Source: Lachnospiraceae bacterium
GTDB lineage: Bacteria; Bacillota; Clostridia; Lachnospirales; Lachnospiraceae
DNA length: 48,717 bases
Assembly (NCBI GenBank): GCA_024695575.1
Contig: JAILHY010000143.1
Span: 1-48,717, forward strand
Reading direction: 5' to 3'
Shown here piece by piece: positions 1 to 48,717 of the stretch (positions are counted from its first letter, which is position 1; each line of letters opens with the position of its first letter). A program made the position numbers and the translations under genes. The notes beneath the pieces are model-generated. The model saw only the letters and a list, made by a program, of their open reading frames with translations, was not told the DNA's origin and searched no databases.

Positions 1-474
1 CGGGATCATCAGCATGGCATGAGCCTTGTTCAAAAGCTCCGACTGCTTAACCTTAACTGCCATTAACTGATAGATTGTGTTAAAAGGCTGTTTCTGAATA
101 CCGGTGCGAGCATATAGCTCATCCTCTGGAATCGCTTTGTACACATCCTTATCGATGCCTTCGGTACGCGAATCCCTGTAGGCTACGGCAGGACCCAGCA
201 TCTTGTCATTTTCATCCAAAAGAACAAAGTCGACACCCCATGTGTCGATACCCACGGAAACAGGAATCTTGCCGATCTCTTTACACTTACGCATGCCCGT
301 AAGAATGCTCTTAAACAAAGAATCCGTATCCCAGATGAGAGTGCCGTTAACTTCCTTGTTGCCGTTCTCGAAGCGATAAATTTCCTCGGTTACCATGGTG
401 TTATTCTCGATATGGCTGAGGATATGACGTCCGGAGGATGCGCCTATATCTATGGCGAGATAATATTTTGACAT
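1..474 (-). CDS. rhaB: Rhamnulokinase, N-terminal part (runs off the left edge)
   Basis: Reverse-strand translation from ATG at 474: MSKYYLAIDIGASSGRHILSHIENN...VSVGIDTWGVDFVLLDENDKMLGPAVAYRDSRTEG; FGGY-kinase N-terminus typical of RhaB. Absent from the ORF track because it is open at the edge. Confidence 0.88.
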   Translation of the reverse strand, partial: MSKYYLAIDIGASSGRHILSHIENNTMVTEEIYRFENGNKEVNGTLIWDTDSLFKSILTGMRKCKEIGKIPVSVGIDTWGVDFVLLDENDKMLGPAVAYRDSRTEGIDKDVYKAIPEDELYARTGIQKQPFNTIYQLMAVKVKQSELLNKAHAMLMIP

Positions 475-503
475 ATAATGTACCTATCCTTGTATATGTT
501 GAT

Positions 504-731
504 TTACAGCAAATATACCGGCAGTTCATCCGTGATCGTGTAGATCTTCTGCCCCGTTACAGCTTTTGTTTCAGATTTAACTGCGGGTTGTTCCTTAACC
601 TGTTTATCTTCTGTCTTCACGGCAGCCTTCGGAGTCGTTTTCGCCTTTACCGCAGTCTTGGCAGGAGCCTTCGTAGGTGCAGCCTTCTTCGCGCCTTTAC
701 CGTTACTTCTGATAACACCTTCAAGCGACAT
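504..731 (-). CDS. Small Lys/Ala/Pro-rich protein of unknown function in the BMC operon (75 aa)
   Basis: ORF MSLEGVIRSNGKGAKKAAPTKAPAKTAVKAKTTPKAA...KIYTITDELPVYLL with a strong upstream SD (AAGGAGGAAG-TTTAT-ATG), placed between deoR and rhaB on the same strand. Confidence 0.75.
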   Translation of the reverse strand: MSLEGVIRSNGKGAKKAAPTKAPAKTAVKAKTTPKAAVKTEDKQVKEQPAVKSETKAVTGQKIYTITDELPVYLL

Positions 732-747
732 ATAAACTTCCTCCTTC

Positions 748-1515
748 TCACACGCCGGGATACTTAATCTCTATGTTCTTTTCCGCAAAGAAATCCATCC
801 ATTCATCGGAGGGTTTCGCATCCGTTACAACTATATCCACCCGGTTGCAATCGCATATCTGTGAAAAAGCAACCGTATCGAATTTCGAATTGTCAACCGC
901 CAGAATGTGAACCTTGGATGAATCAAGCATGGACTGCTTAACTTCCGAAAACAGCTCGTTTCCGTCGGTTATTCCCTTTCTCATATCAAATCCCTTGCAG
1001 GAAATGATGGCCTTGTCTGCGTTAAAAGAAAGAATGCTTTCTTTGGCACGGGCTCCCACCAAAGCAAGATAATTCTCGCGAAGAGTGCCGCCGGTTGAGA
1101 TTATGTCCCACCCGGGCTGATCCGCAAGTTCCGTCAGGACTTCGATGGAATTGGTAATGACTGTTAAGCGTTTCTTTGGTTTAAGAGCTGAAGCTATGGC
1201 AACACCCGTGGTTGAAGGATCGATAAAAATGTGATCTCCGTCGGAAATAAGTTCCGTCACAAGCTCCGCGATCTTTCTTTTGCCGTCGGTGTTTTTCTTT
1301 TTGCGGACGGTGAAAGGCATTTCCACGCCGCCGGATTCGTTTAACACCGCGCCGCCGTAACTCTTGATACAAAGGCCTTCCTTATCAAGCTTGTCAAGGT
1401 CACGCCGGATTGTTTCCTCGGAAACATCAAAAAGAAGGCTGAGTTCCGAGACTACCACCTTCCTGTCTTCCTGCAGTTTTTCAAGTATCAGTCGTTTTCT
1501 TTCCGCTGCCAGCAT
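748..1515 (-). CDS. DeoR-family transcriptional regulator
   Basis: MLAAERKRLILEKLQEDRKVVVSELSLLFDVSEETIRRDLDKLDKEG... DeoR HTH plus sugar-binding domain. The listed start at 1743 overlaps the BMC gene; ATG at 1515 with GAGG upstream is preferred. Confidence 0.92.
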   Translation of the reverse strand: MLAAERKRLILEKLQEDRKVVVSELSLLFDVSEETIRRDLDKLDKEGLCIKSYGGAVLNESGGVEMPFTVRKKKNTDGKRKIAELVTELISDGDHIFIDPSTTGVAIASALKPKKRLTVITNSIEVLTELADQPGWDIISTGGTLRENYLALVGARAKESILSFNADKAIISCKGFDMRKGITDGNELFSEVKQSMLDSSKVHILAVDNSKFDTVAFSQICDCNRVDIVVTDAKPSDEWMDFFAEKNIEIKYPGV

Positions 1516-1522
1516 AAGATCC

Positions 1523-2071
1523 TCACAGTATCTTGGCCCAAAGATTGCTGTCGGGGTTGGCGATGACGGAGGAATCAAGGAACATTCCGTTTTCGCCGAC
1601 AGAGGCTTTGGCCTTCTCGATGGCAGCTTCGCAAGCCGCCACTTCACCGGTAATGAGCATATATGATTTGCCGCACATGCCCTTGGCGATCCTGAGCTCG
1701 ATAAGATCAACAATGGCGGTCTTGGCTGCAACATCCGCTGCAACGATTATCGCACTGGCATCGTAGGTTTCAAGTACTCCGAGAGCCCTGGGATTCTCTA
1801 CATGAGTCGTTCCGTAAATAGCAGGGAAAATGGACTCATCCGGATTACCGAGGACAAAACTGTCGATGTACTCGTCGGGTCTTGTGGCCATGGCACGCTC
1901 TACAGCTGCCTTCACCGCCGAAAGCTCACCCGTTATCAGGGCAATATACTTTCCGGGGCAGACAGTTTCCGCTTCAAGCAGTTTAACGCTTGCTGTCTTA
2001 ACCATCTGATCCGCCGCCGTGATACCTGCCGACACCGTCTTAAATTCGATCATTCCGATTGCCTGAGACAT
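1523..2071 (-). CDS. pduT: BMC-T tandem-domain shell protein, PduT-like
   Basis: Two BMC domains (MSQAIGMIEFKTVSAGITAADQMVKTA... and ALGVLETYDASAIIVAADVAAKTA...); CPGK and MCGK Cys near the predicted pore; adjacent to the PduS-like gene. Confidence 0.9.
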   Translation of the reverse strand: MSQAIGMIEFKTVSAGITAADQMVKTASVKLLEAETVCPGKYIALITGELSAVKAAVERAMATRPDEYIDSFVLGNPDESIFPAIYGTTHVENPRALGVLETYDASAIIVAADVAAKTAIVDLIELRIAKGMCGKSYMLITGEVAACEAAIEKAKASVGENGMFLDSSVIANPDSNLWAKIL

Positions 2072-2077
2072 GTGGTT

Positions 2078-3400
2078 TTATTCCTTCTCTATAATAACGA
2101 ATCTTTCGTTTATTTCCAATACCCTGCCGCTAATGGAAGCGTGGATCCCGACGGATAATCCCGAAGCGGGAGTTGCGATACAGTCACCTTCTTTTACAAG
2201 GTCTCCGACCTTCACACAGGGGACTGCGGGTGCTCCTATATGCTGTGACAGCCCGATGGATACCCTGTTTGCGGGTACTATCGCATCATTAAGCCTTGCT
2301 TCTTTGTCATATTCGGATAATCCGAGGCGGGCCAGAAGCCTCTTGGTCGGAACCTTCCTGTATTCCCTTGCCTCGTTAACGGGCTTTGGTTCCTTGGGTA
2401 CGGGTTTGATCCCGTTCTTTCTCAGTTCACTCTTAACCTCCGCCATCATGGAACGGGGATTAAGTCCCTGGGGGCATGAGAAATTCTCACACAAACCGCA
2501 GGACGAACAGTACATTGTATTTAAAAAAGCTTCCGTATTACCTGCATCTCCGTTGGCCACCGCTCTCATAAACAGGTGAGGCTCGATGGGGTGTCCCAGA
2601 TTATGTCTGGGACAGAGATCCGTACAGGTCATACACTGGCAGCACGCGCTTGCGGCTCTCGCTTTAGCGATCTTAAAGTCCGTTTTTTTGCGCTGGACCA
2701 GCTTATGATCCCTCGGAAGCACTATTATCGCATTTGTAGTTTTGGTAACCGGATCGGCCGAAGATTTGAAACTTCCCATCATGGGACCGCCGATAAGGTA
2801 TACCGGATCATCCACAGTTACGCGACCTGCCGACTTTAAAGCATCGCCGATGCTCATGCCGACGGGCACTCTTACCGTAACGGGATCGGAAACCTCACCC
2901 ACTATGGTCACAAGCTTTGAAGTCACGGGATGATCATTTAACGCTCTGTAGGTGTTGTACATGGTCTCCACGTTAAACACCGCAACGCCCTGCTCTATGG
3001 GGATTCCGCCGGGACGAACGACTCTTCCCGTAGTCTCATAGATCAGAACAACCTCGTCACCTGCAGGGTAAGAGGATTTTAACTTCTTAACGGTGATGCC
3101 CTTAAACTCCGGAAGGATCGCCTCAATGGCATCCACGGTTTCCGCATACTCGGCCTTGATACCGATTATGGCGTTCTTGGCGTTTAAGGTTTCTTTTACA
3201 ATGGAGAATGCCTTAAGAATCTCGCGGCATTTCAGCAAAAGAAGCTGTCTGTGAAGCTTCAAAAGCGGTTCACACTCAGCACAGTTAAGAATTATAGTAT
3301 CAGCCTTGTCCGATAATTTACCGTATGTGGGAAAGCCGGCGCCACCTGCTCCGACTACTCCGTTTTCTCTTAGTATCTTACTGAGAGTTTCGATATCCAT
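2078..3400 (-). CDS. pduS: PduS/RnfC-like Fe-S flavoprotein of the microcompartment
   Basis: MDIETLSKILRENGVVGAGGAGFPTYGKL...; CCQCMTCTDLCPR and CSSCGLCENFSCP cluster motifs. Start trimmed from 3460 to ATG at 3400 because the upstream gene ends at 3408. Confidence 0.9.
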   Translation of the reverse strand: MDIETLSKILRENGVVGAGGAGFPTYGKLSDKADTIILNCAECEPLLKLHRQLLLLKCREILKAFSIVKETLNAKNAIIGIKAEYAETVDAIEAILPEFKGITVKKLKSSYPAGDEVVLIYETTGRVVRPGGIPIEQGVAVFNVETMYNTYRALNDHPVTSKLVTIVGEVSDPVTVRVPVGMSIGDALKSAGRVTVDDPVYLIGGPMMGSFKSSADPVTKTTNAIIVLPRDHKLVQRKKTDFKIAKARAASACCQCMTCTDLCPRHNLGHPIEPHLFMRAVANGDAGNTEAFLNTMYCSSCGLCENFSCPQGLNPRSMMAEVKSELRKNGIKPVPKEPKPVNEAREYRKVPTKRLLARLGLSEYDKEARLNDAIVPANRVSIGLSQHIGAPAVPCVKVGDLVKEGDCIATPASGLSVGIHASISGRVLEINERFVIIEKE

Positions 3401-3407
3401 GGTACGT

Positions 3408-3680
3408 TTACTTGCTCCACTCCGGCGTAGGATCGTCAATGATACCAACGATGGCTGCATCTATGGGAGAGCCTTCCTGACCAGTACCGATACGGGCAGC
3501 GCTTCCTTGTGCCACAAGAACATATTCACCGATTCCGGCGCCTATGTTGTCGATGGCAACAACCTGTCTGTTTTCGCCGTTCATGATGCTTACTGGTTCA
3601 ATGATCATGAACTTGTTACCGATAAGATTATCCTGTTTACGCGTACTTACAACGCTTCCTGTTACTTTTCCGATGATCAT
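3408..3680 (-). CDS. eutN: BMC-P pentameric vertex protein (EutN/CcmL/PduN family)
   Basis: MIIGKVTGSVVSTRKQDNLIGNKFMIIEPV...VVAIDNIGAGIGEYVLVAQGSAAR; typical EutN/CcmL. Confidence 0.93.
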   Translation of the reverse strand: MIIGKVTGSVVSTRKQDNLIGNKFMIIEPVSIMNGENRQVVAIDNIGAGIGEYVLVAQGSAARIGTGQEGSPIDAAIVGIIDDPTPEWSK

Positions 3681-4324
3681 ATTATGTAAACCAAATCTCC
3701 CTGCTTGATAGTGCTGGCATTTGCTTCGTCCGTGTCTATGTGCATCTCAAGCGTAAAGCTCTTGTCCACACGGATCTTAACATGTTCAAATACGGTACCG
3801 CGGTCATTCTCCGCACGCACACGTACGTAATCTCCGTCTTTCAGGTTGCATTTTGCTGCATCCTCCGGAGACATGTGGATGTGTCTTGCTGCGATTATGC
3901 AGCCTTCATTAAGATAAATGGCGCCTTTGGGCCCTACAATTGCTATAGGCGCAGACCCCTGCACATCACCCGATTCTCTCACGGGCACTGTGATGCCAAG
4001 CTTGCGCGCATCCGTCAGACTGATCTCTACCTGAGTCTTGCTCCGGGTAGGTCCCAGCACTCTGACATTTTCTATGGCTCTCAGCTTAAGCCCCACTATT
4101 GTGCAGCATTCTTCGGCGGCAAACTGTCCGCCCATAAGATCTTTCTTTTTGGTGAGCTTGTGTCCCGGTCCGAAAAGCGTTTCCACATCCTTTTCCGTTA
4201 AATGGATGTGACGGTTACTTACCCCTACAGGGACAGGAAAGCCCGTTGTATGGCCTTCCTGTTCCTTTATACAGGAGATAATCATCCGGGTTAAAGACTC
4301 AACGTCGATTCCCGTAGTGCTCAC
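3677..4324 (-). CDS. pduL: Phosphate propanoyltransferase PduL
   Basis: VPVGVSNRHIHLTEKDVETLFG...AARHIHMSPEDA; two PduL His motifs; 4-nt overlap with eutN; N-terminal amphipathic helix. Confidence 0.93.
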   Translation of the reverse strand: MSTTGIDVESLTRMIISCIKEQEGHTTGFPVPVGVSNRHIHLTEKDVETLFGPGHKLTKKKDLMGGQFAAEECCTIVGLKLRAIENVRVLGPTRSKTQVEISLTDARKLGITVPVRESGDVQGSAPIAIVGPKGAIYLNEGCIIAARHIHMSPEDAAKCNLKDGDYVRVRAENDRGTVFEHVKIRVDKSFTLEMHIDTDEANASTIKQGDLVYII

Positions 4325-4355
4325 AGTAGTCCTCCGTTAACAAACCGAAATACAA

Positions 4356-4634
4356 TTATTTGATCTTCGGTAAAATAGCCTCAACATCGGTGTGAGGGCG
4401 AGGAATTACGTGCTGAGCAACGAGTTCACCAAGGCGAGCAGCGTTGGTAGCGCCTGCTTCTACTGCAGACTTAACTGCGCCTACATCTCCGCGAACCATA
4501 ACGGTTACGAGACCGGATCCGATCTTCTCGGTACCTACAAGGATTACGTTTGCAGCCTTGCACATGGTATCTGCAGCTTCGATAGCAGCTGTGAGACCTC
4601 TGGTTTCAACCATTCCTAAAGCTTCCTGTGTCAT
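4356..4634 (-). CDS. BMC-H hexameric shell protein (PduA/PduJ-like)
   Basis: [61 protein letters not shown]...HVIPRPH. Confidence 0.95.
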
Positions 4635-4711
4635 TTTGATTTCCTCCTAAAAATGAAATTGATTTGGTTTTTAAGTTTATATTTCAACACCTGTACGGTG
4701 AAGAAAGCAGT

Positions 4712-5041
4712 TTATTCTCCGCCCTTTAAGAGCTCTGTGTAGAGGTCCTTGCCAAGGCGTTTGGCTGACAAAGCAACCATTTTCTTTATTTCGTCCGAAG
4801 GTGCGGGGATAACTCCGTATGCAGCCATTATGTGTCCGTTTACCTTCGTGATGTTGCAGGCCGCTTCAACCGCCGCTCTGCAATCTGAGACCTCACCCTC
4901 CACAATAAGGGTAACAAGCCTTCCTCCCAGCTTTCTTTCCCATGTAAGGAGCTTAACATTGCTTGCCTTACACATGGCATCCAGGGATTCGATGGCTGCC
5001 ACGACTCCGGATACTTCTATAAGTCCATATGATCCTGCCAT
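4712..5041 (-). CDS. BMC-H shell protein
   Basis: MAGSYGLIEVSGVVAAIESLDAMCKASNVKLLTWERKLGGRLVTLIVEGEVSDCRAAVEAACN...; BMC fold with a short C-terminal extension. Confidence 0.9.
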   Translation of the reverse strand: MAGSYGLIEVSGVVAAIESLDAMCKASNVKLLTWERKLGGRLVTLIVEGEVSDCRAAVEAACNITKVNGHIMAAYGVIPAPSDEIKKMVALSAKRLGKDLYTELLKGGE

Positions 5042-5055
5042 TTTCTTTCCCTTTC

Positions 5056-5490
5056 CTAATTAGTATCGAAGCCGCAGATCTTAAGCATCTTGAGCGTATC
5101 TTCAACGGGCCTCGGAATAATGTGGCTCGTAACCACGCCGCTTACCTGTTCTGCCATTCTGCGTCCTGCTTCAACCGCTGCCGTTACATCCGAAACCGAG
5201 CCTCTGAACTTGATGGTAACAAGAAGAGGAACGGGAAGAGTATCGGCATTGGCCGGTTTGTTTTTATCAAAGGGTTCGAGGGTGACATTCGCTGCCTTGC
5301 AACCGGCATCTGCGGCCATAAAGGCACACACGAGGCCGTACACCTCAAGAAACCCTACTGCGCGGTCATCTACCGTTGTTTCTTCAACCTTTGACTGTCC
5401 CAGGAACTCGGGGGCTTCCGATCTGGTCTGTGTAAATGACCCGGACTGTTTGCTGTTGGCAGAAGTTTTCTTTTTCTTTGAATCAGCCAT
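5056..5490 (-). CDS. BMC-H shell protein with Lys/Ser-rich N-terminal extension
   Basis: BMC domain AVGFLEVYGLVCAFMAADAGCKAANVTLEPFDKN...HIIPRPVEDTL preceded by about 43 residues MADSKKKKTSANSKQSGSFTQTR.... Confidence 0.88.
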   Translation of the reverse strand: MADSKKKKTSANSKQSGSFTQTRSEAPEFLGQSKVEETTVDDRAVGFLEVYGLVCAFMAADAGCKAANVTLEPFDKNKPANADTLPVPLLVTIKFRGSVSDVTAAVEAGRRMAEQVSGVVTSHIIPRPVEDTLKMLKICGFDTN

Positions 5491-5506
5491 TACTTATATC
5501 TTTCCT

Positions 5507-6721
5507 TTAGTCTGCTACTACCGCGATTTTGAGGCCGGTTTGTGCTGCGGCTTTCTTGAACGCCTCATCCACCTGTGACAAAGGATATTTGTCGGTGATG
5601 AGTTCGCTAATGGGAAGGCCGATAGCCTTGGCTCCCTTAAGGAAGTCAAAGGTCGTAGCATAATCTCTCAAGGTGTATACCCAGCTTCCAACGATTGTAA
5701 GCTCCTTCGAGCAGATATCGAAGTGAGGATTGATGGTCGCGTCGCCGCCGTTTATAAAGAAACCAAGTTCGCAAAGGCCGCCGCCGTTACGTACGAATTT
5801 GTAAATGTTTGAATGGCCTGCAGGGCTTCCTGTACACTGGAATGCAAAATCCGCAAGATGTCCGCCGAATTTACTTTCAACGCCCTTAGCCATATCCTCG
5901 ATGCCGCTGTAATCCTTGAAATTAACGGTATCTGTTGCGCCAAGCTTCTTTGAGAACTCAAGACGCGCGGGATTTCCGTCTACAGTGATGATATTCTGTA
6001 CCCCCATAGTCTTAAGTACTGCAACGCAGATAAGACCGATGGGGCCGCAACCCTGAACAACAACTCTTGAATTAAACTTAAGGATTCCGGTACTCTTGGC
6101 TCTCTCTACAGCATGTACAAGCACTGCACAGGGCTCGATGAGGATTCTTGAATCGAGGTCAAGATCGGATACGTTAAAGAAAGTGGATCCGAGCGCTCCG
6201 CGAACAAGAATATAATCTGCAAACCAGCCGTTTGTGTGTACTCCGTCATCAGGGAGGAGTCCGTATACATCTGCACCGCCCACGTTCTTTTTGTTAAGGT
6301 CGAACATGGTGATATCGGGGTTATCCTTAAAGATCATGCAGGTTACAATCTTGTCGCCCACATGTACGTCCTTGCCGGCAGAGTCCTTGGTAACATTCTT
6401 ACCAAGCTTAACGATCTCACCGGTTCCCTCGTGTCCGAGAGCTACAGGGATGAGACCGAAAGGATCACGCTTATATTCGTGTGAATCGGTTCCGCAGATT
6501 CCGCAGCCTTCAACCTTTACAAGGATGTCGTCGTCGCCAACCTCAGGCATGGGGAATTCTTTAACTTCCATCTTGCCAAGCTCGGTGAGCATTGCAACAC
6601 GGGCCTTGGAAGGGATGGGGCCGGAAGCATGGGACACGGAGGATGTGGCTGCTCCGGTGCCGGAAAGGTTCGAAAGAACCTGCTTGACTATTGCTTCTAT
6701 TTGTTGATTACTGATATCCAT
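5507..6721 (-). CDS. Zinc-type MDR alcohol dehydrogenase with N-terminal encapsulation peptide
   Basis: MDISNQQIEAIVKQVLSNL...EGCGICGTDSHEYK...GHEGTGEIV...VVVQGCGPIGLI. Start moved from 6808 to ATG at 6721 (GGAG SD), which removes overlap with the upstream gene. Confidence 0.9.
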   Translation of the reverse strand: MDISNQQIEAIVKQVLSNLSGTGAATSSVSHASGPIPSKARVAMLTELGKMEVKEFPMPEVGDDDILVKVEGCGICGTDSHEYKRDPFGLIPVALGHEGTGEIVKLGKNVTKDSAGKDVHVGDKIVTCMIFKDNPDITMFDLNKKNVGGADVYGLLPDDGVHTNGWFADYILVRGALGSTFFNVSDLDLDSRILIEPCAVLVHAVERAKSTGILKFNSRVVVQGCGPIGLICVAVLKTMGVQNIITVDGNPARLEFSKKLGATDTVNFKDYSGIEDMAKGVESKFGGHLADFAFQCTGSPAGHSNIYKFVRNGGGLCELGFFINGGDATINPHFDICSKELTIVGSWVYTLRDYATTFDFLKGAKAIGLPISELITDKYPLSQVDEAFKKAAAQTGLKIAVVAD

Positions 6722-6795
6722 ATTATTCTCCACTTTATTGAAACTATTTACTCCGTTCAAGCGGCACTCGGCCTGACATCTTCCTTCGAAAGATG

Positions 6796-8187
6796 TCATC
6801 TGATACACAGACTGTCTGACATTGTGCAGCGTCTTCTCTTGGTGAATGTAGCTGCGCTTGTAAGTCCCTCGCCGGTACGGCTTGCTATGGTGAATGTAGG
6901 GAAGCCTTCGCCTCCGAAACCAAGAGCTGCGTAACTGGGTCCGTTCTTTACAAGGATCGCAGTATCGATGGCACGTGCATATTCCGTGATACGATCAACG
7001 TTCTTTGAATGGATGTGAGCGCTGTGTCTGTTACCGTGCTCAAGCCATACAGCCTGTTCAACCGCATCCTTAAAGTCTTTGGCTCTTACGATACCAAGGA
7101 TCGGCATCATAAGCTCTGTAGTGATGAGAGGATGTTCCTTGGGGCCTTCGAAGATGATGCAGCGGGTTCCTTCGGGAGCCTTAACGCCTACCATCTCAAG
7201 AAGAACCTTGGCGCTTCGTCCCACGCACTTACGGTTAAGAGCGCCCTTTTCGGTGATAACGGTCTTAGCAAGCTTGTCCTGTACTTCTTTGGAAGCAAGG
7301 TAGCAACCGTTCTCCTCTATCATGTATTTCATAAGTTCATCGCAGATACTTGAAACTGCAACTACTTCTTTTTCAGCTATGCAGGGAAGATTGTTGTCAA
7401 AAGTACATCCGTTAACGATGTCCTTGGCTGCCTTCCTGATATCGGCTGTCTCGTCAACAAGTGCGGGAGGATTGCCTGCGCCTGCGCCGATACCTCTCTT
7501 GCCGCTTGAAAGTACTGCGGTAACAACTCCGGGACCGCCTGTAGCCACCAGAAGCGGAATGTCCTTGTGCTTCATCATGATGGCGCTTGAATCAAGTGTG
7601 GGATTCTCAACTGTAACTGCCACATTGTCGGGTCCACCTGCTTCCAGGGAAGCTTCGTTCACCAGATTGATGGCATACTGTGAAGTCCTGATGGCCTGGG
7701 GATGAGGGTTAAAAACAACCGTATTGCCGCCGGCTATCATTCCCATTGAGTTACAAAGAACCGTCTCACTGGGGTTGGTGCAGGGAGTGATGGCGCCGAT
7801 CACGCCAAAGGGTCCCATCTCAACCAGCGTAAGTCCTCTGTCTCCGGACCATGCAACAGTCTTGATATCCTCTGTTCCGGGAGTTTTTTCGGCTACAAGC
7901 AGGTGCTTTAAGATCTTGTCACCCACGTTGCCCATTCCGGTTTCTTCTACACCCATACGCGCGATGGTCTCGGCATTTTCCTTAATCTTACGGCGTATGA
8001 TGGATATTATCTTTTCTCTCTGATCCATGCTCATGACACGGACGATGCGCTGTGCTTCTTTTGCCTTCTCGATGGCAGTGTTCATATCATCAAACACACC
8101 GTGTCTTGCAGCTGAATCAGCTTTCAGATTAACTCTGGCGATTACCTCGCTTACTACAGCCTTTAACTGGCTTTCAGACATTTCCAT
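6796..8187 (-). CDS. pduP: CoA-acylating aldehyde dehydrogenase (PduP/EutE family)
   Basis: MEMSESQLKAVVSEVIARVN (encapsulation peptide)...TPCTNPSETVLCNS...VDETADIRKAAKDIVNGCTFDNNLPCIAEKEV; catalytic-Cys region. Confidence 0.94.
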   Translation of the reverse strand: MEMSESQLKAVVSEVIARVNLKADSAARHGVFDDMNTAIEKAKEAQRIVRVMSMDQREKIISIIRRKIKENAETIARMGVEETGMGNVGDKILKHLLVAEKTPGTEDIKTVAWSGDRGLTLVEMGPFGVIGAITPCTNPSETVLCNSMGMIAGGNTVVFNPHPQAIRTSQYAINLVNEASLEAGGPDNVAVTVENPTLDSSAIMMKHKDIPLLVATGGPGVVTAVLSSGKRGIGAGAGNPPALVDETADIRKAAKDIVNGCTFDNNLPCIAEKEVVAVSSICDELMKYMIEENGCYLASKEVQDKLAKTVITEKGALNRKCVGRSAKVLLEMVGVKAPEGTRCIIFEGPKEHPLITTELMMPILGIVRAKDFKDAVEQAVWLEHGNRHSAHIHSKNVDRITEYARAIDTAILVKNGPSYAALGFGGEGFPTFTIASRTGEGLTSAATFTKRRRCTMSDSLCIR

Positions 8188-8229
8188 GACTGTCTCCTTG
8201 AAAAAGAAAGTGTTATGTAAACCGACAAG

Positions 8230-9099
8230 TTATTTCATTTCAGAAACAACTTTACGAACGATCTCTGCGATCATTGCTTCGTTGATCCCTGCGCCTGCTG
8301 TAGGAACGGAATCGGATCCGGAGTTGCTGAAATCATAGTTGTAACCGGGCATTGTACGCATAACCTCATCGTTGCAGCCACTGCAGTTTCCGCCGCAGTT
8401 GTGGCAGTTGTCCTTGCCTGCATTCAGGCACACATTCGCGGGATGCTTACCGGGCATACCGAATTTACGTCTGATCTCGTAAAGCTTCTTGATGTTAGCC
8501 TTGTCGAATTCCTTGGGTCCGCCGAGCATCTTTGACTTGTAAAGGAGCTCTGCATAGAACTCAACGCTCTCCATCTTGTGATATGCTGCAAGAAGGTCTG
8601 TAGACCAGGAAAGAGCGCCGTGGCTCTCAAGTAATACAGCATCAAAGTAAGGAAGGTATTTCTCAAGATTGTCGGGGATCTCCATGGTTGAAGGAGTACC
8701 GTACTCAGCGATGGGCACGCAGCCAAGAGAAATAACGGCTTCGGGCATGATGGGCTGAGTAAGGGGAATTCCCGCAATGGCAAAAGAAGTTGCAAATGTG
8801 GGATGAGCGTGTACTACGGCACCTACATCGGGGCGCTTCTCATATACGCGCATGTGCATCTTTATTTCACTTGAAGGCTTGAAGCCCTTGTTAGCCTGGA
8901 TAACATTTCCTTTTTCATCAACCTTGCAGATATATTCGGGAGTCATAAATCCCTTGGATACGCCGGTAGGTGTACAAAGAAACTCGTGGTCGTTAAGCTT
9001 AACGGAGATATTACCGTCGTTGGCTGCAACCATGTTTCTGTTGTAGATTCTTTTACCGATGTCACAGATCTGTTTCTTGATTTCCATTTCGTTTACCAT
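8230..9099 (-). CDS. Class II aldolase (fuculose-/rhamnulose-1-phosphate aldolase type) with Cys-rich linker and C-terminal encapsulation peptide
   Basis: MVNEMEIKKQICDIGKRIYNRNMVAANDGNISVKL...VVHAHPTFATSFA...; tail NVCLNAGKDNCHNCGGNCSGCND...INEAMIAEIVRKVVSEMK. Confidence 0.9.
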   Translation of the reverse strand: MVNEMEIKKQICDIGKRIYNRNMVAANDGNISVKLNDHEFLCTPTGVSKGFMTPEYICKVDEKGNVIQANKGFKPSSEIKMHMRVYEKRPDVGAVVHAHPTFATSFAIAGIPLTQPIMPEAVISLGCVPIAEYGTPSTMEIPDNLEKYLPYFDAVLLESHGALSWSTDLLAAYHKMESVEFYAELLYKSKMLGGPKEFDKANIKKLYEIRRKFGMPGKHPANVCLNAGKDNCHNCGGNCSGCNDEVMRTMPGYNYDFSNSGSDSVPTAGAGINEAMIAEIVRKVVSEMK

Positions 9100-9126
9100 T
9101 TTTATATTCCTCCTGCATTTAATGCT

Positions 9127-9191
9127 TCTTAAGATCCTTCGGCTGACTTACGTCATCTCATATTCATTCGATGACCATGCTCAGGATGACG
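9127..9191. repeat. REP-like palindromic repeat (minus reading GTCATCCTGAGC...GCCGAAGGATCTTAAG)
   Basis: Intercistronic; ACGTCATC...GATGACGT arms and AAGATCCTTCGGC/GCTCAGGATGAC ends resemble a widely dispersed bacterial repeat. Confidence 0.5.
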
Positions 9192-9226
9192 TGCCCTTTA
9201 CAGGCCTCATTAATAGTTCTGTCGAT

Positions 9227-9658
9227 TTAGTTCTCTTCTTTTAAATAATTTAATATATCTCCTACGCCCTCTCCTTTAAGGGAGTTAACGTGAAATATCT
9301 TTTTGCAGCCCGCGATGGAAAGCCATCTGTCCGCAAGCGGGATATTGGCATCCGGCAGGTCGATCTTGGTCACGATTCCGATGCACTCCCTGTTGGCCTG
9401 TGCCGTTACATTCGGCGGGAACAGTGAGTAAGGTTCGTTGGCAGCAACCAGGATTCCCACCACATCGGCTTCGTAGGTGTAAAGCGCAAGGGCTTTACCG
9501 AGCCTGTGGCTCTGTGCGTATTCACCCGGGGTATCGATAAAGCTTTCATAGTGCTTGACATCCTGGGTCTTGTAATACCTGATCTCTTCACCCTTAAGCG
9601 CCTGGGTGAGAGTGGTCTTTCCGGACATTGACCGTCCCATGAGTATGAGTTTCTTCAT
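9227..9658 (-). CDS. eutP: EutP/PduV-family GTPase-like protein
   Basis: MKKLILMGRSMSGKTTLTQALKGEE...FIDTPGEY...VTKIDLP; P-loop, DTPG and TKID motifs. Confidence 0.9.
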   Translation of the reverse strand: MKKLILMGRSMSGKTTLTQALKGEEIRYYKTQDVKHYESFIDTPGEYAQSHRLGKALALYTYEADVVGILVAANEPYSLFPPNVTAQANRECIGIVTKIDLPDANIPLADRWLSIAGCKKIFHVNSLKGEGVGDILNYLKEEN

Positions 9659-10023
9659 GTTTTGGTAATCTCACAGACGTTGTACCTGAGTCTGTCTCTC
9701 GTGTAATCGAGCATGGCGTGCATGGAAGCCTCGACTTCGCTGACGGAGCCCGTGATTATAAGTGATCCGCTGAAGCGATCCACAAATCCCAGTGTGATAC
9801 CGCTGGCCTTAAGTGCCACATCCGCCATGATTATTGCCGTTTCCGAAGGTGTTACGGTGACGACACCGATAGCAGCCTTGTCATAATCGATCCTCGGGTC
9901 AAGTCCCAGCTTCTCGTAAAGCACCTTGTCGGGGCTTGCAATTATGTGGCAGAGCGTCACCTGACAACCCGGCACATATTCCTGTATTATTCGCATACGA
10001 TCTTCAAGACCGGTTATTTCCAT
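9655..10023 (-). CDS. eutS: Permuted BMC-H shell protein (EutS/PduU family)
   Basis: RIIQEYVPGCQVTLCHIIASP...AIGVVTVTPSETAIIMADVALKASGITLGFVDRFSGSLIITG. Confidence 0.92.
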   Translation of the reverse strand: MEITGLEDRMRIIQEYVPGCQVTLCHIIASPDKVLYEKLGLDPRIDYDKAAIGVVTVTPSETAIIMADVALKASGITLGFVDRFSGSLIITGSVSEVEASMHAMLDYTRDRLRYNVCEITKT

Positions 10024-10038
10024 GTTATGTTAACCTCC

Positions 10039-10830
10039 TCATCCACCTATGTGGCACACAAGCTTCGACACGTGCTCCACCTGTTTCTTGAGCATTTCCA
10101 TGTGCTCTGCGGTGGGTGTCTCGATATTGCCCATAGGGTAAGGTCTGTTCAATCCTTCGTACTTTCCTTCTCCGTATCTGTGATAGGGAAGAAGGTGTAT
10201 ATCCTTAACTCCCGGAAGTGAATCCGCAAATCTCGCTATCCCTGCTATTTCCTCGGGAGTATCGTTAAAGGTGGGGATCACGGGAACTCTCACTATAAGT
10301 CTCGTAAGCCCGCTCAGTGCTGTCTTTCTTGCATTTTCAAGCATCAGGTCGTTTCTTTTGCCGCAGAACTTCTCGTGCTTAGCGGGATCCGTATGCTTAA
10401 TGTCAAACAAATATGTATCAAGGTAAGGAAGAATACTTTCGATAACCTTAAAATCCGCAAATCCCATGGATTCCATAGCCGTGTTGATTCCACGGCGCTT
10501 GGCTTCTTTTAACAAGGCCTTCGCGAAATCAGGCTGAAGAAGGCTTTCTCCGCCGGAAAGGGTCAATCCTCCGCCGCTTCTGTAGTAATACTGCCTGTCA
10601 CGTTCAACGATATCCATGACTTCGGCGACGGTCACATCCCTTCCCACGGTCTTAGGTTCTCCAAGTACCGTCATGGTCTCGATCTCGTGACTCTGGGATT
10701 CGGGATTGCAGCACCACTTACAGCGCATTGCACAGCCCTTAAGGAACACTATTGTGCGAATTCCAATCCCATCGTGGATGCTGTATCTCTGTATGTCAAA
10801 GATCCTTCCTTTAACTTCCAAATCGTCCAT
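10039..10830 (-). CDS. Glycyl radical enzyme activating enzyme (radical SAM)
   Basis: GRIFDIQRYSIHDGIGIRTIVFLKGCAMRCKWCCNPESQS (CxxxCxxC)...SGGESLLQPDF. Start trimmed to ATG at 10830. Confidence 0.94.
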   Translation of the reverse strand: MDDLEVKGRIFDIQRYSIHDGIGIRTIVFLKGCAMRCKWCCNPESQSHEIETMTVLGEPKTVGRDVTVAEVMDIVERDRQYYYRSGGGLTLSGGESLLQPDFAKALLKEAKRRGINTAMESMGFADFKVIESILPYLDTYLFDIKHTDPAKHEKFCGKRNDLMLENARKTALSGLTRLIVRVPVIPTFNDTPEEIAGIARFADSLPGVKDIHLLPYHRYGEGKYEGLNRPYPMGNIETPTAEHMEMLKKQVEHVSKLVCHIGG

Positions 10831-10849
10831 TCTGTGCCTTCCGTACTTT

Positions 10850-13378
10850 CTATCTGTTAAAAGCCTGCTCAGTACGTCTGATGATATCATCCTGAAGGCT
10901 CTTGGAAAGGGTGGTAAACAACGCGGAGTAACCTGCGACCCTTACCACCAGGTGTCTGTAATTCTCAGGATGTTTCTGTGCATCGAGAAGTGTTTCTCTC
11001 GACACCACGTTGAACTGCATGTGCATTCCCTTCTTGTCAAAGAAGGTGCGTATCAGATCAACGAATTTGTGAAGTCCTTCGTCACCCGCGAGGGCACTTG
11101 GATGGAACTTCTGGTTGAAAAGTGTTCCGTTGCTTGCGATCCCGTGATCAAGCTTGGCTACGGAATTGGCACAGGCCGTTGGACCGTTCACATCGTTGCC
11201 TGCTGTAGGTGAAACACCGTCTGCTATCGGCATTCCCGCCAGACGACCGTCGGGAGTTGCACCGGTTGCGGCTCCTAAAGGCACATTGGCGGATACGGGA
11301 TATAATCCGGCCTGGAACCTTCCGCCCCTGGGATTTCTGTAATTAAGAAGGGGCCTTGTATAGGTATAAGCCACATCTCTTGCAAAGAGATCGACTTCAT
11401 CGATATCGTTACCAAATTTGGGAACTTCCTTAATAAGCTTAAGGATCCTGTCAAAGTTTTCTCTGTCCGCATCCGATACGGATTCGGAAAGGACCTTCTC
11501 CGTAAGCGCCTTCACCTGCATGGGATCGGGAGTTACGCCCTGACGAACAAACTCGGAAGCGATACGCCCCGCAAATTCACGGATGACCGGAGCCGGAGTG
11601 CCCTTGCCGTAGTTAAAAAGAAGGGCTTTCTTAAGCTCTGCCATGGTGATTTTCTTTTGCTCGTAAACAAGTGTCTTAATGGCGTAGAGCGAATCTGCCA
11701 TGTTGGCGATACCAAATCCCTGAGGGCCCGTGAAATTATATACACAACCGCCCTGCTCGGGAGTAAGTCCCCGTTTCATGCAGTCATCAAGAAGACTTGC
11801 AAGGAAAGGAAGGGGTACAAGCTCTGCATGAGCCTTATCTATTGAATTGTCAGCATTTACAAGAAGTGAAATAAAGTAATTCTGCTGAGTCTTATATGCA
11901 TCGTAGAATTCGTCGAAGGTCTTGAAATCCTCCACATTGCCGGTGTGAGGACCGATCTGCTCTCCCGCATCCTCACCGTCTGAGAATACAAGTTCAAGAG
12001 GTCTGCACATGTTGTAGAACGCTGCATCGTGCCAGCCCATGGTCTTGCCGGCTTTCTGAGGTTCCACGCAGCCGATGATGTCGTAATCTCTTGCTTCCTG
12101 TAAGGTAAGTCCCATGCTCATAAGCGAAGGGATGATGACTTCGTCGTTGTAATATGCGGGAAGTCCGATTCCCGTGCGGGTAAGCTCTGCCGCCCTCATG
12201 AGAAGTTCGTAAGGCGAACCGTTCCATACTCTGATGGACAAAGAAGGCATGGGCAGAAATACGTGCATTGATGCGTCTATACACATGAAGGAAAGGTCGT
12301 TGGTGCCATCGAGACCGTTCTCGTGCTGTCCGCCGACAATCATGTTCTGGAACAGGCTGTATCCGGCAAATCCCTTGGCGCTTTCCGCATCACGGCATTT
12401 ATTCAGGTCGTTTAATTTCACAAATACGCAATCTATAAGTTCCTGGGCAAAATCTCTTGTAATCGCGCCCTTGTCCATGTCAGCCTTGAAATAAGGGAAC
12501 ATGTACCGGTCGAATCGTCCGGGTGAAATTGAATGTCCGGATGACTCAAGCTGCAAGAGCTGCTGTACGAACCAGAAGCTCTGACAGGCTTCGTAAAAAC
12601 CGGTGGCAGGTTTCGCAGGTACCCTTGAAAGAACCTCTGCTATCTTTGAAAGCTCTGCCTTGCGTGTCTGATCCGAACACTTATCCGCCATGGCAAGTGC
12701 CAGTTTACGGTATCTTTCCGCATAGGTCATGACCGCGTCACAGCTTATGATCATAGCCTCTAACAGTGTATGTTTCGCTGCATAATCGGCGTCTCCCACG
12801 TTGCAGCATTCCATCTCGGCCTGTGCTTTGGCTTTGATACCTTCAAATCCCAGTTCCAGTACTTCCCAGTATTTGCAGGTAAGATGTCCAACACCGTTGT
12901 AGAAATAGTTGCCCGGTGTGAACATGGCGTGATCGATGGCCTTAAGGGTCTCGGGAGCCATGTAGGAAGCCGCAAGTTCACTGGTGGTCTTACCCTTCCA
13001 GTATCTGTCCGCTTCCTTTATCTCTTTCTTTGCCTTGTCGGAAATATAGAAAGGATCGGCTTCGCGGGTAGCTACGGTATCAAATTCGGCCTCAAGCCAT
13101 TCAAAAGAAAACTCGGGATAAGTCTGACAACCCCTGGGAGCTATGGTCTGTGAACCGACGATAAGCTCGTCGTCACGGATGATAATCGGAATATTCTCTA
13201 AGATATGTTTAAAAGCAAGTGCACGCCTCATTACTATGGGCATACCTTCCGTTGCCTTGTATGACTCGGTGATAAGGACGGCTCGGGATGACTCGATCTC
13301 GGGCATCTTGGCAAAAAGATCGTGAACCAGTTTATCAATACGCTTTGATTTACTGCAACGTGTGCTGTTGAATCCCAT
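10850..13378 (-). CDS. Glycyl radical diol dehydratase (B12-independent 1,2-propanediol/glycerol dehydratase family)
   Basis: PFL-like 842 aa; YDIIGCVEPQKAGKTMGWHDAAFYNM thiyl Cys motif; C-terminal glycyl loop VVRVAGYSALFTTLSKSLQDDIIRRT; adjacent activase. Confidence 0.94.
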   Translation of the reverse strand: MGFNSTRCSKSKRIDKLVHDLFAKMPEIESSRAVLITESYKATEGMPIVMRRALAFKHILENIPIIIRDDELIVGSQTIAPRGCQTYPEFSFEWLEAEFDTVATREADPFYISDKAKKEIKEADRYWKGKTTSELAASYMAPETLKAIDHAMFTPGNYFYNGVGHLTCKYWEVLELGFEGIKAKAQAEMECCNVGDADYAAKHTLLEAMIISCDAVMTYAERYRKLALAMADKCSDQTRKAELSKIAEVLSRVPAKPATGFYEACQSFWFVQQLLQLESSGHSISPGRFDRYMFPYFKADMDKGAITRDFAQELIDCVFVKLNDLNKCRDAESAKGFAGYSLFQNMIVGGQHENGLDGTNDLSFMCIDASMHVFLPMPSLSIRVWNGSPYELLMRAAELTRTGIGLPAYYNDEVIIPSLMSMGLTLQEARDYDIIGCVEPQKAGKTMGWHDAAFYNMCRPLELVFSDGEDAGEQIGPHTGNVEDFKTFDEFYDAYKTQQNYFISLLVNADNSIDKAHAELVPLPFLASLLDDCMKRGLTPEQGGCVYNFTGPQGFGIANMADSLYAIKTLVYEQKKITMAELKKALLFNYGKGTPAPVIREFAGRIASEFVRQGVTPDPMQVKALTEKVLSESVSDADRENFDRILKLIKEVPKFGNDIDEVDLFARDVAYTYTRPLLNYRNPRGGRFQAGLYPVSANVPLGAATGATPDGRLAGMPIADGVSPTAGNDVNGPTACANSVAKLDHGIASNGTLFNQKFHPSALAGDEGLHKFVDLIRTFFDKKGMHMQFNVVSRETLLDAQKHPENYRHLVVRVAGYSALFTTLSKSLQDDIIRRTEQAFNR

Positions 13379-13424
13379 ACTTCCCTTTCCGTGTTATGAC
13401 CGTTTCGGTCAAAAAACCACAAAA

Positions 13425-13457
13425 AATCAGTCTAAAACTGTTTGTTTCAGACTGATT
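13425..13457. promoter_or_regulatory. Inverted repeat (putative repressor operator) overlapping the BMC operon -10
   Basis: aatcagtctaaaac-tgttt-gtttcagactgatt: 13 of 14 positions pair, centred just downstream of the -10. Confidence 0.65.
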
Positions 13458-13483
13458 ATAGTATTGCTTATGGGGGATGTCAA
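13455..13483 (-). promoter_or_regulatory. Consensus sigma70 promoter of the BMC operon
   Basis: Minus strand TTGACA-N17-TATAAT (plus TGTCAA 13478-13483, ATTATA 13455-13460), about 77 nt upstream of the GRE ATG. Confidence 0.85.
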
Positions 13484-13531
13484 TAGTTTTATGTGGTTTT
13501 ATGTGCGTTTCATGTTGACTTGTGTGGTTTT

Positions 13532-13588
13532 GGACCGGTAACCCCGTCCCGGGGGTCCAATGAACCACTAACCCCGTCCCCATAGTCC
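13532..13588. repeat. Two tandem copies of an about 30-bp GC-rich REP-like unit
   Basis: taaccccgtccc at 13539-13550 and 13569-13580, each followed by GTCCA; overlaps the 3' end of the PLP enzyme gene. Confidence 0.6.
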
Positions 13589-14758
13589 ACTCAGTCGCTC
13601 CAGTGCTTCACGGAGCACCACTCTCGGGCAGGCCACGTTTATTCTCTGGAATCCGGTTCCCGCGTTACCGAATATCTTTCCGCTGTCAAGCCAGAGCTTT
13701 GCTTTATTGATCACCAGATCGTCAAGTTTCTCGGGATCCGGACAGATTCCGCGACAATCAAGCCAGATAAGATAAGTTCCTTCGGTGACACTCTTGCTTA
13801 CTCCCGGCAAGTTTTCTTTTAAGAAACGGTCTGCGAATTCGATGTTACCCGCAATGTAGGATTTGCATGCCTCGTACCACACGTCTCCCGATTCGTAGGC
13901 GGCCCTTGCTGCGGTGATGCCTGCCGCATTTGGTTCATCGTAGCCGGTTTTGTCGATCTCTGCCTTGATCTTTCCGCGTATTTCCTTGTTGGGGATGAAG
14001 ATGTTAGCCTGCTGAAGTCCCGCCAGATTAAAGGTCTTGCTGGGTGAGGTGGCAGTAATTGTGAAATCTTTGTATTCTTCTTTTACCTCCTGAAAAAAAA
14101 CATGCTCTCCCTTAAAAACAAAATCGAAATGGATATCGTCACTGAATACAAAAACTCCGCGGCGCCTGCAGATTTCCCCGACAGCCTCCAGTTCCTCCCT
14201 TGTCCACACTCTTCCCACGGGATTGTGAGGATTGCAGAGAATAAAAAGCTTAACCTTGTTATCCGCTACCTTCCTTTCAAAGTTCTCAAAATCCATTTGA
14301 TATCTGCCGGACTCGTCCCGATAAAGGTCTGAGCTTACGGCCTTTCTGCCGTTTTTAAGGATGAGGGATTTAAAGGGATAATAAACCGGCTCCTGAATGA
14401 TGACCGAATCACCCTCTTTGGTAAGTGCCTTTATGGCCATGGCGATGGCAAAGCTTACACTCGGAGTCTTTACGTGCCACTCTTCCTGTACCGTCCAGTT
14501 GTGGTGTCTTTTCATCCAGCCCGAAACCGCGTCAAAGAAGCCGTCTCCGTGCTGAGTATTGGTGTATCCGTATATATTGTGAAAAGAAAGTCCCGCCAGG
14601 GCGTCCCTTATGTAGGAGCTTGTCTGGAAATCCATGTCCGCAACCCACAAAGGAAGTACCTCCGCGGGATATCCCCTTTTTACGGCAAAATCGTATTTAA
14701 GGCAGCCAGTATTCTTTCTGTTTACTACCCTGTCAAAATCAAGATTTCTTTCAGCCAT
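13568..14758 (-). CDS. patB: PLP-dependent C-S lyase, MalY/PatB family
   Basis: MAERNLDFDRVVNRKNTGCLKYD...VLPLWVADMDFQ...NPHNPVGRVW...SDDIHFDF...SPSKTFNLAGLQ. Start at 14758 avoids overlap. Confidence 0.92.
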   Translation of the reverse strand: MAERNLDFDRVVNRKNTGCLKYDFAVKRGYPAEVLPLWVADMDFQTSSYIRDALAGLSFHNIYGYTNTQHGDGFFDAVSGWMKRHHNWTVQEEWHVKTPSVSFAIAMAIKALTKEGDSVIIQEPVYYPFKSLILKNGRKAVSSDLYRDESGRYQMDFENFERKVADNKVKLFILCNPHNPVGRVWTREELEAVGEICRRRGVFVFSDDIHFDFVFKGEHVFFQEVKEEYKDFTITATSPSKTFNLAGLQQANIFIPNKEIRGKIKAEIDKTGYDEPNAAGITAARAAYESGDVWYEACKSYIAGNIEFADRFLKENLPGVSKSVTEGTYLIWLDCRGICPDPEKLDDLVINKAKLWLDSGKIFGNAGTGFQRINVACPRVVLREALERLSGLWGRG

Positions 14759-14765
14759 TTCGTCC

Positions 14766-15863
14766 TCACTTTGCTTCAAAAGCCTGCTTAAGATCGGCAA
14801 TTATGTCATTCGCTGATTCGATCCCCACCGACATTCTAAGTAACCTATCGTTTATTCCAAGCTTTTCTTTCTGGGTCACGGGTACATCCGGATGGGTCTG
14901 GACCGTCGGATAGGTAAGAAGGCTCTCCGTTCCCCCAAGGCTTTCCGCGAAGGTTATAAGCTTAATGTTCTTAAGTATCGAAACCGCCTTTTCTTTTGAC
15001 TTAACGTAAAAAGAAACCATTCCGCTTCCCACATAGAAAACTTCCGAAACCTCTGACTGACCCTTAAGCCACTCACTTACCCTCTCCGCGTTTTCTTTGT
15101 GGCGTTCCATGCGAACGGAAAGAGTCTTAAGCCCCCTAAGGCAGAGCCAGCATTCAAAGGGTCCGAGAGTTGCTCCCGTGGTCTTGGAAAGAAGCCTGTA
15201 ATCCGCAGCCAGTTCACTGTCTGCAACGCACAGGAAACCGCATACCGTATCATTGTGACCGCAAAGATATTTGGTGCCTGAATGGATCACCACATCAGCT
15301 CCTTCTTTTATGGGATTTTGAAAATAAGGAGTCATGAAGGTATTGTCAACGCATACCAGAATCTTACGTTCATGGGCGATCTTCGCTACCGCCTCAATAT
15401 CCGTCACCTGCATCATGGGATTGGTAGGAGTTTCAAAGTAAACTGCTTTCGTATTGTCTTTAATGAGTTTCCGTAAGCCTTTCGGGTCCGTAGTGTCCGC
15501 ATATTCGATCTCGAGCCCGTTCTTTTTAGCGATGCGGTCAAACAGTCTCACGGTGCCGCCGTAAAGATCCTCTCCGCAGATAATGTGGTCTCCGGGTGCG
15601 AATCTGTCAAAGAAACATGATAATGCCGCCATGCCCGATGAAAAAGCAATTGAATCACAAGCCCCTTCAAGGGAGCTGACGGTTTCTTCAAGATATTGTC
15701 TGGTAGGATTGGATTCCCTGGAATAATCAAACCCCGTAGGATTGTGTCCCGGGGTCAGATGGGAAAAAGAAGCGGTTTGATAGATTGGATAACTGATCGC
15801 GAAATTACTGTCTTCGTTTTTGTGCTCGCTTCCGTGTATACATCGTGTTTCTATGGAATACAT
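14766..15863 (-). CDS. Cys/Met-metabolism PLP enzyme (cystathionine gamma-synthase/beta-lyase family)
   Basis: TRCIHGSEHKNEDSNFAISYPIYQTASF...SSGMAALSCFF...VDNTFMTPYFQNP...HSGTKYLCGHND. Confidence 0.93.
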   Translation of the reverse strand: MYSIETRCIHGSEHKNEDSNFAISYPIYQTASFSHLTPGHNPTGFDYSRESNPTRQYLEETVSSLEGACDSIAFSSGMAALSCFFDRFAPGDHIICGEDLYGGTVRLFDRIAKKNGLEIEYADTTDPKGLRKLIKDNTKAVYFETPTNPMMQVTDIEAVAKIAHERKILVCVDNTFMTPYFQNPIKEGADVVIHSGTKYLCGHNDTVCGFLCVADSELAADYRLLSKTTGATLGPFECWLCLRGLKTLSVRMERHKENAERVSEWLKGQSEVSEVFYVGSGMVSFYVKSKEKAVSILKNIKLITFAESLGGTESLLTYPTVQTHPDVPVTQKEKLGINDRLLRMSVGIESANDIIADLKQAFEAK

Positions 15864-15873
15864 AAGATAACTC

Positions 15874-17001
15874 CTAAATCGTCATAAGATTAATTGTCAG
15901 TTCTGCTGCCCTGACTAAAGCATCCACTGTGGTGAATTCAGCCGTTGTGTGGACTTTCTCCATGCCTGATGCAAGTACTATGGTCTCTATTCCTATCTCG
16001 TTATAGTAATTTCCGTCGCTCCCGCCAAAGGTTTCGATAAATTCGGTCTTAAGTCCCGTTTCCTCTGCGGCTTTAAGGAATTTCTCAACAGTATCACTTG
16101 TTTGTGCCACCCTGTAAGCTTTCACATGCTCGGAAAAAGAAACCGAAACCTTTCCCCCTGCGTTCTTTGCCGCTTTATCAAAGCGTTCAAAGATCTCATC
16201 CTTTACTGAAAGCGCATGAGAATGATCCATGCTCCTTACTTCACCTGTGATCTCAATGGTTTCAGGCACCACGTTTTTGCCCGTGCCGCCCCGGATTGTT
16301 CCGAAGTTTACGGTGGTATCCTTGTCGATATGCCCGGTCTTAATGTCCTTTAATGCTTCAACTGCAATATTTAAGGCATTTATCCCCTTTTCAGGTTCAA
16401 ATCCGGCGTGGGCTGCTCTTCCATTTACTTTAATGCTAAAAGAAATAATGGAAGGTGCGGCTAAAGCTGCCCTCCCGATAGGGCCCGTAAGATCAAGCAC
16501 ATAGGCTGACTTAGATCTGATGCTCGTAAAATCAAATTTCTTGGCTCCTTCGCAAAACACTTCCTCTGCGGGACTTATTAATACTTCAATATCAGGATGA
16601 GGAAGGTTCTTTTCCTTTATAACGGAAAGGGCCTCAAAGATCGCCGAAAGCCCCGACACATCGTCGGCTCCGAGCACCGTATCGCCCTTGGATACGATCC
16701 CCCCGTCCTCTTTGACAAGGGCTTCTTTTCCCTTACCCGGTGAAACCGTATCAAGGTGAGCCGCAAAAAGAAGGGGATCTCCCTGCGCCGTACCCGGCAG
16801 TAATGCGTAAATGTTTGGAAAGCCCTCCGGATGTTCCCGTAAATAATCAGGATCCGTACCTTCCGTGGTAACCGTAAGCCCAAGCGCCTGCAGATCGTTC
16901 CTAACCCGCTCCCCAAGAGCCTTTTCGTGAAAGGACTCGGAATCGTAGCCCACATATTCTGAAAATCTCTTTACAAGCCTTTCTTTGTTGACAGCGCTCA
17001 T
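15874..17001 (-). CDS. M20-family peptidase (PepT/tripeptidase-like)
   Basis: LLFAAHLDTVSPGKG...DTVLGADDVSGLSAIFEAL...ISPAEEVFCEGAKKFD; M20 metal-site motifs. Confidence 0.9.
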   Translation of the reverse strand: MSAVNKERLVKRFSEYVGYDSESFHEKALGERVRNDLQALGLTVTTEGTDPDYLREHPEGFPNIYALLPGTAQGDPLLFAAHLDTVSPGKGKEALVKEDGGIVSKGDTVLGADDVSGLSAIFEALSVIKEKNLPHPDIEVLISPAEEVFCEGAKKFDFTSIRSKSAYVLDLTGPIGRAALAAPSIISFSIKVNGRAAHAGFEPEKGINALNIAVEALKDIKTGHIDKDTTVNFGTIRGGTGKNVVPETIEITGEVRSMDHSHALSVKDEIFERFDKAAKNAGGKVSVSFSEHVKAYRVAQTSDTVEKFLKAAEETGLKTEFIETFGGSDGNYYNEIGIETIVLASGMEKVHTTAEFTTVDALVRAAELTINLMTI

Positions 17002-17018
17002 AGCAAACAGTTATCTCC

Positions 17019-17789
17019 TTAAATATAGAATTCAGGCTCTTTTAAGCCTCTCATCTTTTCAAAGAAATCCTTGGCTCTTTCGCTCTTTGGATGATCAAAG
17101 ACTTCCTTTGGCGTGCCGTCTTCGATTATCTTGCCTCCGTCAAGGAATATGACTCTGTTGGATATCTTTCTGACAAAGTCCATCTCGTGTGAAACAAGGA
17201 GCATTGTGTAGCCCTGTTCCGCAACAGCTTTGATGGTGTTTAAAACTTCCGTAACAAGCTCGGGATCAAGTGCTGATGTGGGCTCATCAAGAAGAATGAT
17301 GTCGGGCTTCATGGCAAGAGTCCTTGCTATTGCCACTCTTTGCTGCTGACCGCCCGACATGTGCTTCGGATAATGGTTCTGCCATTCAAGAAGTCCAACG
17401 TTCTCAAGTTTCTTTAAAGCTTCTTTCCTTGCTTCTTCTTTTGGAATCTTTCGAACGGTCACAAGGCCTTCCATTACATTCTCAAGAGCGGTCTTATGTT
17501 CAAAAAGGTAAAACCTCTGAAATACCATTCCCGTGTGAAGCCTTAATTCATTTACTTTCTTACGGTCCTTACCTTTAAAGGGAAGGTTTAGCTCCGTATC
17601 TCCGATCTTAATGGTTCCTTTTTCCGGTTTCTCAAGTAAGTTTATGGAACGAAGCAGAGTCGATTTACCTGTTCCCGAGGGGCCCACGATACCGATGATA
17701 TCGCCCTTGTTAACGGAAATATCTACGCCGTTAAGCACCACATTGCTGTTGAAACTCTTATGAAGATCCTTAATTTCAAGTATGGCCAT
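17019..17789 (-). CDS. Polar amino-acid ABC transporter ATP-binding protein
   Basis: GIVGPSGTGKSTLLRSINLLEKPEKG...HMSGGQQQRVAIARTLAMKPDIILLDEPTSALDPELV. Confidence 0.96.
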   Translation of the reverse strand: MAILEIKDLHKSFNSNVVLNGVDISVNKGDIIGIVGPSGTGKSTLLRSINLLEKPEKGTIKIGDTELNLPFKGKDRKKVNELRLHTGMVFQRFYLFEHKTALENVMEGLVTVRKIPKEEARKEALKKLENVGLLEWQNHYPKHMSGGQQQRVAIARTLAMKPDIILLDEPTSALDPELVTEVLNTIKAVAEQGYTMLLVSHEMDFVRKISNRVIFLDGGKIIEDGTPKEVFDHPKSERAKDFFEKMRGLKEPEFYI

Positions 17790-17793
17790 TTCT

Positions 17794-18528
17794 TCAGGCT
17801 CCTTCTATTGCTTTGGGCTGATCCGGAATCTTGATCTTCCGCTCAACAAACTTAAATATCCGTTCAAAGATTACCGTAAGCACCCAGTATATGATGGCAA
17901 GGGCCACGTAACCCTCCAGGTATCTGTAATCCCTGCCCGCCAGTATCTGGTTCTGATAAGTGATCTCGATGATACCGCAGGTAGAAGCAAGGCTTGTGCC
18001 CTTAATAAGGCCAATCAGGGAATTTCCGATGCCGGGAAGAGCATTTTCCGAAGCTTCCGGGATGATTATCCTTCTTAATATCTGACCGTAGGTCATTCCC
18101 ATGGCGGTGGCTGCTTCGATCTCGCCGTTATCAACGGATTCAAGGGCTGCTCTGATGGTTTCGCTTGTAAACGCCGCCTGATAAAGGCCAAGAGCGATAA
18201 ATGCATATACGATCTTTGGAATGATGTTTACATCAATGTTTGCGCCCCAGGAATTAAATATTCGGAGGATCGCGGGAATCCCGTAATATGCCACATACAA
18301 CTGGATCAGCATCGGGGTCCCGCGCATTATGGAAAGGAAGGCTGTGGCAAGCCTTGATAAAACCTTTATCTTTTTGTATCTTGCAACCGCTATTAGCAAT
18401 CCCACAACGATGGATACAAGGAATGCAAGTCCCGCAAGCTCAAGTGTAATCGGTATTTTCTTTATAAGCTCCGGGAATCTCGACCACACAAGTTTAAAAC
18501 TGAAAAAATCCGATAATTTAGTAGCCAT
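17794..18528 (-). CDS. Polar amino-acid ABC transporter permease (His/Glu/Gln/Cys type)
   Basis: LELAGLAFLVSIVVGLLIAVARYKKIKVLSRLATAFLSIMRGTPMLIQLYVAYYG...; start at ATG 18528. Confidence 0.94.
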   Translation of the reverse strand: MATKLSDFFSFKLVWSRFPELIKKIPITLELAGLAFLVSIVVGLLIAVARYKKIKVLSRLATAFLSIMRGTPMLIQLYVAYYGIPAILRIFNSWGANIDVNIIPKIVYAFIALGLYQAAFTSETIRAALESVDNGEIEAATAMGMTYGQILRRIIIPEASENALPGIGNSLIGLIKGTSLASTCGIIEITYQNQILAGRDYRYLEGYVALAIIYWVLTVIFERIFKFVERKIKIPDQPKAIEGA

Positions 18529-18548
18529 AATCTCTCTCTTTAACAAGC

Positions 18549-19442
18549 TTAGTATTCATCCGGGAATCTGTAGCCCTTTGGAAGGTTAAACCCTATTGCT
18601 ATTTCCTGCGGCATTTCTCCCGGGGAATAAGAAAGTGACGTTTTGTTTCTTTTAAATCCCTTTCTGTTGTAAAACCCAACAGCACCGGGATGGGTATTTA
18701 GAAAAATAAAGAATCCGGGAAGCTGCTTTGAAAGATTTGCAACCACGTTCCAGCCTATGTGGAAGCCCTGATATTCGGGATCCACCGCAACGTTTAAGAT
18801 AAGCGCTTCGCCATGTCCGTCCGTTACGGCTCTTGCAACACCAACTATCTTATCTCCGTCGTAGGCTACTTCCACCTTCTGGGAATTTCTAAACACTTCT
18901 TCCGTCTTTTTTATATCTCTTTCGTGGCCTCCGAAGGCCTTTGACAGGACTTCGTTGATCCTTGCAAGATCGGCGCCTTCAAGGGAATCCCGGTAACGTA
19001 TTCCTCCCACGTTTTCCTTTTTCACCACATTACCGTTATCTATGAAGGACTTTCGCGGATAAAACTCATCCTCAAACCGAAAGCCTTCCGGAAGAAAGAA
19101 TCCATGCTTTTCCCAGTCGTCAAGCTTTGCAGGTGATACTTCGTTCACATAGGTAAAAGAAGTTTTGGATCTGAAAAATCCAAGTTCCTCATAGATCCCA
19201 AGTTCATCCGTATCATCCACCGTTGCAAATATATGCTGCCCGGAAAGCTCATTCTTTAAATGCACTAATAACTCTTTTTTGAGGCTGCCAACAGCATATT
19301 CGGGTTCCACATTAACTTCCGTGATCTTAGACCACTCCTGTCCGTCGGAAATGGCTTTCGCTGTTCCCACATGTCTGCCATTTTCATATGAATCTACCGA
19401 ATATACCGATCCCTCCCGGGATTCTTTAAATTCTACGCTCAT
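18549..19442 (-). CDS. Tandem-domain GNAT acetyltransferase
   Basis: C-terminal half VAYDGDKIVGVARAVTDGHGEALILNVAVDPEYQGFHIGWNVVANL...GFYNRKGFKRN; N-terminal half shows the same plan. Confidence 0.85.
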   Translation of the reverse strand: MSVEFKESREGSVYSVDSYENGRHVGTAKAISDGQEWSKITEVNVEPEYAVGSLKKELLVHLKNELSGQHIFATVDDTDELGIYEELGFFRSKTSFTYVNEVSPAKLDDWEKHGFFLPEGFRFEDEFYPRKSFIDNGNVVKKENVGGIRYRDSLEGADLARINEVLSKAFGGHERDIKKTEEVFRNSQKVEVAYDGDKIVGVARAVTDGHGEALILNVAVDPEYQGFHIGWNVVANLSKQLPGFFIFLNTHPGAVGFYNRKGFKRNKTSLSYSPGEMPQEIAIGFNLPKGYRFPDEY

Positions 19443-19450
19443 AACTCACC

Positions 19451-20686
19451 TTAGTTGTGTAATTTTCCTTTTAAAGGATTGATGGAAGCGTCAACGGAAA
19501 GTACAAAGTTCTTGTCCGCTCTTACTTCCTGTGAAGGATCGTTCCATTTGGTCTTAGATATTACGGACTGGTAATCCTCCACCGTTTCACCTGCGGGATG
19601 CTTTAAGAAAACATTCTCGGGATCTGCGGAAAGTGCCTTTCTTGCGTGATCGGTCTTTAAGAACTCGTCAAGATCGATCTTGCTTACCACTCTGTAGATA
19701 TAGGAACCGAAATCCCCTCTGGTGTCATCCTTAGCATTATTGTGTCTGTTAATGTACTTTGAAAATGCAGGAATGCTGTAAAGTTCCTTAACATATTCCC
19801 AGACATTCTTGTATTCGGAGACTCTCCTTTTCTGAGGTCCCGCTGCAAGATAGAAGTCTGTCTCCCATTTGATCAGTGATACATAGGCCCGTACATCGGA
19901 GTCAGTAATGTAATCACCAAAGAGGAATCTGTTTTCTGCGAGTCGTTTGTCAAGCTTTTCCAATGCTGCATGAAATGCTGCATGGCCGTCGTTATAAGCT
20001 TCGGGAGACTGGGCAAATGCCTGTCTGTAATGTCCGTCGTTGATGTTGGGGAATAACCAGTCATTGAACTCATCTATCTCCTTTCTGTACTTAACGGGAT
20101 AAAGGTCCGGTGCATCCACGGGCTGGAACTCTCTGAACTGAACCTCCAGATAGTTTGTAAGCCTGTGATAATCGTTGTTTACCGCTTTCTTTTCCTTGTA
20201 ATCGGCAAAAGTAGGTGTGGTTGCGCGTCCCGTGTAATTGGGATCCGCGTTGGTGTAAAGATCCGATAAGAAGTTTACGCCTGTTGTTTCGTCTCTGAAG
20301 TTTTCCTGATCAGGAAAGCCCCAGCCGTATTTGTTATGTTCGCCCGTAGGGCTTACCTTACGCTCTTTGATCACGTCCTGAAGACCTAAAAGTTCTCTTA
20401 CGATTACAGGGCGCTGGCTCCAGTTGCATCCGGGGTTCCAGTAGATTATGTATCTGTCCTTGTCTGCCTTAAGGTCTCCTGCTTCTTTTCCAAAAGGAGT
20501 GATAAGGGAATTCTTCTGTCTTACCCAGTAACCCTTTTCGTCGATCTCACCCTGATTGATGGTGGGACGGGGCTTGGTGTGATTTAAGCCTGCGAGATAT
20601 TCCGCTATCTCGTCGGTGTACTTTACTTTATTTTCCTGCTCTTTAAGTTTTGCCTGATGAGCTTCAAGGCTGCATGCGTTTGCCAT
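19451..20686 (-). CDS. Glutathionyl-hydroquinone-reductase-like (Xi-class GST) protein
   Basis: YIIYWNPGCNWSQRPVIVRELLGLQD...TPTFADYKEKKAVNNDYHRLTNYL...RLAENRFLFGDYITDSDVRAYVSLIKWETDF. Confidence 0.85.
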   Translation of the reverse strand: MANACSLEAHQAKLKEQENKVKYTDEIAEYLAGLNHTKPRPTINQGEIDEKGYWVRQKNSLITPFGKEAGDLKADKDRYIIYWNPGCNWSQRPVIVRELLGLQDVIKERKVSPTGEHNKYGWGFPDQENFRDETTGVNFLSDLYTNADPNYTGRATTPTFADYKEKKAVNNDYHRLTNYLEVQFREFQPVDAPDLYPVKYRKEIDEFNDWLFPNINDGHYRQAFAQSPEAYNDGHAAFHAALEKLDKRLAENRFLFGDYITDSDVRAYVSLIKWETDFYLAAGPQKRRVSEYKNVWEYVKELYSIPAFSKYINRHNNAKDDTRGDFGSYIYRVVSKIDLDEFLKTDHARKALSADPENVFLKHPAGETVEDYQSVISKTKWNDPSQEVRADKNFVLSVDASINPLKGKLHN

Positions 20687-20704
20687 TTTTCGTTTCCCCC
20701 TTTA

Positions 20705-21604
20705 TTAGTTCAGATATTCAAAATCAGATTCTGCAGGCACGATGTCGATACCTGTATACCGGTCTGCGAGTTTCTTTAATGTACCGTTCTTGTAGAGTTC
20801 ATAGATACCTTCTGAAAGAAGTTTCTGATATTCTTTTGCATGAGCACCGGTCTTACCAAAAAGGAAGTGAGAAGTTGAGTGCTCGGTGATAAGTAAAGCC
20901 TCCTCATCGGAAATGACTGTCTCGGTGATGTTTGCAAACAGTTCCGGATAAGACTCTCTGTAAGCTGCCCAAACGGGGGTATCGCCAATACCTACGTGGG
21001 TTCCTTCCGCAATGTGCTGTAATTCAGCGGTAATGTCAGCCGAGGTGTACTCAATGTTGATCTGCTTGTCGGGATTTGCTTCGTTCCAGCGCTCTAATGC
21101 GTTAGCTACGTTGTTTCCTGCAGAAGTCTCAACCGGAATACCCGATGCCGCGATCTCTGCAAAAGAAGAAATTGTGGTGCCGTTTTTTGTAAGTATTGCG
21201 TATTTAGCCTTTGTATAAGGATAAGAGAAGTAAAAGCTCTCTGCTCTGTCTGAGTTATAAGAAAAGTTGTTAACACCGAAATCTACGGTTCCCTGCTGGG
21301 CATCAACTATGGTGTTGGAATTAACTCTTAAATCAAGTGTGTAGCCCTCAAGTGCCTTGGTCTTAAAGAGTTCAACGAGAACTGCAATGTCGTAGCCCGA
21401 AAGCCCAACGCCCTCTGCCGTTGTGTAAATGGCATCCTTGGGATCCTCGGGTGAATAGATGAAAGGCGAAGGTGCTCCGAAGGTCTCTGCGGTGATGACC
21501 TTCTTTGATGCTGCCTGTACCTGACTTCCGCAGGCGGTGGTTGCTGCCAGTGCCAAAACTGCCAATGCTGCTGCTGTTGTTCTTATAAGTTTATTGATCT
21601 TCAT
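20705..21604 (-). CDS. Extracellular amino-acid-binding lipoprotein (SBP family 3)
   Basis: Signal/lipobox ALAVLALAATTACGS; SBP_bac_3 pattern GLSGYDIAVLVELFKTKALEGYTLDLRVN...VDFGVNNFSYNSDRAESFYFSYPY. Confidence 0.92.
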   Translation of the reverse strand: MKINKLIRTTAAALAVLALAATTACGSQVQAASKKVITAETFGAPSPFIYSPEDPKDAIYTTAEGVGLSGYDIAVLVELFKTKALEGYTLDLRVNSNTIVDAQQGTVDFGVNNFSYNSDRAESFYFSYPYTKAKYAILTKNGTTISSFAEIAASGIPVETSAGNNVANALERWNEANPDKQINIEYTSADITAELQHIAEGTHVGIGDTPVWAAYRESYPELFANITETVISDEEALLITEHSTSHFLFGKTGAHAKEYQKLLSEGIYELYKNGTLKKLADRYTGIDIVPAESDFEYLN

Positions 21605-21639
21605 TTGTTTTTCTCCTTATTGTTCGTAAATTTAGGTAA

Positions 21640-21673
21640 TAAAAAACCCGGGATCATCTGATCGCCCGGGCCC
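21640..21673 (-). terminator. Rho-independent terminator/attenuator in the leader of the amino-acid transport operon
   Basis: Minus strand GGGCCCGGGCGATCAGATGATCCCGGGTTTTTTATTA: CCCGGG/ATCA arms plus U-tract, between leader peptide and SBP. Confidence 0.85.
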
Positions 21674-21694
21674 TATCGTTGTATGTTATATGTT

Positions 21695-21799
21695 TCAGCG
21701 CATGCATGGCATGACATTGAAACATGGCTTCTCATACGTTCTACAGGCCCTGTTTTCTGACATTCGACACATGCACATACACATCATTTGCTTTTTCAT
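21695..21799 (-). CDS. Met/Cys-rich leader peptide (34 aa)
   Basis: Not in ORF track (<60 aa). SD GGAAAGGAAATAAAC-ATG; MKKQMMCMCMCRMSENRACRTYEKPCFNVMPCMR*, 8 Met and 6 Cys; followed by the terminator. Confidence 0.8.
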   Translation of the reverse strand: MKKQMMCMCMCRMSENRACRTYEKPCFNVMPCMR

Positions 21800-21801
21800 G
21801 T

Positions 21802-21855
21802 TTATTTCCTTTCCAAGGTCGCCGATTTGTTTGCGCCTTTCTTTGTTGTAGCCAT
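21802..21855 (-). CDS. Possible 17-aa upstream leader ORF
   Basis: AGGAAAGGTGATAGG-ATG...TAA encoding MATTKKGANKSATLERK; its stop lies 2 nt before the Met/Cys leader ATG. Confidence 0.45.
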   Translation of the reverse strand: MATTKKGANKSATLERK

Positions 21856-21878
21856 CCTATCACCTTTCCTGGGGTTTG

Positions 21879-21930
21879 AAAAATACACAAAAACTATCGC
21901 CTGTGATAAGTTTTGGTTATCACAGGCGAT
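21879..21930 (-). terminator. Rho-independent terminator of the lysR gene
   Basis: Perfect 14-bp stem ATCGCCTGTGATAA-loop-TTATCACAGGCGAT followed on the minus strand by AGTTTTTGTGTATTTTT. Confidence 0.88.
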
Positions 21931-21952
21931 CTTTCATCAAAAATTCCAATAC

Positions 21953-22861
21953 TTACTGTATTTCCTTGTATTGTAAAAGCTTTGAAACGTAGAGCTTTCC
22001 GTATTCGGAAAGAGCCGATCCCTTTCTTGTGATGTAGCCTATCACCAGAGGATCTTCTTCTTTCAGTTTAACGGACACAAGGCCTTTAAGCACCGCATCC
22101 TCACCGGAGAGCATTCCCGAACCTATGGAATAGCCCTTAAGCTCTGATATCAGCTCCATGGTGGTGGCGCGGTCGTCGGACTTGATCATCTTGTCGAAAT
22201 CGTAGTCGGAAAGAGCCTCTTCCGTAAGATAGTAGTTACTGTCCGTATCCTGGTCAAAGGAAATGCAGGGATAATCGGTAAGTTCCGCAAGGGATATCTC
22301 TTTTCTTTTGGCAAAAGGATGGTCCTTCCAGAAATATACGTAGGTGTCTCGCTTCATTAATGGAGTAAATTCAAGCTGATATTCTTTAAAAAGCTTCTTA
22401 AGTACCTTCTCATTGGCACCGGAAAAAGAAACTATTCCCACCTCGCTCTTAAGGCTCCTTACCTCCTCAAGCACCGCTTCCGTTTTGGTCTCGTGGAGGG
22501 AAAAAGCATATTTATCGGGAGATTTTTCTTTTACCATTTCGGTAAAGGCCCGGATTGCGAAGTTATAGTGCTGGCTGGAAACGGAAAACCTGTCCTTATT
22601 CTTATCTTTGGAAAGGAAATGATCTTCGAGGATCTCGTATTGATTCACGGCCTTCTTGGCATAGGTGACAAACTCCCGTCCCTCGTCCGTAAGGGCTATG
22701 CCCTTGTTGGTCCTGTCAAAAAGAAGGATGCCAAGCTCTTCCTCAAGCTCGTGAATGCTTGAAGAAAGTGCGGGCTGTGAAATGAATAATTTGGACGCCG
22801 CTTCACGTATGGAGGAAGCTCCGGCTACGCAAAGCACGTATTTGATCTGTGTAATGTTCAT
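21953..22861 (-). CDS. LysR-family transcriptional regulator (candidate sulfur/Cys regulator)
   Basis: MNITQIKYVLCVAGASSIREAASKLFISQPALSSSIHELEEELGILLFDRTNKGIALTDEG. Confidence 0.94.
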   Translation of the reverse strand: MNITQIKYVLCVAGASSIREAASKLFISQPALSSSIHELEEELGILLFDRTNKGIALTDEGREFVTYAKKAVNQYEILEDHFLSKDKNKDRFSVSSQHYNFAIRAFTEMVKEKSPDKYAFSLHETKTEAVLEEVRSLKSEVGIVSFSGANEKVLKKLFKEYQLEFTPLMKRDTYVYFWKDHPFAKRKEISLAELTDYPCISFDQDTDSNYYLTEEALSDYDFDKMIKSDDRATTMELISELKGYSIGSGMLSGEDAVLKGLVSVKLKEEDPLVIGYITRKGSALSEYGKLYVSKLLQYKEIQ

Positions 22862-22928
22862 TGCTATAAATCATCCATTTGCGTGTCAAAATACAACTAA
22901 TTGTGTCAAGACACGTGATTTTAATACT

Positions 22929-24032
22929 TTATGATGATTTGATGCCAAACTGCGCCATCTGCTCTTTGCTGAGCACGTGACGGGAATCCATGGTCTTAAC
23001 CACATCATCTATTTCGATATCCGAGTACTCGGGACTTGCAAGATCCATGATACGGTTGGTGGAAAATTCGAGTACCATGGGCTTAAGGATATCGTTGTAA
23101 TTAACGGAAAGCACAAGAGCCTGACTTCCGTTTGACAAAAGCACGCTTGTACCCTGGGGAAGAAGATCCACCGAAAGGACAAGGGCTTCCACTGCTTTCT
23201 TATTAAAGATCTCGGGATACTTGTATAAATATCTCAAAGCGGCGATACCGGACATGGGCTCTCTTCCGCCGGTTGTACTGATGGAAGTAAGAGTATCGTA
23301 GGTATCTGCCACATTCAATATCCTAGTACCGGTAAGAACCTTCATGCGGTCAGGTTCGCGTCCCATTATAATGGACATGCGCATATTGAAAGACTGCGAG
23401 CAAATGCGCTTGATATTGGGATTGGAAGGAAACAGGGTATCCACCATATCAAGGCCCGTCTCCTGGGCATTGTTAAGGATCCTGTCAAGTTCATCCGGAT
23501 CCTCACCGTCAAGAAGGATGTCCGGAACGGTGACCTTACCGAAATCGTGTATCATACAGGCCTGAAGGATTTCCTCCTTCTCTGCCTGGGAAACGCTCAT
23601 ATGGAAAAGCATAAGGGTTGCGAGGATGCTGACATTCAGAGTGTGCTTATAAACATAATCCTCTTTGCTTCGGATATCCTGCATGAAATTAAGCTTGCGG
23701 CGCATATGACCGTACTTAACCAGAATATCGTTACAGATATTGCTTAATTTGTGAACACGGTGAGTGGCGATGATGTCCTTGAATTCGCCCATGATCTCGT
23801 AGACTTTGACTGTTTTGAAACGTTCGAACTCGATATCATCCTCGGACATTGGCGGAACCGGTTCCGTTGCATCAAGCACGAAGATTCCGATAAGTCCGAA
23901 ATTACTGATACTCGCGATGGCCTGCGAAGTAAGACTTGAGCCTGCTTCATACAGGAGTACACCCTTTTTGTTGTAGATCGGTCGGGCAATTCTCAGCCCG
24001 GTCTTCAATTCATCAGTTCTGACAAATCTCAT
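22929..24032 (-). CDS. HD-GYP-related HD-domain protein (GYP motif degraded)
   Basis: YVYKHTLNVSILATLM...ACMIHDFGKVTVPDILL...RILNVADTYDTLTS; no HHExxDGxGYP segment. ATG at 24032 preferred over the listed GTG at 24050. Confidence 0.85.
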   Translation of the reverse strand: MRFVRTDELKTGLRIARPIYNKKGVLLYEAGSSLTSQAIASISNFGLIGIFVLDATEPVPPMSEDDIEFERFKTVKVYEIMGEFKDIIATHRVHKLSNICNDILVKYGHMRRKLNFMQDIRSKEDYVYKHTLNVSILATLMLFHMSVSQAEKEEILQACMIHDFGKVTVPDILLDGEDPDELDRILNNAQETGLDMVDTLFPSNPNIKRICSQSFNMRMSIIMGREPDRMKVLTGTRILNVADTYDTLTSISTTGGREPMSGIAALRYLYKYPEIFNKKAVEALVLSVDLLPQGTSVLLSNGSQALVLSVNYNDILKPMVLEFSTNRIMDLASPEYSDIEIDDVVKTMDSRHVLSKEQMAQFGIKSS

Positions 24033-24061
24033 TCGCGTAACCCCACGCACAATAATCTACA

Positions 24062-25264
24062 TCAATTATATTGCATGTCATTAAGCTTTTCAAGAGCGTG
24101 CTTCAATTCAAGCCCTTTCTTTCCTGCTTTAAATCTGCCTGCTCCCATGGAAACAACGATTTCCTGCTCTGTTAACATAAGACAGGTTCCAAGGAGTTCC
24201 ATTCCGGGCACTCCGCATTTTTCTCCCATCATATCAAGGGTAAAAGAATCCTCGTCAAGATTTGCTATGATCTTAAGCTCCGTTTCCGAGAAAGTTGCCA
24301 GTTTCTTTTGCAGGGGATCATCCTTGGTTTCAAGGCTTCGGACCTGTCGCATGATGCCGTATTTCTTAAGCACGTCCTGAATGAACAGCTGAACGTCCGA
24401 AACTACCGTAGCCCCCTGTCTTATGAGCTCGTTTGTGCCAAAAGAAGTGTGATCGCAGATCCGCCCGGGAACCGCATAGACTTCTCTACCCTGGTCAAGG
24501 GCGCAGTCAACGGTTATAAGGGTCCCGCTCTGTTCTTTTGCTTCAATTACGCACACAGCGTCGGACAGTCCTGAAATAAGCCTGTTTCGCATGGCAAAAT
24601 AGGGCTTTAAGGGCTGTGTTCCCGGTGGAAACTCGGAAAGGATCCCGCCTTTTTCTTCCAGGGCCCTATAGAGTTTAAGGGATTCCTTGGGGTAGATCAC
24701 GTCAACTCCACCGCCAAGGACTGCAAGGGAGTATCCGCCTGCCTCCACGGCACCTATCTGCGCCATGGAATCTATGCCCCTGGCCATTCCGCTTACCACT
24801 GCGATCCCGCTTGCCCCCGCCAGTTCTCCTATCCTGTGGGACACGCTCTCTCCGTATCCTGTGCAGCGCCTTGCTCCTATGACGGAAATCACCGGCATGT
24901 AATTACCCGGAAGTTCACCCTTTAAGAATATGGCAAGGGGCGGATCCTTTATTTCTTTAAGCATCACGGGATATTCCCTGTCGGTTATGGGGATCATCCT
25001 GATATCAGATGAAAGCATCCGCTCGTAATCCTCCATGAGGCTCTTTTCTTTTGTAGTCCAGCGGATCTTTGCGATCTGAAGCTCCGTAAATAGTCCCGTA
25101 CTCCTTAGTTCCTCTTCGGAAGCCGCGAAAACCTCCTTTAAAGAGCCGTAGTAATTCTGCATCTGATTGAACTTATCCAAAGAAATGTCGTTAATCACCG
25201 CAAGTCTGTAGTAATTCCTTGCTTCCTCGCAAGGATCCATTTTATATGCATTTTCAAAAATCAT
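24062..25264 (-). CDS. dprA: DNA processing protein DprA/Smf
   Basis: Rossmann core PVISVIGARRCTGYGESVSHRIGELAGASGIAVVSGMARGIDSMAQIGAVEAGGYSLAVLGGGVDVIYP...AMRNRLISGLSDAVCVIEAKEQSGTLITVDCALDQGREVYAVPG. Confidence 0.97.
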   Translation of the reverse strand: MIFENAYKMDPCEEARNYYRLAVINDISLDKFNQMQNYYGSLKEVFAASEEELRSTGLFTELQIAKIRWTTKEKSLMEDYERMLSSDIRMIPITDREYPVMLKEIKDPPLAIFLKGELPGNYMPVISVIGARRCTGYGESVSHRIGELAGASGIAVVSGMARGIDSMAQIGAVEAGGYSLAVLGGGVDVIYPKESLKLYRALEEKGGILSEFPPGTQPLKPYFAMRNRLISGLSDAVCVIEAKEQSGTLITVDCALDQGREVYAVPGRICDHTSFGTNELIRQGATVVSDVQLFIQDVLKKYGIMRQVRSLETKDDPLQKKLATFSETELKIIANLDEDSFTLDMMGEKCGVPGMELLGTCLMLTEQEIVVSMGAGRFKAGKKGLELKHALEKLNDMQYN

Positions 25265-25270
25265 GTTATG

Positions 25271-26809
25271 TTAACCTCCCATATATTCCGGAAACCTGTA
25301 GCAGCTTGCTTCTGCCAGATGTTTCACCGTTACTGTCTCGTCGCCATCAAAGTCCGCTATGGTCCGTGCCACCCGTAATATCTTGTAAAAAGAACGCATG
25401 CTTAAATTCAGCCTTTCGTACATGGAATAGGCAAAATCCTTCTCCTCTCTGCCAAGAGGTATGTATTTGTCAGCCTTTGAAGAAGGAAGCAGGGCGTTAT
25501 ACTTAAAGTTTTCGTTTTTATATCTTTCTTTTTGCAGATCCATGGCGCGTATGACTCCGGCACGAAGCTCCGCCGTAGATATGTTTTCTTTCTTTACCAC
25601 TATGTCCTTAGGGTCCATTCTGTCCACTTCCACACAGATATCGATGCGATCCGCTATGGGGCCCGAGATCTTTGATAAATACCGCGAAATCTGGGGCTGT
25701 GAGCAGGTGCATCGGTTCCTGTCGGGGTAATATCCGCATGGGCAGGGATTCATGGCTCCCACCAACATAAACTTGGCGGGGTAGGTATAGGTTCTTTTGG
25801 CCCTTGATACCGTGATCTCCCCGTCTTCCAGGGGCTGTCTTAACATATCAAGGGTCTCTCGTTTAAATTCGGGCATTTCGTCAAGGAACAATATCCCTCT
25901 GTGGGACAAAGAAACCAGTCCCGGCTTGGCGCTCTGACCGCCGCCCACGATTGCCTGGGGACTTGCGCCGTGATGGGGTCCGAAAAAGGGTCTTTCCGTC
26001 ATGAATGGGAGTCTTCCGTCGAGTTTGCCGGAAACAGAATAAACAGAAGTTACTTCGAGACTTTCTTCATAAGATAGAGGTGGTAAAATACCGGGAATAC
26101 GCTTTGCTATAAGGGATTTGCCTGTGCCGGGCGGCCCTATCAGTATAAGGTGATGCATTCCTGCTGCCGCTATGGCTGCTGCCCTTTTGACACCTTCCTG
26201 GCCGGAAACATCCGCAAAATCGGGAATGTCCCTGTTCTCCGTGACCATTCCGCCGCTGCCTCTTTCATAAGGCGGGAATTCCTTCGGAAGATATTCCGCA
26301 GGGCATTCAAGGAACCTTATGTATTCGGATAAGGAATCCATGGGGATTATCTCGATATCCTTGATTAAGCCTGCCTCCGGAGCGTTGATCCTTGGGACAA
26401 TGACCCGTTTGAAGCCTTTTTCTTTTGCAAAACGAACAATTGGAAGAACGCCCCGTACGGGAAGGACCTTACCATCCAAAGAAAGCTCTCCCAGGATCAG
26501 CGCCTCATCCGGATCAAAATCTCTGATACGCTCCATAGTTCCCATGATCCCCGTAGCAATAGCAAGATCGAATCCCGCCCCTTCCTTGTGCTCGTCCGCA
26601 GGAGACAGATTGATGATAACGCGGCCTGATGGGCAGGAAACGCCGCAATTCTTTAAAGCTACGCGTACCCGGTCTTTGGCTTCTTTTACATCGCTTCCCG
26701 CAAGGCCGATTATATCGATACCGGGAAGTCCCGCGGAAGAATCCACCTCCACAGTGATAAGATCACCGAATACGCCGCCTACTCTGCCGGAGTAAACCTT
26801 GTAAACCAT
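25271..26809 (-). CDS. comM: YifB/ComM-family Mg-chelatase-like AAA ATPase
   Basis: GLPGIDIIGLAGSDVKEAKDRVRVALKNCG...LIGPPGTGKSLIAKRIPGILPPLSYEESLEVTSVYSVSG...AMNPCPCGYYPD. Confidence 0.97.
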   Translation of the reverse strand: MVYKVYSGRVGGVFGDLITVEVDSSAGLPGIDIIGLAGSDVKEAKDRVRVALKNCGVSCPSGRVIINLSPADEHKEGAGFDLAIATGIMGTMERIRDFDPDEALILGELSLDGKVLPVRGVLPIVRFAKEKGFKRVIVPRINAPEAGLIKDIEIIPMDSLSEYIRFLECPAEYLPKEFPPYERGSGGMVTENRDIPDFADVSGQEGVKRAAAIAAAGMHHLILIGPPGTGKSLIAKRIPGILPPLSYEESLEVTSVYSVSGKLDGRLPFMTERPFFGPHHGASPQAIVGGGQSAKPGLVSLSHRGILFLDEMPEFKRETLDMLRQPLEDGEITVSRAKRTYTYPAKFMLVGAMNPCPCGYYPDRNRCTCSQPQISRYLSKISGPIADRIDICVEVDRMDPKDIVVKKENISTAELRAGVIRAMDLQKERYKNENFKYNALLPSSKADKYIPLGREEKDFAYSMYERLNLSMRSFYKILRVARTIADFDGDETVTVKHLAEASCYRFPEYMGG

Positions 26810-26909
26810 ATCATATTCCTTTCAAGTACTGTTAATCATTGCTGAAAATACGGACCGACCGGCCCTTCTGAATATCAGAATTTTCAGATGCAGTGTTCAT
26901 TATAAGCAA

Positions 26910-26947
26910 AAAGAAAAGAGGATGTCAAGCCTAAACTTTACATCCTC
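26910..26947 (-). terminator. Rho-independent terminator of the GGDEF/EAL gene
   Basis: Minus GAGGATGT-aaagtttaggcttg-ACATCCTC-TTTTCTTTTT. Confidence 0.8.
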
Positions 26948-26954
26948 TCAAATA

Positions 26955-29909
26955 CTATTCTTTTCTGACGCCCACCAAAATGCGCTTTTCGCCGTCTTCT
27001 TTCGTCATTACGGCTTTTAATCGAACCGGCACGGGCTTTCCTTCTATCATGAGCCTGTAGGTTATGGAGTAAACTTCCCCGCTTTCAAGCTTCTCCATGA
27101 TCTTTTCCTTGGTGAACTCACTTAAGAATCTGTCACAGTCATCCTTGTGTATGACTTTCTTTATCTCCTGTCTGGAATCGGTAAAGAAATCCGCTCCGCT
27201 TGTGGCGACATTAAGGTTATCAAAGGTATCGGTGGAGTTGAACTGGTAATAGTTTTCACTCTCCGGATCCACAGCAAAGAAACTGAAATAGTCTCCCGCT
27301 ATGGCCATGATACGCGAGTACATCTGCTGTTCCTTCTTGGCACGCTCAAGCTCATGCTGCTGGCGAAGCTGGGTATCGACGTTTGTAACACCTATGATGA
27401 TGTTCTTTTTCTCACGGCCCATGTAAATAGCCTTAAGGTTCACATAGATGGGGCCATCGTACTCCACAAGTCTGTAGGTTATGGTAAAAGAACCGAACTT
27501 TTCAATGGAATCAACCACATTTTCCTTGGTAAACCGGGAAATAAAAGTCTCTCTGTCCTCGGGATAAAGGAATGCAAGCGCATCTTCCCTTGCAGTTTCA
27601 AAGAAGTCGTTACCCCTCCTCTCCACTGCAATGCGCTCATTTTTGGAATCCGGTCTGTAAGCGATAAATTCCTCGGTCTCAAGATTAACGGTATACATAT
27701 CGATGTAATCCGTGGAAAGAGCCTTGGCTGCATAGGCGTAGTTCAGAGTATCCGCTGCAGTCATGTCCTCGGTGATACCAAGTACAACCACCAGCATTGC
27801 CGAAGCATTGTTGACGGGATTAACGGAAATGCGCCTTATGAGGGTATGCAGTATCTTTCCGTCCTGAGTCTTCTGATCCGATAAGAGCTGTCCGCCTTCT
27901 TTTGCACATTTAAGAATATCCTTTAAGAAGGAAGCTGCAGGGCTTCTGAGGATATCCGTAATCTTAGCTTCGGAATATACTCCCGGAATGGAATAACAAT
28001 TCTCGATATGCTTACGGTATGACTGGTTGGCACGCCTTATAAACAGCCTGTTTCCGTCTATCTCTGCTATGGACATGGGAAGGGTATCAAAGAAATCTGC
28101 GAAACCGCCCTCATCACCCACGCTTAAAGAAAGATCGTAAAGATTTACTTTACCTATCTCGCTGTAATACTCTGTTTCGTCGGGATTTTCAAAGCCGATC
28201 TGTGAGCCTTCCTCATAACGCTTAAAGATATCATCAACCGGAATGGGCTTGCAGTAATGATATCCCTGAAGCTTGGTGCAGCCGATCTCCTTTAAGAACT
28301 CAGCCTGTTCCTCGGATTCAACACCTTCGACGACGGTATCGATACCAAGGCTTGCAGCCATCTTAACAAGTCCGCCTATAATGAGCTTGCTGCTTGGATT
28401 TGTCTCAAACTGCCTTATGAACATCATGTCAAGCTTAAGGGTATCAAAGGGAATGTTCATCAGAATGTCGGGACTTGAATAACCGCTTCCGAAATCATCC
28501 ATCCATACCTTGAATCCAAGCTTGTGGAACCTTTCCACCTGCTCCTTCATGTAGTCAAGGTTACCGGCGAGAACGCTTTCCGTAATCTCGATGGTTATAA
28601 GGCTCCTTGAAATGCCGGATTCGTCCACCCTTCGGCGGATCTCCTCCACCACGTCACAGGCAGCGAAATCAAGCCGGGATATGTTGATGGAGCAAGGCAC
28701 CAGAAAAAGGCCTGCAAAAGCAAGTCTGCGCATCTTTAAAAGTACCTGCTCAAGGATATAAAGATCAAGTTTATATATAAGACCCGCATCCTCCAATACA
28801 GGGATAAACTCTGCAGGAGAAAGAAAACCGTTCCTTGGATCGATCCAGCGGGCAAGAGCTTCTTCGTCGCAGACACGACCGTTGGCGCCCCTTACTATAG
28901 GCTGATAATAAGCCTTTATCCAGTTTTCCCGCATGGCCTGATCAAAATGATCGACGATGTATTGCTTCTTTTTGATCTCCATGAAGAGATCCTGGCTGAA
29001 AACGGCATACTCCGAATCCGTACCCTTGGTAATGTTATCGCATACCATCTTGGCCCGGTCACAGGCTATACCGATGCTGGCTTCACCAATCCTGTCAGGA
29101 TAGATGCCCGCACGCACCGGAAGGCTGTTTCCCTTATTAAGCTTCTTTGCATCTTCTAAGAGGTTTTTAACGATCTTTTCTGCGTCTGATTCGAGACAGA
29201 AGGCCACAAAACGATCGCCGCCAAGACGCCCGCAGTTGCCGTCTGAGAAGTGGTTTACCATAAGCTTCGCCATATCGATAAGAAGCTTGTCACCTTCGGC
29301 AAACCCGAATTTTAAGTTATAACCTTTCATACCGCTGAAGTTTAAGAAAACCACTGCGGTATCCTGTCCTTTTTCGTGATAATTGCGCCTTTTAGCCTCT
29401 GCCAGCTCAAAGAAGTGGTTAAGCCCCGGAAGACCTGTCAGATGATCGTATTCGCTCTTAAGCTCGCTGCTGTAACGATCTTCCTCATCCTTTATGGCCT
29501 TGTCAAAAATGTCTCCGGATTCCTCATCAAATGGGCCTTCATCGGAATACCACACGTAAGCAAGCTTCTCCCCTGTTTTGGTAAAAATATGCTTGCCTCT
29601 TGCACGCACCAGATGATAGCTTCCGTCAATGAGAGTACGATAAACCACATCATATCCCGATGAACGGGCCGCAAATCTGATGGCAGCATCGGTGATCCTT
29701 GGAATATCGTCAGGATGCGCATCACGATACATGTTGTTATCCATGAGGTCGTAGGTTTCGGCACGATCAGTAAATCCAAAAAGTTCCATGAACCCGGCCG
29801 AAAGCGCGATGGTCACCACCTTACGATCAACATACTGGTAGACTCCGAAGGGTATGCAATTTTCTTCCAAAGCTGCAAGCTCTGAGTCGCTGTAATGATA
29901 CCTTTCCAT
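26955..29909 (-). CDS. PAS / degenerate GGDEF / EAL multidomain protein
   Basis: RLGGDRFVAF (non-canonical GGDEF); EALARW, EITESV, DDFGSGYSS, VVEGVESEEQ, LQGYHYCKPIP (EAL set). ATG at 29909. Confidence 0.92.
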   Translation of the reverse strand: MERYHYSDSELAALEENCIPFGVYQYVDRKVVTIALSAGFMELFGFTDRAETYDLMDNNMYRDAHPDDIPRITDAAIRFAARSSGYDVVYRTLIDGSYHLVRARGKHIFTKTGEKLAYVWYSDEGPFDEESGDIFDKAIKDEEDRYSSELKSEYDHLTGLPGLNHFFELAEAKRRNYHEKGQDTAVVFLNFSGMKGYNLKFGFAEGDKLLIDMAKLMVNHFSDGNCGRLGGDRFVAFCLESDAEKIVKNLLEDAKKLNKGNSLPVRAGIYPDRIGEASIGIACDRAKMVCDNITKGTDSEYAVFSQDLFMEIKKKQYIVDHFDQAMRENWIKAYYQPIVRGANGRVCDEEALARWIDPRNGFLSPAEFIPVLEDAGLIYKLDLYILEQVLLKMRRLAFAGLFLVPCSINISRLDFAACDVVEEIRRRVDESGISRSLITIEITESVLAGNLDYMKEQVERFHKLGFKVWMDDFGSGYSSPDILMNIPFDTLKLDMMFIRQFETNPSSKLIIGGLVKMAASLGIDTVVEGVESEEQAEFLKEIGCTKLQGYHYCKPIPVDDIFKRYEEGSQIGFENPDETEYYSEIGKVNLYDLSLSVGDEGGFADFFDTLPMSIAEIDGNRLFIRRANQSYRKHIENCYSIPGVYSEAKITDILRSPAASFLKDILKCAKEGGQLLSDQKTQDGKILHTLIRRISVNPVNNASAMLVVVLGITEDMTAADTLNYAYAAKALSTDYIDMYTVNLETEEFIAYRPDSKNERIAVERRGNDFFETAREDALAFLYPEDRETFISRFTKENVVDSIEKFGSFTITYRLVEYDGPIYVNLKAIYMGREKKNIIIGVTNVDTQLRQQHELERAKKEQQMYSRIMAIAGDYFSFFAVDPESENYYQFNSTDTFDNLNVATSGADFFTDSRQEIKKVIHKDDCDRFLSEFTKEKIMEKLESGEVYSITYRLMIEGKPVPVRLKAVMTKEDGEKRILVGVRKE

Positions 29910-29999
29910 TTTTAACCCCCAACCCGTTATTATCCGGGCACAATTATTCACACTCAATTATAACAATACAGCGAAATGAAGTATTAAAAAAGCTCTGAT

Positions 30000-31109
30000 T
30001 TATTTGATAAAATGACCTGTCACATAGTTTTCAAGATCAAGGCCCTGTTCGGTTAACATAACTCTGTCACCGGCAACCTGTATCAAGTCCTCCGACTTAA
30101 GTTTATCTATGGCTCCCGGAAACTCCGTATCTATGTCCGCACCGAAATTCTCCTTAAACTCCGCGGCGGATATTCCTTCGGTCATGCGAAGCCCAAGGAA
30201 CATGAACTCTTCCATCCTGCCGTTTCGATCAAGCACCTCGGTTTCCTCGGTAAAGTCCCCCGCAACATACTTATCCAGATCCCTGTGTTTCTGGTATCTA
30301 ACCTCCTCATAAAAAGAAGCCGCAGCGATACCGAATCCAAGATATGGCCTGCGGGTCCAGTATCCGATGTTATGCCGGCACTCACAGCCTCTCCTGGCAT
30401 AATTGGAGATCTCGTACCTGTGATATCCTGCGCTCTCTAATATCCTGCCGGTTTCACGGTACATCTCTCTATCCTCATCCTCGGAAGGAAGGCCGAGACC
30501 GTCTTTATACCGGTCATAAAAGGGTGTCCCCTCTTCGATTATGAGGGAATAAGCGCTGATGTGTTCAGGATTAAGGGCTGTTACCTTGTGAAGGGTATCG
30601 GAAAGAGACTTTGCAGTCTGACCGGGGATTCCTGTCATGATGTCAATGTTTATGTTATGTAAACCTGCTTTTCGGGCATTTTCGTATGTAGTCAGGAAAT
30701 CCTCATACCTGTGCACCCTGGAAAGGGTCTTAAGTTCCTCATTATCAGCCGCCTGAAGGCCGATACTAAGCCTGTTAAATCCGGCTTCTTTGTACTCTAC
30801 AAGCTTATCAAAAGAAGCCGAGTTGGGATTTGCTTCAAGGGTGATCTCCGCGTCATCCTTTACCTTAAATTCAGCCCTTATGGTATCAAGGGTCTCGGTA
30901 ATGAAATGGGCCTCCGGGAATGTGGGGGTTCCGCCTCCGAAAAAGATTGAATCCACCGGCAGACCACCATTGAATCTTGCGGATTTTTCTTTGATCTCCT
31001 CTTTAAGGCGTAAGAAATAGGGCCGAATCATTTCGGCCCTGTTGCATGAACAAAAATCGCAGTAATCGCATTTACGCACGCAAAAAGGGACGTGCACATA
31101 TATTTCCAT
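30000..31109 (-). CDS. hemW: HemW-like radical SAM protein
   Basis: MEIYVHVPFCVRKCDYCDFCS...IFFGGGTPTFPE...NINIDIMTGIPGQT. Confidence 0.93.
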   Translation of the reverse strand: MEIYVHVPFCVRKCDYCDFCSCNRAEMIRPYFLRLKEEIKEKSARFNGGLPVDSIFFGGGTPTFPEAHFITETLDTIRAEFKVKDDAEITLEANPNSASFDKLVEYKEAGFNRLSIGLQAADNEELKTLSRVHRYEDFLTTYENARKAGLHNINIDIMTGIPGQTAKSLSDTLHKVTALNPEHISAYSLIIEEGTPFYDRYKDGLGLPSEDEDREMYRETGRILESAGYHRYEISNYARRGCECRHNIGYWTRRPYLGFGIAAASFYEEVRYQKHRDLDKYVAGDFTEETEVLDRNGRMEEFMFLGLRMTEGISAAEFKENFGADIDTEFPGAIDKLKSEDLIQVAGDRVMLTEQGLDLENYVTGHFIK

Positions 31110-31110
31110 A

Positions 31111-32919
31111 TTATTTGTCATCATCAAGTTTAAGAACGCTCATGAAGGCTTTCTGAGGTATTTCCACGTTACCTACCTGGCGCATACGCTTCTTACCTTC
31201 CTTCTGCTTCTCCAGAAGTTTCTTTTTACGTGTGATATCACCGCCGTAACACTTGGCAAGTACGTCCTTACGCATGGCCTTAACTGTTTCTCTTGCTATG
31301 ATCTTGCCGCCGATAGCCGCCTGAATCGGGATCTCAAACAGGTGTCTCGGAATCTCGTCCTTTAACTTCTCGCACATCTTTCTTCCGCGCTCATAAGCCG
31401 AATCCTTGTGCACGATAAAGGAAAGAGCGTCCACTTCCTCGCGGTTAATAAGGATATCAAGCTTGACCATCTCGGACTGCTCGTAGCCTTTAAGCTCATA
31501 GTCAAAGCTTGCATAGCCTCTGGATCTTGATTTGAGTGCGTCAAAGAAATCGTAGATGATCTCGTTAAGAGGAAGCTCGTACTTTAAAAGTGCTCTGGTT
31601 TCCTCAATATATTCCATGCTCACGTATCTGCCGCGGCGCTCCTGACAAAGTTCCATAATGGAGCCCACGAAGTCCTTGGTCACCATGATCTCGGCGTTGA
31701 CTATGGGTTCCTCCATAAAGTCGATCTCCGTAGGTGAGGGAAGGTTGGTGGGGTTGGTAAGCTCGATCTCGGAGCCGTCGGTCTTGTGAACCTTGTAAAC
31801 TACGCTGGGTGCGGTGGTCACAAGATCAAGGTCATATTCTCTCTCAAGGCGTTCCTGAATGATCTCTAAATGAAGAAGGCCTAAGAATCCGCATCTGAAA
31901 CCGAATCCGAGAGCCACCGAGGTCTCCGGCTCGTAAAATAAAGAAGCATCGTTTAACTGTAATTTCTCAAGTGCATCACGAAGATCGGGATACTTGGCTC
32001 CGTCCGCGGGATAAACACCGCAGTAAACCATGGGTTGAACCTTCTTGTAACCTGGAAGAGGTTCGCTGCAGGGCTTGTTGTTATCCGTAACGGTATCACC
32101 TACCGCAGTGTCCCGAACGTTCTTGATGGAAGCGGTGATATAACCTACCTCGCCTGCCTTAAGCTCTTCGCAGGGAAGGAACTGTCCTGCACCGAAATAT
32201 CCGACTTCAACAACTTCCTCAACGGCACCGGTAGCCATCATCCTGATGGTGGTACCCTTCTTTACGCGACCGTTTACGACTCTTACGAAAACTATTACGC
32301 CCTTGTAGGAATCGTACAGTGAATCAAAAATAAGGGCCTGAAGAGGGTCATCCGCTGATCCGCCGGGAGCGGGGATCTTCTCAACTATTGCCTCCAGAAC
32401 CTGATCGATATTGATGCCGTTCTTGGCGCTTATCAAAGGCGCATCCTCGGCCTCGATACCGATAACATCCTCTATTTCCTTAATAACCTTCTCGGGCTCT
32501 GCGCTGGGAAGGTCGATCTTGTTGATAACGGGAAAAACATCCAGGTCGTGGTCAAGGGCAAGGTATACGTTAGCAAGAGTCTGAGCCTCAACACCCTGGG
32601 CTGCATCAACTACAAGGATTGCTCCGTCGCAGGCTGCAAGGGAACGGCTGACTTCGTAGTTAAAGTCCACATGGCCGGGAGTATCGATTAGATTGAAGAT
32701 ATACTCCTCGCCGTTCTTAGCCTTGTATACGGTACGAACGGTCTGTGCCTTGATGGTAATGCCGCGCTCTCTTTCAAGGTCCATGTTGTCAAGGACCTGC
32801 GCCTGCATCTCACGGCTTGTAAGAAGGCCGGTCTGCTCTATGATACGATCGGCAAGTGTTGATTTGCCGTGATCGATGTGGGCGATGATACAAAAATTGC
32901 GAATGTGATTCTGATCCAT
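31111..32919 (-). CDS. lepA: Elongation factor 4 (LepA)
   Basis: [31 protein letters not shown]...[36 protein letters not shown]...; LepA C-terminus. Confidence 0.98.
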
Positions 32920-33010
32920 ATATATATGCAAACTCCAATATATGATAGTATTTATGAATATGATTGATATGTTCAAATTTAACAAGTTACATGATATCAG
33001 AAAAAAACTG

Positions 33011-33039
33011 TTGACACAAGGCTTCTTTTCGACTACTAT
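33011..33039 (+). promoter_or_regulatory. rpsT promoter
   Basis: TTGACA-N17-TACTAT. Confidence 0.7.
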
Positions 33040-33118
33040 ATTTGAGTGCGTATATTAAATCGTCCGTGTCCGGATTAACATACGCCTGATTGATTTGATA
33101 TTATATGGAGGTGTAGTC

Positions 33119-33382
33119 TTGGCAAACATTAAATCTGCAAAGAAGCGTATTCTTGTAAACGAGACAAAGGCTGCTCGTAACAAAGCCATCAAGTCCGGAG
33201 TTAAGACCGCTGTAAAGAAGGTTTATGCTGCTATTGACGCCAATGATCAGGCTGCTGCAAAGGAAGCTTTAGTTAATGCTACTTCCGTTATGGATAAAGC
33301 TTGCCACAAGGGTGTTTATCACAAGAACACTGTAGCAAGAAAGGTATCCCGCCTGAGCGTTGCAGTTAATCAGATGGCATAA
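33119..33382 (+). CDS. rpsT: 30S ribosomal protein S20
   Basis: TTG start after GGAGGTG SD: MANIKSAKKRILVNETKAARNKAIKSGVKTAVKKV.... ORF-track start at 33095 is upstream of the SD. Confidence 0.97.
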   Translation: MANIKSAKKRILVNETKAARNKAIKSGVKTAVKKVYAAIDANDQAAAKEALVNATSVMDKACHKGVYHKNTVARKVSRLSVAVNQMA

Positions 33383-33406
33383 TCGGACTAACGATACAAA
33401 ATATTA

Positions 33407-33446
33407 AAACCCTGCTTGTACCCGTCATGCAAGCAGGGTTTTTTAT
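33407..33446 (+). terminator. rpsT terminator (possibly bidirectional)
   Basis: aaaaccctgcttg-loop-caagcagggttttttatt. Confidence 0.9.
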
Positions 33447-33452
33447 TACGCG

Positions 33453-33560
33453 GTGACTATAGTCGCACCCTTAACAGGGTGTGACAGAAGGAGAGCCACC
33501 GCATCAGAAATCAGCTTCGCTGATAGCGGTGGCCTACGTCATATCCCTGCGGGATATGAC
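33453..33560. repeat. Cluster of palindromic hairpins between convergent rpsT and EAL gene
   Basis: GACTATAGTC; CACCCT-taac-AGGGTG; GCCACCGC...ATCAGC-ttc-GCTGAT...GCGGTGGC; GTCATATCCC-tgc-GGGATATGAC. Confidence 0.7.
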
Positions 33561-35455
33561 TAGAGCCACTCCTGTATAAATGTCAGCACTCTGTTCCTAG
33601 GCAGGGGTCTTGAGAAGTAGAATCCCTGTATATACTCTACCCCAAGCGCCTTGAATGCAAGGAACTGCTCTTCTGTTTCGATTCCCTCAACAACCACCTT
33701 CATACCGAGCTTGTGGATCATGTTGATGGTATATTCCGTAGTGATCTTAACCTTCTCAGATGTGAAATAGGAATCCACCATCTGCTTGTCCAGCTTGATA
33801 ATAGCCAACGGAAGATTGATGACATAGGAAAGATTGGAGTATCCGCTTCCGTAATCATCGAGCGAAAATCCCGAACCGTAATTGATAAGTTCGTTCATGT
33901 TCCGATCCATTGTAGCCTTGGAGCTTGCTATGGCGGTCTCCGTTATCTCAAAATTGATGCGATATGGCGGAACCTGATATTCACCCATGATATTCTTTAA
34001 GATCCTGCCCATATCCTCCTGCATGCACTGAACTACGGAAAGGTTTACTTCGATGTAATCAATGCCGTATTCCTCAACATGCATCCGCTGTATGAATTCG
34101 CAGACCTTTCTGAACACGATCTCACCAAGTTTTAAGATAAGTCCGTTCTTTTCCGCAAAAACAATGAAATCCGAAGGCATGATGAAATTGCCCTCTTCGT
34201 CATGTATACGTGCAAGGGCTTCCATTGAATTGAAACGCCCTTCTTTGATGTTGTATATGGGCTGATAATAAACCTCTACGCCGTCATGGGAGAACGCCCA
34301 CTCTAACGCCTGCTTAAGCTTAATGTTACGTTCGCGTCCCGCAAGCTCGTCCTCGTTGACATGAAGGATATCTCCCGAAATCCTCTTGGTGGATGCCTTG
34401 GCGAAATAATGAACAATCTCCTCAAGTTCGTCTTCGTCCTCGTACTTGGACACATCGTCGATATAGGAAAAAGAAGCATTGACCTCAACCGTAGCTTCCC
34501 CTACTGCCCAGGGCTGCGAAAATCTGCTTGAATACACTTCAAGCGCATTCTCCGCCGGGTCTCCCGTATTGGTTATAACACTGAAAACATTGTCTTCAAG
34601 TCTGAAAAGTGATGCGTGAGGAACATTATCCGTAAACTTGGACAAAGATCTTACGATGGTCTCAGTCGCCTTGTTACCGAAAATCTCGTTGACCCGTCCC
34701 GCGTCGGTAATGACGAAGGTGATGATGGCTTTCTTTTCCCGTTTCTTAATGTGTTCCGTAAGAATAGCCGAAAAGGCCTTGCCGTTAAACACATTGGTGG
34801 CATAATCAAGCCTGTACTCAGGGTTCTCAAGCTTACAGTACATATATACGCAGGCAAGTGACATTGCGAAACTTACGATAAGGAGCTGATTGTTAAGGAA
34901 CTGAATTAGAGCGGCCAGCATCCAGCAGATCATCCAGAAATAAATGGACGCCCGGGCCTTGGTATTGATGTCCCGATGCAGTATCAGCACAGTCAGAAGT
35001 GACCCTATGAGATAAAGAACACAAAGTGCATAGGTCATCATGACCGGAATACCCTCAGTATAAAGCTCTCCTTCCGAAACGTGGATCCCGATGGGGAAAA
35101 CAACCAGTGAAACAACCTGAATAACAAGAGGAACAAAAAGAAGCTTCTCTAACGACGAATCTATAACGTGCTTGATCTCCGCTGCGGAGAAAGTAGCGGA
35201 TGAATAGGCAACACCAACGATGGTATACAAATATGCCTTACAGATGATCTCGGTAGCATTCAGCCCGATGGTCGCTCTGTAATTGATGGCAAAGACCGAA
35301 GCTATATCAAAGATGATACTGAGAGTCACCGAAAAAAGAAGCCGGATGAAAGCCTTCTCTGCTGCGAAATTAAGTCTGCGCTGGGCAAGACTCATTGAAG
35401 CTACCACCAAAACCAGTACCAATCCTGCAAACTGAAACTGAACATTCCAGACCAT
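33560..35455 (-). CDS. Membrane protein with degenerate GGDEF and intact EAL domain
   Basis: N-terminal TM helices; GGDEF site degraded (RLEDNVFSVI); EALARI, NFEITETA, DDYGSGYSNL, VVEGIETEEQ, IQGFYFSRPL. ATG at 35455. Confidence 0.92.
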   Translation of the reverse strand: MVWNVQFQFAGLVLVLVVASMSLAQRRLNFAAEKAFIRLLFSVTLSIIFDIASVFAINYRATIGLNATEIICKAYLYTIVGVAYSSATFSAAEIKHVIDSSLEKLLFVPLVIQVVSLVVFPIGIHVSEGELYTEGIPVMMTYALCVLYLIGSLLTVLILHRDINTKARASIYFWMICWMLAALIQFLNNQLLIVSFAMSLACVYMYCKLENPEYRLDYATNVFNGKAFSAILTEHIKKREKKAIITFVITDAGRVNEIFGNKATETIVRSLSKFTDNVPHASLFRLEDNVFSVITNTGDPAENALEVYSSRFSQPWAVGEATVEVNASFSYIDDVSKYEDEDELEEIVHYFAKASTKRISGDILHVNEDELAGRERNIKLKQALEWAFSHDGVEVYYQPIYNIKEGRFNSMEALARIHDEEGNFIMPSDFIVFAEKNGLILKLGEIVFRKVCEFIQRMHVEEYGIDYIEVNLSVVQCMQEDMGRILKNIMGEYQVPPYRINFEITETAIASSKATMDRNMNELINYGSGFSLDDYGSGYSNLSYVINLPLAIIKLDKQMVDSYFTSEKVKITTEYTINMIHKLGMKVVVEGIETEEQFLAFKALGVEYIQGFYFSRPLPRNRVLTFIQEWL

Positions 35456-35514
35456 AAGCCCTCCGGTTAACATCTGTATCTGATTAATACACCTTGTTAT
35501 TATATCATATCTGT

Positions 35515-36837
35515 CTATTCTATTACAATTGCCTGAGAATAAAACTGCTTAAAGCGCTTAATAAAGAGTTCAAGGTCATATTCCTTTATTCCCCGCATGG
35601 GATCCGAAACAATGGCCTTACCGTTAAAGGTGTCATAGCCGATAAGCACCATGCAGTGAAGATTTCCCTTCCAGGCAAGATATTCGCCGTCAACGACCCA
35701 CTGGATGGTAAACTCCGGATCCTGATTGATGTAGGATGTAGCCCAGACTATAACGGGCTTACCCGCTCTTATCTTTAGCATAAGGTCCTGAAAGGATGAG
35801 CCGGTGCGATCATAGGCCCGTAAGTCAGAGCCTGCATCGGAAAGATATCTGTTGGCGGTTTCAACTATAACGGGAGCGTAACAGCCGTAAGCATTGCCGT
35901 TTCGGGGATCTCCCACGAACTCTTCAAAGAAATTGGCCTGTCCCACGGGAGCCTTGGGAAGATAATCATCGGAAAGTTTTTCCTTGCTTATGTCAAAGCC
36001 AAGATAGTTTAAGACCGTAGCAAGGCTTGTAACCTCACAGCCGTTTGGCAGGGTCGGATTCTGGCTTATATACTTGACCGGCAGTTCAACTCTTTCTTCT
36101 TCCAGGGTTATATTCTCTGTAAGATATACGTCCTCACGGAACCTTCGAAACAAAGTGCCGTCCGCGTAAAGTACCACGTTATCGTCAGAAAGGAACTGAT
36201 ACTTACAATCCTCCGAAATACCAAGGCGTGTATATGCCTGCCAGGTATCCGAGGTCTCAATGGCCTCACCCTCCAGCAAAGGACTTTCGTAAAGCTTAAC
36301 GTTTTCTATGGCGTAGACCACATCATTTACCGGGCGGAATGTTACTCCATCCGTTTCCGAAGGTATCCTTACATAGCGATACACCGCCACATTGGGCGCA
36401 TCTCCCCTGTCTACCATGGAAAGAAAGCGCTCTCCCGTTTCGGTGGTGACAAGGGTAGTCTCCGGAACCACTTCGTCAATGTCTTCCTCGGTCTTAACCT
36501 CCACCACGTTGGTGTTTCCTTCCATGTGGGAATCGATGTATTCAACACTGGTCATCTGGGCAAGATATTTGGCTTCTTTTTCGGCCTCACGCTCCGCTTT
36601 CCTGCGGGCACGCTCTTCCCTCTTGACCATTCGGTAGGCCTGATAGTCCGTCCATTTGTCGGAGACAAAATCTCCCACGGAAACCGCAATCTCCTTAACC
36701 ACGGAAGCAACCGACCTGCCTGACCCGTCTTCATCAGAGGTCTTTGAATTACCGGCGCTGAAACGATATACGATTATAATAAGCAAAAGCACGGAAACAC
36801 TCAGGATCAGTGCCTTTATCTTTCTTTTGTCCGACAT
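35515..36837 (-). CDS. Membrane-anchored C39-like (peptidase_C39_2) papain-fold protein
   Basis: N-terminal TM anchor; LPVKYISQNPTLPNGCEVTSLATVLNYLGFDISKEKL...LHCMVLIGYD...VSDPM. ATG at 36837. Confidence 0.88.
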   Translation of the reverse strand: MSDKRKIKALILSVSVLLLIIIVYRFSAGNSKTSDEDGSGRSVASVVKEIAVSVGDFVSDKWTDYQAYRMVKREERARRKAEREAEKEAKYLAQMTSVEYIDSHMEGNTNVVEVKTEEDIDEVVPETTLVTTETGERFLSMVDRGDAPNVAVYRYVRIPSETDGVTFRPVNDVVYAIENVKLYESPLLEGEAIETSDTWQAYTRLGISEDCKYQFLSDDNVVLYADGTLFRRFREDVYLTENITLEEERVELPVKYISQNPTLPNGCEVTSLATVLNYLGFDISKEKLSDDYLPKAPVGQANFFEEFVGDPRNGNAYGCYAPVIVETANRYLSDAGSDLRAYDRTGSSFQDLMLKIRAGKPVIVWATSYINQDPEFTIQWVVDGEYLAWKGNLHCMVLIGYDTFNGKAIVSDPMRGIKEYDLELFIKRFKQFYSQAIVIE

Positions 36838-36848
36838 GTAAATATTAT

Positions 36849-36883
36849 AACAAAAAAAGAGGTGGATTTTAACCACCTCTTTT
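36849..36883 (-). terminator. Rho-independent terminator at the end of the HD-GYP operon
   Basis: Minus aaaagaggtggttaaaatccacctcttttttttgtt. Confidence 0.88.
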
Positions 36884-36888
36884 CAGAT

Positions 36889-37026
36889 TCAGATCCTGAA
36901 GGAATCTACAAAACTCTCAATTCTGTCAGCGTTTACGGCTACCGTGTCGGCGCTGTCCTCAACGCTCTGGCTCTCGTTAGCCACATCCTTGGCCGAGTCT
37001 GCCGCGGTCTCAACAGTTGTCGTCAC
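36889..37026 (-). CDS. 45-aa coiled-coil-like smORF, GTGA overlap with upstream HD-GYP gene
   Basis: Minus AAGGATAAA-GTG: MTTTVETAADSAKDVANESQSVEDSADTVAVNADRIESFVDSFRI*, followed by the terminator. Not in ORF track. Confidence 0.5.
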   Translation of the reverse strand: MTTTVETAADSAKDVANESQSVEDSADTVAVNADRIESFVDSFRI

Positions 37027-39437
37027 TTTATCCTTATATCTGAAATGGCGCAGAGATTTCCCGTTATGGCAACATACACATTATCACAGTCCGCCGGGAC
37101 AACGCTCCTGCACTCTATGGCAATACCCGAATTTTCCGTGTCAAAGAAGATGCAGTTTCTTTTGCGATAGAAATTCACGATATAATCGAGGCCCTTTAAG
37201 TTCCTCTCCTTCCAGGAATCCCAGCCTGCAAAATCCTCGTTCTTACGGATCGAAAGGGTATTGTCCGCCTTACCTTCGTTTGTGGCGTCGTCACCGTCAA
37301 GCCTTATGCAGGCAAACTCACTGTAGTTCCTGCCGTTAACCGTACCGTCATCCGATGTATACAAAAGAATATAGGCACAGTGATGAACAAGGCGTGCAGT
37401 AGGAAGACTCTGGGTGTGGAAAAACAGTCTCATTCCGTCTTCAACAGGAATTCCGAGAGATGAAGTCTCCCTGTATCCGTCAACCTCAACATTGGGAAGA
37501 TCGCCGCATTTACGTTCAAAATAGTCAACTTCCGGCGCTATGCGCTCAATGTCGTCCTTATCCGCGGTCCTTCCGATCTCCTTAACTGAAGCGTTTCTGA
37601 TACTGCAATGCTCGCCCGTCACCCCAAGGAACACGTATCTGGTGGAATCGGGAAGTGCAACCGTTACTTTGGCATGAATACTTCTGCTGTCAATGGTAAG
37701 CTTTACGTGATCCTTGAAGCTTACCGCCTCTATCTCGTAGGTCTGCCAATCCGCAGCTTCTTTGTCAGCATCCGTGTTTACGTAGGTTTTGTTTGTGATA
37801 TCTATCTTAAGATTTCTGGCGGCAGTAGTTATATAGTGACCGTCAAGCCAGACCTCCGCATACTCAAAGTAATGAACATTCTTTATGTTACGGGCATTCC
37901 TGTGAACGCATCTGTCAAAGGAATCAAAAAGAATGATTGAAGGAATGGCCATTCTTTTGTCAAATCCCGCGTCAGGGCAGCTTTCGAACTTGATCTTAAT
38001 GTATTCGTGCTCAATTCGGATACCGTCGGAAACCAGCTCCTTATAGTTGTCAAAGTGCATTCTTTTAACTTTTGCAAGGTTGTTACGGTCCGCGGCTTCA
38101 ATGTTTTCTTCTTCCGATTCACGCATCATGTATTCAGCGTCACGGTCGATCATGTCAACCATGATATCTGCGATCTTGGGATCGAACCTGGTTCCCGCGC
38201 CCTTAACAAACTCGTCTCTTACGCGACCCTGGGCAAAAGGAGGCCTGTCGAATTTAAAGGAAGTCATCTCATCATAAGCATTGGCAACCGCCACTATCCT
38301 TCCGATAATAGGGATTGCCTCACCGCGGATTCCTTCCGGATAACCCTTTCCGTCATATCTTTCATGATGAGTCTTTGCCGCAACACTTAAGAAGGGGATC
38401 TCATTAACTTCCGAAAGGATCTTCCCTCCTGCTTCCGCGTGTTTCCTTATGAGTTCCTCCTCTGCCGCAGAAAGGTGCTCGTGCCTGCTTATGACGGTGT
38501 CGGGAATCTCAATCTTTCCTATATCATGAAGGAGCGCCGAACAGTAAACCTCATGGCTCTGAGATTCGCTCATTCCAAGAGCCTGAGCGATATCCATGGA
38601 GTACTCGGCCACTCTCTTAGAATGTCCCCTTGTGAATTTGTCGCGTGCATCAATGGCCTTAGCAAATACTTCCGCGGTCTGCTCGTAGGATCTTAAAACG
38701 GAGTCAACCAGGCTTCGGGCCGCATCCAGTTCCTGCTTCTGGGCCTTGGCGAGCTTTTCGTTCATCTCCATTATGGCAAACACGTAAAGTACAACACCCA
38801 TGCCAACTATGGACATATTGGTAAAAGAAACCCCGTAATACAAGGCCTGGAAAATGGAAGCCACCATGGGGATAACGGTAAAAAGAAGCACCGGGATACT
38901 GATATAAAGGCTCATCCTCGTAAAAAACTGTATCACCACGGAAAGCTGAATAAACAAAGCTATAAAGGGTATTGCATAGCAGATAAGGAAACCCGGTCCT
39001 CTCTGGTAGGCGTTGGTTTCGTCAAAGGTATAATAGATGCCCGTAAACTGAGAAATGATGACAAGGGCCCAGCCTATGCCGACTATCACTTCAACTATCT
39101 TAAGTCTCACGGGAGGCTTGGAGAGGCCTATCTCATTCCGACAAAGGTCACTGAGATACAGGTTAAAAGCATGCAGCACGGAAATGGTCATAAAGAACAC
39201 AAGGAAGTTGGATATCCGGACAAGCCAGTAGCCCTTGTTGCTTATATCTCCGTGGAACATGTATGCCAGTCTGTCGTTGTAAAGAAGGATCGCGGCGGAG
39301 AATTCCATATCCGCAATGGCAAGCTTTCTTTTACGGGGAAGAGATTTTGTAATAAGCGAAAAGATACCCACCACTGCACAGATGCTGGAAAGAGCGAGCA
39401 TTATATTCAGTTGGTATGCCTGTAATAACTCAAACAT
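37023..39437 (-). CDS. Membrane HD-GYP phosphodiesterase with C-terminal beta-rich modules
   Basis: TM N-terminus; HSKRVAEYSMDIAQAL...ALLHDIGKIEIPD...THHERYDGKGYPEGIRGEAIPIIGRIVAVANAYDEMTS. Confidence 0.93.
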   Translation of the reverse strand: MFELLQAYQLNIMLALSSICAVVGIFSLITKSLPRKRKLAIADMEFSAAILLYNDRLAYMFHGDISNKGYWLVRISNFLVFFMTISVLHAFNLYLSDLCRNEIGLSKPPVRLKIVEVIVGIGWALVIISQFTGIYYTFDETNAYQRGPGFLICYAIPFIALFIQLSVVIQFFTRMSLYISIPVLLFTVIPMVASIFQALYYGVSFTNMSIVGMGVVLYVFAIMEMNEKLAKAQKQELDAARSLVDSVLRSYEQTAEVFAKAIDARDKFTRGHSKRVAEYSMDIAQALGMSESQSHEVYCSALLHDIGKIEIPDTVISRHEHLSAAEEELIRKHAEAGGKILSEVNEIPFLSVAAKTHHERYDGKGYPEGIRGEAIPIIGRIVAVANAYDEMTSFKFDRPPFAQGRVRDEFVKGAGTRFDPKIADIMVDMIDRDAEYMMRESEEENIEAADRNNLAKVKRMHFDNYKELVSDGIRIEHEYIKIKFESCPDAGFDKRMAIPSIILFDSFDRCVHRNARNIKNVHYFEYAEVWLDGHYITTAARNLKIDITNKTYVNTDADKEAADWQTYEIEAVSFKDHVKLTIDSRSIHAKVTVALPDSTRYVFLGVTGEHCSIRNASVKEIGRTADKDDIERIAPEVDYFERKCGDLPNVEVDGYRETSSLGIPVEDGMRLFFHTQSLPTARLVHHCAYILLYTSDDGTVNGRNYSEFACIRLDGDDATNEGKADNTLSIRKNEDFAGWDSWKERNLKGLDYIVNFYRKRNCIFFDTENSGIAIECRSVVPADCDNVYVAITGNLCAISDIRIK

Positions 39438-42400
39438 TGCCGATTACCTCTTCCATCTTATCCCAGTCAACATTCTTAAATGCCGTTTCGATCTCTGATA
39501 TGATCTGTTCGTCACGAGGCTGGAGTTTGAAATCATGAAGCTGCATAAGGATCATCTCAACAGAATCAAAATCCATCTGGGGAATAACGTCCTTAAGAGC
39601 CGAATATGCATCTTTAAGATCCGAAGGTGAGATATCGGGCTTAAAGAATTCGGTTTCTTCTTCCACGTCCACACGCTTAAGAATATCCTTGAATGCACGA
39701 TAGTCCGAAAGGACCTTATCCCTGTTAGCCTCAATATATTCCATATCTCCGGCATTGCCCGCATTCTCAAGGGCCTGGCAGGCTTCGGAAAGCTTAAGGG
39801 CACCTATGATCCTTGCGGAACTCTTAAGGGCATGAACCTTGACGGTAGCAAGCTTAAGGTCACCGTCCGCATAGGCTTTCTCAATAACCGCGGAATTGTC
39901 GTCGATATTATCGTAAAAGAGCTTAAGAGTAAAGGCATACTGGGAAGCACCGCCGGAGTTTTTGATACCGTCCTCCGCAGATATTCCCTCTGCTTCCTTC
40001 ACCCATTCAAGGTCCTCGGTAAGGGTGTTGTCTTCCTCGACCACATCCTCCTCCGTAGGCTTGGACATCATCTTTTCGGGAAGATGACGCATTATGGCAT
40101 GTTCAACCGCCACGATATCAATGGGCTTAGTAAGGTAACCGTTAAAGCCCTTGGATACGTAGAACTCCTCGCCGCCTGACGTAGCGTTGGCAGTAAGGGC
40201 ATATACGGGAAGATCCGGGTGAGTCTCACGAATCTTTTCAAGAGTCTCAAGCCCGTCCATTCCGGGCATCATATGGTCAAGAAGAACAACATTGAAATCG
40301 TTGGATGCGATCTTTGCAAGACACTCTTCGCCGCTTCCCGCGGTGGTAACGAATACCTTGGTAGGCTTTAGGAGTCCCTTGATGACATTTAAGTTCATGG
40401 GAGTATCGTCAACAACCAGTATGTCAGCATCCGGCGCAATGAAAGAAGGCTTGTATCCGCTCTTTCCGCCTTCGGGGCTTTCTTCGATAAATACGCCTAT
40501 TCCGGCGGAATCAACGATCTTTTGCTTAAGAGTAAAAATAAATTCGCTTCCTTCGCCGTAAACGCTCTCACACCAGAGTTTTCCGCCCATGAGCTCGGCA
40601 AACTGCTTTGAAATATCTAGTCCGAGACCTGTACCCTGAATATTGGAGTTCTTTACTTCATCAAGTCTCTCGTAGGCGGAGAAGAGCTTGTCGAGGTCTT
40701 CCTTCTTAACACCGATACCGGTATCCTTAACGGATATCTGCAGGGAAACTCCCGCTTCGGTTCTCTCGATAACTCTGATACTCAGCGTGAATCCGCCTTC
40801 ATCCGTATACTTGACCGCGTTTGTAAGAAGATTTAAAACGATCTGCTTTATTTTGCCTCCGTCGCCGTAAAGACGCCTGGGAAGGGTCTCATCGATCTCA
40901 AGGTCAAAGTAAAGCTTTCTGTCGTCGGCACGGCCCCTTATCATGGTGGTAAGGCCTCGCAAAAGCTCGACCGTATCATATTCCTGCTCCACAAGGTGCA
41001 TCTTGCCGGATTCGATCTTGGAAATGTCCAGGAGGTCGTTAATCAGGTTAAGGAGCGACTCCGATGCGTATTTGATGTTTCTCGCATAACCCGTAACAGG
41101 GCCGTAATACTCCCTGGATGCTGTCTTTGTGTCTTCTCTTAATATCATTTCGTCCATACCCATTATGGTATTGATGGGGGTACGGATCTCGTGGCTCATA
41201 TTGGCAAGGAACCTTGACTTGGCGGAATTGGCTCTCTCCGCTTCGTCCCTTGCTTCCTGTATCTGAACGTACTGTTTCTTGATGACGGTACCGGTAAGGA
41301 TACGCCAGACAGCTATTCCGATGGCAGCAATAAGAAACAGTATTCCGATAACCTGCACCGACTGTCTCTCAATGAAACCGGGTATCTTGACTATGGTGTA
41401 CTTTCGGCCCGTTATAACGTTTCTGTTGCGGGCATCCTTCACTTCGATGTGGAGGACATAATTTCCGTAATTAAGGCGTGTATATTCAAGGGCGGTCATT
41501 TTACTCTGGTTGGCAGTAATTCCGTCCTGATCGAGGCCTTCCAGATGCATGCTTACAAAGGGATCGGATACGGTATAATCAAGTACCGCCGGAACTATCT
41601 GGATACGCCCCGTACCTTCCGGAATCCTGTAGGTTCCGGTATGGTCCGGAAGAATCTCTTCGCCGTCGTAGGTTATGCTTCGCACTCCAACCTTGGGAAC
41701 GTTGGAGAAATTCTTAAAATTATTGATGTTTACGACTGAAACTCCGGTCTGCCCCGCAATATAGAGATTACCGGCATCATCAAGTCCGCTGTAGCAATGA
41801 CTGATGGGAACACTTGTAAGTCCGCCGGCAGTATCGTAAAGCTTGTATGACTTGATATCATCATGTATGGCGGATGTACCGTTCACAACGTAAATACCCA
41901 TGGATGAAAGGAACCAAAGGTCATCATTTTCGTTGACCACCACGTCAAAGTTATTGTTGTAAGGGAAAGACGAAACGTTTTCTATCTTGCCGTTACGAAT
42001 GTAATCCACAGAGCTTGAGGTAATGACCCAGATAACTCCGTGCTTTTCGTCCCTCTTAACGCGCATGATAACATCGCTTCCGAGACCGTCTTCCGTGCTT
42101 AAGTGGGTGACCTTGCCGTTCTTTATGATATAAAGCCCGTCGCCGTCACTTCCCGCTATGATCTCTCCGTCATCGCCCTCGCATATAGTGAGGATGACCA
42201 TATTACTGAGGCCGTCAGAGGAATTGTATATCCTGCCGACCTTGCCTTCCGTCACCACGGCTACACCCTTGTTGGTCCCCACCACGATTCTGCCGTCTTT
42301 CATTTCATAGGCGCATCTTATCTCATTGGTGGGCATACCCTGATAAACGTTTATGTCAGTAAGCTTACCGGCACGATCCAGCCACACCAGGCCGTGTCCA

Positions 42401-43665
42401 CCTGTGAAGGTTGAAAACCAGGTGTTACCTATCCTGTCGTGAATGATGGATCTTATCCTCGAACCCTTGAAATATTCGGTAAACTTGTTCTCTATCTCGT
42501 GATAATCCCTGTCTACTATCCTAAGGCCGTCATCCGTTCCTATATAAAGATTGGCTCCCACTTTGCAGGTGGTATTGGTTACCTCGGGATCTATGCCTGC
42601 CGCTCCCGTTATATCAAGGAAATTATTGGAAACAAGCTTCATAACTCCGTATCTTGAGGAAGCAAACCACATATTTCCCTGATAATCCGAAGTCATCATT
42701 TCGTAGGAATCTTTGATCGGAACACTGGTAAAAGGAATGAAATCATTGTTTTCATCCACATATCCCGCAACCTTGACGGTTGTTACCCACAGGCGGTCGC
42801 AGGCATAATGAAGCCAGTGTATGTTCTCGGCATCCCCTGTATCAATGCGGTCCATTACACCCGCAGTCTCACCGACTCTTCCGTGATAAATGCGATTGCT
42901 GCTGGTTCCGAAATACAGAGTTTCAGGAGCCTTTGGGTCAGCCAGTATGGTAGTGACCTGACCTATGAAAAGGTCCTCGCTTGTATAGTACTTTTCAATT
43001 CCTTTTTCAGAGATTGAAAAGACCTGTCCGTTTCCCGTATTTCCGTAAACATTTCCTGCCACATCACTTACAAGTCTTAATATCCTGGCATTGTCGATCC
43101 TTTCATCCTCAATGAGATGAAGCTTCATGTCCGGATCGACATAGGAGACTCCGGCGGTGGAGCCAATATATACGTTTCCTTTTGCATCCTCTGCAAAGGT
43201 ACGTATGGAGTTGGAGGAAAGCCCGTCGGCCTTGGTGAATCTGGTCCTGTCAAGCCCGTCTATCACCACGACTCCGCTGTCATTGGTGGCAACCCAGACC
43301 CTGCCGCGACTGTCTTCAAAAAGCCCTCTGCCGCTTGTAAGGCCGTCCGTAACCGGAAGACGCTCGAAACGCACTCCGTCGTACTTTACGATACCGCTGT
43401 AGCCGCCGATCCAGATATAGCCGTCACTGGTGCAGAGGATGCAGTTTGCCTCGGATGTAGGCAGTCCGTTGGACGCATCGTACAAAACCGGCAGGAAATA
43501 AACTCCCGGAAGCTGGTAACTAGCCGCGTAACCTCCTCCCGAAGCATAATTTATGCTCTGCTCTTCAATTGTTTCTGCCCCGTCAGCTGCAGCGGTCGTT
43601 CCCGTACACATGAGAAACGCCGCCAAAAGAAAGACGAAGACATTAACAAGGTTTCTTTTCATCAT
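39430..43665 (-). CDS. Hybrid histidine kinase: beta-propeller sensor, Y_Y_Y, HisKA/HATPase, REC, HPt
   Basis: Two-component propeller repeats (TSDGYIWIGGYSGIVKYDG...); ANMSHEIRTPINTIMGM; LVVDDTPMNLNVIKGLL...LLDHMMPGMDG; VKVHALKSSARIIGA. Confidence 0.95.
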   Translation of the reverse strand: MMKRNLVNVFVFLLAAFLMCTGTTAAADGAETIEEQSINYASGGGYAASYQLPGVYFLPVLYDASNGLPTSEANCILCTSDGYIWIGGYSGIVKYDGVRFERLPVTDGLTSGRGLFEDSRGRVWVATNDSGVVVIDGLDRTRFTKADGLSSNSIRTFAEDAKGNVYIGSTAGVSYVDPDMKLHLIEDERIDNARILRLVSDVAGNVYGNTGNGQVFSISEKGIEKYYTSEDLFIGQVTTILADPKAPETLYFGTSSNRIYHGRVGETAGVMDRIDTGDAENIHWLHYACDRLWVTTVKVAGYVDENNDFIPFTSVPIKDSYEMMTSDYQGNMWFASSRYGVMKLVSNNFLDITGAAGIDPEVTNTTCKVGANLYIGTDDGLRIVDRDYHEIENKFTEYFKGSRIRSIIHDRIGNTWFSTFTGGHGLVWLDRAGKLTDINVYQGMPTNEIRCAYEMKDGRIVVGTNKGVAVVTEGKVGRIYNSSDGLSNMVILTICEGDDGEIIAGSDGDGLYIIKNGKVTHLSTEDGLGSDVIMRVKRDEKHGVIWVITSSSVDYIRNGKIENVSSFPYNNNFDVVVNENDDLWFLSSMGIYVVNGTSAIHDDIKSYKLYDTAGGLTSVPISHCYSGLDDAGNLYIAGQTGVSVVNINNFKNFSNVPKVGVRSITYDGEEILPDHTGTYRIPEGTGRIQIVPAVLDYTVSDPFVSMHLEGLDQDGITANQSKMTALEYTRLNYGNYVLHIEVKDARNRNVITGRKYTIVKIPGFIERQSVQVIGILFLIAAIGIAVWRILTGTVIKKQYVQIQEARDEAERANSAKSRFLANMSHEIRTPINTIMGMDEMILREDTKTASREYYGPVTGYARNIKYASESLLNLINDLLDISKIESGKMHLVEQEYDTVELLRGLTTMIRGRADDRKLYFDLEIDETLPRRLYGDGGKIKQIVLNLLTNAVKYTDEGGFTLSIRVIERTEAGVSLQISVKDTGIGVKKEDLDKLFSAYERLDEVKNSNIQGTGLGLDISKQFAELMGGKLWCESVYGEGSEFIFTLKQKIVDSAGIGVFIEESPEGGKSGYKPSFIAPDADILVVDDTPMNLNVIKGLLKPTKVFVTTAGSGEECLAKIASNDFNVVLLDHMMPGMDGLETLEKIRETHPDLPVYALTANATSGGEEFYVSKGFNGYLTKPIDIVAVEHAIMRHLPEKMMSKPTEEDVVEEDNTLTEDLEWVKEAEGISAEDGIKNSGGASQYAFTLKLFYDNIDDNSAVIEKAYADGDLKLATVKVHALKSSARIIGALKLSEACQALENAGNAGDMEYIEANRDKVLSDYRAFKDILKRVDVEEETEFFKPDISPSDLKDAYSALKDVIPQMDFDSVEMILMQLHDFKLQPRDEQIISEIETAFKNVDWDKMEEVIGNV

Positions 43666-45866
43666 ATCTCCTGATATTTATTAAGTACCTTCTTAACCTC
43701 GGCCGCAGATTCAACGAAAACCTCGACACAGAGGGGATCGAACTGTGTTCCTGATCCTTCACTGATTATCCTTACCGCTTCATCAAAGGGAAGGGCAGAT
43801 TTGTAAACTCGTGAAGAAGAAAGCGCATCAAATACATCGGCAACCGCCATGACTCTTGCAGAAAGTGGAATGACTTCGCCGTGAAGCCCCTCAGGATAGC
43901 CCTTACCGTCCCATCTTTCGTGGTGGTAGGCCGCCATGTTCCTGGCTTCCTTCAGGTAATTATCGCCTTCCATCGAACTGATGGCGTTTTCGAGGATTCT
44001 TTTACCTGAGGTGGTGTGGCTTTTCATGATCTCGTATTCCTCAGGGCTAAGCTTGCCGGGTTTATTTAAGATGGCATCGGGGATGTTTATCTTGCCCACA
44101 TCGTGTAGTGGCGCGCTCATTTCAACGTCCCGGATGTATTTGTCTGATATCTTCTCGGCGTAGTAACCGTTCTTTTTAAGGCCCTGGAGGATAATGCGCA
44201 CGTAGGCCGCAGTCTTAAGGACGTGAGCACCCGTATCCGAGTCTCTGCTTTCCACCATGTCCGCCATTGTCATAAGCAACACGCTCTGCATTTTGGAAAT
44301 GGCTTCAGTCTTGTTTTTGTTATCGTTAAGCTGATGAACCGTATCACCCGTAAGATTGCAAAGAGCCCTGTAAAGCTGCTCGATCTCGTCCCCGGTACGA
44401 ATGTCAAGTTCCTCGATTCGCTCGTAGCTTTCCTCGTTGGCACCGCCCCTTGAATCCACCAGCTCGTTGGCATAATAAGTCATGCTGGTTATAGGCATAA
44501 CAATGTGATATCTGGTAGTAAGGATACTGACTGCCACGATGAGGATCAAAAAGCCCGAAAACAGGAGCACAACCCTTCCGAAATACCGGTCAAGGGGGTA
44601 CCTTACAAGACCGTACTCTATATTGGATACCGCGTAGCATACACAGTTTCCGCTCTGGTCATATATGGGACAGTAAGAGGCTATAAAGCTTCCGTACTCA
44701 TCCTCCATCTCTACCGTAGGGATTCTTTCTCCCGCCAAAAGTTCCTCAAGGAAAGAAATGGATGCCTGCTCGAAGCGCACCAGCATTCCGGGCGGATCTC
44801 CGGGAACAAAGCTTCCGTCACTTAATGTTGCATCAAGGTCAAACACCACGTGACAGCCGTCACGCGCTATCTTGTATACATAGAGAAAGGCTATATTTGA
44901 TGAGCTTTCTTTGATGTCGGTGAGTCTTGCCTTGGTTTCCATGTAGCCGGGAGCCGAACTACCCATCTGAAGGTATACGTCGACCTTGGAAGGATCGATC
45001 TCCTTTGATGCAAGGAAAGCCGTCTGAGCTGCGGATGAAGAAAGAGTCTCGATGGTGTTTTCACGGAAACTGATTACGTTAAACGCAAGACATACTACCG
45101 TCATAAGCAGTGTTGAGAGTACCAGAATTATGTTTATACGAAGGCCGATGGAAAACTTTCCCTTGACCTTTCTTTCGGCCCTGACCTGCTCATCCGGTGT
45201 CATGGGCTTCTGGCACCAGGAGGAAAGCTTTACGAGTTTCTTTATCTTGTCAGGCAGGATATAAATGATAAGCAGAGAAACCAGTACAGAAAGTGCCTTG
45301 TCAAGGAAATCCGCCACAAAGGTTGAAACCATATGGCAGCCAAAGACGCTGAGTCCGATGTGCTGTGAAAGCCAGGCAGACATTCTGATGATCATCGGCG
45401 CATCGGAAGGAGTTTCGTAAAGGTACCAGGTTATGGCTCCGCCCAGCCCGCCTCCGATGAGCGCAAGGAGAAGCGTAAACACCAAAAGGCCCGCAGGATT
45501 TCGTTCCCCGTCGTCCTCCGACCGGGTCTTCCCCTGCATTTGCTTTTTCTTTTTCCTGAAAGAAGAATACTCGCCGAAATAGGCAGCTGAAAGAATTGCT
45601 ATCAGCATGTTTAAAGAAGCATAGAAAATGGACTCTCCGTCCATGAAGAAATTGACGGCGTTGGTAACAAAGGCCGTAATAATACCGGGGACCGTGCCGC
45701 CAAGTGCCGTTGCGACTATGATCCCGACCGTATCGATGTAAAAGGGGAGTGCCGTTGCCCTTACGATCGTGGACAACAGAATATTGAGAAGGATTGAAAT
45801 AACCACCAGCAGAATAACCGCAGGATGGATAAATCTGCCTCTCGGATGTGGATACTTACGGCTCAT
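43662..45866 (-). CDS. HD-GYP protein with ECF-S-like membrane N-terminus, extracytoplasmic sensor and HAMP-like linker
   Basis: LPFYIDTVGIIVATALGGTVPGIITAFVTN...; APLHDVGKINIPDAILNKPGKL...AYHHERWDGKGYPEGLHGEVIPLSARVMAVADVFDALSS. ATG at 45866 with AGGAG SD preferred over listed GTG at 45890. Confidence 0.93.
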   Translation of the reverse strand: MSRKYPHPRGRFIHPAVILLVVISILLNILLSTIVRATALPFYIDTVGIIVATALGGTVPGIITAFVTNAVNFFMDGESIFYASLNMLIAILSAAYFGEYSSFRKKKKQMQGKTRSEDDGERNPAGLLVFTLLLALIGGGLGGAITWYLYETPSDAPMIIRMSAWLSQHIGLSVFGCHMVSTFVADFLDKALSVLVSLLIIYILPDKIKKLVKLSSWCQKPMTPDEQVRAERKVKGKFSIGLRINIILVLSTLLMTVVCLAFNVISFRENTIETLSSSAAQTAFLASKEIDPSKVDVYLQMGSSAPGYMETKARLTDIKESSSNIAFLYVYKIARDGCHVVFDLDATLSDGSFVPGDPPGMLVRFEQASISFLEELLAGERIPTVEMEDEYGSFIASYCPIYDQSGNCVCYAVSNIEYGLVRYPLDRYFGRVVLLFSGFLILIVAVSILTTRYHIVMPITSMTYYANELVDSRGGANEESYERIEELDIRTGDEIEQLYRALCNLTGDTVHQLNDNKNKTEAISKMQSVLLMTMADMVESRDSDTGAHVLKTAAYVRIILQGLKKNGYYAEKISDKYIRDVEMSAPLHDVGKINIPDAILNKPGKLSPEEYEIMKSHTTSGKRILENAISSMEGDNYLKEARNMAAYHHERWDGKGYPEGLHGEVIPLSARVMAVADVFDALSSSRVYKSALPFDEAVRIISEGSGTQFDPLCVEVFVESAAEVKKVLNKYQEI

Positions 45867-45886
45867 GTGCTGTCTCCTGTTTTCCG

Positions 45887-46666
45887 TCACTTAGCATTCT
45901 GAAGGATGAAAAATTTCTTTAACTCCTCCAAAAGATCGTCTTTCTGGATACTTTTGAGGAAGTAACCTTCGGGATGCAACGCAACCACGGCCATAACGCT
46001 TTCTTTGTCACTCTTACCCGTTAAGAACATGACGGGGATGGAGCTTGTTTCGGAATCACTCCTTAGCATTTCAAGGACCTGAGGACCGGAAGTTACCGGC
46101 ATTTCGTGGTCAAGAAGAATCAGATCAACCTTGTTTTTGCCAAGGAACTTAATGGCCTGGAGCCCCGAGCTTGCAAGGGAAACCTTGTAGGAGCCCATCA
46201 GCCATTGTCTGACTATATTAAGATACTGCGGATCGTCGTCCACAATTAGAATGCTCTTTTTGAAATCGCCGGATTCCATCTTGCTGTAATAGTCCTTGAG
46301 CGTTGATGAAAACTCGGTGTTGTCGACAGGGCGCGGGAATGACGCATAAATAAACTGTCCGGGGATATGATCGCAGACATAGTTTATATCCGACTGTTCC
46401 CCTACTATTATAAGCTTGGCGTCCTTTTCCTCGATATTATCCAAGAGAAAATGCAGAACGTCTTCTCTGGGCCTTGTACCCTCTTCCATGTAAAGTGTCA
46501 AAAGCGGCGCGTCTTTCCAGTGTGAATTGATATCATCAACCGTATCCTTTATGAAGACGCATTCCACTCCCGCGTCCTGCACCTTTTTCACAAGAACGCG
46601 AGTTATAAAGGATTCTTTTTCCGCTATAAAAAGCATACGCTTGGCAAGCATTAACCGTTCCCCCAA
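45887..46666 (-). CDS. Response regulator: degenerate N-terminal receiver-like domain plus canonical REC
   Basis: SILIVDDDPQYLNIVRQWLMGSYKVSLASSGLQAIKFLGKNKVDLILLDHEMPVTSG...VMFLTGKSD; N-terminal MLFIAEKESFITRVLVKKVQD lacks the acidic cluster. Confidence 0.9.
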   Translation of the reverse strand: MGERLMLAKRMLFIAEKESFITRVLVKKVQDAGVECVFIKDTVDDINSHWKDAPLLTLYMEEGTRPREDVLHFLLDNIEEKDAKLIIVGEQSDINYVCDHIPGQFIYASFPRPVDNTEFSSTLKDYYSKMESGDFKKSILIVDDDPQYLNIVRQWLMGSYKVSLASSGLQAIKFLGKNKVDLILLDHEMPVTSGPQVLEMLRSDSETSSIPVMFLTGKSDKESVMAVVALHPEGYFLKSIQKDDLLEELKKFFILQNAK

Positions 46667-46782
46667 TGAATGTCATATGTATAGATTCCGCAACATCATC
46701 ATTATATACCAAAAAACATGGCTGTGAATTAACAATTTTGGGAATAGACCGAACCCTCAGGGTTCGATCCTACGCGTATGCT

Positions 46783-46835
46783 CCTATAACAGAAAAAGCC
46801 TCGATCTAAAACGACCGGGGCTTTTCTGTTATATG
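46783..46835 (-). terminator. Terminator-like hairpin downstream of tRNA-Arg
   Basis: Minus AACAGAAAAGCCCCGGTCG...CGAGGCTTTTTCTGTT. Confidence 0.7.
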
Positions 46836-46838
46836 AAG

Positions 46839-46912
46839 CGTGCGCAAAAGGATTCGAACCCTCGACCTTCTGGTCCGTAGCCAGACGCTCTATCCAGCTG
46901 AGCTATGCGCAC
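46839..46912 (-). tRNA. tRNA-Arg (anticodon ACG)
   Basis: Minus GTGCGCATAGCTCAGCTGGATAGAGCGTCTGGCTACGGACCAGAAGGTCGAGGGTTCGAATCCTTTTGCGCACG; full cloverleaf, CCA not encoded. Confidence 0.95.
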
Positions 46913-46964
46913 ATTTCATGCCGTTCTTTGTCGGCACGAAAAGTATGTTATCACAGAGAAATAA

Positions 46965-48443
46965 TTAAGTCAAGTACTTATTTGCATCATCATCAAGTTT
47001 AAAATTAATGGTGATAACGAGCCTGGTCCCGCCGGATCCCTGACCCTTGATATCAAGGCGTCCCTTCATAAGTTCAAGGATGCACTTACTGATTAAGAAG
47101 CCCGTTCCCGTTGCACTTATATGCCCGCCGTCGCTTTCGGCTTCGTTAAAGAAAGTATCGTAAACCTCGGAAATGCTGCTTTCATCCACCGAGAGGCTGT
47201 CACCTGCTATGGAAACCTCGAAATGAGCCTTGCCGTTTAACGTTCCCACTTCTTTGGCCTCAACAAGAAGTGAACTTCCCTTGTCAGAGAAATCAATGGA
47301 ATAATCAAGCAGTCTCTTGATGATTGAATAAAAACGGGCTCTGTCGCCGATCACATCCGTGTGGGTTATGTCATTGACAACGGCTACCGCAATGTTACGC
47401 GCCTCAGCCTGTGCGGAATTGGCTTCAACCGCTTCCTCAACCACTTCTTTTAAATTCATGGGAGCGTCGTAAAACTCCACATCCTGACTCTCGATGGCAC
47501 TGATATCAACTATGTCGTTGATAAGGAAGGACATTCTTTCCGCGGAGCTTACAATGCGCTCAGCGTTTTCTTTAAGCCCCGGTATGGCCTCCGCTTCGGC
47601 CGCAACCATGCTGGCGTTTCCGGAAATCTCATTTAAGGGCGTAAGGAGTTCCTTTGAAACATTGGAAAGGAATATGTTCTTGGTATTATTTGCTTTTTCG
47701 GCCTGCTTGAGAGCGGTCTTGTAGGCTGCAGTGCTGTCTTTCTTTTCCCTGACCTCGGCATCAACGTCCGCAAAACCAACAATGAGCTTGGTGTTGGAAC
47801 CGTCGCACTTGGTAACCTTCATCTCAAAGTAATTGGGACGGCCGTTCTTGTCACCGATATAAATATAGGTGTAGTAATCTCTGGTGGAAAGCTTGTCTTT
47901 GAGATTCTCTCTGGATAACTCGCGGATAAACTCATCCTTGTAGGTAGGATCAACAATCCTGTCGCAGTAAGACTGAACATACCACTCGTAGGAATGCTTC
48001 TCGGAATACTCCTTGCCCATGTAGTGCACGATACGGTCCGTAAGAGAAAGAAAATCGATGTCTCCTGTCACAAGGTCGATGTAATAAGCTGCCGTAAAAT
48101 TGGAACAAAGAGACTTGATTATATTAACCTGATTGCTGCTGGAGCGCTCAAGCATCTTCCCGCTTTTCTGGAAATGCTCGCTGAATTTCTTGGACTGAAC
48201 CGTCATATAAAAGTTCATGCAAAGAGTTGCGGTCATTGCAATTACTGACCACAATCCTACTGTGTTAAAAGAAATTCGATTGTTCTCATACGGCACGAAA
48301 ACAGCCACCAGCACTATGGTCAGAAACCACAGTACAAAACCCACAACCATTGCAACACTTCTGAATATTCCCATTGCACGGCCGTGAGCGGCAAGATCGC
48401 TGATGTCAGCTGAATTCTGTGATGCTTCTTTGATATCAGACAT
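46965..48443 (-). CDS. Membrane histidine-kinase-like protein, probable pseudokinase
   Basis: Two TM helices, PAS-like segment, HisKA-like NVSKELLTPLNEISGNASM (Lys at the His position), degraded N/G boxes. Confidence 0.8.
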   Translation of the reverse strand: MSDIKEASQNSADISDLAAHGRAMGIFRSVAMVVGFVLWFLTIVLVAVFVPYENNRISFNTVGLWSVIAMTATLCMNFYMTVQSKKFSEHFQKSGKMLERSSSNQVNIIKSLCSNFTAAYYIDLVTGDIDFLSLTDRIVHYMGKEYSEKHSYEWYVQSYCDRIVDPTYKDEFIRELSRENLKDKLSTRDYYTYIYIGDKNGRPNYFEMKVTKCDGSNTKLIVGFADVDAEVREKKDSTAAYKTALKQAEKANNTKNIFLSNVSKELLTPLNEISGNASMVAAEAEAIPGLKENAERIVSSAERMSFLINDIVDISAIESQDVEFYDAPMNLKEVVEEAVEANSAQAEARNIAVAVVNDITHTDVIGDRARFYSIIKRLLDYSIDFSDKGSSLLVEAKEVGTLNGKAHFEVSIAGDSLSVDESSISEVYDTFFNEAESDGGHISATGTGFLISKCILELMKGRLDIKGQGSGGTRLVITINFKLDDDANKYLT

Positions 48444-48523
48444 ACTGTACCCCTCTTCTATCTGTCAATTTATCATATAATAAACAAACTATAAACCAGT
48501 TAACAAATCTTTTAGAATTTTTG

Positions 48524-48550
48524 TTAGCACTCACCCTTGACGAGTGCTAA
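48524..48550. promoter_or_regulatory. CIRCE element (HrcA operator)
   Basis: Perfect TTAGCACTC-N9-GAGTGCTAA. Confidence 0.97.
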
Positions 48551-48565
48551 CAACAGGTGTATAAC
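48537..48565 (+). promoter_or_regulatory. Promoter of hsp20 gene overlapping CIRCE
   Basis: TTGACG-N17-TATAAC; -35 lies in the CIRCE spacer. Confidence 0.7.
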
Positions 48566-48635
48566 AAAATCATCAGAAGAATACCTGATAAACAACATTA
48601 CTAACCACACATTAATATATAAGGAGGTATTGATT

Positions 48636-48717
48636 ATGTTTATGCCCAGTTTATTTGATGAATTTTTCTTTGATGCACCCAAGAGCGCAAGGAGACCTTC
48701 CATTCCCCAGATAATGA
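48636..48717 (+). CDS. Small heat shock protein (Hsp20) N-terminus, truncated by window edge
   Basis: SD AAGGAGG then MFMPSLFDEFFFDAPKSARRPSIPQIM...; sHsp-like start plus CIRCE. Confidence 0.75.
   Translation, partial: MFMPSLFDEFFFDAPKSARRPSIPQIM

Follow-up and report, generated by a model that had tools for sequence, protein, structure and literature searches.

Gene organization of the locus

The window, by which we mean the whole stretch of DNA analyzed (48,717 nucleotides of a Lachnospiraceae contig), belongs to a 2.55-Mb draft genome in 203 contigs, the close relatives of which are named Lachnospiraceae. On its minus strand, a short leader ORF is located between the gene for a LysR-type regulator and a same-strand operon. 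The first operon gene codes for a substrate-binding lipoprotein of the amino-acid type (SBP_bac_3, PF00497; 20705-21604) with a weak match to a cystine-binding model. The other operon genes code for a GST-like protein (19451-20686; PF13410/PF13409, with an inferred ECM4/YqjG-like architecture), which is a recurrent neighbour of the leader in relatives, a GNAT acetyltransferase (18549-19442; PF13508/PF13673), an ABC permease (17794-18546) and an ABC ATPase (17019-17789), whose top NCBIfam matches are a cystine permease and the cystine protein TcyN, respectively, each below its cut-off, an M20 family hydrolase (deacetylase/peptidase-like, 15874-17001; TIGR01883, above cut-off), a PLP enzyme of Cys/Met metabolism (MetB/MetC-like, 14766-15863; PF01053) and a PatB-family C-S lyase (13568-14800; TIGR04350, above cut-off). 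The operon thus combines the uptake of sulfur compounds with C-S cleavage, and any finer assignment of substrates is inference.

The LysR-type regulator (21953-22861, minus strand; PF00126/PF03466) has homologs upstream in several relatives and is likely a second control layer acting at the promoter, with a motif identified by eye only. After its gene, on the same strand, lies a terminator-like inverted repeat (21896-21930) containing TTATCACAGGCGATA, with a similar motif upstream in two related loci (L040 and L043). The repeat includes TTATC-N6-GATA, also present upstream in both of these loci, and might double as a LysR binding site; that TTATCACAGGCGATA itself is such a site is possible, on inspection by eye. 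The GST-like protein has no NCBIfam match in the window or in three related loci (L045, L049 and L073), and its substrate is unknown. GST-like genes recur in sulfur operons of anaerobes, often in two or three tandem copies. A further cluster in the window (748-13378) codes for a microcompartment-like shell protein, a propanediol-type phosphotransacylase, aldehyde and alcohol dehydrogenases, a class II aldolase, and a glycyl radical enzyme with its activase, and by eye it may represent a glycyl-radical microcompartment locus.

A Met/Cys-rich leader peptide ORF

The leader ORF (21695-21799, minus strand) starts with an ATG at 21799 and comprises 34 codons followed by TGA (21697-21695). It codes for the peptide MKKQMMCMCMCRMSENRACRTYEKPCFNVMPCMR, in which 8 of the 34 residues are Met (7 besides the start) and 6 are Cys. 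A Shine-Dalgarno-like sequence, GGAAAGGA (21807-21814), precedes it, as do comparable sequences in relatives. Codons 5-11 (21767-21787) form an uninterrupted run of putative control codons, Met-Met-Cys-Met-Cys-Met-Cys, and immediately 3' of this run is a CGA-AUG (Arg-Met) element (21761-21766), whose CGA is also found in related leaders. With the amino-acid frequencies of the proteins encoded in the window as background (Cys 1.46%, Met 2.37%), the probability of at least 6 Cys is 8e-6, that of at least 7 Met is 1e-5, and that of at least 13 Cys plus Met among 33 residues is 1e-10. The window contains 1333 start-to-stop ORFs of 20-60 aa, of which the leader ORF is the richest in Met plus Cys.

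A first-pass annotation of the locus, which gave no strand, had described the Shine-Dalgarno sequence, the ATG, the 34-aa peptide with its Met and Cys counts, the gap between stop codon and hairpin, and the U-tract; all of these were confirmed, and the ORF is assigned to the minus strand. Its further claim, that the next gene codes for an amino-acid-binding protein in an operon with C-S lyases, also held (SBP_bac_3, with the PatB-type and Cys/Met-metabolism PLP enzymes). An additional upstream ORF, MATTKKGANKSATLERK (ATG at 21855), was rejected: it is not conserved in the nearest relative (L042), and by eye its ATG falls at the likely -10 place. No consensus promoter for the leader was found in the window, and the promoter was placed only by eye.

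Terminator and putative antiterminator in the window

The leader stop codon is followed after 24 nt by an intrinsic terminator (21641-21670, minus strand), made up of the hairpin sequence CCCGGGCGATCAGATGATCCCGGG (21670-21647) and TTTTTT (21646-21641). A simple terminator scan missed the hairpin, but it folds with -11.7 to -13.7 kcal/mol. The RNA just 3' of the Cys codons is complementary to the 5' arm of this terminator: GGGCCU (21745-21750), which lies within the codons AGG-GCC-UGU (R17-A18-C19), can pair with GGGCCC (21668-21673), which overlaps the terminator 5' arm. The core of this putative antiterminator is short (5-6 bp). In L042 the corresponding pair is GGGCCU/AGGCCC.

Folding predictions for stalled and released ribosomes, in which the footprint was assumed to cover 12 nt beyond the A-site codon, gave a mean pairing probability of the window terminator of 0.92 with the ribosome at the stop codon, and of 0.39-0.40 with the ribosome stalled at the Cys codons. 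A crude RNAduplex test was weak for the window leader (p=0.30), and in its place we adopted a terminator-competition test, in which the intervening RNA (from the Cys run to the terminator) is compared with dinucleotide shuffles. For the window leader alone the result was borderline (p=0.055). The minimum free energy of the whole leader (z=-1.4) is uninformative because the relevant RNA states depend on the ribosome.

Leaders in orthologous operons

A search with the peptide alone returned only the closest relative and noise, the latter including the chance matches L002, L003 and L005-L016, all rejected. The search was therefore anchored on the operon genes, starting from orthologs of the binding protein and the GST-like protein. 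Neither a pattern scan of viral contigs nor a plasmid search found anything. The 79 loci scanned yielded about 40 Met/Cys-rich leaders with a Shine-Dalgarno sequence and a terminator, and relatives carry leader ORFs at the same places in orthologous operons (e.g., MKKNSVFSMCMMCRMMNNRACKPNHEPCLIVMR, MRNISLSTNMCMHRMLYSRTYEWQGAGCCCRARV and MKQGQATMMCMCQMMCRMLYSRAGNAARCRA), with the same sulfur genes downstream. The window's leader belongs to what we call type A, with the core C-R-M-xx-S-R-A (C-R-M-xx-S-[R/Q]-A in its family-wide form). One close relative, L044, whose GST-like protein is 88% identical, has no leader, and the leader layer is therefore optional.

Leaders of another type (e.g., MMMCCCCCMM) precede the GST-like gene, and several leaders outside type A have its codons without its RNA sequence. 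Leaders of the MMMCCCCCMM type, with up to six Cys codons in tandem, occur at L056 (5704-5799), L057, L060, L063, L071, L081, L085 and other loci. Several loci have two leaders, one before the GST-like gene and one before the M20 hydrolase gene. Met/Cys leaders outside type A were also seen in MAGs labelled Acholeplasmatales, Erysipelotrichaceae and Bacillales (L045-L049, L054, L058 and L073), where the RNA arms differ and the downstream sulfur genes are the same; either convergence or transfer is possible.

Covariation of the antiterminator

In type-A leaders, a stretch of RNA (CUCCCGGGCA..AUGGC) that starts about 5-15 nt downstream of the last Cys control codon has its complement in GCCAU..UGCCCGGGAG, and the 3' part of this complementary segment is the terminator 5' arm. 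Across a composite of 23 sequences, the arms of which were cut by eye, 93% of the cells in this helix are paired, 7 of the 15 pairs show compensatory change, and 23 cells are changed on both sides, compared to 5.3+-2.0 in shuffles (0/500 reached the observed value). Sliding the partner arm by one to three columns destroyed the signal. An independent full-length alignment of 14 leaders gave 97% pairing and 7 double-change cells versus 1.9. The clearest compensatory case involves a leader codon, where CGG (Arg) versus CAG (Gln) tracks CCCGGGA versus CCUGGGA in the terminator. The window and L042 have a different helix at the equivalent place (GGGCCU with GGGCCC or AGGCCC), and therefore both arms have changed together.

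The terminator-competition test was significant for 11 non-redundant type-A leaders (Fisher p=1.4e-6 versus dinucleotide shuffles). The corresponding figure for 35 leaders (Fisher p 2e-11) overstates the case because that set includes related sequences. The folding test failed for some leaders taken singly (L112 and L116, for example), and the terminator hairpins at about ten loci were delimited by eye. A trp-like pairing (1:2-like, of the UGUCGAA/UUCGACA type) that could act as a protector, restoring termination in the absence of a stalled ribosome, is present in about ten of 28 relatives and absent in the window.

Distribution across the family and downstream genes

We used two unbiased searches. 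In the first, the pattern ATGTGYWKBTGYCGAATG was run on 397 genomes of the family with its reversal as control, and gave 18 matches versus 3. Leader-like ORFs account for all but one of the 18 and almost always lie ahead of sulfur genes; the remaining match (L121) lacks leader features and was rejected. The genes next to these 17 leaders code for MetY, MetB, MetQ, MetN, cystine-type binding proteins, GST-like proteins and one cyclase-family protein, and for one leader (L123) no next gene was identified.

In the second search, we trained a covariance model (R1) on 14 leaders, a set that included neither the window leader nor that of its nearest relative, L042. R1 matched in 41 of 299 sampled genomes of the same family, in 14 of 18 genomes of the genus, and in several further families of the class. 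It recovered the window leader with a modest score (27.3 bits, E 7.7e-4 per genome), the window having had no part in the training. The window leader meets the definition of the C-R-M family, i.e., a Cys-Arg(CGA)-Met core followed by an antiterminator arm and a terminator arm, with GGGCCU/GGGCCC replacing the UCCCGGGC/GCCCGGGA arms of that family (CCGGGA-type terminator arm). The same genome contains a second, better-scoring and better-conserved copy of the leader (L163, G000:C145:414-552), with the peptide MKTINRNDLIHYVMCCRMQISRAITMAGLFPVLDRQS, directly before metY (O-acetylhomoserine sulfhydrylase-like). Among the 50 classified genes downstream of R1 matches were 24 metY, 12 cystine-binding protein genes, most of them fused to a MetQ domain, 7 metQ and 2 GST genes, with one each of metN, cysK, a permease-like gene, a cyclase gene and an unassigned gene. 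The E-values of R1 are rough, the data are MAG-heavy, and some of the tests share related sequences.

Putative control codons and the invariant CGA

In the ten codons before the Arg-Met pair, all 35 type-A leaders compared contain one or more Cys and one or more Met, and 32 of the 35 contain two or more Cys. Leaders ahead of transporter genes are richer in Met than leaders ahead of metY (Mann-Whitney p=0.003), and both metN leaders are Met-heavy. No leader in the comparison lacks Cys codons, which makes Cys the better-supported signal; sensing of Cys by the leader is likely, as inferred from sequence alone, while joint sensing of Cys and Met is a supported hypothesis for which the Met evidence, likewise inferred, is only suggestive.

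The first-pass annotation had proposed that the availability of Cys and/or Met, or of their charged tRNAs, controls read-through, a proposal that homologous leaders without Met/Cys codons or the absence of an alternative fold would have refuted. Met/Cys-rich peptides were found in the homologous loci, where they keep their Met/Cys codons. There is also an alternative fold, which covaries from species to species and is borderline for the window by itself, and the genes downstream serve the transport and synthesis of sulfur amino acids. The proposal is thus supported, with Cys firmer than Met and read-through itself inferred; the narrower idea that the alternating Met-Cys run senses both amino acids has suggestive support only.

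In all 45 related leaders, the Arg that follows the Cys run is encoded by CGA, the Arg codon used least in the window (22 of 527). R1 itself gives weight to CGAAUG, yet the leaders found first via the operon genes all have CGA. It may serve as a pausing codon or as an RNA contact, roles that we offer as candidates without a tested explanation.

Proposed regulatory mechanism

The leader ORF, its codon bias, the terminator, the conserved and covarying antiterminator, and the gene context are established by sequence. They match the features of an attenuator: a Shine-Dalgarno sequence and short ORF upstream of the first operon gene are present in the window and in relatives, the control-codon run matches the downstream pathway (sulfur genes), an intrinsic terminator lies 3' of the ORF, and the antiterminator is mutually exclusive with the terminator, the last of these being met for the type-A set and borderline for the window alone. 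The window leader is very likely a ribosome-mediated transcription attenuator of the trp type that responds to Cys-tRNA and probably Met-tRNA, the regulation itself being inferred from sequence alone. A ribosome would start on the leader ORF behind RNA polymerase and, when charged Cys-tRNA (and probably Met-tRNA) is scarce, would stall in the MMCMCMC run. The footprint of the stalled ribosome would end before the next RNA segment, which could then pair with the terminator 5' arm as antiterminator, and the sulfur-scavenging operon would be transcribed. When the amino acids are plentiful, the ribosome would pass through this segment to the stop codon, so that the terminator would form and transcription would end. 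Translation of the ORF, stalling, the identity of the tRNA sensed, the direction of regulation and stalling-dependent read-through are all inferred.

A bolder reading extends this mechanism to an undescribed attenuator family found throughout the Clostridia that reads both sulfur amino acids simultaneously. In it, the Met:Cys codon ratio would tune sensitivity gene by gene (Met-heavy before metN, Cys-heavy before cysK), the invariant rare CGA and the AUG after the control codons would act as added pausing or as an RNA element, and the leader family would take the place of the S-box and T-box RNAs of other Firmicutes. Taken jointly, these parts strike us as more apt to fail than to hold.

Alternative explanations

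The alternative that survives best is that the leader senses Cys only, the Met codons serving some other end, e.g., AUG-rich spacing or several start sites, in which case Met starvation would not induce the operon. In its favour, Cys codons are universal, many leaders of metY, metB and M20 genes have a single Met before the Cys run (MCCCRM), and the polycysteine leader L079 has little adjacent Met. Against it stand the Met found before the Arg-Met pair in 35 of 35 leaders, the greater Met content of transport leaders relative to metY leaders, the Met-heavy metN leaders, and the six or more leaders ahead of cystine-binding/MetQ fusion genes. In our view, this alternative is almost as likely to prove right as wrong.

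A second alternative, direct binding of a metabolite or uncharged tRNA by the leader RNA, as a riboswitch or T-box with an incidental ORF, is very improbable. The conservation of the RNA does exceed the codons (CGAAUG, UCCCGGGC and GCCAU segments), and SAM riboswitches and T-boxes are usual for the sulfur genes of Firmicutes. But no Rfam T-box, SAM or other riboswitch matched at the type-A leaders or in the window (searched to E=10 in the window). The ORF, Shine-Dalgarno sequence and Cys/Met codons are kept while the flanking RNA varies, the arms differ by lineage, and several leaders outside type A have the same codons with a different RNA sequence.

We likewise give little credence to arrest of the ribosome by the Met/Cys-rich nascent peptide in response to an oxidant, a metal or a thiol, rather than to the supply of charged tRNA. 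In favour of this idea, both Cys and Met are able to bind metals, the Arg-Met that follows the run never varies at the level of the peptide, and its Arg is always encoded by the rare CGA. However, Met and Cys occur in no fixed order, the number of Cys in the run ranges from one or two to six, the S-R/Q-A residues are accounted for by RNA pairing, and the controlled genes concern amino-acid supply and not metals or oxidants. Finally, a chance codon run before a plain terminator or operon spacer, for which the short, individually borderline window antiterminator and the leaderless L044 might speak, is contradicted by the comparative data and all but excluded by the composition (P about 1e-10), the repeated occurrence, with covariation, in dozens of genomes, and the independent second copy in the same genome.

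Comparison with known systems

As a probable trp-type attenuator, the window leader resembles the trp, his, leu and ilv systems in its Shine-Dalgarno sequence, its short ORF with control codons, its antiterminator competing with an intrinsic terminator and the pathway genes downstream, and a possible 1:2-like protector hairpin is seen in a subset of its relatives. It differs from them in using Cys and Met control codons, in its occurrence in Clostridia, a group from which few leaders of this sort have been reported, and in that a single leader family stands ahead of several separate sulfur operons. According to a 2010 survey of attenuators, no leader-peptide system besides ermC was known outside Proteobacteria and Actinobacteria, and the survey itself reported a his leader in bacilli (PMC2965389).

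Mycobacterial polycysteine leaderless sORFs have been described as cysteine-responsive attenuators (Canestrari et al. 2020, as cited in PMC13236596), and among the Actinobacteria, mycobacteria included, Cys uORF candidates carry their Cys run close to the stop codon and showed no conserved terminator hairpin (PMC1262725). The window leader is similarly a Cys-codon-rich uORF before sulfur genes, but with a Shine-Dalgarno sequence, an early Cys run, an intrinsic terminator, a covarying antiterminator and Met codons; the first two of these and the terminator place it outside the definition of the mycobacterial polycysteine leaderless sORF. Ribosome-mediated attenuation has also been proposed for the uORFC-8-2 motif upstream of cysS in Rhodobacterales, which has tandem Cys codons and an intrinsic terminator (PMC8632094). 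That motif belongs to another phylum and precedes another gene, its two Cys codons are at positions 14-15, and it has no Met run and a different RNA.

Met/Cys T-boxes and SAM (S-box) riboswitches of Firmicutes regulate sulfur genes of this sort by transcription termination, as we propose for the window leader, but unlike the proposed mechanism they sense tRNA or SAM directly via RNA. The ytmI operon of Bacillus subtilis, with the LysR regulator YtlI, contains cystine-type ABC transporter, acetyltransferase and hydrolase genes for sulfur scavenging. The window LysR gene likewise stands beside cystine-type ABC transporter, acetyltransferase and hydrolase genes, whereas the window operon also includes the GST-like protein and the MetB-like and PatB-like lyases. 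To our knowledge, there is no Met/Cys leader at the ytmI operon. A description of Met/Cys leaders in Clostridia was not found in the literature searched, most subscription journals being outside its scope. The mechanism is of a known kind, and the leader family, its dual codon content and its regulon appear to be new.

The Firmicutes are known for riboswitch and T-box control of Cys and Met genes, and the leader provides evidence for a translation-coupled, dual Cys/Met attenuator among them. It was found in about one in seven sampled genomes of the same family, in common gut and rumen Clostridia. The family predicts a sulfur regulon, annotates many small ORFs that had been missed, and offers a natural tool for measuring the charging of Cys- and Met-tRNA in anaerobes.

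At six loci (L125, L126, L128, L130, L134 and L136), a cystine-type SBP_bac_3 domain is fused to a MetQ/NlpA-like domain in one lipoprotein, as read from the sequence, and the fusion genes of this set are preceded by the same leader type. The fusion may represent a dual importer of cystine and methionine, a possibility inferred from its domains. These fusions under leader control and the invariant CGA codon are directly testable leads.
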